This document shows positions 1 through 64,000 of a stretch of DNA of 64,000 nt, piece by piece. The stretch lies in assembly GCA_021805275.1 (NCBI GenBank), contig JAJZFQ010000043.1, forward strand, positions 124,001 to 188,000. Direction: 5' to 3'. The position numbers and the translations under genes were made by a program. The notes under the pieces were generated by a model. It was not told the origin of the DNA. It worked only from the letters and a program-made list of their open reading frames with translations, and ran no database searches. Each line of letters begins with the position of its first letter. The stretch's first letter is position 1. Source of the stretch: Pseudomonadota bacterium (GTDB taxonomy: Bacteria; Pseudomonadota; Gammaproteobacteria; Steroidobacterales; Steroidobacteraceae).

Positions 1-734
1 ATCGTCTCGCCCAGGCGCCCGAATCCCGGCTGTACTTCATCGGCAATGAACAGTCCGCCCGCGGCACGAACCTGACGAACCGCGTCTTGAAGAAATCCGC
101 GCGGCTCCGCTGCGACACCGTCGCTCGAGAAAATCGTGTCGACCAGCAGCGCCGCAATCCGCACCCCGTCGTCCCGCATCCGCTCGATGCACCGGGTAAC
201 GTCGGCCGTGAATCCCGCCACATCGCCACGGCGCAGCGGCGGCCGCACCGCGTACACTCCCGCGCCGAGCGGATTGCCCTCCTCCGGCGACAGTCCAGCC
301 AGCACATCCGTCGCGCCGTGGTAGGCGCACTCCGTTATGATGAAGCCCGTGCCGCCAGTCACCGACCGGCTCACCTGCACTGCCAGATCGTTGGACTCGC
401 TGCCGGTACACGTAAATACGGCGCTATCCAGCTCACCGGGAAGCGTCCCGAGGAGCTCTTCGGCCAGCCGCAGCGGCTCCTCGGTGATATAGCGCGTATG
501 CGTATTGAGGATGCGCGACTGCTCGCAGATCGCACGAGCGACCTCCGGGTGACAATGACCGACGATCGGCACGTTGTTGTACGCATCCAGATAGCGCCGG
601 CCGTCCCTGTCGTACATCCACACGTCTTCGGCGCGCTCGATGAAAAGCGGTCGCTCGTAGAAGTGCCGATAGGTCGGCGCCAGCAACCGCTCCCGACGCG
701 ACATGACCGCATCGTCCTCTCTCGATTCAGTCAC
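1..734 (-). CDS. Class III PLP aminotransferase-fold enzyme, possible phospho-lyase (partial, cut by window edge)
   Basis: Translating the minus strand from the window edge gives one open frame with no stop from about 734 to 1. The N-terminus has the class III aminotransferase pattern: a Tyr-rich start region, an AYNNVPIVGHCHP segment near residue 55, a Gly-Ser-Glu-Ser-Asn PLP-phosphate loop near 105, and an ADEVQPGFGR segment near 235 with the Asp that contacts the PLP ring nitrogen. The PLP lysine lies beyond the edge. A GTG at 734 overlaps the upstream kinase stop by four bases (GTGA), which suggests translational coupling; an in-frame ATG at 704 is the alternative start. Animal relatives AGXT2L1/PHYKPL use this fold as phospho-lyases on phosphoethanolamine or phosphohydroxylysine. 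Pairing with an APH-type kinase makes a kinase/phospho-lyase route the best guess; an ordinary omega-aminotransferase remains possible. Confidence 0.86.
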   Translation of the reverse strand, partial: MTESREDDAVMSRRERLLAPTYRHFYERPLFIERAEDVWMYDRDGRRYLDAYNNVPIVGHCHPEVARAICEQSRILNTHTRYITEEPLRLAEELLGTLPGELDSAVFTCTGSESNDLAVQVSRSVTGGTGFIITECAYHGATDVLAGLSPEEGNPLGAGVYAVRPPLRRGDVAGFTADVTRCIERMRDDGVRIAALLVDTIFSSDGVAAEPRGFLQDAVRQVRAAGGLFIADEVQPGFGRLGET

Positions 735-1771
735 GGCTCAACACCTTGTCTCAGGAACTTCAGCGCGAATTCAATTTGCATGCACAACAGTTTCGGCTCC
801 TGCGCCGTCGTGTGCCGGCTGAGCGGATTATTGCGCACATACCATTCGTTCACCACCGCATTCGTAAACAGCCTCACCGCCACCAGTACCGAGAGCATAT
901 CGAGTTCCTGCTCGAGCAGTGGCATGGCCGTCTGATAGCCGCGTAAGAAATCCCTCACGCACCCGTTCGCGCATGCAACGTCGCAACAATCGGGAGGAAT
1001 CAACTCGGCGCACCCTACCGCCACATCGGCAATCAGGGCGGTATACACCATGTCGCCGAAATCGATCACGCCCGTAATGCGCGACTCGTTCCCAGGATCG
1101 ACCAGGATGTTGCGGCGATTAAGGTCATTGTGGAGGACCTGCTGCCGCAGACCAGCGACACGCGCCTCGATCTCGGGAATGGCCTGTGCGAGGAAGACCC
1201 GCGCCAGCGCCTGGCAGGGAAGCGTCGAGAGCTCCTCGAGTATTCCCGTGAGCTTGTGCACGTGGCGTACATCCCAGAGGATTGCGCGGTGCGCACCCGG
1301 ATGGCTGAAGCTGCCGAGCGCATGCGCGAGCTGTCCGGCGAGCCGACCGCACGCCTCGCGTTGAGTGTTCGAAGGGACTGCATCGCACAGCAATCGTCCC
1401 GGAAGGTAGCTCAGGACGTGGGCCGACCGCTCAGCACCCTTCGCGTCCCGCAAGCGGACACCCGCCTCCCCGTCACGCGTTCGCACTACCCGGGGACACG
1501 GAATCCGCGGGTCGACGCGCTCCAAGTGCAGCAGAGCGGCGGTCTGCAGCTCCGTGGCGGCTGGGCTCTCGCGGGCGCTCGCGACCTTCAGGACGTACTC
1601 TGTCCCCACGGGCGCTGTCAGCTTGAAGTTCTCATCCCGCTCACCGGTGAGGCGCGCCACACGCACCGCGAGACCGTAGTGCTCGCGCGCGAGCGAGACG
1701 GCCTGCTCCTCCGTCACGCCGACGGGGTCGACAATCAGTTGCATCAACAGCGCGTCGCGCAGATCCGGCAT
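731..1771 (-). CDS. APH-family phosphotransferase (hydroxylysine/aminoalcohol kinase-like)
   Basis: About 346 residues with the aminoglycoside-phosphotransferase/choline-kinase fold. A substrate or ATP-gripping segment (GERDENFKL) lies near residue 40, a VLKVA strand near 60, the catalytic loop VLHNDLNRRNILVD near 230 (Asp and Asn of the HxDxxxxN motif) and the metal-binding VIDFGDM near 255. The GERDxNF and FGDM variants are those I associate with the AGPHD1/HYKK branch (hydroxylysine kinase) rather than with antibiotic kinases. The frame is open to a TTG at 1801, but the ATG at 1771 has a GAG five bases upstream and is the better start. The stop overlaps the next gene by four bases. Substrate inferred from family resemblance only; 5-hydroxylysine, ethanolamine or another amino alcohol is likely. 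Confidence 0.85.
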   Translation of the reverse strand: MPDLRDALLMQLIVDPVGVTEEQAVSLAREHYGLAVRVARLTGERDENFKLTAPVGTEYVLKVASARESPAATELQTAALLHLERVDPRIPCPRVVRTRDGEAGVRLRDAKGAERSAHVLSYLPGRLLCDAVPSNTQREACGRLAGQLAHALGSFSHPGAHRAILWDVRHVHKLTGILEELSTLPCQALARVFLAQAIPEIEARVAGLRQQVLHNDLNRRNILVDPGNESRITGVIDFGDMVYTALIADVAVGCAELIPPDCCDVACANGCVRDFLRGYQTAMPLLEQELDMLSVLVAVRLFTNAVVNEWYVRNNPLSRHTTAQEPKLLCMQIEFALKFLRQGVEP

Positions 1772-1933
1772 GTCTCGTTGTTTCTCGCAGTCAAACCGCA
1801 ATCGTCAACGGCCGCGCCTCTCTTGGCCAGCGACCGAAGTGGCCTGCGCATGCCCTCATGCCCCTCGCCTCGAATCCCTCGCCACGCCATCGGCTGAACC
1901 AGACACCTGATGGCTCTCCTGGCGGACTGTCGA

Positions 1934-3997
1934 CTAAGAGTCCACCAGCTGCAAAACTGGCGCTCCAACGGCGGGGTCAGAAAGGCTCTCGCGCCCCGTC
2001 TCTGCATGACCTGCAAATCGCCACTGATGCTGCTCGGCGCTCACCGTCACATCGTACCAATGGTGGCTCCGCTCAAGTTCCACTCGCCAGTGTGCAGTGC
2101 CTCGCGCCGGCACATGCACCGTATGCGCGGGCCGACCGTACGCCTCGTCGCGAATCAGAGCCGTGCGCGGGCGCGCGCCGGTATTCGTGAACCGCAGCGC
2201 GAGGCCAGCGCGCAGATCAATCGCACCGAAGACATCCAGAGGGCTTTCGCCAGTGCCTCGAATCCTGCGCACGAAACCATTGGGCCCGTAGACGCTCATG
2301 GCGAGCGGTTGTCCCTTGGGCAGCGCGACGAAATCCTCGAGCCGATGACCCGCACCCAGCGTATAGCGGCGCGGCAGATCCTCGCTTGCGTCCCAGAATG
2401 CCATGCAGCACACGCCCACCCGCGAGTTGTTTTTGAAATTCAGATGAACACCCTCGCCTGTCGCGACGAGATTCAACTCCAACGCATAGGGCAGCGGGCG
2501 CGTCGGCCGCACGCCCGCCTCCTGGGCAGGCATTTCCGGCGGCTGACTGCGCGGGACCGTCGCCGCCGGCAGCCGCGACTCCTGATACGACAGGTCCCAG
2601 TAACCGCTAGTGCTCGGCAGGACGATGTCGCGAGGCTTATATGATTGAAAGTCGAAGGCCGAAGTCAGATCCCCGCAGATCGCCCGCCGCCACGCCGAGA
2701 TGTTCGGCTCCTTCACCCCGAACCGCGCTTCCAGGAAGCGAATCACCGAGGTGTGGTCAAAGACCTCCGAGCAGACGTATCCGCCCTTGCTCCACGGCGA
2801 GATGACGAGCATCGGCACGCGCGGTCCCAGCCCGTACGGAAGCTCGTCCGGCGTGTACGGCCGCGGGTAATTGGGATTGACCGTATCGTGGATCTCCCCT
2901 TCCGTGGATACAGTTGAGATGCCCGGCAGCACCGGCGTCGGCGGTTGCGGCGGAATCACGTGATCGAACAGGCCGTCGTTCTCATCGTAATTGAGAAACA
3001 GCGCCGTCTTGTTCCACGTATCCCGATCGGCCGTCAGCGCCTCAAGCACCCGCGCGATGTAGATTGCCCCATAGGCCGGCGGATAGGAGGGGTGCTCGGA
3101 GAACGCCGCCGGCGTGACGATCCAGGACACCTGCGGCAGTCGGCCCGCAAGAACATCGTTGCGCAGTTGATCCACGCCGGCCGGCCGCATGGCGCGCTGG
3201 TGCAGCTCGCTGCTCGTTGCGGCGTTGGCGAACGCCTCGAAGTACGCGAGCGCGTTATCGTCATAATTTCCGGTCATCGGACTGTCTTCGTTCCATCCCA
3301 GTCCTTCCTGATACACGCACCACGTGATACCCGCGCGCTGTAGCCGCTCGGCGTAGGTCGTCCAGGCGAACGGCTTCATGCCCGGTGTATAGAGCCAGCA
3401 CTCGTCATCGATATAGGGTCCGCCCCCGCGACCCTGCGGATCTATCGATCCGCTCCACAGCATCACCCGATTGGGATTCGTCGGACCGGCGATTGAGCAG
3501 AAGTACTGATCGCAGATCGTAAACGCGTCGGCCAATGCGGAATGAAACGGCAGATCCGAGCGCAGATGGTAGCCCATTGTCATGTCGGTCTTGTTGAGCG
3601 GCCAGCCGTCCATCCGCCCGCCCGCGATCGCACCGTGCTGCGAGTCCCAACCGTGATCCAGGTCCTGCATGAAGGCGGCCGAAGTCCGTCGGGTATCCAG
3701 GTGAAACGGCAGGATCGTCTCCGCGGGGTTTCCCATACGCGGCTGAAACCAGACGGGCCGTCCTCCCGGCAGCGGCAGCGGAAAGCGGTCACTGTAGCCA
3801 CGCACCCCGGAAAGATGACCGAAGTAGTGGTCGAAGGACCGGTTCTCCTGCATGAAGATCACGACGTGCTCGACGTCCTCTACGGTGCCGGAACGGCGTA
3901 CGGGCGGCAGCGCCGCGGCGCGGGCGATGCTGTTGCGCAGTAGCGCCGCCGACGCCGCATTCAAGCCGTACTTCAGGAAATCTCGTCTATCGATCAC
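1934..3997 (-). CDS. Tat-exported phospholipase C (phosphoesterase family)
   Basis: About 687 residues. The N-terminus reads IDRRDFLKYGLNAASAALL, a twin-arginine signal, so folded export is expected. Residues about 45-430 form the phosphoesterase domain: HVVIFMQENRSFDHYFG with the Asn/Glu metal-site motif, HDLDHGWDSQH-like central motifs, and a C-terminal FDHTSVIRFLE segment. The last about 200 residues look like two copies of the bacterial phospholipase C C-terminal domain (DUF756), as in phosphocholine-preferring PlcN/PlcH. The frame is open to 4063, but GTG at 3997 follows AGGAGG (4007-4002) by four bases and forms GTGA with the upstream stop, so I take 3997. Expected role: release of phosphorylated head groups or phosphate from phospholipids in the periplasm or outside the cell. 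Head-group specificity cannot be read from sequence. Confidence 0.93.
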   Translation of the reverse strand: MIDRRDFLKYGLNAASAALLRNSIARAAALPPVRRSGTVEDVEHVVIFMQENRSFDHYFGHLSGVRGYSDRFPLPLPGGRPVWFQPRMGNPAETILPFHLDTRRTSAAFMQDLDHGWDSQHGAIAGGRMDGWPLNKTDMTMGYHLRSDLPFHSALADAFTICDQYFCSIAGPTNPNRVMLWSGSIDPQGRGGGPYIDDECWLYTPGMKPFAWTTYAERLQRAGITWCVYQEGLGWNEDSPMTGNYDDNALAYFEAFANAATSSELHQRAMRPAGVDQLRNDVLAGRLPQVSWIVTPAAFSEHPSYPPAYGAIYIARVLEALTADRDTWNKTALFLNYDENDGLFDHVIPPQPPTPVLPGISTVSTEGEIHDTVNPNYPRPYTPDELPYGLGPRVPMLVISPWSKGGYVCSEVFDHTSVIRFLEARFGVKEPNISAWRRAICGDLTSAFDFQSYKPRDIVLPSTSGYWDLSYQESRLPAATVPRSQPPEMPAQEAGVRPTRPLPYALELNLVATGEGVHLNFKNNSRVGVCCMAFWDASEDLPRRYTLGAGHRLEDFVALPKGQPLAMSVYGPNGFVRRIRGTGESPLDVFGAIDLRAGLALRFTNTGARPRTALIRDEAYGRPAHTVHVPARGTAHWRVELERSHHWYDVTVSAEQHQWRFAGHAETGRESLSDPAVGAPVLQLVDS

Positions 3998-4770
3998 CGT
4001 GCCTCCTCGATCTGACCGATGCGCACCGCTGCCGCTCCGATGCCCAATGCGAGGGCCCGGCACAGATGCTTCAGCGCTCTCGATCGGTCACGGTCGACGC
4101 CATGGCCGTCCGCGTACGCATTACCGAGTGCGAATTCCGCCGGCCCGTTCGGTTGGCGAATCAGCCGGCGCAGTATGCGTACAGTCTGCCTCTGGTAGTA
4201 CTGCGCCATGGCGGGATTGCGCGGCATGAAGGCGCCAGCGGCGTATTTTGCGCCCAGTGCGGCGGCACTCCCGGCAAGCTCCTCCGGCGCAACACCCACT
4301 CGGAACCAATAGGCCGCGCGTGCGGCGCTTCGCGCCGTGCCGGTACCATGGAGATAGGCGTTCGCCAGCTGCCGCGCGGCGGGCATGTTGCCGCGCTCGG
4401 CCGCCCAGCGGTACCAGTGGACCGCGCTGTCAGGACTGCGAGCGACCCCGAGACCCACGCTGTACAGCTGTGCCAGCGCATACCCCGCCCACGGACTGCG
4501 ATAAGACCTCACAGCGGAGCGCAGTTCCCGAGCGGCCTCGGGATAGTGCTTCGCGGCCAGCAACCCTAGGATCCGTCGCTTGGCCGCTTCGACCCGCGGC
4601 CGCCGGGCGAGATAGCGCTGCGCCTCGACGGCGCAGCGCCCCTCGTCGCCCGGGAACGATGCTGCCGCTGCCCACCCCGAGTGCGCCAGGAGCAACACCG
4701 GCAGTAACATTGCGGCGGCCCGCGCACCTCCGGCCGCTGGCATACCCCGCACCCTACCCGCTCTACTCAT
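3994..4770 (-). CDS. Secreted Sel1-repeat (TPR-like) protein
   Basis: About 258 residues. A signal peptide (hydrophobic AAMLLPVLLLAHS, cleavage near AAAA-SFPG) is followed by Sel1-like repeats: LAQLYSVGLGVARSPDSAVHWYRWAAERGN near residue 100, a second AYWF-type repeat near 145 and a third around ALGNAYADGHGVDRDRSRALKHLCRA near 215. Such helical repeats are protein-interaction scaffolds, so a periplasmic adaptor role is likely. The chosen ATG at 4770 overlaps the end of the TonB receptor gene (stop 4763-4765); a TTG at 4779 is an alternative. Its own stop overlaps the phospholipase start. Sandwiching between receptor and phospholipase suggests it works with one of them, but no partner is shown directly. 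Confidence 0.85.
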   Translation of the reverse strand: MSRAGRVRGMPAAGGARAAAMLLPVLLLAHSGWAAAASFPGDEGRCAVEAQRYLARRPRVEAAKRRILGLLAAKHYPEAARELRSAVRSYRSPWAGYALAQLYSVGLGVARSPDSAVHWYRWAAERGNMPAARQLANAYLHGTGTARSAARAAYWFRVGVAPEELAGSAAALGAKYAAGAFMPRNPAMAQYYQRQTVRILRRLIRQPNGPAEFALGNAYADGHGVDRDRSRALKHLCRALALGIGAAAVRIGQIEEAR

Positions 4771-7414
4771 GCCTCTCAAAGTCGTAGTGGAAGTTCAGCG
4801 ATATGACCCGCGGACGCATCGGAGTCTCCGTCAGGATGAACATGGACGAGCTCGTCGAAAGACTCTTGTTCACGTCAGTGAGGTTCGACCCGTCCAGCGT
4901 GACCGTCCAGTCGCCCTTGGACACGCCGATCGAGGCGTCGTAAGTGGTCCACCCCGGCTGATTATATGTCGCCAGATATCCCGCCGCAGAATGCGTATGT
5001 CCTTGATGCTGGAATCCCGCCTGAACGAAGGGGATGTAATCGCCGATCATCCACTCGTAGCGCAGCCGCAGATTGGCCTCGAACGGCGGCGAATACGCAA
5101 GCGAGCTGCCTTTCGCGCCATAGACGTTCTGCACCGGCAGTGCGACCCCCTGCACGTATCGGGTCGTGACCGGCTTGCCGAAATTAGGACTCGCCGGGTT
5201 GTTGTCGATCAGTGCCGGAGAATTGATCAGTTCACTGCTGTTCCAGGCTGCCGATCCCTGCATCGAAAGCCCGGCGAACAGATGCGCCGCAACTTGTAAC
5301 TCCACGCCCCGCACGCGGTACACCGGACCATTCGTGCCGAAACTGACGTTGCCGAAGCCGCACGACGGACAGAAGAAACTGGTCTGCACATTGTCCCAGG
5401 TATCCTGGTACAGCGCCCCGTTGATCATGACGTGGTGGCTGAGCAGCTCGCTCTTCCACCCGACTTCGTTGTTGGTGATCAGATCTGACCCATAGGCTTT
5501 CGGCGTGATGTACTGCGCAACGCCACTGGCATCCGGGAGCAGTGAGACCGCACCTCGATTGAAGCCGCCCGGACGGTAGCCCTGCGAGTAGGTGTAGTAC
5601 ACCATCACGTTCCGCGTGACATGCCAGCTGACATCCGCGCGACCCAGATGCCCCGTCAACACCTGGCTGTTCGGGACCTGCTTGTCGAGATTCACGCCAT
5701 TGGAGCCCAGGCAGCGCCCAAAGTATGTGGTGACGCTGAACTGCTTGCAGCCGAAGCTGCCGACGTCGCCGCCGAGCAGCTGGTCGAACATGTCGAAATA
5801 GCGCATGCCGCCAGTGATCGTGAGCACCTTCGGAACGATGTCGTAGCTCACCGATACGTAGGCCGCCTCCTGGCGGAACGTCCGCTGCTGGTCGTCCGTG
5901 AATGCGGTCACGGAGTTGCGCAATCCGGGCTGATTGGCCGTCTCGCCGGGCGGCGGTCCTATCGGCAGGAAGCAATTTGAGGTCGGCCCGTTCGGCGCGC
6001 ACTGCGGGACGGTGCGATACAGCCAATTGGTGACGTCATTGACCTGGTCGTTCTCATAGAAGATTCCGGCAATGCCGCGCAACCGCCAGGTCTGCGGCGT
6101 GCTGACGCGCAGCTCCTGGCTGAGGTGTCCGTTGTGCAGCGACTCCTGCCAGGCCTGCGCCGGGGAGTAGCAGGTGGCGTTCGGATTGCCGCTCGTCGAG
6201 GAGTATGTAACGCCAGTGCACTGGTAATAGTAGCCATAGCGTCCACGGGCGTAGTTCGTATAGTCGCCCTGGGACTGCGTGTCGCGCGACAGATATGATC
6301 CGGCATACACGACGCTGAGCGCGCTGATCTGGCCGTGAATCGTGAGTGCAGTGTTCTCGAACTTGTCCTTGTTGTACGACGGCTCGAACAGATTGACCGA
6401 CAGCGGCGGCAGCGCCACGCCACCGCTCGGCTCACCGGCTGCGCTCAGGACCGTTCCCTGGGAGCCGTTCGGCATTTCGTAAAAGACGCCCTGCGCGTCC
6501 ATGCTCTGATACGTCTGCTCGACCAGGACGTTCCAGTCGTCATTGATCTTCCACAGCAGCGACGCCCTGCCGCCCTTGTAGCTCAGGGGATTGATATGAT
6601 TCGCTACAATTTGATAGTTGTTGACAGAGCTGCTGTTCGTCGGGACGACACCCCCGTTCTCCAGCGCCAGGCCGAGATCCGTACCGCTGCGCGAGAAGGT
6701 CGCCGGCAGATTATTGATGTAACCGCCGCGATTGTCCGTGAAGACGACCAAACGTACCGCCAGCTTGTGGGTGATCAGGGGAAGGTTCAACACCGCGTTC
6801 ACATCGGTATTCGGGTCACCGTGCGCGGTGATGCCGTAGCCGGCGTTCGCCGTCACCTGGAACGTATCGAGTTTCGGCTTATTGGTGATGAAGCGGATAG
6901 TGCCGGCTTCCGAGCCGGCCCCGAACAGAGTTCCCTGCGGACCTTCGAGCACCTCGATACGCTGCAGATCGACTGCGTAGACGTCGAGGGAGCGGTCGGG
7001 CATCGTGGTCGATTCATTGTCGAGATACAGAGCAACGTTCGGAAAAAAAGAGCCGGCGGTGTCACCGAAACTCGGCGCCCCGAGCGACAGGCCACGCATA
7101 AATACGTCGAAATACCCCGGCCCGAGCCCGCCGATCGTAACGTTTGGGATATACTTGACGTAGTCTGACAGCGTTTGCACATTCAGCTTCGTGAGCATGC
7201 GGCCGGTCAGCGCCTGCATCGTGATCGGCACATCCTGAGCATTCGCGGCATACCGCGTCGCCGTGACAATGACGGGCTTCAGCCTCGAGTTCACGGCAAT
7301 GAGCGAAGCTGCGCCGGAGGCGAGCGCCGCATGCACAGTCGATGCGCCGAGAATCGTGGCTACGGCGGCGGATATTGTGTTCTGGCGCCGGCGACTGATT
7401 GAATTGCGTATCAC
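4763..7414 (-). CDS. TonB-dependent outer-membrane receptor
   Basis: 883 residues starting at GTG 7414, with GGGGAG seven bases upstream. Residues 1-33 are a signal peptide. The plug domain follows (PVIVTATRYA near 48, LSDYVKYIPNV near 83, VEVLEGPQGTLFGAGSEAGTIRFITNKP near 155-180), then a 22-strand-type barrel with aromatic girdles and extracellular loops carrying Cys pairs, and a C-terminal segment ending in LNFHYDFERHE. The plug wording is that of the broad receptor class common in Sphingomonas/Xanthomonas-like bacteria that import complex organic ligands; no siderophore signature is evident. It heads an operon with a Sel1 protein and a phospholipase C, so its ligand may be a phospholipid-derived or other amphiphilic compound (inference). 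Confidence 0.95.
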   Translation of the reverse strand: MIRNSISRRRQNTISAAVATILGASTVHAALASGAASLIAVNSRLKPVIVTATRYAANAQDVPITMQALTGRMLTKLNVQTLSDYVKYIPNVTIGGLGPGYFDVFMRGLSLGAPSFGDTAGSFFPNVALYLDNESTTMPDRSLDVYAVDLQRIEVLEGPQGTLFGAGSEAGTIRFITNKPKLDTFQVTANAGYGITAHGDPNTDVNAVLNLPLITHKLAVRLVVFTDNRGGYINNLPATFSRSGTDLGLALENGGVVPTNSSSVNNYQIVANHINPLSYKGGRASLLWKINDDWNVLVEQTYQSMDAQGVFYEMPNGSQGTVLSAAGEPSGGVALPPLSVNLFEPSYNKDKFENTALTIHGQISALSVVYAGSYLSRDTQSQGDYTNYARGRYGYYYQCTGVTYSSTSGNPNATCYSPAQAWQESLHNGHLSQELRVSTPQTWRLRGIAGIFYENDQVNDVTNWLYRTVPQCAPNGPTSNCFLPIGPPPGETANQPGLRNSVTAFTDDQQRTFRQEAAYVSVSYDIVPKVLTITGGMRYFDMFDQLLGGDVGSFGCKQFSVTTYFGRCLGSNGVNLDKQVPNSQVLTGHLGRADVSWHVTRNVMVYYTYSQGYRPGGFNRGAVSLLPDASGVAQYITPKAYGSDLITNNEVGWKSELLSHHVMINGALYQDTWDNVQTSFFCPSCGFGNVSFGTNGPVYRVRGVELQVAAHLFAGLSMQGSAAWNSSELINSPALIDNNPASPNFGKPVTTRYVQGVALPVQNVYGAKGSSLAYSPPFEANLRLRYEWMIGDYIPFVQAGFQHQGHTHSAAGYLATYNQPGWTTYDASIGVSKGDWTVTLDGSNLTDVNKSLSTSSSMFILTETPMRPRVISLNFHYDFERHE

Positions 7415-7577
7415 AGGAGGACTCCCCGAGTTGTTCTGGCAGACACGGTGCGCGCAACCGCAGAAAGCTCTCCTGCAGCGCCATCCTGCCCTGGCATCGT
7501 GACCCGGCAGCTGCGCACCTCGTGCAGGTGCCGAATGTCGTAAAGACGAGAGGCAATCCGCGCATCAACGCCGGAGT

Positions 7578-7600
7578 ATTATAGTGTAGGAAATCTTTCC
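7578..7600 (-). promoter_or_regulatory. Candidate -10 box and imperfect palindrome ahead of the TonB-receptor operon
   Basis: On the minus strand a perfect TATAAT lies at 7583-7578, about 165 bases before the receptor start. Immediately upstream, GGAAAGATTTCC (7600-7589) is an imperfect inverted repeat with five-base arms. I see no good -35 at normal spacing, so the promoter may need an activator or the repeat may be an operator. The leader between this box and 7414 holds no obvious gene. Confidence 0.35.
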
Positions 7601-7682
7601 AGATTGTTGCAGCCCGGACTCTTGAATCAACGCGCCACGAGCGACGTCCGCCCGTTCGCCGTTGCGGCCGCGACGCCATCCG

Positions 7683-9080
7683 TCAGTCGGCGCGCGCCTG
7701 CGCAAGGTTCTTGCGCACGAACTGGATGTGCTCGCGCAGCTGGTAGATCTGCTCGGCATGTGAGCCGGGCATCTTGCGCAGAATCACTGCCCGCTCTATA
7801 CCGTGCAGCCGCTCGAGCAGCGCTGCGCGTCGTTGCTCCGTCAGCGGCCCCAGCGATTCGCGCTCAAGCGCCATCAGCTCCCCGTAGCGCAAGTGAATGC
7901 GGCGATTTACTCGCCAGCTGTACAGCAGTGGGAGAAAGCGCAGTCCCGGAATCAGAATGACGATTATCGGCACCAATACCACGATCATGCGGTTGACCAG
8001 GCTTGCCAGCCAAAACGGCAAATAGCGGTAGGTAAAACTCTTGTCACCGGTTTTGTAGAAGCGCGCCGCTTCCGAATCCAGCGGATAGGTGTAAGTCGTC
8101 GTATTGGGAAATTCGTGCGCCGCGTGCAGCACGGTCGCGCCACCGTAGATACGTTGCGCCGCCTGAATCAGCAGGTCGCACAGTGCTGGATTCAAGCTGG
8201 CGCGGCCCAGCAGTTCCACCGCCGGGCCGAGCATGACGATCGGTCGGCCGGGAAGATTGGCACCGAGATCAAAGGCGCCGGCCGGAACGGTCATCGCATG
8301 CAGATACGGGAAGCGCCGCGTATAGGCCGGGGCCTGCGTAAAGTCGAACAGCCGGATCCCCGGAGCGTGCACCATCGAGATCATCACCGCCGGCGGGGTC
8401 GAGTCGCCGCTGAGAAATATCGCGCTGACGCGGTCACTGAGCAGCGCATCGCGTGCGGCGGCTCCTTCCAGATCGAGCAGCCGCGTCGGGCCGCCCGGCA
8501 CAATCTCGTTGCCCTTCAGCAGCGCGAGTGCAAGGGTGCGCGTACCGCTACCGGGCTTGCCGATGGCAATGCGCTTGCCGCGCAGTTGCGACAGCCGCTG
8601 CAGGCGGGCGCCCCGATAGAAGATGGTGAGCGGCTGGTAGAACATACTGCCGAGGGACACGACGTGCGCGTCATCGTCCGAGTCACGGGAGGGGGCCACA
8701 CCCGACGGCGCGGTAATTCCCGCTTGCACGAGCGCGATGTCCACGCGGGCGTGCAACCGGCTCAACCGCTCGAGATTCTGCGCCGAGCCCTGCGAGGGCA
8801 GAATCTTCAGGGTGATGCCATTGCGCGCCAGGAGTGCGCGGAATCGCTCGGCGGCCAGCTCAAAGGAGCTGCCCGGCGGGCCGCCGCTCATCGTCAGCGT
8901 CCGCGGGGGCGCCGGCTGCACGAAATGCAGTGTGAGCCAGATGGCCGCCGCGCTCAGCAGCAAGATCGGGATCAGCGAATGCAGAAGATCGGCCCACGAG
9001 ACCGTGGTGACCTTCAGCGGAGGAGGCTGGGGGGCGCTCGCGCTGCGAGTAGCCGCCTGCGGTTGCGGATTCGGTTCCAT
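7683..9080 (-). CDS. Membrane-anchored TAXI-family TRAP-type solute-binding protein
   Basis: About 465 residues. A transmembrane segment sits near residues 38-57 (ending WLTLHFV); it is an uncleaved anchor rather than a signal peptide. The TAXI domain follows: MSGGPPGSSFELAAERF near 70, GSAQNLERL near 100, DIALVQAGI near 120, GKRIAIGKPGSGTRTLA near 175 and a FDLGANLPGRPIVMLGPAVELLGR block near 275. A second membrane segment near 370-395 (MIVVLVPIIVILIPGLRFLPLL) and a charged cytoplasmic tail end the protein. Classical TAXI receptors are soluble and partnered by a DctQM-like permease; no permease gene is nearby. ATG 9080 is taken as start; ATG 9098 and upstream codons in the same frame are possible, and none has a clear ribosome site. 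Confidence 0.88.
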   Translation of the reverse strand: MEPNPQPQAATRSASAPQPPPLKVTTVSWADLLHSLIPILLLSAAAIWLTLHFVQPAPPRTLTMSGGPPGSSFELAAERFRALLARNGITLKILPSQGSAQNLERLSRLHARVDIALVQAGITAPSGVAPSRDSDDDAHVVSLGSMFYQPLTIFYRGARLQRLSQLRGKRIAIGKPGSGTRTLALALLKGNEIVPGGPTRLLDLEGAAARDALLSDRVSAIFLSGDSTPPAVMISMVHAPGIRLFDFTQAPAYTRRFPYLHAMTVPAGAFDLGANLPGRPIVMLGPAVELLGRASLNPALCDLLIQAAQRIYGGATVLHAAHEFPNTTTYTYPLDSEAARFYKTGDKSFTYRYLPFWLASLVNRMIVVLVPIIVILIPGLRFLPLLYSWRVNRRIHLRYGELMALERESLGPLTEQRRAALLERLHGIERAVILRKMPGSHAEQIYQLREHIQFVRKNLAQARAD

Positions 9081-9153
9081 GACGGCACAGTCTACCATTG
9101 ACGCGGCCGCGCTCCCGGGCCCGCCCCCTTGCGGGACGCGACGGTCTCGGTCG

Positions 9154-9159
9154 TATACT
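9154..9159 (+). promoter_or_regulatory. Candidate -10 box (TATACT) for wrbA
   Basis: TATACT lies 31 bases before the wrbA start codon. A TTGCGG upstream could be the -35, but the spacing of about 19 bases is long. This is the only AT-rich element in the gap between the TAXI gene and wrbA. Confidence 0.4.
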
Positions 9160-9190
9160 GATCCCCCGATCACGCCTGGAGATCCACAGC

Positions 9191-9808
9191 ATGGCCAAAG
9201 TCCTCGTTCTCTACTATTCGTCCTATGGCCACGTCGAGCGCATGGCGCAGGCAGTCGCCGAAGGCGCCGCTTCGGTGGTCGGGACCGCGGTAACCGTCAA
9301 GCGGGTTCCTGAGCTCGTGCCCGAGGAAATCGTGCGCAAAGCCGGAATGAAAGCCGACCAGCAGGCCCCGATCGCCACAGTCGATGAGCTAGTCCAATAC
9401 GATGCGATCCTGTTCGGCACACCGACTCGGTTCGGTAACATGGCAGCGCAAATGCGCAATTTTCTCGACCAGACCGGCGGACTTTGGGGCAAAGGAGCGC
9501 TGGTGGGTAAGATCGGTAGCGTCTTCGCCTCCACGGCGACCCAGCACGGTGGGCAGGAGACGACCATCACCAGCTTTCATCACACGCTGCTGCATCACGG
9601 GATGATCATCGTCGGTCTGCCCTATTCCTTTCCCGGCCTCACCCGCATGGACCAGATCACCGGCGGCGGGCCGTACGGCGCCACGACGCTCGCCGGCAGC
9701 GACGGCTCACGGCAACCGAGCGAGAACGAGCTGGCGGGTGCACGCTTCCAGGGCCACCACGTCGCGGACATTGCCGGACGCCTGGAGCGCGGCACCGGCA
9801 GCCGATAA
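9191..9808 (+). CDS. wrbA: NAD(P)H:quinone oxidoreductase, WrbA type
   Basis: 205 residues, close to the usual WrbA length of about 198-200. The flavodoxin fold is evident: the FMN phosphate loop [12 protein letters not shown] at residues 9-20, the second FMN loop [24 protein letters not shown] at about 76-99, and the third region [12 protein letters not shown] near 115 followed by [11 protein letters not shown]. WrbA transfers two electrons from NAD(P)H to quinones, avoiding semiquinone radicals, and is a soluble tetramer. The ATG at 9191 fits the family N-terminus ([13 protein letters not shown]). It stands alone on the plus strand between minus-strand genes. Confidence 0.97.
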
Positions 9809-9835
9809 GCGGTCGCGCCTACCGCTCTGTCCTAG

Positions 9836-9861
9836 GGCGCCGAGCCGGCGGCCTCGGCGCC
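9836..9861 (+). terminator. Perfect 9-bp GC hairpin after wrbA
   Basis: GGCGCCGAG (9836-9844) and CTCGGCGCC (9853-9861) are exact inverted repeats with an eight-base loop, 28 bases after the wrbA stop. No T-run follows, so it is either a weak or Rho-assisted terminator or simply a stable 3' hairpin. Confidence 0.35.
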
Positions 9862-10405
9862 GCGCGCTCGGACCCGCCCGCCGACGCAGACCAGCCGCTG
9901 AGCTGGCGGCCGGCGCACGCCTTGATCGCACAGAACTCCCTGCGGCTCCGGGGGCGCGAACCACTCTTCTCCCGCGCGCCAGCACCACCCTGCCGCCTGA
10001 GCGGCCGGCGAATCACCAGCGCGCCTCAAGGTGCTCTCGACAGCACTGAGCGGAGCGAAACGGGCACAGGTCGACGGCCGCCTCGACCCCAATCAAAGCC
10101 GACTAAACGGCAATCGGACACTGAATTAAGGGCCGAGCAACACTTCCCCGGCGAGCCTCGATGCCGTGCCGGACCTCGACCGCTCGGTCAGGCCCGGCCT
10201 CATACGCCACGCGCGTGCGCCAACCGCACTTCCTGCCACGGCTCTGAAAAAAACACTGCGTCGTGCCGCCATCGAAAGTCATTGACGCGATGCTTTCCTC
10301 ACCTCAGCACCTTAATCTGGTTCGCGGCCAGCCGCCGATGTCAGTCGCGCTCGCCACTCCACCGCACCGCCGCCTCGCCTGCCGTTCACGTCCCGCCCAC
10401 ATCAC
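9862..10405. other. Intergenic stretch with no supportable gene
   Basis: About 540 bases between wrbA and the membrane-protein gene. The open frames here are short, Arg/Pro/Ala-rich and lack any domain-like pattern. I could not recognise an RNA gene, a repeat or a remnant of a known protein. Confidence 0.5.
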
Positions 10406-11107
10406 TCACCGCAGAATTGCGTGCGCGATATTCGCCCAGTCGGAAGAATTGGTGACGAGAATATACATCACGGCAGTCTGACATAACACAAACACCGGGA
10501 GTCCGATGAGGTACACCCGATGGACACGACGGCCGACAAGAAAGTCGCGCAGCGCACCAAGCACAACCAGCAGGTCGACTCCAATAAAGAACCAGTGCGC
10601 TGGCAGTATCCACGGCGGGAAGCGCCCGAACGCTGCCGACGTCAACGCGATCGTGGCGAGCAACATCAGCCGGCGATGATATTCCGGCCTTTTTCGCCAC
10701 ATGATCGCCAGCGCGAAGGCAACCGTGAACGCTGCAATGTCGTAGAACGAAAGCCCGAGGTTTTGCACGGCCCCTTTGCCCGCGAAGTGTGCGATTCGGA
10801 AGCGGGACATGACGATTGCAACCCAGATGCCGATCACACACACCGCGCTGCCCAGCGCGCACCCGAACCAGCCCATCGTGCGATGCAGTCGTACATTACG
10901 CGCGCGGATGAGCAGAGATTGGCAAATGAAGAACGCCAACCAGGCTGAGAATACCACCGCATGCACGTACAGCAGCAGCGGACGCCGCGGCACCGCGTGA
11001 ATCAGGTTCTTCTCAACGGTATGACTGAACCCGTAGATGACAATCGCCGCAATCAGCAGCGCCATGCCGAAGTAGAAATATTGCTCGAGAAAACGTATCG
11101 CCTTCAT
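10406..11107 (-). CDS. Multispanning membrane protein of unknown function
   Basis: 233 residues from the ATG at 11107 (the frame is open a little further upstream, with unlikely sequence). About seven hydrophobic helices are visible: residues 10-30, 45-65, 85-107, 118-138, 150-168, 170-190 and 203-222. Two short conserved-looking charged loops contain HRTMGWFG near residue 75 and RPEYHRRLMLLA near 145, each with a His that could sit near the membrane face. The layout resembles small uncharacterised membrane proteins of DUF2306 type, but I cannot name the family with confidence. No operon partner: it is flanked by non-coding DNA on both sides. Confidence 0.75.
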   Translation of the reverse strand: MKAIRFLEQYFYFGMALLIAAIVIYGFSHTVEKNLIHAVPRRPLLLYVHAVVFSAWLAFFICQSLLIRARNVRLHRTMGWFGCALGSAVCVIGIWVAIVMSRFRIAHFAGKGAVQNLGLSFYDIAAFTVAFALAIMWRKRPEYHRRLMLLATIALTSAAFGRFPPWILPAHWFFIGVDLLVVLGALRDFLVGRRVHRVYLIGLPVFVLCQTAVMYILVTNSSDWANIAHAILR

Positions 11108-12580
11108 GGCAACACGGTGCGTACAGCGCCCGGCCGGGCATCTGCACATGCATCGCCCGAGGGGGCTACATTGCCCTGCAAATGCATATCACGAGCGCGC
11201 GACGCCCCGTCCACGGACCCGTTGAAAGACTTCAAAACGCTGGCGTGCATCACGTAGCCCTCAATACATTGCGCTTCGTATTTAAGTCCTCTCGAGTCCT
11301 TTCGCAATTCTGTCGGCACAGCGTCCAAGCCACAGACGCACCGTCAGGAAGTTTAAGCCGCCGCTGATACCCGTCCACGAGCTACGCCGACCAAAGTTCG
11401 CGTCAATGTGAAACGTGCACCTTTTGTTCTTTTCAATTGCGCGCAAGCTCGGAATTGAGCAGTCGGCGCTGCCGCATGGTTGCTCTTGAACGCCTGCCAC
11501 GCGTGGGCCGATCATAACCAGACGCGCCGCTCCTGACAACAGATGTTCGTGGCACCACACGGGCAAACCCTGTGCCAACATCGGATTGCTCAAACCGGCC
11601 GACGACAGCGCGTCTTAAAGTACCCCAGGAGCTTGGTTGGCGCGCCTCGATGAGCGCAGGCATCGCGGCCAGGGCCAATGGTGGGGAACCGCGCTCGGTC
11701 CGTCAACCCAATCGGGCCACCTCTGAGACGCATGCGTGAATTCGTAAAAGTTCTTCCGTTTCGCGAGCAGATACTCACCGCGGTAGTCGGTTCGTGTTCA
11801 CAATTCGTGCCATCACCACTGCCGCGATCGATACCTCCGGCGGACGGCACACCGCCACCGCGTCAGCCGTGAGTTCAGCGCCGTGTCGGCACCGGCGGCT
11901 CGGCTCTATGACAGTAGTATTCACGTGCTGCCTTCAAATTTTGTAGACGCGTGTGCTCGTCTGCTCTCGCCACGGCCGGCAGGTCTGCTGCCCGCACGCC
12001 GGCGTCCCTTCGGCCGCGCCAGGCGAGAACTGCACGCCAAAGAGGCGGTCGGGTCATGAGAAAGTCCCGCGCTCCGCACCCTCGGCGAGCCGGCGCTTCT
12101 GCCCCAGGAACACACCGCGCGACTTCGCGCTGAGCGGAGAGCGACAGCACATCGTCACAGACGGCGGCGGACCGACAGACGACGGACTGCTACGCGGTCT
12201 CATGGATAGCTGATCGGTCGCGTCTTGGATCACAGCAGGCGCTGCGCCCGGTGCGCCAAGCGTCAGGGCATATCGCTACAGCGTGTCTGCGCTCTCTGGA
12301 GCGGCCGCGCCTGGAGGATCTACGTCCGGCGTCGGGGGCGGAACGATAGCGTGCGCACCACGAATCATTGCGGGTTGCACCGCCGGAGCAGCTCGCGCTG
12401 AACGGTCGCCATGGAAGCGCTGGCGACGCCGGCCAGTGATCGGGCGCCCTTGCGGCGCCGCAGGTCGCTGCGCGATCGGGTCACCAACATCCGAGCGAAC
12501 GCATCCGCTCCCGACATCGACGCACGCAGCGCCGGCAACCAACGCTCAACCCGCCCCCCCAGCGGATCAGCGCACCGGTG
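11108..12580. other. Long gene-poor stretch
   Basis: Roughly 1.47 kb with only short overlapping frames of low-complexity, Arg/Pro-rich translation on both strands. I found no recognisable motif, tRNA or terminal repeat. It adjoins a frameshifted gene remnant, so it may be decayed coding sequence beyond recognition. Confidence 0.5.
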
Positions 12581-12589
12581 GTCGGGCAA

Positions 12590-13050
12590 GGCCCGCCACT
12601 TCTCGGCATTCGATCCGACGGTAGCCATCCCCAGTGCGTTCAGCGATTTCCCGGGAAAGGCGCAGCGCCAGCCCGAGGGGATATATCTGCACGGCCCGCG
12701 CGGGCACACCGAATCTGAGCGGCGGATCGGCGAGATACAGCAAGTCCGCGAGGACGAGGAGCATTCCAAGACTCAGCGGCAGAGCGCCCGAGCGGGAAAA
12801 TCCGACACCTCGCCAGCGGCGCATCGAGCCCCAAAACAGAACCGAAATCAGCAATGCGGTTTGCCGCAGCTGCAGCGTCAGGTCAGTGCCTGCCCCTGGG
12901 CCGCAGCGCGATCACTTGCGCGATCACGTTGAGCCACACCATGAGCAGGTGCGGCGCGAGCCCGGCACGAAACTGTGGCAGCGCCGCGAGCAGACCGGTT
13001 GCCGTGGCGTTGGCGTCGCCGCTCACGACGATCCGGCTGTGAACATGGCC
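12590..13050 (-). pseudogene. Frameshifted remnant of a DUF4386-type membrane protein gene
   Basis: Three pieces in three minus-strand frames match, in order, my recollection of the DUF4386 family. Piece one (about 13040-12885) reads SRIVVSGDANATATGLLAA, then a LAPHLLMVWLNVIAQV membrane segment and ALRPRG before a stop. Piece two (about 12820-12655) reads FSRSGALPLSLGMLLVLADL and YLADPPLRF, like the family's SGxLPrxLGxLLxLAGLxYLxD block. Piece three (about 12655-12590) reads SLNALG and VGSNAEKWRAL, like the usual C-terminal end. The sum is about 155 codons against about 230 in intact members, so at least two frameshifts plus an internal deletion are implied. Alignment is from memory and not computed. 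Confidence 0.5.
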
Positions 13051-13272
13051 GATATCGCAATGCTCCGCCAGTGATACGCCGCTGCACCGCGCCGCTCGGC
13101 ACACCCAATCCGCCGAGCATGCCCTGTCCGCCGCGCTCAGCGGTGCGTTGCAGCCAGGCGCAGATCTGCTACAAGCGACTGCGTCTGTTAATCCGCGCTC
13201 GAACACCATGACGCACGGCGGATGCGCAGACAACCGGCGGGGCTTGCCGACCGCGCCCCTCGCCGAGGCACC

Positions 13273-15321
13273 TCATGAGGCACTTCCGACCGGGAGCTCC
13301 CGCTCGCTCACCATCGTCAGCACATCGTACTGGGCGACCGTCTCGCCGTTCTGGTTGGTAATCTGCGTGTCCCAGCGCACTTCGCCGTAGCCCTGGCCGA
13401 TTCGCAGCGACTTCTCTTTGCAGGTCAGGCGCACGCGGATGCGATCGCCCGGCCGGACCGGCTGGGTGAAGCGCAAGCCATCGATGCCGTAATTGGCGAG
13501 CACCGGCCCCAGGGGTGGATCGACGAACAACCCGGCGGCGGCCGCGATCAGAAAATATCCATGCGCCACGCGACCGCCGAACAGCGGATTGCGCCGAGCC
13601 GCCGCCTCGTCCATGTGCGCGTAGAAGTGATCCCCCGAGAGTGCCGCGAACCGCTCGATGTCCTCGAGGGCCACCGCGCGCTCCCCGGATCGGAAGGTGT
13701 CGCCGATGCGCAGTGCACCGAACGCCTTTCGAAATGGATGCACCAGCGGGTCGCGCTCGTGCGAGCCCGCAACCCAGCGACCCGTGACTGCGGTGAGGAG
13801 GTCCGGCGTGCCCTGCACGGCGGTGCGTTGCATGTAATGCAGCACGCCGCGAATACCGCCGAGCTCCTCCCCGCCGCCGGCGCGACCCGGTCCGCCGTGC
13901 ACGAGATGCGGCAGCGGAGAGCCATGGCCCGTCGAGTCCTTCGCACAGTGCCGATTAACCACCAGAATCCGGCCGTGCAACGGTGCCAGACCGAGCACCA
14001 GCCCGGCCGCGACCGCATCATCGGCGCTGAACACCGAGCCGACAAGACTGCCCTCGCCGCGGCGGGCCAGTTCGATGGCCTCATCGAGGCTCCGATACGG
14101 CACGACGGTGCTCACCGGCCCGAATGCCTCGATCTCGTGGACCGCCCGCGCACCCTGCGGATCGTTGCAATGCAGCAGCGTCGGGGCGATGAAGGCGCCC
14201 CGCTCGGCATCGGCCCCCACGAGCGCAAGCTCGCCGGCTCCGCAGACCGTTGCGCTCTCGCGCTGCAGCCGCGCGAGCTGCTCGAGCACCTCTCGCCGCT
14301 GGGCGAGTGAAGCCAACGGGCCCATGCGCACCGAGTCCGCGCGGGGATCGCCGATCACCACTTTCGCGAGCGCGGCACGCAATGCCTCCAGCACCGCCGC
14401 ACACTCCCCGGCGGGCACGATGGCCTTGCGGATTGCGGTGCATTTCTGCCCGGCCTTGACGGTCATCTCGCGCACGACCTCGCGCACGAACAGATCGAAC
14501 TCCGGCGTGCCAGCCACTGCATCGGGCCCGAGAACGCAGGAGTTCAGTGAATCGGTCTCCGCCGTGAAGCGCACCGCCCGGTCCACCACCCGCGGGTGCA
14601 TGCGTAGCTTGCGCGCGGTCGAGGCCGATCCGGTGAAGGCGATCACATCCTGACAGGTCAGATGCTCGAACAAGTCTCCGACGCCGCCGCAAATCAGCTG
14701 CACCGCTCCCTCGGGCAGCAGACCTGACTCGACGATCTGGCGGACCGCGAGCTCGGTGAGGTAGGCCGTTGCCGTAGCGGGCTTGACGATCGCCGGAACA
14801 CCGGCGAGCAGCGCTGGGGCGAGCTTCTCGAGCATGCCCCAGACCGGGAAATTGAACGCATTGATGTGGACTGCCACCCCTTCGAGCGACACGTAGATGT
14901 GCTGCCCGAGGAAGCCACCACTCTTGGCAAGCATCTCGACCGTCCCGTCGATATACACCCGGCTGTCCGGCAGCTCCTTCATGCCCTTGCTGGCATAGAC
15001 GAACAGCGTCCCGATGCCCCCGTCGATATCGATCCACGAGTCCGACTTGGTCGCGCCGGTGGCGTAGGACAGCCGGTACAGCTCCTCCTTGCGCTCGTTC
15101 AGGTATTTCCCGAGCGCCTTGAGGCACGCCGCGCGTTCATGAAAGGTCAGTCGGCGCAGGTTCGCCCCGCCGATCGTGCGCGCATGCGCAAGCATTGAGG
15201 CAAAATCCAGCCCCTGGCTGGTGGCGCTGGCGATCACCTCTCCGGTGCTCGCGTCGCGCAGCAAGACCGGCTCGCCTGCACCGCTCATCCAGCGGCCCGC
15301 ACTGTAGCTTCGCAGTTGCAT
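13273..15321 (-). CDS. paaZ: PaaZ: oxepin-CoA hydrolase / 3-oxo-5,6-dehydrosuberyl-CoA semialdehyde dehydrogenase
   Basis: About 682 residues, matching the E. coli enzyme (681). Residues 1-515 are an aldehyde dehydrogenase: INAFNFPVWGMLEKLAP near 155, KPATATAYLTE near 180, catalytic Glu near 255 (FTAETDSLNS) and Cys near 294 (KAGQKCTAIR). The C-terminal 150 residues are a MaoC-like hot-dog hydratase with LSGDHFYAHMD (Asp and His) and RVAHGYFLIAAAAGLF. It opens the oxepin-CoA ring and oxidises the aldehyde to 3-oxo-5,6-dehydrosuberyl-CoA. ATG 15321 is preferred over GTG 15333 because GGGTGAG lies seven bases upstream and the protein then begins like E. coli PaaZ. Last gene of the paa operon. 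Confidence 0.98.
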   Translation of the reverse strand: MQLRSYSAGRWMSGAGEPVLLRDASTGEVIASATSQGLDFASMLAHARTIGGANLRRLTFHERAACLKALGKYLNERKEELYRLSYATGATKSDSWIDIDGGIGTLFVYASKGMKELPDSRVYIDGTVEMLAKSGGFLGQHIYVSLEGVAVHINAFNFPVWGMLEKLAPALLAGVPAIVKPATATAYLTELAVRQIVESGLLPEGAVQLICGGVGDLFEHLTCQDVIAFTGSASTARKLRMHPRVVDRAVRFTAETDSLNSCVLGPDAVAGTPEFDLFVREVVREMTVKAGQKCTAIRKAIVPAGECAAVLEALRAALAKVVIGDPRADSVRMGPLASLAQRREVLEQLARLQRESATVCGAGELALVGADAERGAFIAPTLLHCNDPQGARAVHEIEAFGPVSTVVPYRSLDEAIELARRGEGSLVGSVFSADDAVAAGLVLGLAPLHGRILVVNRHCAKDSTGHGSPLPHLVHGGPGRAGGGEELGGIRGVLHYMQRTAVQGTPDLLTAVTGRWVAGSHERDPLVHPFRKAFGALRIGDTFRSGERAVALEDIERFAALSGDHFYAHMDEAAARRNPLFGGRVAHGYFLIAAAAGLFVDPPLGPVLANYGIDGLRFTQPVRPGDRIRVRLTCKEKSLRIGQGYGEVRWDTQITNQNGETVAQYDVLTMVSERELPVGSAS

Positions 15322-15342
15322 CAGATCACTCACCCGAATGCG

Positions 15343-16134
15343 TTATCGACCCGTGAAGCGCGGTTCGCGCTTGGCGCCGAAGGCCGCAACGCCCTCACCA
15401 TAATCGGCGCTGAAGCCGAGTTCGCGCTGTATGTCCCGCTCCGCATCGAGCTGCTGCTCGAGCGTATGGTCCCAGCTGGCCGCGAGCGCCTGACGGATCC
15501 CTCGCAGCGCGAGCGGCGCTGCCGCGGCGAGCCGACCGGCGAGCGCATCGACCTCGGCGGGAAAATCCTCGTCCTCGACGCAGCGCCAGATCAGCCCCCA
15601 CTCGGCCGCCTGCGCCGCCGGCAGCTTCTCCCCGAGCAATGCCAGACCGAGAGAGCGCGCGCGCCCCACCAGTCGGGGCAGGAACCACGTGCCGCCCGAA
15701 TCCGGGATCAGCCCGATGCGGGCGAAGGCCTGCACGAAGCTCGCCGAGCGCGCGGCGATCACCAAATCACATGCCAGTGCGAGGCTGACGCCGGCGCCGG
15801 CCACCACGCCGTTGACCGCGCACACGACCGGGACGCGCAGACCCCGAAGGGCGAGAATCAGCGGCTTGTAATTGCGCTCGAGGGACTCGCCCAGATCCGC
15901 CGGCGCGCCGCCCGGTGCCACCGCACGGTCCCCGAGGTCCTGACCGGCGCAAAATCCGCGCCCTGCCCCGGTGATGACCAGCACGCGCACCTCCGGGTCT
16001 GCCTCCACGGCTGCGAGTGCATCGCGCAGCTGCTCGTGCATCCGCGCGGTGAAACTGTTGAGTCGATCGGGCCGGTTCAGCGTCAGGCGCGCCACGCCGC
16101 CGGTAAGACTGTAGAGAATAGTCTGCTCACTCAT
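15343..16134 (-). CDS. paaG: PaaG: 1,2-epoxyphenylacetyl-CoA isomerase
   Basis: 263 residues with the crotonase fold. RPDRLNSFTARMHEQL near 22 and ITGAGRGFCAGQDLGD near 57-72 carry the oxyanion and catalytic region; the Asp in CAGQDL is the residue characteristic of PaaG isomerases rather than hydratases. AVNGVVAGAGVSLALACDLVIA near 105 forms the second oxyanion strand, and RIGLIPDSGGTWFLPRLVG near 140 is typical. It turns the ring-epoxide into oxepin-CoA. ATG 16134 follows AGGTGAGG; GTG 16137 is adjacent. It lies 39 bases after paaE and 21 before paaZ. Confidence 0.97.
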   Translation of the reverse strand: MSEQTILYSLTGGVARLTLNRPDRLNSFTARMHEQLRDALAAVEADPEVRVLVITGAGRGFCAGQDLGDRAVAPGGAPADLGESLERNYKPLILALRGLRVPVVCAVNGVVAGAGVSLALACDLVIAARSASFVQAFARIGLIPDSGGTWFLPRLVGRARSLGLALLGEKLPAAQAAEWGLIWRCVEDEDFPAEVDALAGRLAAAAPLALRGIRQALAASWDHTLEQQLDAERDIQRELGFSADYGEGVAAFGAKREPRFTGR

Positions 16135-16173
16135 CACATCCTCACCTCGGCGCCCGCGCCTGTGATGCCACCG

Positions 16174-17235
16174 TCATTTCTCGTCGTAATCGATTTCCAA
16201 CTCGGCGCTGAGGCATCTGGACTGACAGGCGAGCACGTAGCCCTGCGCAAGCTCCCACTCCTCGAGTGCGTAGTTCTGGTCCATGCGCACCTCGCCGCGC
16301 ACGACTTTGGTCCGACAGGTCGAACACACGCCCGAGCGGCAGGAGAACGGCAGGTCGATGCCGGCGCGCTCAGCTGCCTCGAGCACGGTCTCACCCTCGA
16401 TGGGCATGGTGAACGTACGGCGCCGACCGTCGAGGACGACAGTCACCTCGGCCATTCCCTCGGCCTGCGCCTGTGTGCCGGCCGGCACGGCGGCCGTCTG
16501 CCCCGCGAGCCCGAAGTGCTCGACGCGGATGCGCTCGGCAGGCACACCGAGCTCCGCGAGCGCCGCGCAAACCTGCTGGTCCATCGCCCCGGGACCGCAC
16601 ACGAAATACTCCCCGACGGTGCGCGGATCGAAGAACGCGTGCGCCAGTTCGCGCACCTTTGCCGCGTCCAGCCGACCGTTGTAGAGCGCGACTTCCTGCG
16701 GCTCGCGGCTCATCACGAAATGCAGCGCCAGCCTCTGCGGATAACGGTCCTTCAGCCCCTGCAGCGCCTCCAGGCCCATCGCCCGGGCGGCGCTGCGGTT
16801 GCCGTAGAAGATCATCATGGCACCGCCGGCGGCGAGCACTGCGCGCGTGACTGACAGTACCGGTGTGATGCCGCTGCCGGCGGCAAAGGCCACCCGGAGC
16901 CCCGCGCCGAGCGCAACGGCGTGCGGGGTGAAGCTGCCGTTCGGTGGCAGTGCCTGCAGCTCTTGCCCCGCCGCGAGCCGCTGCAGCACATCCGACATGC
17001 GCCCGCCCGGATGCACCCGGACGAGCAGCCGCAACGTCTCGGCGCCGGGCTCGTTGGTCAGCGAGTAGGTCCGGCGAAGCTCGCCGCCGTCGGCCGGGGT
17101 GCGCAGCACGATGTGCTGGCCGGGGCTGCCGCGGTACTCGGCGCGGTGCGTCTGCGGCACCGCAAGGGTGATGGCAAGCGTGTCCTCGGCCTCGGGCCGA
17201 ACGTCGAGGACGCGCAGCGGATGAAATTTCAACAT
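16174..17235 (-). CDS. paaE: PaaE: phenylacetyl-CoA epoxidase reductase subunit
   Basis: About 353 residues. An FAD/NAD ferredoxin-reductase module occupies residues 1-240: RRTYSLTNEP (FAD motif RxYS) near 58, GSGITPVLS (NAD phosphate loop) near 120, and FVCGPGAMDQQV near 210. The C-terminal plant-type ferredoxin has CRSGVCSTC and a fourth Cys in VLACQSRC, giving the 2Fe-2S ligands near residues 300-340. It passes electrons from NAD(P)H to the di-iron epoxidase PaaABC. The frame is open further upstream, but ATG 17235 lies one base after the paaD stop and matches the family start (MLKFHPL). Confidence 0.97.
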   Translation of the reverse strand: MLKFHPLRVLDVRPEAEDTLAITLAVPQTHRAEYRGSPGQHIVLRTPADGGELRRTYSLTNEPGAETLRLLVRVHPGGRMSDVLQRLAAGQELQALPPNGSFTPHAVALGAGLRVAFAAGSGITPVLSVTRAVLAAGGAMMIFYGNRSAARAMGLEALQGLKDRYPQRLALHFVMSREPQEVALYNGRLDAAKVRELAHAFFDPRTVGEYFVCGPGAMDQQVCAALAELGVPAERIRVEHFGLAGQTAAVPAGTQAQAEGMAEVTVVLDGRRRTFTMPIEGETVLEAAERAGIDLPFSCRSGVCSTCRTKVVRGEVRMDQNYALEEWELAQGYVLACQSRCLSAELEIDYDEK

Positions 17236-17236
17236 C

Positions 17237-17728
17237 TCAAAGGCACTTGAAGGTGTCGAAGGGTTCGAGACACTCGAGGCAGCGGTAGTGCGCCTTGCAG
17301 GGGGTCGAGCCGAATTCGCTGACGCGCTCGATGCGCGCGCTGGCGCAGCGCGGACAGGCAATGCTCCCCGGCGCCCTGGACTCGACGGCGATGCCGAACG
17401 CCTCGAGCTTGCGCCGTCCCGTCTCGCTCACCCACTCGCTCGACCAGGGAGGCCAGAGCAGCGTCTCGAGGGTGACGTCGGTGAACCCGTCCTGATCGAG
17501 CGCGGTGCGGATGGACCGGGCGATCACTTCGCTCGCCGGGCAGCCGGAGTAGGTCGGGGTGATTCCCACCCGCAGCCGCCCGTCCGCTGCGGTGCGGACT
17601 TGGCGCACGACGCCGAGTTCGACCACGCTGAGCACGGGGATTTCTGGATCCATGACCGACTCGAGCGTCTGCCAGACCCGCTGCTCGCGGCTCGCGCCGG
17701 CTGCGCCCTGGACCGGCTCGCTCACCAC
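17237..17728 (-). CDS. paaD: PaaD: phenylacetyl-CoA epoxidase assembly/maturation protein
   Basis: 163 residues. The N-terminal half is a DUF59/MIP18-like domain (VMDPEIPVLSVVELGVVR near 25-42; ITPTYSGCPASEVI near 56-69 with the conserved Cys), as in iron-sulfur assembly factors. The C-terminal half has a zinc-ribbon-like set of CxxC pairs (ACPRCASA near 125, YRCLECLEP near 150) ending in KCL. PaaD is needed for epoxidase activity, probably in building its metal centre. Start GTG 17728 (or GTG 17725) overlaps the paaC stop at 17722-17724. Confidence 0.96.
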   Translation of the reverse strand: MVSEPVQGAAGASREQRVWQTLESVMDPEIPVLSVVELGVVRQVRTAADGRLRVGITPTYSGCPASEVIARSIRTALDQDGFTDVTLETLLWPPWSSEWVSETGRRKLEAFGIAVESRAPGSIACPRCASARIERVSEFGSTPCKAHYRCLECLEPFDTFKCL

Positions 17729-18510
17729 GACACGCCCGGGTAGGCGCGCGGCAGGAACTGCATCTCGGCGAGCAAATGCCCGAGGTGCTCGGTGTGCACG
17801 CCACGCTTACCGTGCCACGGATAATGCCGGTGCGCCGGCCGCTCGAGCTTCGCCTCGGCGAGCGCTGCGCTCACCCGGGTCTCCCAACGCTCGCGAATCA
17901 GTGCCGGTGCCGGCCCGATACCGCACACGGCCATGCACGCATCGAGCGCATCGGCGCTTAGCAACTCGTCGGTGAAGCGCCAGAGCTTCTCCAGCGCCGC
18001 GCACGCGCGCGCATGGCTCTCGGCCGTGCCGTCGCCGAGCCGGACCAGCCACCCGGCGCTGAAGCGCCAGTGATAGCGGCACTCCTTCAGTGCCTTCTCG
18101 GCGATGTCGGCGAGCTCGCGGTCCCGCGAGCCGGCAAGACTCTCGTAGGTCTCCAGCTGCCAGGCGTCGAGCAGGCACTGGCGAACAATGGTTTCGGCGA
18201 AGTCCCCGTCCGGCTGCTCGGCAAGTGCCATATTGCGGAACTGCCCCGCATCGCGCAGGAACGCGAGCGCGTCCTCGTCCCGGCCGCGGCCCTCGATACG
18301 CCCAGCATGCGCGAGCAGCAGCCGCGCCTGACCGAGCAGGTCGAGGGCGATGTTACCGAGTGCCAGATCCTCCTCGAGCGCCGGGCCGTGTCCGAGCAGC
18401 GCCCCGAGGCGCTGCGCGGCAATGAGGCTGGTGTCCCCGAGGCGCAGCACGTACTCGAAGCGATCCTCGGCGCTGGCCGCCGCCCGGGCCGGCTCGGCTG
18501 CGGGGCTCAC
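17722..18510 (-). CDS. paaC: PaaC: structural subunit of phenylacetyl-CoA epoxidase
   Basis: 262 residues, all-helical ferritin-like fold. Typical segments are YVLRLGDTSLIAAQRLG near 20, LALGNIALDLLGQARLLL near 50, DEDALAFLRD near 78, and KALKECRYHWRFSAGWLVRLGDG near 138. The subunit lacks catalytic iron and forms the stable heterodimer with PaaA. The ATG forms ATGA with the paaB stop, and its own end overlaps paaD, so the operon is tightly coupled. Confidence 0.97.
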   Translation of the reverse strand: MSPAAEPARAAASAEDRFEYVLRLGDTSLIAAQRLGALLGHGPALEEDLALGNIALDLLGQARLLLAHAGRIEGRGRDEDALAFLRDAGQFRNMALAEQPDGDFAETIVRQCLLDAWQLETYESLAGSRDRELADIAEKALKECRYHWRFSAGWLVRLGDGTAESHARACAALEKLWRFTDELLSADALDACMAVCGIGPAPALIRERWETRVSAALAEAKLERPAHRHYPWHGKRGVHTEHLGHLLAEMQFLPRAYPGVSW

Positions 18511-18791
18511 AGGTTCTTGACCTCTTCGGGGATGGCGTAGAACGTCGGGTGCCGGTAGACCTTGTCGCGCGCCGGCTCGAACAGTGCGTCGGCGTCCGCC
18601 GGATCGGAGGCGAGGATCTCGCTCGAGCGGACCACCCAGATGCTTACCCCCTCCTGCCGGCGAGTATAGGTGTCGCGCGCGTGCTCGAGGGCCATGCGCG
18701 CATCGGCGGCGTGCAGGCTCCCGACGTGTTTGTGTTCCAGCCCGCTGCGCGCGCGGATGAACACCTCGTAGAGCATCCAGTCTTCATTCAT
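18507..18791 (-). CDS. paaB: PaaB: phenylacetyl-CoA epoxidase subunit
   Basis: 94 residues, the normal size for PaaB (95 in E. coli). The sequence contains WMLYEVFIRARSGLEHKHVG, DARMALEHARDTYTRR, SIWVVRSSEI and a C-terminal KVYRHPTFY block, all family hallmarks. It bridges PaaAC heterodimers and may contact the reductase. It lies 12 bases after paaA and overlaps paaC by four bases. Confidence 0.97.
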   Translation of the reverse strand: MNEDWMLYEVFIRARSGLEHKHVGSLHAADARMALEHARDTYTRRQEGVSIWVVRSSEILASDPADADALFEPARDKVYRHPTFYAIPEEVKNL

Positions 18792-18803
18792 GATTGTCGC
18801 TCC

Positions 18804-19799
18804 TCAGCTGGCCTGCGCGTCGCGCGCCGCCGCGGCCTGCTTCTCGGCGTAGGCAACGGCGGCCTCGCGCACCCAACGACCCGCCTCGTGCGCGGCGCGC
18901 CGCGCCGCGAGGCGCTCGCGATTGCACGGCCCATCGCCCTTGAGCACCGCGTGAAACTCGCTCCAGTCGATCGGACCGTGAAGGTAGTGTCCGGCCGTCT
19001 CGTCCCAGCGCAGCTCGGGGTCCGGCACCACCAGGCCCAGGTACTCCGCCTGCGGCACAGTCGCATCGATGAACCGCTGCCGCAGCTCGTCGTTGCTGAA
19101 GCGCTTGATCTTCCAACGCATCGACTGCGCGCTGTGCACCGAGTCCGTATCGCTCGGTCCGAACATCATCAGCGAGGGCCACCACCAGCGATTCAGCGCG
19201 TCCTGCGCCATGGCGCGCTGCTCAGCGCTGCCGCCCGCTAGCGTCAGCATGATCTCGTAGCCCTGGCGCTGGTGAAAACTCTCCTCCTTGCAGATGCGCA
19301 CCATGGCGCGCGCGTATGGGCCGTACGAGCAGCGGCACAGCGGAATCTGGTTCATGATCGCCGCGCCATCAACCAGCCAGCCGATCGTCCCGATGTCCGC
19401 CCACGTGAGGGTCGGATAGTTGAAGATGCTCGAGTACTTGGCCCGTCCGATAAGCAGCTGCGCCACGAGCTCACCGCGCGCGACACCGAGCGTCTCGGCC
19501 GCGCTGTAAAGGTACATCCCGTGCCCGCCCTCGTCCTGAACCTTGGCGATGAGCACCGCCTTGCGCCGCAGCGAGGGGGCCCGGGTGATCCAGTTGCCCT
19601 CCGGGAGCATGCCGACGATCTCCGAATGGGCATGCTGAGCGATCTGGCGGATGAGGGTCTGGCGATAGGCCTCGGGCATCCAGTCCTTCGGCTCGATCTT
19701 TTCATCCGCATCGATACGCGCCTGGAAGCGCTCCAGACGTTCGTGTTCGTCCGCCGGCGCGCTCGGCGGCTGTGAGGCATCCAGGGCTTGCGTGTACAT
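18804..19799 (-). CDS. paaA: PaaA: catalytic di-iron subunit of phenylacetyl-CoA epoxidase
   Basis: 331 residues. The di-iron four-helix bundle is visible: [19 protein letters not shown] near 60-78, [19 protein letters not shown] near 82-100 (Glu and His ligands) and [17 protein letters not shown] near 165-181 (second Glu/His set). It carries out the NADPH-dependent epoxidation of phenylacetyl-CoA's aromatic ring. First gene of the operon; a strong promoter and palindrome lie between it and divergent paaX. The ligase gene paaK is not in this window. Confidence 0.98.
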
Positions 19800-19817
19800 G
19801 CGTTGCCGATCACCCGA

Positions 19818-19829
19818 ATCAGATCTGAT
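19818..19829. promoter_or_regulatory. Palindromic operator candidate for PaaX
   Basis: ATCAGATCTGAT is a perfect 12-base palindrome placed just downstream of the predicted paaA start point, where a repressor would block transcription. Reading toward paaA it continues into CTGATTCGGG, sharing the TGATTCG core I recall for E. coli PaaX sites. Expected regulation: PaaX repression relieved by phenylacetyl-CoA. Confidence 0.55.
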
Positions 19830-19837
19830 ACATAAAA

Positions 19838-19865
19838 ACTATAGTCTTCATGATTTTTGTGTCAA
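19838..19865 (-). promoter_or_regulatory. Sigma-70 promoter of the paa operon
   Basis: On the minus strand a perfect -35 TTGACA (19865-19860) and a -10 TATAGT (19843-19838) are separated by 16 bases. Transcription would begin near 19831, giving a leader of about 30 bases before paaA. This is the best-matching housekeeping promoter I found in the window and points toward paaA. Confidence 0.75.
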
Positions 19866-19910
19866 GAAATTTCATGGCAGAATTGCGCTCCCAGATCGCC
19901 CGAGCGCTCG

Positions 19911-20834
19911 ATGCAGGCCAGCCGCAGCCCCCACCCCGCCGTCGCCGCCGTGCTGCGACGCTTTCGTGCCCAGCGTCCGCTGCGCGGCGGATCATTGCTG
20001 ATGACCGTGTTCGGCGATGCGATCGCCCCACGCGCAGGACGCGTGAGCCTCGGCAGCCTCATCCGGCTCGGGCGGCCCTTCGGGCTCGCCGAGCGGCTGG
20101 TGCGTACCAGCGCGGCGCGCCTGGCGACCGACGGCTGGCTCACCGCCGTGCGGCAGGGCCGGCGCAGCGAGTACCGCCTGACCGACACCGGGCACGGGGT
20201 CTTCGCCGCGGCCACTCAGCGCATCTACGCCGCGAATCCCAGCGCCTGGGACGGCCGCTGGACGCTCCTGGTGGTGCCACCGGGCCGCGGCGCGCGCGGT
20301 TCGCTGCGCGAGCGACTGCACTGGGTGGGATTCGGGCGGCTTGCCCCCGGCGTGTTCGTTCACCCGACGTGCACGCCGCAACAGGCCCGCGAGTGGTTCG
20401 CCCCACAGCGGGTCGAGGACGGCTGGGTATTTCGCGGGTCCGGCGAGGGGACGGCGCACGACCGTCAGCTGGTCGCGACAGCCTGGGACCTGGAGAGCCT
20501 CGCGCGCCGCTACCGGGCGTTCCGCGATGCGTTCGGTCCCATCGAGGCCTCGGACGCGCCCGCACTTCTGGCGCCGGAAGCGGCCTTCCTCGTACGCACG
20601 CTATTGATTCACGAGTATCGCAGGATTCACCTGCGCGATCCGCTGCTCCCACCGGCCCTGCTGCCGCAACCATGGGTCGGCGCCGAGGCCTACGGACTGT
20701 GCCGTCGCCTCTATGCCGCGGTGTTCGGCGCAGCGGAGCACTACCTGGATGAGCACGGGGCAACGCTGAACGGGGCCCTGCCGCCGGCAGGGCCCGAGGT
20801 ATTCGCGCGCTTTGGCGGGCTCACCCGCCCCTGA
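19911..20834 (+). CDS. paaX: PaaX-family transcriptional repressor
   Basis: About 307 residues, the size of PaaX. The N-terminal winged helix includes RGGSLLMTVFGDAIAPRAGRVSLGSLIRL near 20-48 and LVRTSAARLATDGWLTAVRQGRRSEYRLTDTG near 60-92. The central domain has WTLLVVPPG near 115 and RERLHWVGFGRLAPGVFVHP near 128-147. The C-terminal PaaX domain includes LLIHEYRRIHLRDPLLPPALLP near 230. ATG 19911 is taken as start because it fits the usual N-terminus; the frame is open to a TTG at 19857. Divergent from paaA across a 112-base control region. It presumably binds phenylacetyl-CoA as inducer. Confidence 0.95.
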   Translation: MQASRSPHPAVAAVLRRFRAQRPLRGGSLLMTVFGDAIAPRAGRVSLGSLIRLGRPFGLAERLVRTSAARLATDGWLTAVRQGRRSEYRLTDTGHGVFAAATQRIYAANPSAWDGRWTLLVVPPGRGARGSLRERLHWVGFGRLAPGVFVHPTCTPQQAREWFAPQRVEDGWVFRGSGEGTAHDRQLVATAWDLESLARRYRAFRDAFGPIEASDAPALLAPEAAFLVRTLLIHEYRRIHLRDPLLPPALLPQPWVGAEAYGLCRRLYAAVFGAAEHYLDEHGATLNGALPPAGPEVFARFGGLTRP

Positions 20835-20840
20835 ACACCC

Positions 20841-21503
20841 TTACCAGGTGTTCGGCTCCCAGTTCTGCTCGCTGCCGTTGGACAGTTCGCCGGTCACGAT
20901 GGTCTTGGCGTCCTTGTAGAAGTGTGGCGGCACGGGCAGGTTCAGCGGCGCCGGCGAGCCGTCCATCACCCGGCCGGCCAGATCGTAGCGCGAGCCGTGG
21001 CAGGGGCAGTAGTAGCCGCCCGGCCAACTCGCCCCGAGCAGCGGGTCGCCGACTGAGGCGTGCAGCTTCGGCATGCAGCCGAGGTGGGTGCAGATGCCGA
21101 CCACCACCAGGTATTCCGGAACGATCGAGCGACTGATCGGGTTCCAGCCGGGCAGGTTCGCCGGCTGCTGATCCGCCTTCGAGAGAGGATCCTTGAGCTG
21201 GCCGTTGAGTGAGGACAGGGCCTTGATCTCATCCTCGGTCCGGCGCAGCACGTAGATCGGACGGCGCCGCCAGGAAGCGACCAGCATCTCCTTCGGCTTC
21301 AACTTGGAGATATCAATGGTCACCGGCGCCCCGAGCGCACGAGCCGTCTCGCTCGGCTCCATCGATTCGATGAAGGGGGTTGCCGCCAGGCCTACGCCGA
21401 CTGCGCCGACCGCCGCCGTGGCCGCAGTCAACATGCGCCTGCGGGCCAGATCCGGTTCGGACTCGTCACCCGGCGATCCAGGCAAGGTGGTGCCATCGGT
21501 CAT
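20841..21503 (-). CDS. petA: Rieske iron-sulfur protein of the cytochrome bc1 complex
   Basis: 220 residues. The N-terminus has a Tat-like DLARRRMLTAATAAVGAVGVG segment forming the membrane anchor (residues 18-42). The Rieske fold carries ICTHLGC at 137-143 and YYCPCHGS at 164-171: Cys138, His140, Cys166 and His169 would bind the 2Fe-2S cluster, with a Cys143-Cys168 disulfide. It moves electrons from ubiquinol to cytochrome c1. ATG 21503 has GGAGG eight bases upstream. Cytochrome b and c1 genes are not next to it, which is unusual; its 3' end is seven bases from the convergent paaX stop. Confidence 0.95.
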   Translation of the reverse strand: MTDGTTLPGSPGDESEPDLARRRMLTAATAAVGAVGVGLAATPFIESMEPSETARALGAPVTIDISKLKPKEMLVASWRRRPIYVLRRTEDEIKALSSLNGQLKDPLSKADQQPANLPGWNPISRSIVPEYLVVVGICTHLGCMPKLHASVGDPLLGASWPGGYYCPCHGSRYDLAGRVMDGSPAPLNLPVPPHFYKDAKTIVTGELSNGSEQNWEPNTW

Positions 21504-21582
21504 GCTGAGGTCCTCCGCTGGAGTTCTGCGCGCATGGTAGTCTCCTCGGAGCCGTCCGTCACTACGGGTATCACGAAACACC

Positions 21583-21601
21583 CCGGGGGTCGCGCCCCCG
21601 G
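21583..21601 (-). terminator. GC hairpin between the E2 gene and petA
   Basis: CCGGGGG and CCCCCGG form a perfect seven-base stem around a five-base loop, seven bases after the E2 stop. On the minus strand it is followed by GGTGTTTCG, a weak T-tract. It could end or attenuate the 2-oxoacid dehydrogenase transcript before petA. Confidence 0.4.
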
Positions 21602-21607
21602 TCGGCC

Positions 21608-22846
21608 TCACTCGCTCCAGCCCGCGAGCCGCTCGGTGAACACCTGCATGAAGCGGTTGGCACGCTCTCCGTCCATGACGCGATGGTCGATCGTCAATGT
21701 GGCGTAGCAGCGCGGACGAATCTCGATACGCTCCTCGCTGCCGTGCGCCACCACCACAGCGCGCTTCTCAACCTTGCCGACGCCGAGGATCGCTGCCTGG
21801 CCGGGAAACAGAATGATCGGCGCGGCGATCAGGCTGCCGCTCACGCCGTGGTTGGACAGCGTGAAGGTGCCGCCGCGCACGTCCTGCGGGCGCAGCCGTC
21901 CGTCGCGCGCGCGCTGCACCAGCTCGCCGATTCCTGCGGCGGTGCGCTCCAGATCGAGCCCCTCGGCGCCATGCAGCACCGGGGCCACCAGCCCCTCGGG
22001 CGCGGCGGTGCCGATACCGAAATTCACCGTCTCGTAGATCTCCAGGGCCTCCTCGCCCCAGCGGCTGTTCGCCTCCGGAACGGCACGGATGGCCTCGATC
22101 GCTGCGCGCACGAAGTACGCCGTCAGCGTCAGTGACACGCCGCGGTCGGCCATGGTTTGCCGGTGCCGCGCGCGATGCTCGAGTACCGCGGTCAGATCCA
22201 CCTCGAATACGTTGGTGACGTGCGGCGCGCTGCGCAGCAGGCTCTCGACCATGCGCGAGGCGATGCGCTTGCGCACCGCGGTGTGCGGTACCCGCCGTAC
22301 GGCCACCTCGGAGTCGCTCCGCGCACCGAACGCATCGCCCTGCGGCGCCCGCGGCTCGGCCGCCACGCGGGCCGGTTCGTATGCGAGCACATCATTCACC
22401 GTGATCCGTCCGCCCTCACCCGTGCCACGAACCTCATCGGGCTCCAGCCCGCGCTCGCTGAGCAGCCGGCGCACGGCGGGACTGAGCCGCAGCGCATCGC
22501 CCGGGCGGCCCGCAGCGGACGGGGAGATTGTCGGACCCGCCGCGGCCGCCAGGGCGCGCGTGCGCGGCAGCACCTCTGCAGGCGCGGCCGACGGCTCGCC
22601 CGCCGGGACGATCCGTCCGAGCAGCTCTCCGGGCTCGACCTCGTCGCGCTCGGCCTTCACGATGGCCTCGAGCACGCCCGAGGCCGGCGCGGGCACCTCG
22701 ATGGTGACCTTGTCGGTTTCCAGTTCGATCAATGGCTCGTGTGCGCTCACGCTCTCGCCGACCGCCTTCAGCCAGCGCAGCACCTGCGAGCGGGTGCCTT
22801 CTTCCTGTCCCGCGGGCGCTCGGACCTCGATCGGCTGCTGCGCCAC
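21608..22846 (-). CDS. Dihydrolipoyl acyltransferase (E2) of a branched-chain 2-oxoacid dehydrogenase complex
   Basis: 412 residues. The lipoyl domain has ETDKVTIEVPAPASG with the lipoylated Lys near 45. The E3/E1-binding domain lies around 120-155 (LSPAVRRLLSERGLEPDEVRGTGEGGRITVNDVL). The catalytic acyltransferase domain spans about 185-410 with KRIASRMVESL, FTLSNHGVSGS and the active-site TIDHRVMDGERAN (His and Asp). The fused E1 upstream points to branched-chain 2-oxoacids as substrates. It starts two bases after the E1 stop. No E3 (lipoamide dehydrogenase) gene is present here. Confidence 0.95.
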   Translation of the reverse strand: MAQQPIEVRAPAGQEEGTRSQVLRWLKAVGESVSAHEPLIELETDKVTIEVPAPASGVLEAIVKAERDEVEPGELLGRIVPAGEPSAAPAEVLPRTRALAAAAGPTISPSAAGRPGDALRLSPAVRRLLSERGLEPDEVRGTGEGGRITVNDVLAYEPARVAAEPRAPQGDAFGARSDSEVAVRRVPHTAVRKRIASRMVESLLRSAPHVTNVFEVDLTAVLEHRARHRQTMADRGVSLTLTAYFVRAAIEAIRAVPEANSRWGEEALEIYETVNFGIGTAAPEGLVAPVLHGAEGLDLERTAAGIGELVQRARDGRLRPQDVRGGTFTLSNHGVSGSLIAAPIILFPGQAAILGVGKVEKRAVVVAHGSEERIEIRPRCYATLTIDHRVMDGERANRFMQVFTERLAGWSE

Positions 22847-22848
22847 GA

Positions 22849-24960
22849 CTACACGCTCGCGACGGCGCGGATCGCGCGCGTGATGGACTCGACACCCGGA
22901 ACGGCTGCCTCGAGCAACACTGGCGCATGCGGGCTCGGGATGTCGGGCATGGCCAGCCGCTCGACGGGTGCCTCAAGGCTGAAGAACGCCTCGCGCGCGA
23001 GCACCGCGGCCACCTCGGCACCGAAACCGGCGGTAAGGTTGTCCTCGTGCACGATCAGACATCGGTGCGTCTTGCGCACCGAGGCGAGAACCGCCGCGCG
23101 GTCCCAGGGCGAGAGCGTGCGCAGATCCAGGATCTCCACGAGCACACCGGAGGCCTCGGCAGCGAGTTCACAGCGCTCGACCATCGCGCCCCAGGTGACA
23201 ATGGTCAGCTCCGAGCCCTCGCGCACGCAGCGCGCAACACCGAACGGCAGCACGTACCGATCGCCCGGATACGGTCGACGCGCCCAGGCGCCGTCGAGCA
23301 GCGCGCGATGTTCGAAGAAGATGGTCGGATCATTGCCGCGCAGTGCCGCGCGCAGCAGCCCGACCGCATCCTCGGCATTGGACGGCACCGCGAGCCGCCA
23401 GCCGATGCCGTGCGCCCAGGCGACTTCATTGGTCTGGCTGTGCCAGGGATCGCCGCACTTGAAGTACCCGCCCGGCATGCGCACCACCATCGGCGCGGCG
23501 AACCGGTTGGCGGTGCGCCAGCGCAGCGTGCCGCAGTCGTTGATCTGCTCGGTGGCCGGATCGGCATACTTGCGGAACTGGATCTCCGGCACCGGCAACA
23601 GCCCGGCGAGCGCCATGCCGACGGCTCGACCGATGATGCCCTCCTCGGAGAGACTGGTGTCGAACACGCGCGCCGCGCCGTGCTTGTCCTGCAGTCCGAG
23701 CGTCGCGCCGTGCACGCCGCCCTTCGGTCCGACGTCCTCGCCGAAGACCACCATGCGCGGATTCAGGCCGAGCTCGACATCCAGCGTGCGACGGATCGCC
23801 GTCAGCATGTTGATGCGAGTCGGTTCAGGCTTGCGTTGCGTGCTGCCCGGCGCGAAGGCAACACCGAGCGGCGCGACACCACCTTGCTCCTGAAGCTGGG
23901 CACGTCCGTCGATGTCGTGCTCGGTGAATACGTGCCGGGTGAGGCCGGCCGGATCGGGCAGCGCGCGATGAAGCGCGCGCTCGACCGAGTGCTCCACCTC
24001 GCGCTGGGAGTCCTCGGCGATCTGCCGCCATTCGCTCTCGGCCATGCGCTGCGGGACGAGGTAGCGGTACAGGCGGCGCAGCGGATCGTTGGCCCGCTCG
24101 CGGGCGATCGTCTCGGGCGGCTTGTAGGCCTGGGTGTCCTGGCCCGAGTGGCCGCACAGCCGCGGCACGGTCAGGCGCAGCAGCGCCGGGGCGCGTTGCC
24201 CGCGCACGAAGCGCACTGCCTCGCCGATGCGCTCGGCGGCCGTCTCGGGATCGGCACCATCGCCCTCGAAGATCGTCAGGCCCGAGAACGCGCGCAGGTT
24301 GGCGGCAATATTGCCGCCCGGGGTCTGCAGGCGCGAACTCACCGAGATGCCGAAGCCGTTGTCCTCGATGTAGATCAGCATCGGCAGGCGCAGCGTGGTG
24401 GCCATCGTGAGCGCCGACCAGAACCCGGCCGTGGCCACCGAGCCGTCGCCACCGAGCACGACCGCGATGCTGCGCGCGTAGTGGGTATCGCCAAGCGTCT
24501 CGTGGTGGTAACCGATCGACTGGGCCCATCCGGCCGCGGGGGTGTACTGCGCCCCGACGCCACCGCACGCCGGCAGCACTGTCGCGCCGCCCCGGCCCGG
24601 CTTGTTGAACACCACGCCGATGTCGCGACCGTCGCTGAACGCCCCCGCGCGTGCCAGCGGACCGGCCGCGGCCTCCTCGAGGTCCACTCCCAGGGCCAGC
24701 ATCAGCGGACGGGAGCGGTAGTACACCGTGACCGCATCGTGCGGCTCGGTCAGCTGCAGCCCGAGCAGAATCTGCGCCAGGTCGTGCCCACGGGCGGAGA
24801 ACTGATACATCACCTGGCGGGCGGGCACTAGCCGGGTCTCCTCGATGTCATCGAGCGCGCGCGAGCAGTGCAGCAGCCGCGTCACCCGCGCCCAGTCCGG
24901 CTGGGAGGCGGCCGATGCGCAGTGGCCTGTGAGCGCCGTTGAGGGGGCGGGAGAAGCCAT
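22849..24960 (-). CDS. Fused E1 alpha-beta subunit of a 2-oxoisovalerate-type dehydrogenase
   Basis: 703 residues combining both E1 subunits in one chain. The alpha half (1-about 370) has YYRSRPLMLALG near 80 and the thiamine-diphosphate motif GGDGSVATAGFWSALTMA near 168-185 ending in an EDN. The beta half (about 385-703) has NMLTAIRRTLDVELGLNP, VVFGEDVGPKGGVHGAT, FDTSLSEEGIIGRAVGMAL and a DLRTLSPWD block near the end. It decarboxylates branched-chain 2-oxoacids and loads the acyl group on E2 lipoate. In many bacteria alpha and beta are separate genes. GGAG lies seven bases upstream of ATG 24960; a divergent Lrp-type gene follows. Confidence 0.96.
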   Translation of the reverse strand: MASPAPSTALTGHCASAASQPDWARVTRLLHCSRALDDIEETRLVPARQVMYQFSARGHDLAQILLGLQLTEPHDAVTVYYRSRPLMLALGVDLEEAAAGPLARAGAFSDGRDIGVVFNKPGRGGATVLPACGGVGAQYTPAAGWAQSIGYHHETLGDTHYARSIAVVLGGDGSVATAGFWSALTMATTLRLPMLIYIEDNGFGISVSSRLQTPGGNIAANLRAFSGLTIFEGDGADPETAAERIGEAVRFVRGQRAPALLRLTVPRLCGHSGQDTQAYKPPETIARERANDPLRRLYRYLVPQRMAESEWRQIAEDSQREVEHSVERALHRALPDPAGLTRHVFTEHDIDGRAQLQEQGGVAPLGVAFAPGSTQRKPEPTRINMLTAIRRTLDVELGLNPRMVVFGEDVGPKGGVHGATLGLQDKHGAARVFDTSLSEEGIIGRAVGMALAGLLPVPEIQFRKYADPATEQINDCGTLRWRTANRFAAPMVVRMPGGYFKCGDPWHSQTNEVAWAHGIGWRLAVPSNAEDAVGLLRAALRGNDPTIFFEHRALLDGAWARRPYPGDRYVLPFGVARCVREGSELTIVTWGAMVERCELAAEASGVLVEILDLRTLSPWDRAAVLASVRKTHRCLIVHEDNLTAGFGAEVAAVLAREAFFSLEAPVERLAMPDIPSPHAPVLLEAAVPGVESITRAIRAVASV

Positions 24961-24991
24961 GGGTCCGCTCCGGACAGGTGTAATCGCAGCC

Positions 24992-25020
24992 AGCCTATGC
25001 GCTCCTTCACGAAATAGGCT
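24992..25020. promoter_or_regulatory. Inverted repeat in the divergent Lrp/E1 control region
   Basis: AGCCTAT (24992-24998) and ATAGGCT (25014-25020) are exact inverted repeats separated by 15 bases. They lie between the E1 start (24960) and the regulator start (25085), a natural position for an Lrp-family binding site. Confidence 0.4.
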
Positions 25021-25084
25021 TGCCTTTCTTGCTCATTTTGCCCACCGTATAGCAATATTCTTTCAATCCGGAACACTTCGGAGC

Positions 25085-25558
25085 ATGGCCGTGGCACGTT
25101 CGCTCGACCGACTGGATCGTCGCATCCTCGAGACGCTGCAACTCGAGGCGCGCATCACCAACCAGGAGCTGGCCAAGCGGGTCGGCCTGTCCCCCGCGCC
25201 ATGCTGGCGACGGCTGAAGCGCCTCGAGCGCGAGGGGGTGATCGCCGGCTACGCGACGCTGCTGTCGGCACCGGCCATCGGTCTGCCGGTGCAGGCCTAT
25301 GCCCTGGTCTCGCTGGAGAACCACCACACCGACACCGTCGCCGCATTCGACCGGCTCGTGCGCGAGCGGCCCGAAGTGCTCGAGTGCCACTCGATGAGTG
25401 GCGCGAACGATTACCTGCTGCGCATCGTCGCTGCGAGCATGGAGGCGTACGAGCACTTCCTCTCCACCCAGCTGCTGCAGCTCGCCGCGGTGCGTTCGGT
25501 CAACACCAGCTTCGTGCTGCGCACCAAGAAGTTCACCACCCAGCTGCCGCTGCTGTGA
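25085..25558 (+). CDS. Lrp/AsnC-family regulator, BkdR-like by position
   Basis: 157 residues. An N-terminal helix-turn-helix (LDRLDRRILETLQLEARITNQELAKRVGLSPAPCWRRLKRLEREGVI, in parts) occupies residues 5-52. The RAM/ligand domain follows with YALVSLENH near 75, VLECHSMSGANDYLLRIVA near 100-118 and a C-terminal SFVLRTKKFTTQLPL. It is transcribed away from the branched-chain 2-oxoacid dehydrogenase genes, the arrangement known for Pseudomonas BkdR, so amino-acid-responsive activation of those genes is the likely job. Confidence 0.92.
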   Translation: MAVARSLDRLDRRILETLQLEARITNQELAKRVGLSPAPCWRRLKRLEREGVIAGYATLLSAPAIGLPVQAYALVSLENHHTDTVAAFDRLVRERPEVLECHSMSGANDYLLRIVAASMEAYEHFLSTQLLQLAAVRSVNTSFVLRTKKFTTQLPLL

Positions 25559-25568
25559 GCCGGACGCC

Positions 25569-26924
25569 TCAGGCGTCCGTCGCACGCGTGCGCGGTGAGC
25601 CGAACAGCCGCCGGCCAAAGCGAAACAGCGGCCAGCCGGCGAGGAAGATCGCCGCGCCGGCGAGCGCGAGCGCGGGCTGCAGTACCGACACCCGCACGGC
25701 CACGGTGAGCAGACAAGCGATGTAGAACGCTGGCAGCAGCGGATAGCCCCTCATGGCAAAGCCGCCCGCCGCACCGGTCCGTCGCCGCAGTACGAACAGT
25801 GTCGATGCGACCACGGCGAGCGTCACCGTGTCGACCAGGATCACGTAATCGAGCAGCTTGACAAACGAGCCGAGCAGCAGCGCCGGCACGAGCATCGTGA
25901 GGCCGAAGAAGACCAGCCCGGCCTCCTGTGCCTGGGTGCGCGGATTGACTCGCATGAACGCTCGCGGCAGGGCTCCGTCCTCGGCCATGGCGTAGAAGGT
26001 GCGCGGCATGTGCACGATGGTCGCATTGACGAAGCCGGCCGCAGAGAGAAACACGACGACGGACACGACCACCCGGCCCGCGCGACCGAACAACGCCCCG
26101 GTGAGCGCGGCGGCCACGAGCGGCGAGTCGGCCACTCCGCCGGTGCCGAGCACGCGGTGGTAGGCGAGGTTCACCAGCAGGTAGAGCGTGACGACGGTCA
26201 GCACGCCGGCAGCGATCGCGAGCGGGAAGCGCCGGCGCGCATCCTTCAGGTCCGCCCCGAGATTCATGGTCAGGTGATAACCGCCATACGCGTAGAAGCA
26301 CGGCACCAGCGCGGTGGCGAGGCGCACCGACCAGGAGCCCGGAGCGGCCAAGGGGGTCCGCGGCGCCACCGGATGCGCGCGCCGGACCAGCACGAAGGCG
26401 CACACCACCAGCGCACCCATCAGCCCGATCTTCAGCAGCGAAAGCAGGTTCTGCGCGCTCGCGCCGAGGCGCATGCCGCGGTAGTTCAGGGCAAGCAGCA
26501 CCAGGATGCTCGCGCAGGCCAGTGCGAGCGTGACGTGTCCACCGGGAGCGTGTGACCGGAACAGGATCGGCCCGAGGTAATCGGCGCCGATGAACGCCAC
26601 GCCCGCCGCGCCGGCTCCCTGCATGATGGTCTGCGACCAGTTGAGCATGAAGGCAAGCGCGGGGTGATAGCAGTCGGCCACCACGCGGTAATAGCCCCCG
26701 GCGCGCGGATGGCGCGCACCGATCTCGGCGAACACGAACGCACCGATCAGGCTGATCGCACCGGCGACGATCCACGCCGCGAAGAACAGCCGCGTGCCAC
26801 CGGCGGCGCGGGCGACGATCGCCGGGGTGCGAAAGATCCCGATGCCCACCACCAGGCTGAACACCACCATGGCGACGTCGAACGCCGTCAGACGCGGCTC
26901 AATCGTCAACGGCTCAGTGACCAT
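25569..26924 (-). CDS. APC-superfamily amino acid permease
   Basis: 451 residues with about 12 membrane helices. The first helix has the unwound substrate motif VVGIGIFRTPAIVA near 25-38. AFVFAEIGARHPRAGGYYRVVADCYHP near 62-88 and ALVPCFYAYGGYHLTMNLGADLKDARRRFP near 205-234 are classic APC segments (the GGYY and Y-GG-N blocks). It is an inner-membrane secondary transporter. Its start overlaps the end of the upstream class V aminotransferase gene by 11 bases, so the two are co-transcribed and probably act on the same amino compound. Substrate unknown. Confidence 0.93.
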   Translation of the reverse strand: MVTEPLTIEPRLTAFDVAMVVFSLVVGIGIFRTPAIVARAAGGTRLFFAAWIVAGAISLIGAFVFAEIGARHPRAGGYYRVVADCYHPALAFMLNWSQTIMQGAGAAGVAFIGADYLGPILFRSHAPGGHVTLALACASILVLLALNYRGMRLGASAQNLLSLLKIGLMGALVVCAFVLVRRAHPVAPRTPLAAPGSWSVRLATALVPCFYAYGGYHLTMNLGADLKDARRRFPLAIAAGVLTVVTLYLLVNLAYHRVLGTGGVADSPLVAAALTGALFGRAGRVVVSVVVFLSAAGFVNATIVHMPRTFYAMAEDGALPRAFMRVNPRTQAQEAGLVFFGLTMLVPALLLGSFVKLLDYVILVDTVTLAVVASTLFVLRRRTGAAGGFAMRGYPLLPAFYIACLLTVAVRVSVLQPALALAGAAIFLAGWPLFRFGRRLFGSPRTRATDA

Positions 26925-28080
26925 GGAGGCATTCCGCGAGCGCCGCAGCGAGCCGGCGGTACTGGCCGAGATCGTTGTACAGCTGCGCGCAGATGCGCAG
27001 CAGCGGCGCCGGCTCCGCGAACAGCCACGTCTCGATGCCGCGGGCGCGAAACCAGTCGTGCAGCTGCTTGCAGTCGAGCCCCTCGGCGGGCGCGCCCGGC
27101 CGGGGCACGGGCAGGAGAATCGAGGCCATCGAGCCGATCATCCCCTCGGGACACGGCGCATCGAGTCCGAGAGCTTCGAGCAGCACGGTCCGCGCCTCCA
27201 GGGCGAGCGCGCGATTACGCGCCATCAGCTCGCCCCAGCCGCCCGGCAGCGCTGCCCCGAGATGCTCAAGGGCCGCCGGGATGCACAGCCAAGGCGTTGG
27301 ATCGCAGGTGCCGGTCCAGTCGAACTCCGCGTGCAACCCACCGCCGCAGCCGTGGCTGATGACCGTCGGATGCACGTGTGCCTGACGGTCCGCCCGCACG
27401 TGCAGAAACGCCGCGCCCTTCGGCGCACACAGCCACTTGTGGGCGTTGCCGGTGTAGTACGCCGCGCCGATGCCTCGCAGATCGAGCGGCACCATGCCGG
27501 GGGCGTGCGCACCGTCGACCAGGGTGTCGATGCCGCGTGCACCGAGCTCGCGCACCAGCCGCTCGATCGGCAGGACGAGCGCGGTTGGGCTGGTGACGTG
27601 ATCGAGCAGCGCGAGTCGCGTGCGCGGCGATACCGCACCCAGCACCGCGGCGAGCACCTGCGCCTCGCTCGCGAGCGGAAACGGCAGGTGCGCGCTGAGC
27701 ACTCGCGCGCCGGCGCGCGCCGCCACGAACTCGGCGCTCTTGCGGCAAGCGCCGTAGGTTTGCGTCGTGACCAGCAGCTCATCCCCCGGGGCAAGCCTCA
27801 GGGAGTGCAGCACGGCGTTGACGCCGGTGGTGGCGTTCGGGACGAACACCAGATCGGCGGCATCGGCGCCAACGAACGCCGCGAGTATCCGGCGCGCCGC
27901 ATCGAGCGCCCCGGGGAGAGTCTCGATGAGAAAATCGACCGGCTCGCGCTCAAGGCAGGTGCGCAGCCGGGACTGCTCGCGCAGCACGGCCGCCGGACAG
28001 GCGCCGAAGGAGCCGTGATTGAGGTAGAGAACCTGCGGATCAAGCTTCCAGAGCGACGCCTGGGGGGCGGATCGGGCCAC
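26914..28080 (-). CDS. Class V PLP-dependent aminotransferase/epimerase-fold protein
   Basis: About 388 residues. VLYLNHGSFGACPAAVLREQ near 18-37 marks the isopenicillin-N-epimerase-like group; VFVPNATTGVNAVL near 75-88 binds PLP; LVDGAHAPGMVPLDLR near 185-200 carries the Asp and His that contact the cofactor; and YYTGNAHKWLCAPKGAAFL near 206-224 holds the Schiff-base Lys. The frame is open to 28290, but that part reads antisense to the thiolase gene, so GTG 28080 is taken. It lies 88 bases after the thiolase stop and overlaps the APC permease gene. Possible activities include desulfurase, lyase or transaminase; sequence alone does not decide. Confidence 0.88.
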   Translation of the reverse strand: MARSAPQASLWKLDPQVLYLNHGSFGACPAAVLREQSRLRTCLEREPVDFLIETLPGALDAARRILAAFVGADAADLVFVPNATTGVNAVLHSLRLAPGDELLVTTQTYGACRKSAEFVAARAGARVLSAHLPFPLASEAQVLAAVLGAVSPRTRLALLDHVTSPTALVLPIERLVRELGARGIDTLVDGAHAPGMVPLDLRGIGAAYYTGNAHKWLCAPKGAAFLHVRADRQAHVHPTVISHGCGGGLHAEFDWTGTCDPTPWLCIPAALEHLGAALPGGWGELMARNRALALEARTVLLEALGLDAPCPEGMIGSMASILLPVPRPGAPAEGLDCKQLHDWFRARGIETWLFAEPAPLLRICAQLYNDLGQYRRLAAALAECLHGH

Positions 28081-28168
28081 ACGCAATGCTCCACGGCCGG
28101 CTGGGGCTGCGCAGTGTCGCAGGGCGGCGCGGCGCGGCACAAGTCGTCCCCGCCGAGCGGCGCGACGC

Positions 28169-29371
28169 TCAGAACACCTCGAAGATCCCCGCCGCGCCCA
28201 TGCCGGTGCCGATGCACATGGTGACCATGCCGTAGCCCTTGCGGCCCTGGTGGCGCATGCCGTGCACCAGCGTTGCGGTGCGGATCGCACCGGTGGCCCC
28301 GAGCGGGTGGCCGAGCGCGATCGCCCCGCCGTGCGGATTGATGCGCGCCGGATCGAGTCCCAGGTCGCGGATCACCGCCAGGGACTGCGCGGCGAAGGCC
28401 TCGTTGAGCTCGATCCACTGCAACGCGTCCTGCTTCAATCCCGCGCGCGCCAGCGCCGCCGGCACCGCCTCCTTCGGACCGATGCCCATGATGGCCGGCG
28501 GCACGCCCTTGACGGCGAAGGTCACGTAGCGCGCGAGCGGCGTCAGGTTGTAGCGCTGCAGCGCAGCCTCCGAGACGAGGATGACGGCGGCCGCACCGTC
28601 GGAGGTCTGCGAACTGTTGCCGGCGGTGACGCTGCCTTTGGCGTCGAAGACCGGCTTGAGCCTCGCGAGCCCCTCAAGCGAGCTGTCCGCGCGCGGCCCC
28701 TCGTCCTCGCTCACCGTCTTGACCGCCGTGCGCACCTCGCCGGTGGCGAACTGCGGGCTGCGCGAGGTGACCTCGAGCGGAGAGATCTCCGCGCTGAATC
28801 CGCCGGCGGTACGCGCCGCGAGTGCACGGCGGTGCGACTCCAGGGCAAACGCATCCTGGTCCTCGCGTGAGATGCGCCATTGGCTCGCGACCTTCTCGGC
28901 CGTGATGCCCATGCCGAAGGCGATGGCGTAATTCTCCTCGCGCTCGAACACCCGCGGGTTGATCGCAACCTTGTTGCCCATCATCGGCACCATGGACATC
29001 GACTCGGCGCCCCCTGCGATCACCACGTCGGCCTCGCCGAGCCGGATGCGGTCGGCGGCGATCTGCACCGCGTTCAGACCCGAGGAGCAGTAACGGTTGA
29101 CCGTGACGCCCGGTACCGTGTCCGGCAGTCCGGCGAGGAGCGCGGCCACGCGCGCCATGTTCAGGCCCTGCTCGGCCTCGGGGAAGGCGCAACCGACCAC
29201 CACGTCCTCGACGTGGTGCGGCTCGATGGTCGGCGTCTGTGCGAGCACGCGGCGCAGGACATGGACCAGCAGGTCGTCGGGGCGCACCTGGCGCAGCACG
29301 CCACGGGGCGCCTTGCCCACCGGCGTACGGGTGGCCGCCACGATGTAGGCGTCTTGGATCGGTTTGGTCAT
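28169..29371 (-). CDS. Acetyl-CoA acyltransferase (thiolase, FadA type)
   Basis: 400 residues. The nucleophilic Cys lies in NRYCSSGLNAVQ near 92; GGAESMSMVPM near 118; the second catalytic part has NEAFAAQSLAV near 342, GGAIALGHPLGATGA (His) near 357-371 and CIGTGMGAAGIFE (second Cys) near 385. It cleaves 3-oxoacyl-CoA to acetyl-CoA in beta-oxidation. It follows the multifunctional dehydrogenase/hydratase gene by 21 bases, as FadA follows FadB-like partners. Separate from the paa operon, though it could also serve aromatic acyl-CoA breakdown. Confidence 0.95.
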   Translation of the reverse strand: MTKPIQDAYIVAATRTPVGKAPRGVLRQVRPDDLLVHVLRRVLAQTPTIEPHHVEDVVVGCAFPEAEQGLNMARVAALLAGLPDTVPGVTVNRYCSSGLNAVQIAADRIRLGEADVVIAGGAESMSMVPMMGNKVAINPRVFEREENYAIAFGMGITAEKVASQWRISREDQDAFALESHRRALAARTAGGFSAEISPLEVTSRSPQFATGEVRTAVKTVSEDEGPRADSSLEGLARLKPVFDAKGSVTAGNSSQTSDGAAAVILVSEAALQRYNLTPLARYVTFAVKGVPPAIMGIGPKEAVPAALARAGLKQDALQWIELNEAFAAQSLAVIRDLGLDPARINPHGGAIALGHPLGATGAIRTATLVHGMRHQGRKGYGMVTMCIGTGMGAAGIFEVF

Positions 29372-29392
29372 GACGGAGGTCTCCCTGGCCGC

Positions 29393-31762
29393 TCAGTTGC
29401 GCAGCGGCTTGCCGGTCTTGAGCGTGTGCACGATGCGCTCCTGGGTCTTGGGGTTCTTCAGCAGCGCCAGGAAGTGGCGCCGCTCGAGCGCGAGGATCCA
29501 GGACTCCTCGACCTCGGTCCCGGCATCGAGGTCACCACCGGTCATCACCTCGGCGATGCGCGAGCCGATCTCGAAGTCGTACGGGCTGATGAAATGCCCC
29601 TCGAGCAGATTGATCAGCTGCGCTTTGATCGATGCTGCGCCCGTGCGGCCGGCGACCGGGAAGCGCGCGCCGGGCAGCGGCGGGCGGTAGCCCGCCTCGG
29701 CGAGCGCCAGCGCCTGTTGCTTGGCCACGTAGAGCAGCTCGTCGGGATTGAACAGCACCACGTCGCTCGGGCGCAGGTAACCGCTCTGCCGCGCCTCGAT
29801 GCCGCTGCCGGCCACCTTCGCCGTGGCGATCGCCATGTAGTAGTCCTTCAGCGCCGCCAGCGGATCGCCGCGGCTCTCGTGCGCGGCGCGACGCGCAAAC
29901 TCCTTGCAGCCGCCGCCGCCGGGCAGCAGCCCGACTCCAGCCTCGACCAGACCGACGTAGGATTCGAGCGCGGCGACCACCCGGTCGCAGTGCAGGACGA
30001 ATTCGCAGCCGCCGCCAAAGACATAACCCTGGGTTGCCGCCACCGTCGGGATCTGGCTGTAGCGCAGGCGCATCGAGGTGCTCTGGAAGCGCCCGATGAC
30101 CGCCTCGATCGCTGCCCAGTCGCCGGCCGCGAGCGCCGGACGCAGCGACTCGAGATTCGCGCCGACGGAAAACGGCGGCTCGCTCTGCCAGAACACCAGC
30201 GCCCGGAAGCGCGTCTCGGCGAGGTCGATCGCCTGATTCAGACCCTCGAGTGCCTCGGGGCTGATCGAGTGGGCCTTGGTCTGCAGCGAGGCCACCAGCA
30301 CCCCGTCGCCGTCGGTGAAGGCGCGCACGGCGCCGTTGTCGTAGACAGTCTCACCGAGCTCGCGTCGCTCGCCGAGCAGCGCCGTGGGCGCGAGCTGACG
30401 CCGATACACGGGCAGGTTCGAGCGCGGCGTGAGCCGCTTCGCCCCGGCATCGTACGAGCCCTCGGAGGAATGCACGCCGGTGCGCCCCGCCTCGCGCACC
30501 CAATCGGGCAGCGGTGCACTCGAGAGCGTCTCCCCGGCGCGGATATCCGCCTCGATCCACTCGGCCACGCGAGCCCAGCCGCCCGCCTGCCACAGCTCGA
30601 ATGGCCCACGCTGCCAGCCGAACCCCCAGCGCATCGCCAGATCTACATCGCGCGCCGAGTGGGCGATATCCGCGAGGTGGTAGGCGACGTACTGGAAGGT
30701 GTCGCGCAAGGCAGCCCAAATGAACTTCGCCTGCGGATGGCTACTGGCGCGCAGCGCCGCGAGGCGCTCGGCCGGGTCGGCGATCCTGAGCATCTCGCTC
30801 ACCGCCGCGTCGGCCTTCTCCCCGGCCGGCACGTACGCGCCGCTCGCCGGATCCAGCACATAGAGGTCACGGCCCTTCTTCTGATAAATGCCGCTTTGGG
30901 TCTTGGCCCCGAGCGCGCCGGCGGCGATCAGTTTCTCCAGCCATGGTGGCGGGCTGTAGAGCCCCTGCCAGGGATCCTGCGGCAGGCCCTCGCGCATGGT
31001 GCGCACCACGTGCGCGAACGTATCCAGGCCCACCACATCGGCGGTGCGGAACGTGGCGGACTTGGGTCGGCCGAGTTTAGAGCCGGTCAGGTCGTCGACG
31101 ACATCGAAGCGCAGGTGGTACTTGGCCGCGTTGGCGACTGTCGCGAGCATCGAAAACACGCCAACCCGATTGGCGACAAAGTTCGGGGTGTCCTTGGCCC
31201 GGATCACGCCCTTGCCGAGCGTCGTGACGAGGAACGTCTCGAGCTGATCGAGCATCGCCGGGGCGCTGGCGCCGCAGGGTATGAGCTCGGCGAGACGCAT
31301 GTAGCGCGGCGGATTGAAGAAATGCACCCCGCAGAAGCGCTCGCGCAGCGCCGGCGGACAGGCCCCGGAGAGCGCCTCGATCGACAGCCCCGAGGTGTTG
31401 GTCGCGAAAATCGCCCGGGGTCCGAGCGCCGGGGCGACCTTGTGGTACAGCTCGCGCTTCCAGTCGAGCCGCTCGGCGATCGCCTCGATCACCAGGTCGC
31501 ACTCGGCGAGTCGACCAAGATCGCTCGCGTAATTGGCCGGCTCGAGGAACGCCTCGAGGCCGGCGGCCGCGAACGGCGCGGGTTGCTGCTTGCGCAGCGC
31601 GGCAATCGCCTTCAGCACGATGCCGCTGCCGCCCTCCCGATCGGGCAGATCGTACAGCAGCGTCGGCACCTGGGCGTTCACCAGATGCGCGCCGATCTGC
31701 GCACCCATCACGCCCGCCCCGAGCACAGCCACCTTGCGGATGATAAAGTTCGTCTCAGACAT
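29393..31762 (-). CDS. 3-hydroxyacyl-CoA dehydrogenase/enoyl-CoA hydratase, FadN-like domain order
   Basis: 789 residues with the dehydrogenase first. The NAD-binding Rossmann motif VAVLGAGVMGAQIGAHL lies at residues 11-27; the 3HCDH NAD and C-terminal domains extend to about 420 (FATNTSGLSIEA near 122, VHFFNPPRYMRLAELI near 150). The crotonase-like half (about 470-700) has FWQSEPPFSVGANLESL and ATQGYVFGGGCEFVLHCDRVVAALESYVGL. This order is the reverse of E. coli FadB. It performs the hydration and NAD-dependent oxidation steps of beta-oxidation. It lies between the TetR regulator and the thiolase. Confidence 0.94.
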   Translation of the reverse strand: MSETNFIIRKVAVLGAGVMGAQIGAHLVNAQVPTLLYDLPDREGGSGIVLKAIAALRKQQPAPFAAAGLEAFLEPANYASDLGRLAECDLVIEAIAERLDWKRELYHKVAPALGPRAIFATNTSGLSIEALSGACPPALRERFCGVHFFNPPRYMRLAELIPCGASAPAMLDQLETFLVTTLGKGVIRAKDTPNFVANRVGVFSMLATVANAAKYHLRFDVVDDLTGSKLGRPKSATFRTADVVGLDTFAHVVRTMREGLPQDPWQGLYSPPPWLEKLIAAGALGAKTQSGIYQKKGRDLYVLDPASGAYVPAGEKADAAVSEMLRIADPAERLAALRASSHPQAKFIWAALRDTFQYVAYHLADIAHSARDVDLAMRWGFGWQRGPFELWQAGGWARVAEWIEADIRAGETLSSAPLPDWVREAGRTGVHSSEGSYDAGAKRLTPRSNLPVYRRQLAPTALLGERRELGETVYDNGAVRAFTDGDGVLVASLQTKAHSISPEALEGLNQAIDLAETRFRALVFWQSEPPFSVGANLESLRPALAAGDWAAIEAVIGRFQSTSMRLRYSQIPTVAATQGYVFGGGCEFVLHCDRVVAALESYVGLVEAGVGLLPGGGGCKEFARRAAHESRGDPLAALKDYYMAIATAKVAGSGIEARQSGYLRPSDVVLFNPDELLYVAKQQALALAEAGYRPPLPGARFPVAGRTGAASIKAQLINLLEGHFISPYDFEIGSRIAEVMTGGDLDAGTEVEESWILALERRHFLALLKNPKTQERIVHTLKTGKPLRN

Positions 31763-31819
31763 GTCTGCCCCTGCTACTGCGGCCCGCTACGGCCGGACCG
31801 CTCACCTCCTCCACAGCCT

Positions 31820-32521
31820 TCACGCCGCGGAGGGCTTGCCGTCGGCCGTGGCGCTCATGCCCGCCACCACGAACGGAACCACGTGCTTGACGATCAGATC
31901 CGGGTCGCGAGCCGAGACGGCGGAGCGACCGAAAAGCTTCAAGATGTCGTTGCCGGCGAATGCGTGAAACATCACGCTGAACCCGAGGTGCAGCCGCCAA
32001 GCGATCTCTTCGCTCAAGAGTCGCGGCAGCGCGCGCCCGAGTGCGTCGGTGTAGCGGGTCACGAGGTGACCCCAGTCGCGCGAGAGCTTCTCGCGCAGCT
32101 GACGGTGGTTCTCCACCAGCACGCGCGAGAACAGGCGCACGAACATCACACCGCCGCGCGAGGGATCCTTCGAGAGCGCGAATGCCGGACGCACGTAGCA
32201 CATCACCACCGACTCGACATCGATCGTCCCCTGCCCTGCGGCCACCCGCGCCTCGAGCGCATCGAGCTCGTGCAGGCACTCGCGGGCCCACGGGGCGAAG
32301 CGACGTGCGAACACCGCTTCGAACAAGGCGTTCTTGGAGCGAAAGTGGTAGTTCACCGCGGCCAGATTGACTGCTGCCTGCTGCGTAATCTGGCGCAGCG
32401 AGGTCGCCTCCAGCCCGAACTCTACGAACAGCCGCTCGGCCGCATCGAGGATGCGCGTGGCGGTCTCGGAATACTTCGGCTCGAGGCAGGAATCGTCGAT
32501 GAATGACGGGGTTGACTTCAC
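31820..32521 (-). CDS. TetR-family regulator, PsrA-like
   Basis: 233 residues. The N-terminal helix-turn-helix has TRILDAAERLFVEFGLEATSLR then ITQQAAVNLAAVNYHFRSKNALFEAVFARR (residues 20-72); the ASxRxI...VNLAAVNYHFxSK wording is that of PsrA, the fatty-acid-responsive repressor of beta-oxidation in Pseudomonas. The C-terminal ligand domain is helical. GTG 32521 follows GGAGG closely. Its position inside the beta-oxidation cluster and a palindrome just upstream (32542-32554) fit autoregulation and control of the flanking genes by acyl-CoA or fatty acid. Confidence 0.92.
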   Translation of the reverse strand: MKSTPSFIDDSCLEPKYSETATRILDAAERLFVEFGLEATSLRQITQQAAVNLAAVNYHFRSKNALFEAVFARRFAPWARECLHELDALEARVAAGQGTIDVESVVMCYVRPAFALSKDPSRGGVMFVRLFSRVLVENHRQLREKLSRDWGHLVTRYTDALGRALPRLLSEEIAWRLHLGFSVMFHAFAGNDILKLFGRSAVSARDPDLIVKHVVPFVVAGMSATADGKPSAA

Positions 32522-32541
32522 CGGCCCTCCAGCTCAAACAA

Positions 32542-32554
32542 ACGTTTTAAACGT
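32542..32554. promoter_or_regulatory. Palindromic operator candidate for the TetR regulator
   Basis: ACGTTTTAAACGT: six-base arms ACGTTT/AAACGT mirror each other around one central base. It sits 20 bases before the tetR start. On the minus strand a TTGACC (32579-32574) lies about 19 bases further upstream, so the palindrome would cover the -10 region. The site is AT-rich in otherwise GC-rich DNA. Confidence 0.55.
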
Positions 32555-32574
32555 ACATTTATTTCATATCCAGG

Positions 32575-34689
32575 TCAAGCCGGATCAGAGCCTGCGGCTT
32601 CATCCCAGCCGCCCCGCCGCGCCGCATCGAGCAGACGCGCGGCGGGCCGCCAGCGCTGACCATGGCTCGGCGCCAGTCGCTCGAGGGTCGCGATGACCTT
32701 CTCGAGCCCGTCCCGCTCGGACCAGTACATCGGCCCACCCTTGTAGGCGGGGAAGCCGTAGCCGTGGACGTACACCACGTCGATGTCGCCCGGCCTGCTG
32801 GCGATGCCCTCGGCGAGGATCTTCGCCCCTTCGTTGACCAGCGGATGCAGCAGACGGGTGAGGATCTCCTCATCGGCGATGGCGCGCCGCTCAATCCCGA
32901 GCTCGCGTGAGACCGACTCGATCAGCTCGAGCGCCTCGGGATTGGGCAGCCGCCGGCCGCCCTCGTAGCGGTAGAAGCCCTGGCCGCTCTTGCGCCCCAG
33001 GCGCCCCTGAGCGGCCATGCGCTCTAGGATCGGCGACCAGCGCTCATCGGCGGGCAGGATGCGGTTGCGACGGATCGCCCAGCCCACATCGTTGCCCGAC
33101 AGATCGCGCATCGCGAGCGGACCCATGGCGAAGCCGAACGACTCGATCACCGCGTCGATCTGCTCGGGCGTCGCCCCCTCCTCCAACAATCGCTCCGCTT
33201 CCGCCCCGTAGTATTGCAGCATGCGGTTGCCGATGAATCCGTCGCAGTTGCCCGCGAGCACCGGGATCTTGCCGAGGCGCTTGGCGAGGGCCATCACGGT
33301 GGCGAGCGTCTGCGGGGAACTCCCCGTGCCGCGCACGTTCTCCATCAGCTTCATCACGTGCGCCGGACTGAAGAAATGCGTGCCGACGACCTGCTGCGGC
33401 CGGCCGGTCGAGGCGGCCAGCCGGTCGATGTCGAGGGTCGAGGTGTTGCTGGCGAGGATGGCGTGCGGCGGGGTGTTCCGATCGAGCCGCTCGAACACCT
33501 CGCGCTTCAACGCCGGATCCTCGAACACCGCCTCGATGGCGATATCGACCTCGCCGAGCGCTGCATCGCCGCTCGCCCCGCGGATCAGCCCGAGTGCGGC
33601 CTCGGCCTGCTGTGCGGTGAGCCGGCCGCGCTCGACGCTCTCGCGGTACAGCTCGCGGACGCGGCTCAAGCCGCGTTCGAGCGCCACGTCCGTCGCATCG
33701 AGCAGCGTGACCGGGATTGCCGCGTTGGCGAAGCACACCGCGATGCCCGCCCCCATGGTTCCGCCACCCACCACCGCGGCGCTCCGGATTGGCGCGGGCG
33801 CGACGTCAGGCCCGACGCCGGGAATCTTCCGCGCCTCCCGCTCGGCGTGAAACAAGTGCATCAGCGCCTTGCGTTGCGGACTGTCGCGACATTCGAGGAA
33901 ATACTGGCGCTCGAGTCGAAAGGCCTCCTCGCGCGGTCGCGTGCAGGCGGCCTCGATCGCATCGACGATCCGACCCGGGGCGAGCTGACCGCGGTACTTG
34001 CGCGCGTGGGCGGCGCGCCAGGCGGAAAACAGGCCGGGGTCAACGCCGGTGATCCGCTCCTCGCGCTCGCTCGCGTGCCGCGGCACTGCCTCGCCAGCCA
34101 GCCGCCGCGCCCAGATGACGGCCTGCGCCAGCGGCTCGGCGGCGATCGCATCGAGCACGCCGAGGGCGAGCCCGCGGGCCGCCGGCAGATGTTCCCCGGT
34201 GGTGATCGCCTCCAGCGCGGCCTGCGGCCCGGCGAGGCGAGTGAAGCGCTGCGTTCCGCCGGCGCCGGGGATCAATCCGAGTTTGACCTCCGGCAGACCG
34301 ACGCGGGCACCGGGGGCGGCGATGCGCGCGTGACAGGCGAGCGCAAGCTCGAAGCCTCCGCCGAGCGCCACCCCCTCGATCGCTGCCACCAGTGGCTTCT
34401 CGAACGCCTCCAGGCTCGCGATCACATCGAGCAGGAGCGGCGGCTGCAGCGCCGCCCCCGAGGCGATCTCACGGATGTCCGCGCCCGCCGGGAAGCTCCC
34501 GCCCGCCCCGATGAGCACCGCTGCGCGGATCGCCGGATCGCTCGCCGCGCGCGCCAGCGCCCCGATGAGTCCGCGGCGCACCTCGAGGCTGAGCGCGTTG
34601 ACCGGCGGATGCTCGATCTGGAGCACCGCGACATCGCCGTCGCTTCGGTAATGGATCGGCACAGGACCCCCCGGGGAAGATCGCGCCAT
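32575..34689 (-). CDS. Enoyl-CoA hydratase/3-hydroxyacyl-CoA dehydrogenase (FadB/FadJ-like)
   Basis: About 704 residues with hydratase first. The crotonase half (1-about 190) has NALSLEVRRGLIGAL, IGAGGSFPAGADIREI near 60-75, IEGVALGGGFELALACHARIA near 104 and LGLIPGAGGTQRFTRLAG near 137. The dehydrogenase half has AAVVGGGTMGAGIAVCFANA near 308, ILASNTSTLDIDRLAA near 410, VGTHFFSPAHVMKLMENVRG near 430, and two C-terminal domains. It covers two steps of beta-oxidation. The start is uncertain: ATG 34689, or GTG 34662 which has a G-run upstream and gives the more usual N-terminus. It precedes tetR by 53 bases. Confidence 0.94.
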   Translation of the reverse strand: MARSSPGGPVPIHYRSDGDVAVLQIEHPPVNALSLEVRRGLIGALARAASDPAIRAAVLIGAGGSFPAGADIREIASGAALQPPLLLDVIASLEAFEKPLVAAIEGVALGGGFELALACHARIAAPGARVGLPEVKLGLIPGAGGTQRFTRLAGPQAALEAITTGEHLPAARGLALGVLDAIAAEPLAQAVIWARRLAGEAVPRHASEREERITGVDPGLFSAWRAAHARKYRGQLAPGRIVDAIEAACTRPREEAFRLERQYFLECRDSPQRKALMHLFHAEREARKIPGVGPDVAPAPIRSAAVVGGGTMGAGIAVCFANAAIPVTLLDATDVALERGLSRVRELYRESVERGRLTAQQAEAALGLIRGASGDAALGEVDIAIEAVFEDPALKREVFERLDRNTPPHAILASNTSTLDIDRLAASTGRPQQVVGTHFFSPAHVMKLMENVRGTGSSPQTLATVMALAKRLGKIPVLAGNCDGFIGNRMLQYYGAEAERLLEEGATPEQIDAVIESFGFAMGPLAMRDLSGNDVGWAIRRNRILPADERWSPILERMAAQGRLGRKSGQGFYRYEGGRRLPNPEALELIESVSRELGIERRAIADEEILTRLLHPLVNEGAKILAEGIASRPGDIDVVYVHGYGFPAYKGGPMYWSERDGLEKVIATLERLAPSHGQRWRPAARLLDAARRGGWDEAAGSDPA

Positions 34690-34752
34690 GGTAGCGCGAC
34701 GGGCCAGCCTAATCGAGGCCGCCGACCAGGCTCACCAACGGCTCACCGCCCC

Positions 34753-36627
34753 TCAGGCGATGATCTGCCGCTCGCGCAGCGCTTGGAGCACGCGCTGCGC
34801 CTCCTCCTGCGGACCGAGCGGACTGGGTGTCAGGACGACCTCGGCGTACTCGGGCGGCTCATAGGGCGAATCGATGCCCGTGAAGTTCTTGATCTTGCCC
34901 TCGAGAGCGCGCGCGTAAAGACCCTTCGGATCGCGCCGCTTGCACTCATCGAGCGATGTGTCGACGAAGACCTCGATGAACTCGCCCGCCTCGAGCAGCT
35001 CGCGCACCATGCGACGCTCGGCGCGGAACGGCGAGATGAACGAGCACAGCACGATCGCACCTGCATCGACGAACAGCCTCGCCACCTCACCGACGCGGCG
35101 GATGTTCTCGACCCGATCGGCATCCGTGAAGCCCAGGTCGCGGTTCAAGCCGTGGCGCACATTGTCGCCATCGAGCATGTAGGTGTGTACGCCGAGTCCG
35201 TGCAGCTCACGCTCGACGATGTTGGCGATGGTGCTCTTGCCCGAGCCCGACAGGCCCGTGAACCAGAGCACCGCGGCGCGATGTCCGTTCAGGCGTGTGC
35301 GCGCAGACTTGTCGATGAGCAGCGCCTGGCGGTGGATGTTGGTGGCCCGGCGCAGCCCGAAGCGGATCATGCCCGCCCCGGCGGTGGCATTGGTGAAGCG
35401 GTCGATGAGCACGAACGCGCCCGTGGCGCGGTTCTCGGCGTACGGGTCCAGCACGACCGGACTCGTGGTGGACAGATTGCACAGGCCAATCTCGTTCAGT
35501 CCCAGGGTCTTGGCCGCGATGTGCTCGAGGGTGTTGACGTCCGTCTTGTGCTTCAGGCTCGTCACGCGCGCCGGCACGTAGCGGGTGCCGATGCGCATCA
35601 GGTAGGAGCGGCCCGGGAGCATCGGCTCCTCGATCATCCACAGCACCTCGGCGGCGAACTGATCGACCACCTCGGGGCGCGCATCGGCGTGCGCCAGCAC
35701 ATCGCCGCGCGCCACGTCCACCTCGTCGCGGAGCGTCAGCGTGATCGCATCGCCGGCGCGCGCCTCGGACAGGTCGCCGTCGGCCGTAACGATGCGCTGC
35801 ACGGCGCTCTCGCGCCCCGAGGCGGCCACCACGACCCGATCGCCCGGGCGCACCACCCCGGAGGCCACCGTGCCGGCGAAGCCGCGGAAATCCAGATTCG
35901 GCCGGTTCACCCACTGCACCGGGAAGCGCAGTGGCTTGTCCTCGAGCTCCTCGCGAACCTCGAGCGACTCGAGCTGCTCGATCAGGGTCGGGCCGTCGTA
36001 CCAGCCCATGCGCTCGGAGCGGCGGATCACGTTATCCCCGAAGCGCGCCGACAGCGGAATACTCGCCACCGAGCCGAACTTCAGCGGCGCGGCAAAGGCG
36101 AGATAGTCGGCAACGATCCGATGGAAGCGCTCCCCGGAGAATTCCACCAGATCGATCTTGTTGACCGCGAGCAGCACGTGCTTGATGCCGAGCAGCGCGC
36201 AGATGTAGCTGTGCCGGCGCGTCTGGGTGAGCACGCCCTTGCGCGCATCGACCAGGATCACTGCAGCCTGGCTGTTGGAGGCCCCGGTGGCCATGTTGCG
36301 CGTGTACTGTTCGTGCCCCGGGGTGTCGGCGACGATGAACGAGCGGCGCGGCGTGGCGAAGAACCGGTAGGCGACGTCGATCGTGATGCCCTGCTCGCGC
36401 TCGGCCTGCAGACCGTCGACCAGCAGCGCCAGGTCAAGATCCTCCCCGGTGGTGCCGTGCTTGCGGCTGTCGCGCTCGAGCGCGGCGAGCTGATCCTCGA
36501 GGACGAGCTGCGTGTCGTAGAGCAGCCGCCCGATCAGGGTCGACTTGCCATCATCGACCGAGCCGCAGGTGAGAAAGCGCAGCAGCCCCTTGCGCTCGGC
36601 CGCACCCGTGTCAGAAATAGCCGTCAC
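34753..36627 (-). CDS. cysN: Bifunctional sulfate adenylyltransferase large subunit / APS kinase (CysNC)
   Basis: About 624 residues. The N-terminal GTPase has [17 protein letters not shown] near 22, a [16 protein letters not shown] switch near 98 and [10 protein letters not shown] near 155, followed by two EF-Tu-like barrel domains to about 430. The C-terminal APS kinase has a P-loop [14 protein letters not shown] near 455, [15 protein letters not shown] near 485 and [15 protein letters not shown] near 530. Together they make PAPS from sulfate and ATP. GTG 36627 is taken because it overlaps the cysD end (17 bases), giving coupling. Fusion of CysN and CysC is common in proteobacteria outside the enterics. 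Confidence 0.97.
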
Positions 36628-37543
36628 GTTTCTTCTTCTCCATCGAGGCCGCCTCGTCACTGTCGATCAGCCGCCCGGAGCGCTCCGAGGTGCGCGTCGC
36701 CAGCATCTCGGCGATGATGTCATCAAGCGTCTCAGCGCGACTCTCGATCGCGGCCGACAGCGGATAGCAGCCGAGGGAGCGGAAGCGCACCATGCGCACC
36801 TGCTCGCGCTCCCCGGGATTAAGCGGCATGCGCTCATCGTCGCGCATGATCAGCTGTCCGTTGCGCTCGAGCACCGGGCGGGCCGCAGCGAAGTACAGCG
36901 GCACCACCGGGATGTCCTCGGCGCGCGTGTACTGCCAGATATCGAGCTCCGTCCAGTTCGAGAGCGGAAAGACCCGGATGGTCTCGCCCTGGTTGATACG
37001 GGTGTTGTAGAGGTTCCACAGCTCGGGTCGCTGGTTGCGCGGATCCCAGACGTGGCCGGCGGAGCGGAACGAGAAGACGCGCTCCTTGGCGCGGCTCTTC
37101 TCCTCGTCGCGCCGCGCTCCGCCGAACGCGGCGTCGAACTGCCACTGGTCGAGCGCCTGCTTCAGCGCCTCGGTCTTCATCACCTGCGTGTGCAGCTGCG
37201 ACCCGGAGCTGATCGGGTTGATGCCACGCGCGAGGCCGTCGGGATTGGTGTGCACGAGCAGCCGCACCCCGTAGCGCTCGGCGATGCGGTCGCGGTGCTC
37301 GATCATGGCGCGGAATTTCCAGCCGGTGTCGATGTGCAGCAACGGAAACGGCGGCTTCGCCGGATAGAACGCCTTCAGCGCCAGGTGCAACATGACGCCG
37401 GAGTCCTTGCCGATGGAGTAGAGCATCACCGGATTGCGGAACTCTGCGGCGACCTCACGGATGATGCCGATCGACTCGGACTGGAGCTGACGCAGGTGCG
37501 GCGCAAGACGCGAAGCGGTTGGCTTGGGATCGTTCATGTGCAT
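36611..37543 (-). CDS. cysD: Sulfate adenylyltransferase subunit 2
   Basis: About 310 residues. The PP-loop-like ATP pyrophosphatase motif [21 protein letters not shown] is near residues 40-60, followed by [18 protein letters not shown] near 70, [17 protein letters not shown] near 140 and [24 protein letters not shown] near 195. It adenylates sulfate in complex with CysN. ATG 37543 or 37537 is the start; the former overlaps the cysQ stop region. Middle gene of cysQ-cysD-cysNC. Confidence 0.97.
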
Positions 37544-37547
37544 CGAC

Positions 37548-38351
37548 TCAGGTCGCAAGCGGCGCCAGCGGAAAGGCGCCGGCGGCCACGAAGAAGCTGT
37601 TGCGGAACTCCGGCTTGCCGTAGCGCAGCGGGTGGCCGCCCGGAGCGAGCACCTGGCCGCCGGCGGCGACCAGCACCGCGTGCCCGGCGGCGGTGTCCCA
37701 CTCCATCGTCGGCCCGAGCCGCGGATACAGATCGGCCGCCCCGCTCGCCACCAGGCAGAACTTCAGCGACGAGCCCACCGAGACGCGCTCGCTCACCGGA
37801 TAGCCGCGCAGATACTGTTCAGTCTCGGGGGTAGCGTGCGACCGGGAGACCACCGCGATCAGCCCCGCAGATGGCGCCGGGCGCACGTGCAGCGGCGCAC
37901 GCGCTCCGGGCGCGCCGCCGTCGGGCGACTGTGCGAAGCGGAACGCTCGACCGGCTACCGCATCACCGGCGTAGAGCATGCCGGTCACCGGCGCGTACAC
38001 GACGCCGAGGACCGGTTGCCCGGCGCGGATCAGCGCAATGTTGACCGTGAAGTCACCGCGGCGCGCGATGAACTCCTTGGTGCCATCGAGCGGGTCGACC
38101 AGGAAGAACACATCGCCCACCACCGGAATGTGCCCCGCCGCGCAGGATTCCTCGGCAGCCACCGGAACGTCCGGGGCGATGCGCCCCAGATGCGCCAGAA
38201 TGACCGCCTCGGCGGCACGATCGGCTTCCGTGACCGGCGTGCGATCGGCCTTGTGCTCGACGGGGCAACCGCGCAGATACACCGCGTACGCCTCGCGTCC
38301 CGCGGCCACCGCCACGGGCAGCAACGCCTCGAGCAATGCTGAGTCTGTCAT
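37548..38351 (-). CDS. cysQ: 3'(2'),5'-bisphosphate nucleotidase
   Basis: About 267 residues of the inositol-monophosphatase fold. [22 protein letters not shown] metal region near 38-55 (PVTEAD), AAEES near 68, [27 protein letters not shown] near 85-111 (the DPLDGTKEF metal motif), and [17 protein letters not shown] near 220 are all present. CysQ removes the PAP by-product of PAPS reduction, so it is a natural partner for cysD-cysNC. ATG 38351 chosen; GTG 38360 is also in frame. First gene of the operon. Confidence 0.95.
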
Positions 38352-38552
38352 CGGGGGCACGGCATCGATCCGGTGAAAGTCCAGCCCCCGAGTCTACACA
38401 AAGACCGGCCCTGCGCACCGCTCGCAGCCCCCAGTGCGCTGAGACTTTCGAGCTATGTGATTAGGTTCTCACAGGCCCCCGTGCGGCCCCGCGTGCGCTC
38501 CCCGCCAACCGGGGCGGCGCGACGCGCCCAGGGCGCGCCGCGCCGCCGCCGC

Positions 38553-39137
38553 TCAACCCTGGCGCACCGCCTCGACCTGGATGTGCAGGCGCACCCACAT
38601 CTGAAAGCCCATGGCGCGCCCGAAGGAGATGCCGTAGTCAGCCCGGTTGAACTCGGCAAAGGCGTCCGCCCCGCACCGGTACTGGTGCATCATGGCGACT
38701 TCCTTGCACTCGAAGTGCCGAATGATCAGCGTCAGCGGACGGGTGACCCCGTGCAGCGTGAACTTGCCGAGCACACGCGTCGGGGCACCGTGCTGGAAGT
38801 CCGCGAGGCGTCCGACGTACGTCGCGGTCGGGTACTGGGCGACATCGAGCAATTGAGCTCCGCGGGCATCCTTGTCGAGCTGCGCCTGGCCGAAATCGTC
38901 CGAGGCGGTGTCGACCGTCACATGGACGGTGCCGGTGTGCGCCCCGGAGTCGAGGACGATGGTGCAGCTCGTCTTGGTGAAGATGCCGCGCCACACCGAC
39001 AGGCCACCCATGTGATCGGTGGAGAAACTCGGGTGCGTGTGGGCCGGGTCGCAGACGTAGGTGACGGGCTTGGCGAAGGCCGTGCCAGCCGAGGCCGCGA
39101 GCAGCGCAAGCGGCAGAATCCATCGGGTCGGGCGCAT
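38553..39137 (-). CDS. Secreted YceI-family lipid-binding protein
   Basis: 194 residues. A signal peptide of about 22 residues (ILPLALLAASAGTAFA) precedes the YceI lipocalin-like barrel: YVCDPAHTHPSFSTDHMGGLSVWRGIF near 27-53, VDTASDDFGQAQLDKDARG near 75, YPTATYVGRLADF near 102 and LTLHGVTRPLTL near 125. The family binds isoprenoid or other hydrophobic ligands in the periplasm. AGGAG lies eight bases upstream of ATG 39137. It sits alone between cysQ and ald. Confidence 0.93.
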   Translation of the reverse strand: MRPTRWILPLALLAASAGTAFAKPVTYVCDPAHTHPSFSTDHMGGLSVWRGIFTKTSCTIVLDSGAHTGTVHVTVDTASDDFGQAQLDKDARGAQLLDVAQYPTATYVGRLADFQHGAPTRVLGKFTLHGVTRPLTLIIRHFECKEVAMMHQYRCGADAFAEFNRADYGISFGRAMGFQMWVRLHIQVEAVRQG

Positions 39138-39255
39138 CGTGAGAGCTCCTAGTTGAGTGAACGGGCGCCGGTGCGCGCCCCGCCGCGCCGTCCCATGCGG
39201 CGCGAGCCGCTAGCCTACCGGCAGCCGCCCGCACCGCGCCAGACGTGAATTGCGT

Positions 39256-40368
39256 TTAACCCGCCTTCAGCGGGGAGGGCGCGAGCGGCAGGTTGAGCGA
39301 CTGCGCCACCGCCGGGTGGGTGATCGCGCCGGCGTGCACGTTCAGTCCAGCCGCGAACCCCGGATCCTGGCGCAGCGCCTCCTGCCAGCCCAGATCGGCC
39401 AGCTGGCGCACGTAGGGCAGCGTGGCGTTCGTGAGCGCGAACGTGGAAGTGCGCGCCACCGCGCCCGGCATGTTGGCCACACAGTAATGCACGATGCCAT
39501 CGACGATGAAGGTCGGCTCGGCGTGCGTGGTCGGGCGGCTGGTCTCGAAGCAGCCGCCCTGGTCGATGGCGATGTCGACCAGCACCGATCCGGGCTGCAT
39601 GCTCGAGAGCATCGAGCGAGTGAGGAGCTTCGGGGCGGCCGCCCCGGTGATCAGCACCGCGCCGATCACCAGATCCGCCTCGCGCACCAGCCGCTCGATG
39701 GCCGCCGCGGTGGAATACTCGGTACGCAGTGAGGCACCGAACTGATCCGACAGCTCACGGAGCCGTTCAATCGAGCGATCCACGACCGTGACGTCGGCAT
39801 GCAGGCCGACGGCCATCTGCGCCGCGTGTGTGCCCGCCACCCCGCCGCCGAGAATGACCACCTTGCCCGGTAGCACGCCCGGCACCCCGCCGAGCAGCAC
39901 GCCGCGGCCCCCGTTGGCCTTCTGCAGGCAGCCGGCCCCGACGTGCACCGACATCCGCCCGGCGACCTCGCTCATCGGGGTCAGCAGCGGCAGTGTCCCG
40001 CGCCGGGTCACCGTCTCATAGGCGATGGCAGTGGCGCCGGAGGCCATCAGCGCGCGTGTCTGGGCCGGATCGGGCGCCAGGTGCAGGTAGGTGAAGAGCA
40101 CCTGGCCGGCGCGCAGCATCGCGCACTCCCCGGGCTGTGGCTCTTTTACCTTGACCACAAGCTCTGCATTTGCGAACACCTCCGCGGCGCTGGCAACGAT
40201 GCGGGCGCCGACTGCCCGGTAATCGGCATCGGGAATGCCGATGCCCTCGCCGGCCGCGGATTCGATCAGCACCTCGTGACCCGCGGCGGTGAGCTCGCGC
40301 ACCCCCGCCGGCACCAGTCCGACCCGATACTCGTGAACCTTGATTTCGCGCGGAACGCCGATACGCAT
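39256..40368 (-). CDS. ald: Alanine dehydrogenase
   Basis: 370 residues, the standard length. MRIGVPREIKVHEYRVGLVP starts the protein; KVKEPQP near 73, MSEVAGRMSVHVGA near 132, the NAD-binding VVILGGGVAGTHAAQMAVGL near 170 and DIAIDQGGCFETSRPTTHAEP near 268 are diagnostic. It interconverts L-alanine and pyruvate with NAD and ammonia. GGGGGAG precedes ATG 40368 by six bases. A divergent Lrp-family gene lies 137 bases away, the usual arrangement for ald control. Confidence 0.97.
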   Translation of the reverse strand: MRIGVPREIKVHEYRVGLVPAGVRELTAAGHEVLIESAAGEGIGIPDADYRAVGARIVASAAEVFANAELVVKVKEPQPGECAMLRAGQVLFTYLHLAPDPAQTRALMASGATAIAYETVTRRGTLPLLTPMSEVAGRMSVHVGAGCLQKANGGRGVLLGGVPGVLPGKVVILGGGVAGTHAAQMAVGLHADVTVVDRSIERLRELSDQFGASLRTEYSTAAAIERLVREADLVIGAVLITGAAAPKLLTRSMLSSMQPGSVLVDIAIDQGGCFETSRPTTHAEPTFIVDGIVHYCVANMPGAVARTSTFALTNATLPYVRQLADLGWQEALRQDPGFAAGLNVHAGAITHPAVAQSLNLPLAPSPLKAG

Positions 40369-40430
40369 GATGGTCTCCCCCTGGGCTCGATGGATCAGCA
40401 GCTTACGGGGGGGCGCTGGCGGGAGCTTGC

Positions 40431-40445
40431 GAAATGGACCATTTC
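40431..40445. promoter_or_regulatory. 15-base palindrome between ald and its divergent Lrp-type regulator
   Basis: GAAATGGACCATTTC has seven-base arms mirrored around one central base. It lies 62 bases before the ald start and 60 before the regulator start. A second candidate, CAGAATATTTCTCAT at 40491-40505, agrees with the E. coli Lrp consensus at about 12 of 15 positions and overlaps the regulator's own start. Confidence 0.5.
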
Positions 40446-40505
40446 AGGCAGCCAGACCACAGATTCTGTCTCAAAAGTAGATTTTAATGGCAGAATATTT
40501 CTCAT

Positions 40506-40967
40506 ATGGAGCTCGACCGCTACGATCACGCCATCCTGCGCCACCTGCAGCAGGACGCCCGCATCACCAATGCGCGCCTTGCCAGCGAGGTCAATCTGTC
40601 CGAGTCCGCCTGTCTGCGCCGCGTCAAGGCGCTCGAGGAGTCCGGGCTAGTGGAGGGCTACACGGCACTGATCGATCCGCACAAGGCCGGCTATCCGGTC
40701 AACGTGTTTGTCAGCATCACGCTCGACCGGCAGAGCCAGTCGGGGCTCGAGGCCTTCGAGGCGGCGGTGCGCCGCATCCCGCAGGTCATGGAGTGCTACC
40801 TGATGACCGGCGAGCATGACTACCTGCTGCGTCTGGTCGTGGCGGACCTGGATGATTTCGAGCGCATCCACAGCCAGCACCTCACCCGCCTGCCGAGCGT
40901 GGTGCGCGTGCAGTCGAGCTTCGCGATGCGCACCGTGACGCGCTCGACCGTGCTGCCGGTGCGCTGA
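40506..40967 (+). CDS. Lrp/AsnC-family regulator (AldR-like by position)
   Basis: 153 residues. Helix-turn-helix: LDRYDHAILRHLQQDARITNARLASEVNLSESACLRRVKALEESGLV (in parts, residues 3-50). The RAM domain has VNVFVSITLDRQ near 65, QVMECYLMTGEHDYLLRLVVADLDDFERIH near 93-122, and a C-terminal SSFAMRTVTRSTVLP. Transcribed away from ald; alanine-responsive control of ald is expected by analogy with AldR. It is a paralogue of the regulator at 25085. Confidence 0.94.
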   Translation: MELDRYDHAILRHLQQDARITNARLASEVNLSESACLRRVKALEESGLVEGYTALIDPHKAGYPVNVFVSITLDRQSQSGLEAFEAAVRRIPQVMECYLMTGEHDYLLRLVVADLDDFERIHSQHLTRLPSVVRVQSSFAMRTVTRSTVLPVR

Positions 40968-41203
40968 TCGGGCGCGGGGACGCCCGCCGGGGAGCCTCTC
41001 AGCTGGGCGCCTGCGCACCCGTGGTTGCGGCACAGGCGCACGACCGCAGGAAGCGTCGCATCTGCGGGTACGAACCGTCCCAGCTCGGCTGCAGCCTGAA
41101 GAACTACCGCTGGCGCACGCGCGTTCGACGGATCGATTGACTCCCTGACCTGCAGCCAGTGCGCGCGCTCGGCAGGCGCCGAAGCGGGCCAACGGGCGCC
41201 ACC

Positions 41204-42202
41204 TCAGGTGAGCAGCAGGAGCTTGCCGATGTGGCTGCCCGATTCCATCAGGGCGTGCGCCCGAGCCGCCTCGGCGAGGGGAAACCTCGCCTGGATGGGC
41301 AGATGCAGCCCATGCGACTCGATCAGCGGCCAGATCCGCTCGCGCAGCGCCGCGGCAAGCTCGCCCTTGCGCTCGATGGTCTGCGGGCGCAGCGAGGAGC
41401 CGCCGATCATCAGCCGCTTGGTCATCAGTTGGGTCAGGTCTATTTGCGCGCTGCGTCCGCCCTGGGTGGCGATCACCGCGATGCGTCCCTCCAGCGCCGC
41501 GGCGGCCATGTCGCGCGCCACGTATTCCCCGCCGACCATGTCGAGAATGACATCGGCGCCGCGCCCCGCAGTCGCCGCGAGCGTCGCGGTCACAAAATCC
41601 TCACGCTTGTAATCGATGGCGAACTCGGCACCAAGACTGCGGCACGCGGCGCATTTCTCGGGACTGCCGGCGGTCGCGATCACGCGGGCGCCGAAGGCTT
41701 TGGCGAGCACGATGGCGGTCGTGCCGATCCCGCTCGAGCCTCCATGCACGAGCAGCCACTCCCCGGCCTTCAGCCGCGAGCGTTCCCAGACGTTGTAGTA
41801 CACCGTGAAGACCGTCTCGGGCAGCCCCGCGGCCTCCTCCAGCGTCAGGCCGCGCGGAATGGGCAGGCACTGCACCGCCGGTGCGAGCGCGTATTCGGCA
41901 TACCCGCCGCCGGCCACCAGCGCGCAGACCCGATCCCCGCACGACCACTCGCTCACCTGAGCGCCGATCCGCACGACCTCCCCGGCGATCTCGAGCCCAG
42001 GGATGTCGGTCACGCCCGGCGGCGGCGGATAGAGCCCCTTGCGCTGCAACACGTCTGGACGGTTCACCCCGGCGGCGCGCACGCGAATCAGCACGTCGCG
42101 CGGGCCGGGCGCGGGCACCGCGCGGCGGGTGAGAGACAGCACCTGCGGCTCGCCGGGGGCGGTGATCTCGATGGCATTCATGCTTCTCGGCAAATCGTTC
42201 AT
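41204..42202 (-). CDS. NAD(P)H quinone oxidoreductase of the zinc-free MDR family (PIG3/QorA-like)
   Basis: 332 residues. The MDR fold has VLIRVRAAGVNRPDVLQRKGLYPPPPG near 38-64, PGLEIAGEVVRIG near 67, the hinge LPETVFTVYYNVWERSRLKAGEWLLVHGGSSGIGTTAIVLAKAFGA near 127-172 (nucleotide loop) and a C-terminal LLLLT end. PIG3-like enzymes reduce quinones with NADPH. Its ATG overlaps the arnD stop by four bases, so it is the last gene of the L-Ara4N operon, though it has no known role in that pathway. Confidence 0.94.
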   Translation of the reverse strand: MNDLPRSMNAIEITAPGEPQVLSLTRRAVPAPGPRDVLIRVRAAGVNRPDVLQRKGLYPPPPGVTDIPGLEIAGEVVRIGAQVSEWSCGDRVCALVAGGGYAEYALAPAVQCLPIPRGLTLEEAAGLPETVFTVYYNVWERSRLKAGEWLLVHGGSSGIGTTAIVLAKAFGARVIATAGSPEKCAACRSLGAEFAIDYKREDFVTATLAATAGRGADVILDMVGGEYVARDMAAAALEGRIAVIATQGGRSAQIDLTQLMTKRLMIGGSSLRPQTIERKGELAAALRERIWPLIESHGLHLPIQARFPLAEAARAHALMESGSHIGKLLLLT

Positions 42203-43101
42203 GTCCCCTCCTTCCCTTGCACGGCCAGCGTGCCGGAACGCCCGCGCACGCTGCCGGTGTCGATCGAACAGCGCGGCAGGCGCACCGTCTCGAGCGTCGC
42301 TGCATACGAAGCCAGATCCGTCAGCCGCACCCCGCGCTGCCGCCAGGCGGCGAGCAGCCGCTCGAAGCCCGCCAAGTACGCCCCGCCCTCGAGTTCCGCG
42401 TGCAGCGTGAAGACGTGATCGGCCGGTCCGTCACTCACGCGCAGCAGGTGCTCGATCGGATCGGCCTCACCAAGATCCTCCCGTCCGATCAGCTCATCGA
42501 GCGTCGGCAGCGTCGTCGGCAGCTGCAGCACCGGGACTTCCTGCCCCCCGACGAGCGGCATGAATGGCCCCCGGCCGCGCGTGTCCGATGCGTAGCGGAA
42601 GCCGCACTCGGCCTGCAGTTGCGGCACGTAACGGTTCATCTGCCAGCCGGCCGCGCCGTGCGCCGCCGGCGCCCGGCCGAACACGCGCGTGAACTCATCG
42701 CGCGCGCGCTCGAGCTGCCGGCGCGTCCACTCCCGGTTCGCGCGCGCCACCCCATCCTGCCACTTCACGTGATCCCAGGTGTGCACGCCCGCCTCGAAAC
42801 CACCCGCCTCGACCCGCCGCAGCACGCTCTCGCAACGCCGCCCAATGCGCGGCCCGGGCAACAGGACACCGTAGAGCAGCGTGCGCATCCCGTAGTGACT
42901 GACGACGGACGTGCGGCGCACTTTGCCGAGAAAGCCGCGGCGCAAAACTCGCTTGATGGCCCGGCCCGTGTGATCCGGCCCCAGCGTGAACAGAAACGTC
43001 GCCCGCGCACCATTGCGCTCGAGCGCCGCGGCGAGGCGCGGCACGCCCTCGAGGGTGCCGCGGTAGGTATCGACGTCTATTTTCAGTGCAATGGTGCTCA
43101 T
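42199..43101 (-). CDS. arnD: ArnD: 4-deoxy-4-formamido-L-arabinose-phosphoundecaprenol deformylase
   Basis: 300 residues of the polysaccharide deacetylase (NodB) fold. LKIDVDTYRGTLEGVPRL near 6-23 holds the first catalytic Asp pair; ATFLFTLGPDHTG near 34; VHTWDHVKWQDGV near 108-120 gives the metal His motif; and APAAHGAAGWQMN near 144 and VFTLHAELEGGAY near 230 complete the family pattern. It removes the formyl group before transfer to lipid A. Overlaps the quinone oxidoreductase start by four bases and lies 30 bases after the formyltransferase gene. Confidence 0.95.
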   Translation of the reverse strand: MSTIALKIDVDTYRGTLEGVPRLAAALERNGARATFLFTLGPDHTGRAIKRVLRRGFLGKVRRTSVVSHYGMRTLLYGVLLPGPRIGRRCESVLRRVEAGGFEAGVHTWDHVKWQDGVARANREWTRRQLERARDEFTRVFGRAPAAHGAAGWQMNRYVPQLQAECGFRYASDTRGRGPFMPLVGGQEVPVLQLPTTLPTLDELIGREDLGEADPIEHLLRVSDGPADHVFTLHAELEGGAYLAGFERLLAAWRQRGVRLTDLASYAATLETVRLPRCSIDTGSVRGRSGTLAVQGKEGT

Positions 43102-43131
43102 CGGCCGTGCAGCGCCCTTCGCCTCAGCCGC

Positions 43132-44061
43132 TCAACCGAGCGGCACCGGCCGCGCTTCGAGCGCGCCGGCAAGACGCGCCAGATCGAGCGGCCCGGTCGC
43201 GTTCGCTACTTCGAGCAGCCGCAGCACCGACCCGTCGGCGCAGACGATCTGACATTCGCCCGCCGCGCCGAACAATCGCGGCTGCCCCGGCGCGAGCGTG
43301 TGCCCGGCGACCCGGGTGCGGTGCAACCACCAGCGTTCCCCGCCAATCTCGCCGAAGGCCCCGGGGAACGGCGGGGCAACCGCACGCACCAGATCGTGGA
43401 TGCGCCGCGCGGACCAGTGCCAATCGATGCGCCCATCCTGCGGTCCGCGGCGGCCGAAGTACTGCCCCGCAATGAGCGGCTGAGCGCGCCGCGGACCATT
43501 GCCCGCGAGCAGCCCCGGTAGCGAGCGCACCAACACCATTTCCGCAGCCGCGGTGACCTTGAGGTATACCTCGCGCGCATCATCGTCGCCAAGAATGGGC
43601 ACAGACTGCTGATCGACGATGTCCCCGGCATCGGCGCGCGCGACCATGTAGTGCAGTGTCGCCCCGCTCTCGGGCTCCCCGTTGAGGATCGCCCAGTTGA
43701 CCGGCGCGCGGCCGCGGTACTTCGGTAGCAGCGAACCGTGCATGTTGAGCGCGCCGCGGCCGGCGCTCGCGAGCACCGGCGCACCCAGCATGGCGCGGTA
43801 GTAGAACGAGAAGAGAAAATCCGCATCGAGGGCGGCGAGCTCGGCTGCGAACCGCTCCGTGTTGGGATCCTCGGGGGTGGCGAGCGGCAGTCCGTAATCA
43901 CGCGCGGTTGCCGCGACGCTCGCGAACCACTGCCGCTCGCGCGGGTCATCCGCCACCGTGACCACGAGCGGCACCTCCACGCCGCCGGACAGCAGCGCCT
44001 TCAGGCAGCGCACCCCGACGTCGTGGTAGGCGAAGACGACCGCTCGGGCGCGAGCGCTCAC
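43132..44061 (-). CDS. arnA: UDP-L-Ara4N formyltransferase (ArnA N-terminal domain as a stand-alone gene)
   Basis: 309 residues. This is only the formyltransferase part of ArnA. AYHDVGVRCLKALL near 11, FLFSFYYRAML near 82 and ALNMHGSLLPKYRGRAPVNWAILNGE near 104-129 are typical; Asn106, His108 and Asp144 correspond to the E. coli Asn102/His104/Asp140 active site. The C-terminal OB-like domain has FGRRGPQDGRIDWHWSA near 202. In E. coli the decarboxylase is fused to this protein; here it is encoded at 48300-49358. ATG overlaps arnC. Confidence 0.94.
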   Translation of the reverse strand: MSARARAVVFAYHDVGVRCLKALLSGGVEVPLVVTVADDPRERQWFASVAATARDYGLPLATPEDPNTERFAAELAALDADFLFSFYYRAMLGAPVLASAGRGALNMHGSLLPKYRGRAPVNWAILNGEPESGATLHYMVARADAGDIVDQQSVPILGDDDAREVYLKVTAAAEMVLVRSLPGLLAGNGPRRAQPLIAGQYFGRRGPQDGRIDWHWSARRIHDLVRAVAPPFPGAFGEIGGERWWLHRTRVAGHTLAPGQPRLFGAAGECQIVCADGSVLRLLEVANATGPLDLARLAGALEARPVPLG

Positions 44062-45110
44062 GGCGCCGGGCCCGGGTCGTGCTCGGCGCGCAGCATCTCG
44101 GAGTGATCGAGTTCCGGGTGCGGCTTGGGCAGCGGCAGCACCGCCGGGCGCACCCCGGTCTCACCGGTGTCGATACCGGGCCCGCCCTCGAGAATCGCCG
44201 CGATGGTGTACCGCGGACGCTGGCGCACCTGCTCGTAGATGCGTCCGACGTACTCGCCAACCACCCCGACGCTCACCAGCAGCACGCCGATGAAGAAGAA
44301 GGCGAGACCGAACAGCGTGAACACGCCCTGCACTTCCGGCCCGATGAACAGGCGGCGCAGCGCCAGCACCACCACGAAGCCGAGGGAGATCAGCGCAATG
44401 AGGATGCCGAACATGGTAAAGAACTGCAGCGGCGCGACCGAGAATCCGGTCATCAGGTCAAAGTTCAGGCGGATCAGCCGGTAGAAAGAGTACTTCGACT
44501 GGCCGGCCGCGCGCAGCGCGTGCGCCACCTCGATCTCCACCGGGTGGCGCGCGAAGGTGTAGCCGAGCGCCGGCACGAAGGTGCTGACCTCGACGCAGCG
44601 GTTGATCGCATCGACGATGGTGCGGTGATAGCCCCGCAGCATGCAGCCCTGGTCGGTGATGCGGATCTGCGTGGTGCGCTCGCGCATGCGGTTCATCAGT
44701 CGCGAGGCGGCCTTGCGCCAGTAGACGTCGTGGCGCCTCGCGCGCACCGTGCCGACGTAATCCGCCCCCTGATCCATGGCCGCAACCAGTTTGCCGATCT
44801 CCTCGGGGGGATTCTGCAGGTCGGCATCGAGAGTGATGATGTAATCGCCGCGCGCGTGCGCGAAGCCGGCGAGGATCGCCATGTGTTGGCCGGCATTGCG
44901 CGTCAGGAGCACCACGCGCGTGCACTCGGGGCGCAACTCGAACTGATCGCGCAGCACCGCCGCCGAGCGGTCGCGGCTGCCGTCGTCGACGAACACAACC
45001 TCGTAACCGCGGCCGAGCGCATCGAGCGCCGGATACAGCCGCTCGAACAGCGTTGCCAGGCCCGCCTCCTCGTTGTAGACGGGAATGATGACCGAAATCG
45101 TGGCGCTCAC
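44058..45110 (-). CDS. arnC: ArnC: undecaprenyl-phosphate 4-deoxy-4-formamido-L-arabinose transferase
   Basis: 350 residues. GT2 domain: ISVIIPVYNEEAGLATLFERL near 5-25, EVVFVDDGSRDRSAAVL near 38-54, ITLDADLQNPPEEI near 94-107 (DXD) and RITDQGCMLRGYHRTIVDAI near 148. Two C-terminal membrane helices (about 233-260 and 268-295) anchor it. It transfers the formylated sugar to undecaprenyl phosphate at the inner membrane. Overlaps arnB and the formyltransferase gene by four bases each. Confidence 0.96.
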   Translation of the reverse strand: MSATISVIIPVYNEEAGLATLFERLYPALDALGRGYEVVFVDDGSRDRSAAVLRDQFELRPECTRVVLLTRNAGQHMAILAGFAHARGDYIITLDADLQNPPEEIGKLVAAMDQGADYVGTVRARRHDVYWRKAASRLMNRMRERTTQIRITDQGCMLRGYHRTIVDAINRCVEVSTFVPALGYTFARHPVEIEVAHALRAAGQSKYSFYRLIRLNFDLMTGFSVAPLQFFTMFGILIALISLGFVVVLALRRLFIGPEVQGVFTLFGLAFFFIGVLLVSVGVVGEYVGRIYEQVRQRPRYTIAAILEGGPGIDTGETGVRPAVLPLPKPHPELDHSEMLRAEHDPGPAP

Positions 45111-46234
45111 CGGGTTGCCTCGCGCAGCACTTGATTGACAGCTCCGACCACCCGATCGACATCCTCCAGGTGCATCGCCGGAAACAGCGGCAGCGTCACC
45201 GTCTCGCGGCCGATGCGCTCGGCATGGGGAAACTGCCCCTCGCGGTAGCCGAGTGCGCGGTAGGCGCTGAACAGGTGGATCGCCGGGTAATGCACGCCGA
45301 TGCCGATGCCGCGCTCGGCCATCGCCTCGATGAACTTAAGCCGGCTGATGCGCAGCCGCTCGAGCGGCAGCCGCGCGGCGAACATGTGCCAGTTGTGGCC
45401 CGCATCGCCGCGCGGCGGCAACGCCAGCGGCGGATCCTCGCCCCACAACTCGAAGTAGCGCATCGCGAGCTCGCGCCGGCGCGCGTTGAAGGACTCGAGC
45501 TGACGCAACTGGCCGAGCCCGACGCAGGCGGCCACGTCAGTGAGGTTTGCCTTGCCGCCGGCGAAATAGGTCTCGAACGCGTCCGCGGCCGTCTTCATCT
45601 GCCCGTGGAAGCGATGCAGCTCGAGCTCGCGAACCTCCTCCGGCGAGCCACCGACCACCGCGCCACCCTCGATGGAGGTGATGTTCTTGTTCGGGTGGAA
45701 GCTAAAGCAGACCAGGTCACCGAAGCTGCCGATGCGCCGGCCGCGGTAACTCGAGCCCATCGCCTGGGCCGCATCCTCGATCACCCGCAGCCGCTTGCGC
45801 TCGGCGAGGGCATAGAGACGGTCCAGATCGACCGGCATGCCGCACAGGTGCACCGGCATGATGGCCCGGGTACGGGCCGTGAGGGCCGCCTCGGCCTGAT
45901 CGAGATCGATGTTGCGCGTCGCGAGGTCCACGTCCACGAACACTGGCCGCGCACCGGCGCGCACCACGACATTGGCGGTGGCGACGAAGCTCATCGCCGG
46001 CACGATCACCTCATCGCCGGCGCCGATGCCGCAGGCGAGCAGTGCGTGCTCGAGGCTCGCGGTGGCCGAGGTCTGGGTGCGCACCGGACGTGCGCCGCAG
46101 TACTCGGAGAGCGCCGCCTCGAACGCCTGGACCTTCGGACCGCTGGCGAGCCAGCCGCAGCGCAGCACCTCGGCCACCTCGGCGATGGTCTGCTCGTCGA
46201 TACTCGGCCGGGTGAAGGGAAGGAAGGGTTGCAT
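45107..46234 (-). CDS. arnB: ArnB: UDP-4-amino-4-deoxy-L-arabinose aminotransferase
   Basis: 375 residues of the DegT/DnrJ/EryC1 family. FLPFTRPSIDEQTIAEVAEVLRCGWLASGPKVQAFE near 4-39 is the typical N-terminus; TSATASLEHALLACGIG near 55-71 binds the PLP phosphate; VIEDAAQAMGSSY near 151 holds the Asp; and FSFHPNKNITSIEGG near 177-191 carries the Schiff-base Lys183. It makes UDP-L-Ara4N using glutamate as amino donor. Overlaps arnC by four bases and follows the half-transporter gene by three bases. Confidence 0.96.
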   Translation of the reverse strand: MQPFLPFTRPSIDEQTIAEVAEVLRCGWLASGPKVQAFEAALSEYCGARPVRTQTSATASLEHALLACGIGAGDEVIVPAMSFVATANVVVRAGARPVFVDVDLATRNIDLDQAEAALTARTRAIMPVHLCGMPVDLDRLYALAERKRLRVIEDAAQAMGSSYRGRRIGSFGDLVCFSFHPNKNITSIEGGAVVGGSPEEVRELELHRFHGQMKTAADAFETYFAGGKANLTDVAACVGLGQLRQLESFNARRRELAMRYFELWGEDPPLALPPRGDAGHNWHMFAARLPLERLRISRLKFIEAMAERGIGIGVHYPAIHLFSAYRALGYREGQFPHAERIGRETVTLPLFPAMHLEDVDRVVGAVNQVLREATR

Positions 46235-46237
46235 AGG

Positions 46238-46609
46238 CTACGAGCGGAACACCAGGACCACACCCACGACGATTACCAGGATGCCCAGCACGCGCTCGAG
46301 ATTGGGCACCTCGTTGAACAGCCACCAGGCGAGCCCGACCATGAGCACGTAGTTGAGCGAGAGCATCGGATAGGCCTGGCTCACCGGCGCGCGCGAGAGG
46401 CCGACCAGCCAGACGATCACCGAGAGTCCGTAGCAGGTCAATGCGACCCACAGCCACGGCACGGTGAGCAGCTCGAGCAGACGCTTCGGGACGTCCACCC
46501 CGGTGCCGAACAGCGGACCGGTGGCATCCGTCGCGGCCTTCAGCCCCAGCTGCGCCACCAAGTTCAGCAGCACCCCACCGCAGAGAAACGCGAATACCGA
46601 CCATTTCAT
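46238..46609 (-). CDS. SMR/EamA-type small membrane protein, ArnE/ArnF-like flippase subunit
   Basis: 123 residues with four membrane helices (about 4-22, 45-65, 72-92, 100-120). VPWLWVALTCYGLSVIVWLVGLSRAPVSQAYPMLSLNYVLM near 50-90 and a C-terminal RVLGILVIVVGVVLVF match the ArnE/ArnF half-transporter pattern. ATG 46609 forms ATGA with the arnT stop; the longer open frame upstream is the antiframe of arnT. In E. coli ArnE and ArnF are two genes; here only one is present, so it may act as a homodimer to flip undecaprenyl-phosphate-L-Ara4N. Confidence 0.9.
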   Translation of the reverse strand: MKWSVFAFLCGGVLLNLVAQLGLKAATDATGPLFGTGVDVPKRLLELLTVPWLWVALTCYGLSVIVWLVGLSRAPVSQAYPMLSLNYVLMVGLAWWLFNEVPNLERVLGILVIVVGVVLVFRS

Positions 46610-48267
46610 GAGCGGCTCACCGCCACCGTGAAGCTGTCGCGGCCGATCACGCGACCCGGCAGGCCCTCGCGCTGATAACGCGCCCAGACTGCCGGCGCAA
46701 AGAACGCGATCGCATCGTGGCTCCCCTGCCAGCGGCGCACGAACTGCGCAGGCGTCGCGGTCATCCATCCCGGCTGCAGGCGCTGGCCCATCCCGAGTTC
46801 GCCCTGGTAGCCGACCAGGATCAGGAGCCGCCCCAGGTACGGCGGGATGGTCTGACGGTACTGTCCCACGCTGTAGAGCGTCGTATCCGGGTGCACGTCG
46901 CGCCGGATGCTCTGAACCAGCTGATAAGCCGAGCGCGCGGGCGGGATCACCGCGTACTGGCAGAGCAGCCCCTGCCAGACGAAGGAGAAGGCCAGCGCGA
47001 CAACGAGCGGACGGGCGATGCCGCCCTGGGCCTGCGCCTCGCTTGGCGCAGCCCGCTTCGTGCCGAGCGCACACACCGCCACCGCTACGAGCGCGGCGGC
47101 CACCGCGGCCACCGCCCAGGCGATCGCCGCCGGCGGAATGAACCCGTTGCGGTGCTGGGAATACACCAGCAGTCCGGCAGCCACGAACGTCGCCAGCCCG
47201 GCACCCGCCCATGCCGAGCGGGTCAGCGCACCCGGCCGGCGCGCCAGGTACACCCCAGTCAGCGCCGCGATCGGCGGGAACACCGGCAGGATGTAGGTGG
47301 CGAGCTTCGAGTCCGAGGTAGAGAAGAAGATCACCGTCAGCAGCGCATAGAGCAGCAGAAATTTCAGCGGCTTGAAATGCGCCACCGGGCCGCTGTCCTG
47401 CCACGCCGCGCGCGATGCGCGCGCGAGCGGCACGAGCCAGGCGAACGCCCCGACCACAAGCAACGCGATGAAGTACCACCACGGCTCGACGCGCCGCGCC
47501 TCATCGGTGAGGAAGCGCTGGAAGTGCTCATGGATGAAGAAATACTCCGCGAACGTGTGGTTGCGCAGCGAGACCGCGACGAACCACGGCGCCGCGATCA
47601 GCGCCATCAACGGGATGCCGAGCCCCAGGTGCAGCCGTCGCCAGGGTCGAATGTCACGCTCGAGAACCGTGTAGGCCACGAGTGCCATGCCCGCCAGCAC
47701 GTACACCTCGAGCCCCTTGGTGAGCAGCGCGAGCGCCGCCATCGCCCAGGACACGAGCATCCAGTTGCGCTCGGCGAGCGAGCCGATCTCGGCGCACTGC
47801 GCCCGCGTGAAGGCGAGCACCATGGCGGTCAGCCAGAAGGTCAGTCCCGCATCGAGCAAGTCCAGGTGCGCGATGATGCCGAAGTACGGACTCAGCGCCA
47901 GCAACGCCACGGCGGCAATGGCCGAGCGCCGCTCATACAGCTGCGCCAGCCACGCATAGATCAGCGCCAGGCAGCCGAAACCGAGACCCACCGTCCACAG
48001 GCGCGAAGACCAGTTGCTGAGCCCTACGACCGAGTAGACGGTGGCGGTGGCCCAGTACTGCAGCACCGGCTTCTCGAAGTACTTCAGCCCGTCGAGCCTG
48101 GGGGTCACCCAGTCGTGGCTGACCACCATCTCGCGCGGAATTTCCGCGTAGCGGCCCTCGTCCGGATCGAACATCGGGCGGATCTGCAGCGTCGCGAACC
48201 AGACCGCCGCCAGCAGCACCCACGCCCACCACCTCAACCGCTCGGCGCGCGCCTGCGCTGCGCTCAT
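46606..48267 (-). CDS. arnT: ArnT: L-Ara4N lipid A transferase (GT83)
   Basis: 553 residues with about 12-13 membrane helices. The catalytic first periplasmic loop has IRPMFDPDEGRYAEIPREMV near 28-47 (the DE.RYAE motif) and WVTPRLDGLKYFEKPVLQYW near 53-72. HEHFQRFL near 246 and SDSKLATYILPVFPPIAAL near 315 are further family blocks. It transfers the sugar from undecaprenyl phosphate to lipid A phosphates, giving resistance to polymyxin and cationic peptides. It lies 32 bases after the decarboxylase gene. Confidence 0.96.
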   Translation of the reverse strand: MSAAQARAERLRWWAWVLLAAVWFATLQIRPMFDPDEGRYAEIPREMVVSHDWVTPRLDGLKYFEKPVLQYWATATVYSVVGLSNWSSRLWTVGLGFGCLALIYAWLAQLYERRSAIAAVALLALSPYFGIIAHLDLLDAGLTFWLTAMVLAFTRAQCAEIGSLAERNWMLVSWAMAALALLTKGLEVYVLAGMALVAYTVLERDIRPWRRLHLGLGIPLMALIAAPWFVAVSLRNHTFAEYFFIHEHFQRFLTDEARRVEPWWYFIALLVVGAFAWLVPLARASRAAWQDSGPVAHFKPLKFLLLYALLTVIFFSTSDSKLATYILPVFPPIAALTGVYLARRPGALTRSAWAGAGLATFVAAGLLVYSQHRNGFIPPAAIAWAVAAVAAALVAVAVCALGTKRAAPSEAQAQGGIARPLVVALAFSFVWQGLLCQYAVIPPARSAYQLVQSIRRDVHPDTTLYSVGQYRQTIPPYLGRLLILVGYQGELGMGQRLQPGWMTATPAQFVRRWQGSHDAIAFFAPAVWARYQREGLPGRVIGRDSFTVAVSRS

Positions 48268-48299
48268 GGTCGTACCCCGTTGAGCCCCCGGCGCGCCGG

Positions 48300-49358
48300 T
48301 CAGAGCCCGGACGCCGAGGCGCTCAGGGCGTTGAAGCTGCCGAGCCGGACGTAGAAGTCGATGGTCTTGCGGATCGCCGTGTCCAGGTCGGTGCTCGGGC
48401 GCCAGCCGAGATCGCGCTTGGCCGACTCGATCGCCGGCACCCGCACCTGGATGTCCTGGTAATACTTGCCGTAGTACTCCCCGGCAGACACCTCGACGAT
48501 CTCGGTGCCCTTGGCCGCATCACGCAGCTGCGGGAACTCCTGCGCGATGCGGATGGTGCGATCAGCGAGCTCGCGGATCGACACACAGTTGTCGGGGTTG
48601 CCGATATTGAAGATGCGCCGCGTCGCCCGCCCGTTCTGGTTCTCCAGGATCGTCAGCAGGCACTCGATGGCGTCATCGATGAACGTGAAGGAGCGCTTCT
48701 GACGCCCTCCGTCGACCAGCTTGATCGGGCGGCGGTACAGCACGTTGGAGAGAAACTGCGTGAACACGCGCGAACTGCCCTCTTTCGGCTCCTCGATGTT
48801 ATCGAGGTTCGGACCGATGAAGTTGAACGGGCGGAACAAGGTGTAATCGAGGCCGTCACGCACGCCGTAGGCGTAGATCACCCGGTCGAGCAGCTGCTTG
48901 GAGGCGGCGTAGATCCAGCGCTGCTTGTTGATCGGGCCGTACACCAGGGGGCTGGTCTCCTCGTCAAGCAGCGCATCCGGAGACATGCCGTACAGCTCCG
49001 AGGTCGAGGGAAACACCAGGCGCTTGCCGTACTTGACACAATGGCGAACGATGGTGATGTTCGCCTCGAAATCGAGCTCGAAGACCTTCAGAGGATGGGT
49101 CACGTACTGTGCCGGGTTGGCAATCGCCACCAGTGGCACAACCACGTCGCACTTCTTGACGTGATACTCGACCCACTCCTTATTGATGGTGATGTCACCT
49201 TCGATGAAGTGGAATCGATCGTCCTTGGGCAGGTCTCCGAGTTTGTTGTCCGACAGGTCGATTCCGTACACCTCCCAGTCGCGCGAGCGCAGGATCGCGC
49301 CCGTGAGCGCGCTGCCGATGAACCCGTTCGCCCCGAGAATCATGATCTTCAGTGCCAT
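48300..49358 (-). CDS. arnA: UDP-glucuronic acid oxidative decarboxylase (ArnA C-terminal domain as a stand-alone gene)
   Basis: 352 residues of the short-chain dehydrogenase/epimerase family. MILGANGFIGSALTGAIL near 6-23 binds NAD; PSTSELYGMSPDALLDEE near 117 and YAASKQLLDRVIYAYG near 150 hold the Ser/Tyr/Lys catalytic set; FRPFNFIGPNLDNIEEPKEGSSRV near 177 and GGRQKRSFTFIDDAIEC near 218 are ArnA-specific. It makes UDP-4-keto-pentose from UDP-glucuronate. First gene of the arn operon. A TAAAAT at 49409-49404 on the minus strand could be its -10 box. Confidence 0.95.
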   Translation of the reverse strand: MALKIMILGANGFIGSALTGAILRSRDWEVYGIDLSDNKLGDLPKDDRFHFIEGDITINKEWVEYHVKKCDVVVPLVAIANPAQYVTHPLKVFELDFEANITIVRHCVKYGKRLVFPSTSELYGMSPDALLDEETSPLVYGPINKQRWIYAASKQLLDRVIYAYGVRDGLDYTLFRPFNFIGPNLDNIEEPKEGSSRVFTQFLSNVLYRRPIKLVDGGRQKRSFTFIDDAIECLLTILENQNGRATRRIFNIGNPDNCVSIRELADRTIRIAQEFPQLRDAAKGTEIVEVSAGEYYGKYYQDIQVRVPAIESAKRDLGWRPSTDLDTAIRKTIDFYVRLGSFNALSASASGL

Positions 49359-49465
49359 GGAAGCCCTTCGTGCCCGGTCCGCATCCGGCGCGTAAAAAGA
49401 GGAATTTTAGCAGCTTCGCATCCCGACCGGCTCGTCATTGCCGCACCGGCGCGCCCCGGGGAACC

Positions 49466-49493
49466 GGGGGGCGTCCCGGCCGGGGCGCCCCCC
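49466..49493 (-). terminator. GC hairpin after the outer-membrane barrel gene
   Basis: GGGGGGCG and CGCCCCCC are exact inverted repeats around a 12-base loop that itself contains CCCGGCCGGG. It lies nine bases after the barrel-protein stop. No T-run follows, so intrinsic termination would be weak. Confidence 0.35.
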
Positions 49494-49501
49494 GCAGCGG
49501 C

Positions 49502-50182
49502 TCAGAAGCGCAGTCCCACGGTGATCGGGATGAACTCGATCGGCTGGCTCGTTTCCAGGCGCTGGTAGCGCGCCTCGACGAAGAAGGTCTGTCCGTTGCG
49601 CAGCAGGAAATCCAAGCCGACGCCGGCGTTCCAGGAAAAGCGCGTCGTGTTGCCGCTCGCCACCACCACATCCCCGGGCACCAGCCCGAAGCTGCAGTAG
49701 CCGAACCAGGGGTCGCACAAATACGTGCCGAACGCCACGGTCTGCGTCAGGGCGACGTGCAGATGACCCACTCCGACGCCCGCGAGCGCGAAACCGCTCA
49801 CCGTGGGCGTCAAATGCACCTTGTACTGCCCGTCGACGTTCAGTCCGTAGAGCTCGCCGTAGCCGTAATCGATCTGCGTCTGGTCGATCTGCTCATTGAT
49901 CGCAATGAGATTGCGGGTCGCGCTGAAATGGCTGTACTCGAGGTCCGCGCGCAGCCCGAACGGCTCATCCGCCCAGGGCCGCCAGGTTAAGCCGCCGCCA
50001 AAGGTATAACCGCCCTGAAAGTACTGCGAGGTCGAGCCCACCGTCGGGCTGTAGCCGACCTGCAGGTGCCAGTGCACGGGCTGGCGCGGTGCGAAGGTCT
50101 GATCCGCGTAGCTCTGCGCGAACGCGCGCCCCGACAGCCCAAGCAGCACCAGAGCGCCCCAGGGGTACAAATAACGCTTCAT
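49502..50182 (-). CDS. Outer-membrane beta-barrel protein (OmpW/OmpA-like small barrel)
   Basis: 226 residues. A signal peptide (YPWGALVLLGLSGRAFA) is followed by alternating amphipathic strands rich in Tyr, Gly and aromatic residues: WHLQVGYSPTVG near 38, YTFGGGLTWRPW near 60, YGLNVDGQYKVHL near 112, FALAGVGVGHLHV near 130, and a C-terminal ITVGLRF ending in Phe, the signature for BAM-mediated insertion. One Cys pair lies near 153-160. Eight strands are likely. No ligand can be inferred. It lies between arn and murJ, all on the minus strand. Confidence 0.85.
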   Translation of the reverse strand: MKRYLYPWGALVLLGLSGRAFAQSYADQTFAPRQPVHWHLQVGYSPTVGSTSQYFQGGYTFGGGLTWRPWADEPFGLRADLEYSHFSATRNLIAINEQIDQTQIDYGYGELYGLNVDGQYKVHLTPTVSGFALAGVGVGHLHVALTQTVAFGTYLCDPWFGYCSFGLVPGDVVVASGNTTRFSWNAGVGLDFLLRNGQTFFVEARYQRLETSQPIEFIPITVGLRF

Positions 50183-50239
50183 GTCACCTTCTCCTTCGGC
50201 GCCGCCGCAGGCGCCCTGTCGTGCTGTGGCCCGCGGCCA

Positions 50240-51859
50240 CTATGCCGCGCGCAGCTTGCGCCTGAGAACCTGAGCGATGTCACGCATCTCCCCGATACCG
50301 AGCAGCAGCGCACACCCGAAGAACGCGCCAGCCCCCGTCACGATGACCAGCGAGAGCGCGCCGAGCTTTGGCCAGAAGCGCTGCTGCGCCCAGCCGCCCA
50401 TCAGCCAGTGCTGCCCGCCCCAGCACACCGCCGCGAGCACCGCGCAGGCAAGCGTCAGGCGCACCAGCATCGCACCGAGCGCGCGCGACTCGAGCCGCCC
50501 CAGATGGCGCCGCATCAGCGCGTAGAGGATGAGGAAATTGCTGGTCGCGACGCAGGCGGTGGAAAACGCAAGCCCACGGTGCCCCCAGCGCAGGTGCACC
50601 GTGAAGATCCAGTTCAGCAGCAGATTCAGGCCGACCGCGACGAAGGTCACGAGCATGGGAGTCTTGCGCCGGTCGATGGCGTAAAAGGCGTTGACCAGAA
50701 TCTTCAGCGCCGCATAGCCACACAGGCCGAGTGCGTAGAAGCGCAATCCCGCGGCGGTCTCGGCCACATCGTAGGCGGTGAAACGGCCATGTTGAAAGAG
50801 CACCGAGACGATCGGGTTGGCCAGCAGAATCAGGCCGATGCTCGAGGGAATGGTCAGCAGCAGCGCCAGACGCATGCCGCGGGCGAGCTCGCGGCGGAAG
50901 GAGAGCAGGTCCCCTGCGGCCACCAGGCGCGCCAGCAGCGGCAGGCTCACCGTGCCGAGCGTGACGCCGAAGATCCCGAGCGGCAGGTAGATCAGGCGAA
51001 AGGCGATCTGCAGCCAGATCACCCGGCCGTTGCCCAGGTCGGAGGCGAACGCGCCATTGACCAGCACGTTGATCTGGGTCGAGCTGGCCGCGATCACCGA
51101 GGGCCCCATCAGCTGCAGAATGGTCCTGACGCCCTTGTCGCGCCAGTGGAAATCGGGCCGGAACCGGTGGCCGAGCCGGCGCAGCGCCGGCAGCTGCACA
51201 CCGAGCTGCAGCGCCCCGCCGACCAGCGTGCCGATAGCCAGTCCGATCACCGCGCGCGGACCGAAGTGCGGATCGATCCACCAGCCCACCCCCGCCCCGG
51301 CGATGATCGAGCCGAGGTTAAAGAAGCTCGAGGCCATGGCCGGCATGCCGAACACATTGCGCGCATTGAGCATCCCCATGACCAGCGCGGCGAGCGACAC
51401 CATCACGATGAAGGGAAACATGATGCGCGTCAGTTCGACCGTGAGAACGGCCTTGCCGCCGTGGAATCCCCAGCCCACCACATGCACGATCCACGGCGCG
51501 CACAGGATACCGAGGATGACGAGCACACTCAGCACGACCGTCGCGAGCGTCACCACCTTGTTGGCGAGCGCCCATGCGGCCTCCTCCCCTTCGCGCACGA
51601 TGGTTTTGCTGAAGGTGGTGACGAACGCCACTGACAGCGCTCCCTCGGCGAACAGGTCGCGCAGCAGGTTCGGGATGCGAAACGCGATGGCGAATGCGTC
51701 CATCACCGCGCCGCCGCCGAACAGCGCGAGGAACACCTGGTCGCGGATCAGGCCGAGCACGCGGCTGCACAGCACGGCGACCGCCACGACGCTCGCGGCC
51801 CGCGTGTTGAGCTTCTCCCCCTGGGGACTCGTCGTCGCGGTGCGTTCCGTGGAACTCAT
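50240..51859 (-). CDS. murJ: MurJ lipid II flippase
   Basis: 539 residues with 14 membrane helices. VVAVAVLCSRVLGLIRDQVFLALFGGG near 24-50 and AMDAFAIAFRIPNLLRDLFAEGALSVAFV-type segment near 52-82 hold the conserved RxLG and RNLFAEGA-like arginines; MLNARNVFGMPAMASSFFNLG near 155 and LPLGIFGVTLGTVSLPLLAR near 285 match the family. It flips lipid II to the periplasm for peptidoglycan synthesis. The frame is open another 246 bases upstream, but ATG 51859 fits the family N-terminus. Probably essential. Confidence 0.97.
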   Translation of the reverse strand: MSSTERTATTSPQGEKLNTRAASVVAVAVLCSRVLGLIRDQVFLALFGGGAVMDAFAIAFRIPNLLRDLFAEGALSVAFVTTFSKTIVREGEEAAWALANKVVTLATVVLSVLVILGILCAPWIVHVVGWGFHGGKAVLTVELTRIMFPFIVMVSLAALVMGMLNARNVFGMPAMASSFFNLGSIIAGAGVGWWIDPHFGPRAVIGLAIGTLVGGALQLGVQLPALRRLGHRFRPDFHWRDKGVRTILQLMGPSVIAASSTQINVLVNGAFASDLGNGRVIWLQIAFRLIYLPLGIFGVTLGTVSLPLLARLVAAGDLLSFRRELARGMRLALLLTIPSSIGLILLANPIVSVLFQHGRFTAYDVAETAAGLRFYALGLCGYAALKILVNAFYAIDRRKTPMLVTFVAVGLNLLLNWIFTVHLRWGHRGLAFSTACVATSNFLILYALMRRHLGRLESRALGAMLVRLTLACAVLAAVCWGGQHWLMGGWAQQRFWPKLGALSLVIVTGAGAFFGCALLLGIGEMRDIAQVLRRKLRAA

Positions 51860-52061
51860 CGGGACGCTCAGCGAGCCACGGCCGCGCGTGACGGGGCCGC
51901 CACCGACTCGAGCCGATACCGCCCGCCCCCCAGGAGTTGCACTGCCACCGCGCCGCTCACTTGCACTGTCTGATCCGCTTGTCGCACGCGCCGCTGCGCG
52001 GCGCCGAGCGGACAAGCATAGCGAGCGACGCGCCGACGTGCGAGATGATCCCGGGGCGCTC

Positions 52062-52292
52062 TCAGAGCGGCCGCTCGAGGATCTCGACCCAGATGCCGCG
52101 CTCACACCTCAAGCGCACGCTGCCGCTCACCACCTCGGCGCCGTCGGCGAAGCGCTGCTCATTGAAGTACCAGCAATCAACCTCATCGCCGAGCTGCTCG
52201 CGCAGCGGCTCGTACGAGCGCTCTGGATCGCGCTGCCAGGGAGAGTTGCGTCGCTCCGGATCGACCGCGCCGACCTGCTGCAGCGCGCCCAC
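52062..52292 (-). CDS. Small uncharacterised protein
   Basis: 76 residues from a GTG at 52292, preceded by AGGA ten bases upstream. The sequence is compact and acidic, with YEPLREQLGDEVDCWYFNEQ near 27-46 and VRLRCERGIWVEILE near 60. It looks like real coding sequence (balanced composition, no low-complexity). No family recognised. It sits between acuI and murJ, same strand, with 53- and 202-base gaps. Confidence 0.6.
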   Translation of the reverse strand: MGALQQVGAVDPERRNSPWQRDPERSYEPLREQLGDEVDCWYFNEQRFADGAEVVSGSVRLRCERGIWVEILERPL

Positions 52293-52345
52293 TTCGACTT
52301 ATCCTCATCATCGCTCACCCCCGCGTGCGCCCCGGCGCACCTCGG

Positions 52346-53347
52346 TTACAAATCCCCACCGAGCCGCACGACATAGCGGCCGCGTGCCTGCCCCGCGATC
52401 AGCTCGCGGGCCGCCTGCGGCACCTGCTCCAGGTCGATCACCGCACGCACGATGCGCTGCTCGATGCGCTGCGGCCGCCAGGGTCCGGCCAGCTGCTGCC
52501 ACAGGGCCACGCGCCAGGGTCGTGGCACCTGCACGGAGTGGATCCCGAGCAGACTCACCCCGCGCAGGATCAGCGGCATGACCGTGGTGTTCAGCGCGGC
52601 GGACTGAGCAAGACCGATGCAGGCGATGTTGCCCCACGGCCTGACCGTGCGCGTCAGATAGGTCAGCACCTCACCGCCCAGATTGTCGACCGCCCCGCCC
52701 CAGAGGGCCTTCTCCAGCGGCTTGGCGCCCACGTCCAGCTGGCCACGATCGATCACCTCCTCGGCGCCGAGCTCGCGCAGCTGCAGGGCCGCCTCCGGCT
52801 TCCCGGTGAGCGCGGCGGTGTGAAATCCGGCCTGATGCAGCAGGATCAGGGCGATGCTGCCCACCCCGCCGGAGGCTCCCGTCACCACAATCGGTCCGAG
52901 TGCGGGCGCCTGGTGATTCTCCAGCATGCGCCGCAGCGCCAGTGCAGCGGTGAATCCGGCCGTGCCGAGCGCCATGGCCTCGAACAGGCTCAACCCCGGC
53001 GGCAGCGGCACCAGCGCATCGGCCGGCACCCGAGCGTACTCGGCGAGTCCGCCGTCGAGCCATTCCCCGAGCCCCGCCCCCGTGGCGAGCACCCGCTCGC
53101 CCGGCCGGAAGGCCGGATCCGCGCTGGCCTCGACCACGCCGGACAGGTCGATGCCGGCGACCCGGGGGAAGCTGCGCATGATTGCCCCGCGACCGGTGAT
53201 CGCGAGGGCATCCTTGTAATTGAGCCCGGAGTACGCGACCCGCACCTGCACCTCGCCAGGCCCGGGCGGTTCGAGCGCGATCGATTCCAGCGATGCGCCC
53301 GCGCCGAGCGGGCCCTGGTGAATACGTAAGGCTTTGAACGTCGTCAT
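52346..53347 (-). CDS. acuI: Acrylyl-CoA reductase-type quinone oxidoreductase (AcuI/YhdH)
   Basis: 333 residues. The MDR fold has VRVAYSGLNYKDALAITGRG near 35-54, FPRVAGIDLSGVVEASADPAFRPGERVLATG near 60-90, WLDGGLAEYARVPADALVPLPPGLS near 97, and the nucleotide loop VVTGASGGVGSIALILLHQAGF near 150. These are YhdH/AcuI features. AcuI reduces acryloyl-CoA to propionyl-CoA with NADPH. ATG 53347 has AGGCGGA upstream; the longer open frame is antisense to the thiolase region. Divergent from the PaaJ-like thiolase gene. Confidence 0.93.
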   Translation of the reverse strand: MTTFKALRIHQGPLGAGASLESIALEPPGPGEVQVRVAYSGLNYKDALAITGRGAIMRSFPRVAGIDLSGVVEASADPAFRPGERVLATGAGLGEWLDGGLAEYARVPADALVPLPPGLSLFEAMALGTAGFTAALALRRMLENHQAPALGPIVVTGASGGVGSIALILLHQAGFHTAALTGKPEAALQLRELGAEEVIDRGQLDVGAKPLEKALWGGAVDNLGGEVLTYLTRTVRPWGNIACIGLAQSAALNTTVMPLILRGVSLLGIHSVQVPRPWRVALWQQLAGPWRPQRIEQRIVRAVIDLEQVPQAARELIAGQARGRYVVRLGGDL

Positions 53348-53496
53348 CGGTCCGCCTGGCCACCGCGATGCGACGCATTGTATCGGGAGCGGATGCGCCC
53401 CGATGCCCCGGGGAAACCACAGGGTGCGCCGTGGCAAAAGCCCGCCGGATGCAGTACTGTTGCGCTCCTTGTTTTTCAACCACTTGGATGACAGTG

Positions 53497-54702
53497 ATGA
53501 CCGACGCACTGATCTGCGAGGCGGTCCGCACGCCGTTTGGCCGCTACGGTGGGTCGCTGGCGGCGGTGCGCACCGATGATCTGGCGGCCCTCCCGCTGCG
53601 CGCCCTGATGGAGCGCCACCCGGCACTGGACTGGTCGCAGCTCGATGACGTGGTGCTCGGTTGCGCCAATCAGGCCGGCGAGGACAACCGCAACGTCGCG
53701 CGCATGGCAGTGCTGCTGTCAGGCCTGCCCGAGGCCGTGCCCGCCGCGACGCTCAACCGTCTGTGCGGCTCGAGCCTCGATGCCGTGGCGAGCGCCGCGC
53801 GCGCCATCGCCTCGGGCCAGACGCACCTGATGATCGCCGGCGGCGTGGAGAGCATGACGCGGGCCCCATTCGTGCTGGGCAAGGCCGAGCACGCCTTCGA
53901 CCGCAGCGGCAAGCTCGAGGACACCACCCTCGGCTGGCGCTTCGTCAACCCGCTTATCCAGAACCGCTGCGGCGTCGACTCGATGGCCCAGACCGCCGAG
54001 AACCTCGTCGCGGAGCGCGGCATCTCGCGGGCCGACCAGGACGCATTCGCCCTGCGCAGCCAGCAGCGCTACGCCCGCGCGCAGGCGCGCGGGTTCTTCG
54101 CGAAGGAAATCGTGCCGGTGACCGTGACGCGCTCAAAACAGCCCCCGCTGCAAGTGCAGGCCGACGAGCATCCGCGTCCGGACACCTCTCTCGAGAGCCT
54201 CGGCAAGCTGAAGGGCGTCGTACGACCCGATGGCTCGGTGACTGCCGGCAACTCCTCGGGCATCAACGACGGCGCAGCCGCAGTGTTGCTCGCGAGTGAG
54301 TCCGCCGCCGTGCGCTACGGTCTGACTCCGCGCGCGCGGGTGATCGGCAGCGCAGTGGCCGGCGTGCCTCCGCGCATCATGGGCCTCGGACCGGCGCCCG
54401 CCACGCGCAAGCTCCTGGAGCGCACCGGCATCTCCCTCGGCGCGATTGACGTCATCGAACTCAACGAGGCGTTTGCTGCACAGTCCCTCGCTGTCCTGCG
54501 CGAACTCGGGCTGCCGGACGACGCCGAGCACGTCAACCCCAATGGCGGTGCCATCGCCCTCGGCCACCCGCTCGGCGCGAGCGGAGCGCGCCTGGTGGCC
54601 ACGGCGGTGAGCCAGCTCGAGGCGACCGGCGGCAAGCGTGCGCTGTGCACGATGTGCATCGGCGTGGGTCAGGGCATCGCTCTGCTGCTCGAGAGACTCT
54701 GA
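53497..54702 (+). CDS. paaJ: 3-oxoadipyl-CoA/3-oxo-5,6-dehydrosuberyl-CoA thiolase (PaaJ/PcaF type)
   Basis: 401 residues, exactly the usual length of PaaJ/PcaF. AVRTPFGRYGGSLAAVRTDDLAALPLRAL near 9-37, NRLCGSSLDAVASAARAI near 87 (nucleophilic Cys), GGVESMTRAPFV near 115, GWRFVNPL near 142, NEAFAAQSLAVL near 343, GGAIALGHPLGASGARL near 357 and CIGVGQGIALLLERL at the end (second Cys). It ends phenylacetate or beta-ketoadipate breakdown, giving acetyl-CoA and succinyl-CoA or the dehydroadipyl-CoA. ATG 53488 is an alternative start. About 38 kb from the paa operon. Confidence 0.94.
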   Translation: MTDALICEAVRTPFGRYGGSLAAVRTDDLAALPLRALMERHPALDWSQLDDVVLGCANQAGEDNRNVARMAVLLSGLPEAVPAATLNRLCGSSLDAVASAARAIASGQTHLMIAGGVESMTRAPFVLGKAEHAFDRSGKLEDTTLGWRFVNPLIQNRCGVDSMAQTAENLVAERGISRADQDAFALRSQQRYARAQARGFFAKEIVPVTVTRSKQPPLQVQADEHPRPDTSLESLGKLKGVVRPDGSVTAGNSSGINDGAAAVLLASESAAVRYGLTPRARVIGSAVAGVPPRIMGLGPAPATRKLLERTGISLGAIDVIELNEAFAAQSLAVLRELGLPDDAEHVNPNGGAIALGHPLGASGARLVATAVSQLEATGGKRALCTMCIGVGQGIALLLERL

Positions 54703-54728
54703 GGCGGCGGCGACGCTCTGGCGCGGAC

Positions 54729-55424
54729 TCAGCTCACCTGCACGCGCAGCGTCTGGAGGCCGCTGCAGGTGCCTTCCATCCGCTCGCCACGCTCAACCGG
54801 ACCGACGCCCGCCGGCGTGCCGGTGAAGATCAGGTCCCCGGGGGTGAGCCTCCAGGCGGCTGACAGATGTGCCAGGATCTCCGGCACGCTCCAGATCATC
54901 TGGTCGATCCGGCTGCGCTGCCGCTCGACGCCCTCGACCCGCAGGGCAATCTCGGCACCCTCGATCGCGCCGGCCTGATCGCGCGGGGTGATTGGGCCGA
55001 GCGGTGCGGCGTGATCGAAGCCCTTGCCGATGCACCAGGGCGCCGAGCGCTTCTTCATCTCGGCCTGCAGATCGCGCCGGGTCATGTCGAGCCCGATGGC
55101 GTAACCGAAGACATGCTCGAGCGAGCGGGCCGGCTCGATGTCGCGCCCCCCCACCCCGATCGCGACCACCAGCTCTACCTCATGGTGCAGGTTGGCCGTC
55201 AGGCTCGGATACGGCATGAGGCCGGTCTCGCCGGCCTCGACCGGCAGCAGCGCGTCGGCCGGCTTCATGAAGAACACCGGCGGCTCGCGGCCCGTGCGGC
55301 CCATCTCCTGGGCATGAGCGAGATAGTTCGAGCCCACGCAGTAGATGCGGTGCACCGCAAAACGCGCGGCGGTCCCGGTCACCGGCGCGCTCACGCTCGG
55401 CGGTGGCGCAAAGACATAGTTCAT
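54729..55424 (-). CDS. Fumarylacetoacetate hydrolase (FAH) family protein
   Basis: 231 residues, the short form of the family. YCVGSNYLAHAQEMGR near 28-43, FFMKPADALLP near 51, LHHEVELVVAIG near 79-90 (the H..E.E metal motif), YAIGLDMTRRDLQAEMKKRSAPW near 107, GKGFDHAAPLGPI near 132 and PGDLIFTGTPAGVGPV near 195 are typical. Members cleave or hydrate acylpyruvates (e.g. fumarylpyruvate). No gentisate or homogentisate genes are near, so the substrate is open. ATG 55424 chosen; the frame extends upstream without support. Confidence 0.92.
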   Translation of the reverse strand: MNYVFAPPPSVSAPVTGTAARFAVHRIYCVGSNYLAHAQEMGRTGREPPVFFMKPADALLPVEAGETGLMPYPSLTANLHHEVELVVAIGVGGRDIEPARSLEHVFGYAIGLDMTRRDLQAEMKKRSAPWCIGKGFDHAAPLGPITPRDQAGAIEGAEIALRVEGVERQRSRIDQMIWSVPEILAHLSAAWRLTPGDLIFTGTPAGVGPVERGERMEGTCSGLQTLRVQVS

Positions 55425-55521
55425 GGATGATGGCCGCCTCGGGGAGGTACTGCGCAGTCTAGCCACCCCCACCCCGCCCGTCCAACCGCGCCACCGCCAG
55501 GAATTTCCTGCGCAGGGCCGT

Positions 55522-55547
55522 GTAACCGTTCCGCCCGGCCGGACGAA
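55522..55547 (+). promoter_or_regulatory. ECF SigF-type promoter (GTAACC-N16-CGAA)
   Basis: GTAACC (55522-55527), a 16-base spacer, and CGAA (55544-55547) match exactly the consensus I recall for Caulobacter SigF. It reads toward the ECF sigma gene at 55708, leaving a leader of about 150 bases. Self-activation of the sigma factor is the simple reading. Confidence 0.7.
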
Positions 55548-55707
55548 TATACCGGCAGAGGTCGGCATGTCAGCGTGCATTCCCACAAGTCCAAACCGTT
55601 CGTTTTGCCTCCGCCCGGCGTACGCGCCGAGTGCGGTACACTACAGCGCAGTCCCGCAGTCGCACCGCCCGGCGGGCGCACGCCCGCCAGGCGCGTCGGC
55701 CGGCTGA

Positions 55708-56250
55708 ATGGAGACTCGTTTGGCGGACGATCACTGGCGCGAATTGATGTTGGCGGCCCAGCGGGGCGACGCCGCGGCATACCGGCGCCTGCTCGTCGAG
55801 GCCGGCGCGTGGCTGCAACGATACTATTCGCGCCGACTGCCGGCCTCGATGGTGGACGATGCCGCCCAGGAAGTCCTGTTGTCGCTGCACACCAAGCGCC
55901 ACACCTACGACCCCTCCAAACCCTTCGGTCCGTGGCTCGCGGCGATCGCCCGCTACAAGTGGATCGACCGGCTGCGCGCGATGAAGGACGCGCCCACCGA
56001 GGAACTGGACGAGGACCTTGCGGTACGCGATCACGGCGAGGCGGTGCAGAGCGCACGCGTTCTGGAAACCCTGCTCGCGACGCTCAAGCCCGCCCAGGCC
56101 AACGCCATTCGACTGGTCAAGTTGGAGGGTCTGAGCATCAAAGAGGCCGCCGAGCGGCTGGGACAGACCATGGCGCTTGTCAAGGTGAACATCCACAGGG
56201 GGTTGCGTCAATTGAGCGAGCGGGCGCAGGAGGACAGCCATGAAGCTTGA
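55708..56250 (+). CDS. ECF RNA polymerase sigma factor (SigF-like, NrsF-regulated)
   Basis: 180 residues. Region 2 has a VDDAAQEVLLSLHTKRHTYDPSKPFGPWLAAIARYKWIDRLRAM stretch (parts, residues 50-92); region 4 has LKPAQANAIRLVKLEGLSIKEAAERLGQTMALVKVNIHRGLRQL (parts, 128-170). The KRHTYDPSKPFGPWLAAIARYKWIDRLR wording is that of the SigF-type ECF group that pairs with NrsF anti-sigma factors. Its end overlaps the nrsF-like start by 11 bases. Start ATG 55708, or TTG 55720 which has GGAG upstream. Expected to respond to envelope oxidant or metal stress. Confidence 0.94.
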   Translation: METRLADDHWRELMLAAQRGDAAAYRRLLVEAGAWLQRYYSRRLPASMVDDAAQEVLLSLHTKRHTYDPSKPFGPWLAAIARYKWIDRLRAMKDAPTEELDEDLAVRDHGEAVQSARVLETLLATLKPAQANAIRLVKLEGLSIKEAAERLGQTMALVKVNIHRGLRQLSERAQEDSHEA

Positions 56251-56881
56251 CGCGCTGATCGAGCAGCTCACCGAGGATCTATCGCCCGTGCGCCCGCGGC
56301 GGGTCTGGATCGATGCCCTGATCATTGCGCTCATCGCGGCGGGCGAACTGGCGCTGCTGTTCGCGGTGGGCATGGCCCATCTGGACATGCACCGCGTGAT
56401 GTCGCAGCCCACCGTGGGCTGGCGGATCGTCAGCCTCGGACTGATCTCGCTCGTGAGCGGCTGGCTCGCCATCCGCTCCTTCGAGCCGACCTTCTCGGCA
56501 CGGGGCTCGATGCGCTGGTTGGCGCTGATCGTTGTGCTGTGTGTCGCCTACGGGGTGCTCACGAGCGGTCTGCCCGTCGGAGTCGCGAGCATCGTGCAGC
56601 GCCTCGCCTGGCACAGCGGCGTGCAGTGCGCCTCGAAGATCGTGCTGCTGTCGATTCCGCCACTGCTCGCGCTGGCGGTACTCGGACATCGCGGCGCGCC
56701 GACCGACCTGCGTCGCACGCCGCTGCTGATTGGCTTGGCGGCCGCGGCATGGGGGGCATTCGTGTTCGTCTTCGCCTGCCCGTTCAACGATCCACTGTAC
56801 ATCCTCACCTGGTACGGACTGGCCTGCGGGATCGTCACGCTCGTGGCCCGGCTCGTGCTGCCGCGCTTCGCGCACTGGTGA
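56240..56881 (+). CDS. NrsF/DUF1109-family membrane anti-sigma factor
   Basis: 213 residues with six membrane helices (about 25-47, 60-80, 92-112, 128-150, 160-180, 187-207). The short cytoplasmic N-terminus (LDALIEQLTEDLSPVRP) would hold the sigma factor. Cys130 (HSGVQCASKIVLLS) and Cys180 (FVFACPFNDPLY) correspond closely to the two conserved cysteines reported for Caulobacter NrsF (near 131 and 181), needed for release of SigF. This makes a redox or metal-sensing role likely. Confidence 0.93.
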   Translation: MKLDALIEQLTEDLSPVRPRRVWIDALIIALIAAGELALLFAVGMAHLDMHRVMSQPTVGWRIVSLGLISLVSGWLAIRSFEPTFSARGSMRWLALIVVLCVAYGVLTSGLPVGVASIVQRLAWHSGVQCASKIVLLSIPPLLALAVLGHRGAPTDLRRTPLLIGLAAAAWGAFVFVFACPFNDPLYILTWYGLACGIVTLVARLVLPRFAHW

Positions 56882-56951
56882 GGCCTGCGGTCGGTCAGGC
56901 CGGAACTGTCTACGGGACGGAAATCTCTGAAAGCTAACAGGAGTTGCAACC

Positions 56952-57935
56952 ATGGCCTCCCGCCTCCCCCGCATTGCCCCCTCGCAGATCACTCCGCCGG
57001 AGGTCTTCTTCAACCGCCGCCGCTTCCTCGCCGGCGCCCTCCTCGCCGGTACCGGCGCGGCGCTCGGGCGCGCCGGCGCGGCCGTCGTGCCCGCCGCGGC
57101 GGGTGCCCCGCTCGCCTACTCGCTCGATACCGCCGACTCGGTCGGCGCCCTGGTGCACGCCCCGGGGCAGGACGAGACGCCGAACAGCTGGGAACAGATC
57201 ACCCACTACAACAACTACTACGAGTTCGGCACCGGCAAGAGCGACCCGGCCGAGTACGCCGCCGCCCTGCAGACGCGGCCGTGGAGCCTCACGGTGTCCG
57301 GGGAGGCCGAGGTGACCGGCCAGTTCCCGCTCGAGAAGTTCCTCAGTCCCTATGCGCTCGAGGAGCGCATCTACCGCTTCCGCTGCGTGGAGGCCTGGTC
57401 GATGGTCATCCCGTGGGTGGGCTTTCCCCTGGCGCAGCTGCTGAAGCAGTTCAAGCCCACCTCGCGCGCCAAGTATGTCGCCTTCGAGACGCTCTACCGC
57501 CCGAGTCAGATGCCCGGCCAGCGCGTGCCGATCCTTCAGTGGCCGTACCGCGAGGGACTGCGCATTGATGAGGCTATGAACCGTCTCGCCTTCATGGTGG
57601 TAGGCCTGTACGGCCGCGTGCTACCGAACCAGAACGGCGCACCGCTGCGCCTGATCGTGCCGTGGAAATACGGCTTCAAGAGCATCAAGTCGATCGTGCG
57701 CATCGTGTTCACGGAGCGTCAACCGCAGACCACCTGGAGCCTGGCGGCCCCCAACGAGTACGGCTTCTATGCGAACGTCAACCCCAATGTACCGCACCCA
57801 CGTTGGAGTCAGGCCACCGAGCGGCGCATCGGCGCGCCGTTGTTTCACGAGCGGCAGGCGACGCTGATGTTCAACGGCTATGCCGATGAGGTCGCCTACC
57901 TCTACAAGGGCATGAACCTGCATGAGTACTTCTAG
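56952..57935 (+). CDS. msrP: MsrP: periplasmic methionine sulfoxide reductase, molybdopterin subunit
   Basis: 327 residues. A Tat signal (FFNRRRFLAGALLAGTG, residues 19-35) precedes the sulfite-oxidase fold: ITHYNNYYEFG near 82, PWSLTVSGEAE near 110, RFRCVEAWSMVIPWVGFPLAQLL near 142-164 with the Mo-binding Cys145, YGFKSIKSIVRI near 240, and NVNPNVPHPRWSQATERRIG near 275. It repairs oxidised methionine in periplasmic proteins using electrons from MsrQ. AGGAG precedes ATG 56952. Overlaps msrQ by 14 bases. Confidence 0.97.
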   Translation: MASRLPRIAPSQITPPEVFFNRRRFLAGALLAGTGAALGRAGAAVVPAAAGAPLAYSLDTADSVGALVHAPGQDETPNSWEQITHYNNYYEFGTGKSDPAEYAAALQTRPWSLTVSGEAEVTGQFPLEKFLSPYALEERIYRFRCVEAWSMVIPWVGFPLAQLLKQFKPTSRAKYVAFETLYRPSQMPGQRVPILQWPYREGLRIDEAMNRLAFMVVGLYGRVLPNQNGAPLRLIVPWKYGFKSIKSIVRIVFTERQPQTTWSLAAPNEYGFYANVNPNVPHPRWSQATERRIGAPLFHERQATLMFNGYADEVAYLYKGMNLHEYF

Positions 57936-58932
57936 AGCGGCCGGACGAGGCGCCGCGACCGTCCCCACGTCGGCTGCGGCGCGACCCTTGCTCGGATTGA
58001 GTGTCGAGCGCCGCTATCGCTACCTGTACAAGCCGGCGGTGTTTCTAGCCTGTCTCGCTCCGCTCGCCTGGATGGCCGCAAGCCTGTTCGGCTGGCTCGG
58101 CCTCTCAGCGCCGGTCGATGCGGTGAAGTTCCTGGAATTGCGCTGCGGTAAGACCGCCCTCAATCTGCTCCTGCTGACCCTGATGGTCACCCCGGTGCGC
58201 CAGATCGCCCGCCTGCCGCATCTGCTGCGGCTGCGGCGCATGCTCGGGCTGTTCGCGTTCTTCTACGCCGCGCTGCACTTCACGGTCTACCTGGTGCTCG
58301 ATGTGGATCTCGACTGGCATCAACTCGCCGCTGACATTCTCAAGCGGCCGTACATCACGGTCGGCTTCAGCGCGCTGCTGTTGCTGCTGCCGCTCGCGAT
58401 CACCTCGACGAACCGCATGATGCGCCGGCTGGGTCGGCGTTGGAGCCGGCTGCACCGGCTGATCTACCTTATCGCCGCCCTCGGCGTGTGGCACTTCTAT
58501 TGGCAAGAAAAGATCGACGTGCGCGAGCCGCTGGTATACGCCGGGGTTCTGCTGCTGCTGCTCGGTTATCGCTGGGTCCGCAGTCCCCGCCCCTGGGCGG
58601 TGCTGGCACCGCTGCGCTCGCCGTCCCGACCGCTAGGGTCGCCCGCCGAGCAGGCGCGCGGGCAACAGCAGCAGCGCGCGCAGAAACTCGAATACGCCGT
58701 CGAACACGATACCGAGCAGGCGCAGCGGCAGCAGCAGCAGCCAGAGGATCGGCCAGGCGAGCAGCGCCAGCACCGCGATCGGCCAGCACAGCACGAACAG
58801 GATCAGCCACAGCAGCACCTTGAACATCCGCTTACGCTACCCGCGCCTGTCCCAAGGCACAAGCGACGTTGCGCGCACGCCGCACTGGTCCCGGCGGGGT
58901 CGGTCGAGGGCTCCTGTTCACCGCCGAGATAG
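57922..58932 (+). CDS. msrQ: MsrQ heme-binding membrane subunit with an abnormal C-terminal read-through
   Basis: 336 codons, while MsrQ is usually about 200-220 residues. Residues about 25-230 are the normal YedZ part: six helices, FLELRCGKTALNLLLLTLMVTPVRQ near 68-92, LGLFAFFYAALHFTVYLVLD near 108-127 (heme His) and RRWSRLHRLIYLIAALGVWHFYW near 172-194 (further His). From about residue 238 to 302 the frame runs antisense to the small membrane-protein gene at 58633-58827, producing a Gln-rich tail with no membrane helix, and it continues to 58932. A one-base shift near 58620 would end the protein at a TAG at 58634, so a mutation or sequence error may explain it. Confidence 0.9.
   Translation: MSTSRAAGRGAATVPTSAAARPLLGLSVERRYRYLYKPAVFLACLAPLAWMAASLFGWLGLSAPVDAVKFLELRCGKTALNLLLLTLMVTPVRQIARLPHLLRLRRMLGLFAFFYAALHFTVYLVLDVDLDWHQLAADILKRPYITVGFSALLLLLPLAITSTNRMMRRLGRRWSRLHRLIYLIAALGVWHFYWQEKIDVREPLVYAGVLLLLLGYRWVRSPRPWAVLAPLRSPSRPLGSPAEQARGQQQQRAQKLEYAVEHDTEQAQRQQQQPEDRPGEQRQHRDRPAQHEQDQPQQHLEHPLTLPAPVPRHKRRCAHAALVPAGSVEGSCSPPR
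58633..58827 (-). CDS. Small hydrophobic membrane protein, antisense to the end of msrQ
   Basis: 64 residues from ATG 58827. Almost the whole protein is hydrophobic: two membrane segments, VLLWLILFVLCWPIAVLALLA (residues 4-24) and ILWLLLLPLRLLGIVFDGVF (27-46), then a Leu-rich tail with LLLLPARLLGG. Similar short Leu/Trp proteins are seen in other proteobacteria, but I cannot name the family. It is convergent with and wholly inside the extended msrQ frame. The coherent hydrophobic pattern on this strand, against a Gln/Arg low-complexity one on the other, supports this strand as coding. Confidence 0.65.
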   Translation of the reverse strand: MFKVLLWLILFVLCWPIAVLALLAWPILWLLLLPLRLLGIVFDGVFEFLRALLLLPARLLGGRP

Positions 58933-59143
58933 CGACCAGGCTCGACGGACCGGCCTCCCGTGCGCGGTTGCGGCGCGACTCGCTTCGTCGCGGCCGACAG
59001 GGCATTCGCCGCAAAACGACGGCCCGTCAGGGGCGGACTTTCCCCCCTTGGCGTGCGGATGCGGCATGATGGCATCATATAGAGCGCTCGGCCCCGCGAA
59101 TCAGTCCACCAAAATCGAGCCCGAGCGCTGGAGGAGCACCCGA

Positions 59144-60769
59144 ATGAAGCATGTTGTTGCACTCGCGGCACTTTTCACGGTGGCCGCGTGCGAGGCCTGC
59201 GGCGCCCCCGCGTTAGCCGCGGCTCCCAAGGCCCTCCCCCCGGCTCCGGCCGCGGCGAGCGCGGCCTCCGCGCTGTTCACACCGAACGCGGTCACGAGCT
59301 ACGGATCTGTCACGATCGACGGGCACAAGATCAACTACAAGGCGGTTGCCGGCACCCTCATCGTCCACCCGAAGGGCTGGAACGACGCCACGACGCCCGC
59401 GACGGGCAAGGACGCGCTCGGCGAGCCGGACGGCCCGCCCGTGGCCTCCATGTTCTACGTCGCGTACTTCAAGCGCGGCGTGCCGGCCCACGACCGGCCG
59501 ATCACCTTCCTCTATAACGGCGGTCCGGGCTCCTCGACCGTGTGGCTGCACATGGGCGGCATGGGCCCGGTACGCGTTGTGACCAACAACAACACGCACA
59601 CCCCGGCGGCCCCGTACAGCATCATCAAGAACAAGTACAGCCTGCTCGATGCGACGGACCTGGTGTTCATCGACGCCCCGGGCACCGGCTACAGCCGCAT
59701 CGCGGGGAAGAACGCAGCCAAGGCGTTCTACGGAGTCGATCCCGACGGGCACGCCTTCGCCTCCTTCATCACGCAGTTCCTGGCGCATTATCAGCGCTGG
59801 AACTCGCCGAAGTACCTGCTCGGGGAGAGCTACGGCACCCCGCGCTCGGCGGTGCTGATCAAGGACCTCGAAATCGGTCGCTCGGTCGATTTCAACGGCG
59901 TGATTCTGCTCTCGCAGATCCTGAACTTCGCTCTGAACGCAGATGCCCCCGGCACCAACCCCGGGATCGAGCTGCCGTACGAGCTGGCGCTGCCGAGCAT
60001 GGCGGCAACGGCCTGGTATCACCACGCGCTGCCGTCCAGTCCGGCGCACCTGCTGCCGTTCCTGAAGACGGTCGAGACCTTCGCCATGGGCCCGTACGCC
60101 GACGCACTCGCCCAGGGCGCTGCTCTACCCTCGGCCGATCGCCAGAGCATCGCCGAGCAGATGCACCAGTACATCGGTCTGCCGGTGTCATACCTGCTCA
60201 AGGCGAACCTGCAGGTGAGCGGACCGGAGTTTGAGCACGAACTGCTCTACAACGAGGACATGACCACCGGCCGTCTCGACTCGCGCTTCGAGGGGCCTTC
60301 CATGGACCCGCTGAGCCGCGAGGCGTACTACGACCCGCAGTCCGCCGCCATCAGCTCGGCGTACGTGACCGCTTTCAATGCCTACGCCTCGAAGGACCTG
60401 CATTACCAGACGGACCTGCGCTACCTGCCGGAGATCTTCACGCACTGGGACTTCCGGCACCGCCCGCCAGGCGCACCCATCCCGGTTCCCATTGCCACCA
60501 ACGTGATGCCGGACCTCGCCGTGGCGATGAAGTACAACCCGGACCTGAAGGTCATGCTGAACGGCGGGTACTTCGATCTCGCCACACCGTTCTGTGAGGG
60601 TCTGTACGAGATGCACCATCTGCAGATTCCGAACAGCCTGCAGTCGAACATTACGTACGCGTATTACAAGTCGGGTCACATGATCTACGTGAACATCCCC
60701 GCTCTGAAGCAGCTGCACGCCAACATTGCGGCCTTCATTCGCAAGACCGACAACGTTTCAGGAGGCTGA
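59144..60769 (+). CDS. Secreted S10-family serine carboxypeptidase-like protein (first of a tandem pair)
   Basis: 541 residues. The N-terminus has a signal peptide; the VAAC at 13-16 also fits a lipobox, so it may be a lipoprotein. FLYNGGPGSSTVWLHMGGMGP near 122-142 builds the oxyanion hole; LGESYGTPRSA has the nucleophile Ser229; VMLNGGYFDLATPF near 475 gives the Asp and YYKSGHMIYV near 515 the His. Expected activity is C-terminal exopeptidase in the periplasm or outside. GGAGGAGC lies six bases before ATG 59144. Only two bases separate it from the paralogue downstream. Confidence 0.93.
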   Translation: MKHVVALAALFTVAACEACGAPALAAAPKALPPAPAAASAASALFTPNAVTSYGSVTIDGHKINYKAVAGTLIVHPKGWNDATTPATGKDALGEPDGPPVASMFYVAYFKRGVPAHDRPITFLYNGGPGSSTVWLHMGGMGPVRVVTNNNTHTPAAPYSIIKNKYSLLDATDLVFIDAPGTGYSRIAGKNAAKAFYGVDPDGHAFASFITQFLAHYQRWNSPKYLLGESYGTPRSAVLIKDLEIGRSVDFNGVILLSQILNFALNADAPGTNPGIELPYELALPSMAATAWYHHALPSSPAHLLPFLKTVETFAMGPYADALAQGAALPSADRQSIAEQMHQYIGLPVSYLLKANLQVSGPEFEHELLYNEDMTTGRLDSRFEGPSMDPLSREAYYDPQSAAISSAYVTAFNAYASKDLHYQTDLRYLPEIFTHWDFRHRPPGAPIPVPIATNVMPDLAVAMKYNPDLKVMLNGGYFDLATPFCEGLYEMHHLQIPNSLQSNITYAYYKSGHMIYVNIPALKQLHANIAAFIRKTDNVSGG

Positions 60770-60771
60770 CC

Positions 60772-62421
60772 ATGAGCATGCGCGATACGATGCGAATCCG
60801 ACCCTTCCGGCGCGGCGCTCAGGCCCTGGCGGCCGCCTCGGTCCTCACGCTGTCCGCGGCCGGCGCCCCGGCGCTCGCCGCCGGTCATGCGGCTGAACCC
60901 GCCGCCCACCACGGCAACCCGTACTTCCGCACGGTCACCAGCACCAGCTCCGGCACGGTCACGGTCGAAGGCAAGACCATCCACTACCATGCCGTCGCCG
61001 GCATGATGGTGGTGCACGCGGCAGGCTGGAACGATGCCACGAACGCCTACGGCCCGGGGCAGCCCCCGCCGGGCGCTGCGAAGACGGTGCCGCCCGAAGC
61101 CTCGATGTTCTACGTCGCCTACTTCAAGGACGGCGCCAACGCGAACAACCGACCGATCACCTTCCTCTACAACGGCGGTCCGGGCTCCTCCTCGGTGTGG
61201 CTGCACATGGGCGCGTTCGGGCCGGTGCGGGTCGAGACCAGCGATCACACGCACACCCCGCCGGCGCCCTACCAGCTGGTGGACAACCAGTACAGCCTGC
61301 TCGATGCCAGTGATCTGGTGTTCGTCGATGCGCCGGGAACCGGCTTCGGCCGCGTTCGTGGCACGGATGCGGCGGCGCACTTCTACGGGGCCGATCAGGA
61401 CGTGCACGCGTTCTCCGAGTTCATCATGCAGTTCCTGTCGAAGTACGGCCGCTGGAACTCCCCGAAGTACCTCTTCGGCGAGAGTTACGGCACGCCGCGC
61501 TCGGCAAACCTGATCAACGTCCTGACGACGCACGACAACATCGACTTCAACGGCGTGATCCTGCTCTCGCAGATCCTCAACTACGACAACTCAACCGGGC
61601 TTGCCCAGTTCAACCCAGGTATCGATCTGCCGTACGAGCTGGCGCTGCCGAGCATGACCGCCACCGCGTGGTATCACCACATGCTCCCCGACAGTTCGCA
61701 GCCGCTGAAGCCGCTGCTCGCCACGGTCGAGCAGTTCGCGCTGACCGACTACGCCCAGGCACTGCGTGCCGGCTCGCAGCTCGGCTCCGCGCAGTTCGAT
61801 GCCGTCGCCGCCAAGCTGCACGAGTACACCGGTCTGCCGGTCTCGTACATCGAGAAGGCGAACCTGCGCGTCGATGGCGGGCAGTTCGAGCAAGAGCTGC
61901 TGTCCGGAAAGGACGAGACCACCGGCCGCCTCGACACGCGCTTCGCAGGTCCCTCGCTCAATCCGCTGAGCGAGCGTGCCGGCTACGACCCACAGTCCGC
62001 CGCCATCAGTTCGGCGTACGTCGCGGCGTTCAACACCTACACACGCAATGACCTGCACTACGGCGAGGGGATGAAGTACCTGCCGGAGATTCCGCTCTGG
62101 CGCACCTGGAACTTCGCGCATCGCCCGCCCGGCGGCGGCTTCGCCTTCCCGCAGGCGCTCAACGTGATGCCCGACCTCGCCAATGCGATGAAACAGGACC
62201 CGAAACTCAAGGTCATGCTGAACGGCGGGTACTTCGATCTCGCAACGCCCTTCTTCGAAGGCATGTACGAGATGTCGCACCTGCCGATGCCGCGCAAGCT
62301 GCAGGCCAACATCCAGTACCACTACTACAAGTCCGGTCACATGGTGTACGTGCATGTGCCGGCGCTGAAGAAGCTGCACGACAACGTCGTGGCGTTCATC
62401 GCCTCGACCGAGCACCAATAG
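60772..62421 (+). CDS. Secreted S10-family serine carboxypeptidase-like protein (second of a tandem pair)
   Basis: 549 residues with a signal peptide ending near residue 37 (LTLSAAGAPALA). The same blocks as its neighbour recur: FLYNGGPGSSSVWLHMGAFGP, LFGESYGTPRSANL (nucleophile Ser), VMLNGGYFDLATPF (Asp) and YYKSGHMVYV (His). It differs by an insertion before the first block (PGQPPPGAAKT) and lacks the lipobox-like Cys. AGGAGG precedes ATG 60772. Followed by a strong terminator. The pair arose by duplication; differences near the substrate pocket suggest complementary specificity (inference). Confidence 0.94.
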   Translation: MSMRDTMRIRPFRRGAQALAAASVLTLSAAGAPALAAGHAAEPAAHHGNPYFRTVTSTSSGTVTVEGKTIHYHAVAGMMVVHAAGWNDATNAYGPGQPPPGAAKTVPPEASMFYVAYFKDGANANNRPITFLYNGGPGSSSVWLHMGAFGPVRVETSDHTHTPPAPYQLVDNQYSLLDASDLVFVDAPGTGFGRVRGTDAAAHFYGADQDVHAFSEFIMQFLSKYGRWNSPKYLFGESYGTPRSANLINVLTTHDNIDFNGVILLSQILNYDNSTGLAQFNPGIDLPYELALPSMTATAWYHHMLPDSSQPLKPLLATVEQFALTDYAQALRAGSQLGSAQFDAVAAKLHEYTGLPVSYIEKANLRVDGGQFEQELLSGKDETTGRLDTRFAGPSLNPLSERAGYDPQSAAISSAYVAAFNTYTRNDLHYGEGMKYLPEIPLWRTWNFAHRPPGGGFAFPQALNVMPDLANAMKQDPKLKVMLNGGYFDLATPFFEGMYEMSHLPMPRKLQANIQYHYYKSGHMVYVHVPALKKLHDNVVAFIASTEHQ

Positions 62422-62438
62422 CGACCTGACGCTCGTTC

Positions 62439-62480
62439 GCGCCCGGCGGGACACGCTTCCCGCCGGGCGCATTCTTTCTC
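62439..62480 (+). terminator. Rho-independent terminator of the carboxypeptidase operon
   Basis: GCGCCCGGCGGGA and TCCCGCCGGGCGC form a perfect 13-base stem with a six-base loop, followed directly by ATTCTTTCTC. It begins 18 bases after the second carboxypeptidase stop. The best intrinsic terminator I found in the window. Confidence 0.85.
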
Positions 62481-62778
62481 GGAACTCGGGCGCTTGGCAT
62501 TCGGCCGGCCGCCGCCGTGAGCGTCCTGGCATAGTCGGTCCGACCTCGCCCCGGCCTGATGCGCCGCTCGAGACACGATGTCCCTCGCCGGGCCGCAGAT
62601 CCGCCTCGCAACTGCCGCCGATGCGCCTCGAGCAGCCCGTCCGCTAGCGGCCACGGCTGCCCGCGCGTGCGTCAGTCGTCGTAAACTGCGCTCGATCCGA
62701 CGAAATGAGCGCGTGCCGTGGCGCTCGCGCCGCCCGCTGCGGGCGCTGCGCAGCATCAACACAGGATGGAGCTTCACG
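62481..62778. other. Intergenic stretch ahead of the glutathione transferase gene
   Basis: About 300 bases. The glutathione-transferase frame is open through part of it (from 62578), but that translation is Arg/Ala-rich and unlike the family, so I treat it as untranslated. No clear promoter pair or repeat was recognised. Confidence 0.45.
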
Positions 62779-63651
62779 ATGAGCGACTCCGCATATGTAC
62801 CGCCGCAGGTCTGGAGCTGGAACAAGCCGAGCGGCGGCCAATTCGCCAGTATCAACCGCCCGGTCGCCGGAGCGACCCATGAGAAGACGCTGCCGGTCGG
62901 CCGCCATCCGCTGCAGCTGTACTCCCTCGGCACCCCGAACGGCGTCAAGGTGACGATCCTGCTCGAGGAACTGCTCGCCCTCGGCCACACAGGTGCCGAG
63001 TACGACGCCTGGCTGATCCGCATCGCCGACGGGGAGCAGTTCGGCAGCGGCTTCGTCGCGGTGAATCCCAATTCCAAGATCCCGGCGCTGCTTGATCGGA
63101 GCGGGTCGCAGCCGATCCGCGTGTTCGAATCGGGCGCGATCCTCCTCTACCTGGCCGAGAAGTTCGGCGCGTTCCTGCCGACGGATGCCGCCGCGCGCGC
63201 CGAGTGCCTCTCGTGGTTGTTCTGGCAGGTCGGCAGCGCACCTTATCTCGGCGGTGGATTCGGCCACTTTTATGCCTATGCGCCTGCGAAGAGCGAATAC
63301 GCCATCGACCGCTTCGCCATGGAGGTCAAGCGCCAGCTCGATGTGCTCGACCGTCGGCTCGCCGAGAGCGCGTACATCGCCGGAGCTGAATACACCATCG
63401 CGGACATGGCGGTATTCCCGTGGTACGGGGGTCTTGCCAAGGGGTGGCTTTACGGGGCCGGAGAGTTCCTCGGCGTGCACGAATATGCCAACGTGCAGCG
63501 CTGGGCGGACCGCCTGCTCGAGCGGCCGGCCGTGCGGCGCGGTCGCATGGTCAACCGGTTGAGCGGCGAGCCGGCGACCCAGCTGCACGAGCGGCATGAT
63601 GCGCGGGACTTCGAGACCCGGACGCAGGACAAGCTCGGTGCGGCGACGTAG
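62779..63651 (+). CDS. yghU: YghU-type glutathione S-transferase
   Basis: 290 residues, close to E. coli YghU (288). YVPPQVWSWNKPSGGQFASINRPVAGATHEKTLPVG (parts, residues 5-42) is the unusual N-terminal extension of this group; the thioredoxin-like domain has LYSLGTPNGVKVTILLEELL near 48-67, VNPNSKIPALLD near 95 and VFESGAILLYLAEKFGAFLP near 112. The helical domain has AGAEYTIADMAVFPWYGGL near 208. Such enzymes bind two glutathiones and have disulfide reductase and peroxidase activity. GGATGGAG precedes ATG 62779. Confidence 0.96.
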   Translation: MSDSAYVPPQVWSWNKPSGGQFASINRPVAGATHEKTLPVGRHPLQLYSLGTPNGVKVTILLEELLALGHTGAEYDAWLIRIADGEQFGSGFVAVNPNSKIPALLDRSGSQPIRVFESGAILLYLAEKFGAFLPTDAAARAECLSWLFWQVGSAPYLGGGFGHFYAYAPAKSEYAIDRFAMEVKRQLDVLDRRLAESAYIAGAEYTIADMAVFPWYGGLAKGWLYGAGEFLGVHEYANVQRWADRLLERPAVRRGRMVNRLSGEPATQLHERHDARDFETRTQDKLGAAT

Positions 63652-63681
63652 CCGCGCAACCTCCGTGCTGCCGGCGGCACG

Positions 63682-64000
63682 CTAGCCGGCGCTCTGCGGC
63701 GCCTCGAGCGGTGCCGCGGAGCGGCTCGCGCGGTACCAGGCGATGCCGTCGACCTGCTCGCACTCGATGAGGCCGCGACCACGCAGACAGTTCAGGTGTG
63801 CGATGCACTCGCCCGTTGCAAGCTGCAGCGCGTGGCTGACGTTGCGGCGGAACATCGCCGGAAAGACGTCAATCGCCCGCTTCGGCTCGCGCAGCGCCGC
63901 GAGCACGCGCTTCAGCGCCCCCTCGTGCCAAGCATTGAGCTCGCCGAGGCGCGCATGCAGACCGCGGAACGGCTCCTTGTGGGCGGGCAGCACCAACACT
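63682..64000 (-). CDS. C-terminal part of an MBL-fold metallo-hydrolase (gene runs past the right edge)
   Basis: At least 105 codons, open to the window edge. VLPAHKEPFRGLHARLGEL is the last metal-site strand and helix of a beta-lactamase-fold hydrolase; a winged-helix-like C-terminal domain follows (ALKRVLAALREPKRAIDVFPAMFRR near 30, GECIAHLNCLRGRGLIECEQVDGIAWYR near 62-90), as in the BLACT_WH group. The catalytic HxHxDH is outside the window. It is convergent with yghU, 30 bases apart. Confidence 0.82.
   Translation of the reverse strand, partial: VLVLPAHKEPFRGLHARLGELNAWHEGALKRVLAALREPKRAIDVFPAMFRRNVSHALQLATGECIAHLNCLRGRGLIECEQVDGIAWYRASRSAAPLEAPQSAG

Follow-up and report, generated by a model that had tools for sequence, protein, structure and literature searches.

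The original prediction had placed a sigma-NrsF-msrP-msrQ row on the plus strand of the window, i.e. the whole 64-kb stretch of DNA that was analysed, and family matches from 55708 to 58932 bore this out (Table 1). Profile searches gave Pfam support for all four products, MsrP and MsrQ also passed their NCBIfam cut-offs, and according to the ORF coordinates in the window the frames overlap between the sigma gene and nrsF and between msrP and msrQ. The sigma factor has both regions 2 and 4 and its gene is adjacent to a DUF1109/NrsF gene, as befits its kind. It scored 74.2 against a cut-off of 42.9 in the broad NCBIfam sigma70-ECF model and stayed below the cut-off in all 24 narrower NCBIfam models listed of the 63 matched (best 145.9 versus 171). 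It is 64% identical to the sigma factor of Caulobacter sp. S45 (locus L033).

Table 1. Features of the sigma-nrsF-msrPQ locus in the window.
Feature	Position	Strand	Evidence
ECF16 (SigF-type) promoter TGTAACC-N16-CGAATA	55521-55549	+	published consensus; element in 14/14 leaders (descriptive count, see text)
TACACT, -10-like element	55637-55642	+	TACA[AC]T in 12/14 leaders
ECF sigma factor, SigF/ECF16 kind, 180 aa	55708-56250	+	Sigma70_r2 39.5 bits (cut-off 24), r4_2 44.5 (cut-off 25.7)
NrsF anti-sigma factor, 213 aa, with Cys130 and Cys180	56240-56881	+	PF06532 110.3 bits (cut-off 26.8)
nrsF-msrP gap, 70 bp, without conserved promoter element	56882-56951	+	gap alignment, promoter calling
MsrP, periplasmic methionine-sulfoxide reductase	56952-57935	+	NF003767 456.8 bits (cut-off 207)
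MsrQ, haem-binding membrane subunit	57922-58932	+	NF003831 181.3 bits (cut-off 130), residues 33-219

The two cysteines that had been claimed for NrsF were present in 39/39 sequences in one comparison of NrsF proteins and in 80/80 in a further one. They match the anti-sigma cysteines at C129-131 and C179-181 in the accessible parts of published work (PMC8315932, PMC3511200, PMC3420878). A crude hydropathy scan of NrsF revealed seven peaks, two of them overlapping, where six helices had been counted earlier, and the NCBIfam equivalog score of 41.7 bits lies below the cut-off of 300. MsrP has, besides its family score, a Tat-type RRRF at residue 22 and, within RCVEAWSM, Cys145, which we take to be the molybdenum ligand. 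This cysteine was aligned in the comparison with the solved protein 1xdq (E 3.6e-100). The membrane partner MsrQ is encoded adjacent to msrP; about 100 of its C-terminal residues form an extension, which is overlapped by an antisense ORF. MsrP is predicted to reduce methionine sulfoxide in periplasmic proteins.

The occurrence of the arrangement was surveyed in 79 genome loci fetched with the NrsF alignment. msrP directly followed nrsF in 14 of these, and in 13 the sigma gene was present as well, L005 and L029 among them being cut by contig ends. At L019 (genome G018) no sigma gene is close by, but nrsF-msrPQ is preceded by an ECF16-like site. G001 is the genome closest to the window (98% identity for each of sigma, NrsF and MsrP). 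The source of the window is gammaproteobacterium-like and probably belongs to the Steroidobacteraceae, a family name that derives from a single protein with 94% identity, which its source places there. NrsF exceeded the cut-off in 50 and MsrP in 118 of 299 genomes from the phylum of G001, and in its family NrsF exceeded the cut-off in 29 and MsrP was found at E 1e-60 in 84 of 120 genomes; these counts are lower bounds, since many of the genomes are fragmented drafts. The two genes lay together only in G001 among the 299 phylum genomes, four other same-contig pairs being 0.57 to 3.7 Mb apart, and in five of the 120 family genomes (G001, G004, G005, G007 and G012). The linkage of msrPQ to sigF/nrsF is unusual and confined to one clade in the sampled genomes.

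Upstream of the sigma gene the window has GTAACC at 55522 and CGAA at 55544 with a spacer of 16, from which a transcript start near 55555 is predicted. The agreement with the SigF consensus had been proposed to be letter for letter, and it is: the available text on Caulobacter SigF gives GTAACC-N16-CGAA (PMC3511200), and that on ECF16 promoters tGTAACc-N16-CGAA (PMC3420878). The looser GTAAC-N16..18-CGAA matched once in the 64-kb window, and one or more matches occurred in 23 of 100 shuffled versions (mean 0.25), so that the mere presence of the motif is weak evidence. The weight of the promoter call is carried by its position and its conservation. TG[TA]AACC-N16-CG[ATG]AT was found in the leaders of all 14 sigma genes (the window and 13 relatives), a count that is descriptive and not blind because the leaders had been inspected before this relaxed pattern was drawn up. 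The strict form ending in CGAA occurs in only 7/14 leaders, and a strict scan misses 7/13 relatives: the leaders of L005, L007, L008 and L009 read TGAAACC and CGTAT, those of L012, L013 and L015 CGGAT. In the alignment of the 14 leaders, 23 of 118 columns are invariant, and the -35 and -10 letters are among these. As regards the downstream TACACT, promoter calling found no -35 paired with it and called no plus-strand promoter. This element may provide basal expression of the sigma factor, and its recurrence as TACA[AC]T points to an operon that is not solely dependent on SigF. For Brucella bcrS and Caulobacter sigF, the available text proposes basal expression through another sigma factor (PMC8315932, PMC3511200).

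The genomes of 19 relatives were then scanned with the strict pattern GTAACC-N16-CGAAT, which had been fixed before running, with the reversed pattern as a control. This gave 24 matches versus 4 for the control, in a scan that misses the variant sites known from the relatives. By our reading 16 of the 24 sites adjoin one of the following: sigma/NrsF genes (8, including two sites in G016 that flank a pair and do not precede the sigma gene), bufferin genes (6), a DoxX gene (1, an assignment that was confirmed) and a gene for a Cys-rich peptide (1). The remaining 8 lie elsewhere; G001 has one strict site and G002 two. That the four genes are chance neighbours beside a chance motif, as the frequency of the looser motif in the shuffles might allow, is refuted by the conservation of both order and promoter in 13 relatives, and the excess over the reversed pattern leaves this explanation with a vanishingly small probability.

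It was also considered whether the promoter before the sigma gene serves msrPQ. Across the relatives with the four-gene order the nrsF-msrP gap measures 67-74 bp, and an alignment of 14 gaps contained 5 invariant of 69 gap-free columns, all of them at the start of msrP. Promoter and terminator calling gave nothing within 56882-56951 of the window. A gap of 70 bp offers room for a promoter of msrPQ itself, in which case sigF-nrsF would merely be neighbours, and by eye a look-alike, GGAACT...TCTCTGA, was spotted there. It was dropped, as no promoter was called in the gap and the look-alike is confined to the window, L001 and L002, its spacing being altered in L001. Together with the position of the invariant columns and the retention of the four-gene order in 13 relatives, this makes separate transcription of msrPQ very unlikely. 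In the four genomes in which msrP is unlinked (G010, G011, G014 and G017) the approximately 1.5 kb upstream of it contained no ECF16-type site (4/4). Two loose site matches, in L145 and L146, were rejected, as they lie antisense within msrQ and not upstream of msrP. The conserved leader, the bare gap and the siteless unlinked msrP genes favour read-through from the sigF promoter, although this is unproven, and we infer from them that sigma, nrsF and msrPQ are co-transcribed.

The original prediction held that MsrPQ replaces the bufferins that accompany the sigF-nrsF pair elsewhere. None of the ORFs in the window matched those of the G002 BufABC region at E 0.01. DUF692, the bufferin MNIO, was nevertheless detected in 15 of the 19 relatives' genomes and in 10 of the 13 that have sigma-nrsF-msrPQ, the exceptions being G001, G006 and G012. 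Replacement is contradicted by this co-occurrence and was rejected for the relatives. Nine of the ten genomes with both the unit and DUF692 have an ECF16-type site at the bufferin operon. In G004, G013, G015 and G019 a DUF2282-DUF692 operon with its own site is divergent from sigF (DUF2282 was confirmed in L004 and L013, and DUF2063 in L013), and in G002, G003, G007, G008 and G009 the operon is located elsewhere with the site before the precursor gene; in G005, the tenth, DUF692 is a fragment. With TG required before TAAC, the site pattern had no match in L091, L094, L095 and L098; with CG allowed, it had one in each. The site in L094 is not an independent test because the wider pattern was chosen after it had been seen by eye, and L091, L095 and L098 come closer to being one. 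L093 and the divergent bufferin loci already match the narrower TG pattern. A tree of 24 NrsF rows, in which Acetobacteraceae and Caulobacter formed the outer rows, had six bufferin-only loci nested inside the msrPQ-bearing ones; of its 20 inner branches 10 were starred and 6 open, and the placement of the long branches L033, L019, L020 and L006 is uncertain. As in Caulobacter, the same sigma factor probably drives a bufferin operon too in most relatives.

Whether this extends to the species of the window is a separate matter, since its SigF could control its own operon only, the bufferins having been lost. The single site and the lack of a BufABC match in the window would fit such a truly self-contained regulon, as would the one strict site and the absence of a DUF692 match in G001; G006 and G012 likewise gave no DUF692 match. 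Yet G001 is a 2.5-Mb draft of unstated completeness, the strict scan is blind to the variant sites of the relatives, and in the next closest genome, G002 (NrsF 91% identical), a bufferin operon is accompanied by an ECF16 site. A self-contained regulon in this species is unproven and we regard it as doubtful, though it deserves some credit.

In view of the methionine-rich peptides MrpX and BcrX of related systems, ORFs of at least 40 aa with 6 Met in 40 aa were listed. Two were found in window positions 45000-64000 and seven in the 14 loci; the only one under 200 aa was L004 2463-2840, and none is an MrpX/BcrX-like peptide gene beside the unit, although a copy may lie elsewhere in the genome. 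Among bufferin precursors fitting the one pattern used for the listing, ten distinct ones come from loci attributed by us to the msrPQ-linked sigma factor. Counted over the 28 residues that precede the first Cys, each of these ten contains 2-8 Met, and the richest of them is a DUF2282 protein according to Pfam. The 18 other precursor rows have 0-3 Met in the same 28 residues. Two of these rows (L033 + and L152 +) look like another bufferin type, and in the L011 row (3 Met) two Met fall in a signal-like stretch. The L017/L093 precursor (0 Met) is from G003, where it lies beside the second, msrPQ-free pair of a genome that also has the msrPQ-linked unit. Since the ten precursors are related, the Met-rich head may represent one event. 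From the methionine-richer head in this clade, MsrPQ might repair the bufferin itself. SigF would then couple copper buffering to methionine repair: the Met head of the bufferin would take the copper or oxidant, co-regulated MsrPQ would restore it, and the bufferin would have the role of MrpX. We consider this coupling unlikely, and for the species of the window it needs a bufferin gene elsewhere in the genome.

Control of methionine-sulfoxide reductases by SigF/NrsF is established, in the accessible portions of the literature, for Caulobacter, Bradyrhizobium, Azospira and Brucella (PMC8224329, PMC3420878, PMC4623255, PMC5748585, PMC8315932). Caulobacter crescentus shares with the window the ECF16 sigma factor, the two-Cys DUF1109 anti-sigma factor and GTAACC-N16-CGAA (PMC3511200). 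Its copper-responsive SigF regulon comprises sigF-nrsF, two bufferin clusters and MsrPQ (PMC8224329), the bufferin-type operons carrying DUF2282/DUF692/DUF2063/DoxX (PMC3511200, PMC8224329), but there MsrPQ is a separate locus controlled in trans, whereas in the window it directly follows nrsF and bufferin genes are absent. In Azospira suillum, according to papers that cite the original study (Melnyk 2015), SigF/NrsF controls a periplasmic MsrP-type reductase with MrpX and YedYZ in response to reactive chlorine (PMC4623255, PMC5748585), whereas the unit in the window has no adjacent MrpX-like gene. The ECF16 pair BcrS/AbcS of Brucella melitensis directly activates msrPQ homologues through (T/C)GTAAC-N17-CGAA, and bcrXQP there forms its own transcript with bcrX (PMC8315932); in the window msrPQ and the sigma gene share one apparent operon, and bcrX is missing from it. 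In Bradyrhizobium japonicum the EcfF/OsrA operon is autoregulated, Cys129/Cys179 of the anti-sigma factor OsrA act in the control of EcfF, and three MetSO reductases belong to the regulon, but these are described as peptide MetSO reductases and are encoded in separate transcription units (PMC3420878). According to the Brucella authors, at least three further ECF16 regulons include Msr genes (PMC8315932). In a survey of MNIO clusters from 2025, genes for sigma factors and NrsF are reported from Buf1 clusters, and a term search of the survey's available text gave no MsrP (PMC12452194). A single sigF-nrsF-msrPQ operon is not described among the literature matches listed, which is weak evidence of absence as subscription papers are mostly outside the coverage. 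This kind of regulon is already known, and the novelty lies mainly in how closely its genes are packed, in one apparent operon.

We consider it highly likely that the locus is an ECF16 (SigF/NrsF) stress operon, in which the sigma factor, once freed from NrsF, transcribes its own operon through msrPQ for the repair of periplasmic methionine. The sequence of events that we infer is as follows. At rest the sigma factor would be held at the inner membrane by NrsF. A periplasmic oxidant or thiol-reactive metal would alter NrsF via Cys130 and Cys180, and the freed sigma factor would act at 55522 on its own operon, with transcription running on through nrsF to msrP and msrQ; signal-dependent release and autoregulation are both predicted. 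MsrQ would then pass electrons from quinol to MsrP, and MsrP would reduce the methionine sulfoxide of periplasmic proteins. The earlier claim that the repair enzymes are placed under a membrane thiol switch stands as far as MsrPQ is found behind an ECF16-promoted sigma/NrsF pair, in a clade-conserved order and with a bare gap; the switch itself is a predicted step. An oxidant as the signal is not certain, because in Caulobacter microarrays, as given in the accessible text, the SigF regulon was not induced by ROS generators (PMC3511200). According to the available text the SigF/NrsF-type signal is metals in Caulobacter (PMC3511200), H2O2 in Bradyrhizobium (PMC3420878) and reactive chlorine in Azospira (PMC5748585) and Brucella (PMC8315932).

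The locus adds an uncultured lineage to those in which SigF/NrsF controls periplasmic methionine repair. As sensor, regulator and repair enzymes are compactly assembled in one apparent operon, the signal should be easy to test. SigF/NrsF, MsrPQ and bufferins repeatedly occur together, which points to a common handling of copper stress and methionine oxidation in the periplasm.

At its C-terminal end msrQ is overlapped by a hydrophobic antisense ORF of 64 amino acids, for which a Pfam search gave no match. Its codons were compared with those of the overlapping MsrQ extension in two loci of relatives. Between the window and L002, synonymous changes number 7 in the ORF and 4 in the extension, and non-synonymous ones 2 and 18, respectively; for L001 there are 3 synonymous changes in the ORF and 5 in the extension, and 2 and 11 non-synonymous ones. 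Because the changes are mostly synonymous in the ORF and mostly non-synonymous in the MsrQ extension, it may be the antisense ORF that is the real gene in this overlap. At the other end of the unit, a sigma-70-like match (CTGACA-16-TATATT) overlaps the -10 element of the ECF16 site (the SigF-type promoter) and points to the divergent FAA-hydrolase gene.

Features in the window and in loci of relatives (L numbers)
Feature	Position	Strand	Basis
Sigma-70-like promoter match	window 55546-55573	-	promoter calling
Antisense ORF at msrQ end	window 58633-58827	-	
Two adjacent serine carboxypeptidase (Peptidase_S10) paralogues, after the unit	window 58820-62421	+	
Partial copy of nrsF start	L002 10001-10096		
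nrsF-msrP-msrQ without sigma gene	L019 10001-12292		
Molybdopterin oxidoreductase (example)	L057 6727-7428	-	PF00174

Among 80 NrsF sequences, C196 of the window protein is present in 75, while C101 occurs in 19 of the 21 members of the window's clade and in 11 of the 59 others. The partial copy of the nrsF start in L002 precedes the full nrsF gene and constitutes a small tandem duplication. In L019, GTAACG-N16-CGAAT lies immediately upstream of nrsF; the closest sigma factor in this draft genome (G018) is 40% identical and adjoins a different nrsF. Many of the alphaproteobacterial loci carry, no more than about 5 kb from sigF-nrsF, a gene for a distant molybdopterin oxidoreductase with 24-31% identity to MsrP.

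Similar matches to the strict form of the ECF16 site (GTAACC-N16-CGAAT), with look-alike short ORFs downstream, were found in two related genomes (G007:C53:82764 and G008:C197:33819). In genome G003 an ECF16 site precedes a bufferin precursor gene (L133, C35:111395), the product of which has 8 Met among the 28 residues preceding its first Cys. Another lies upstream of a gene for a Cys-rich repeat peptide (L134, C35:122161), which is divergent from another nrsF; the peptide has an apparent signal sequence and gave no match in a Pfam search. G003 also has two sigma-nrsF pairs, one with msrPQ (L003) and one with bufferins (L017), and their promoters carry CGAAT and CGTAT, respectively. It is possible that promoter specificity is divided between the two pairs.
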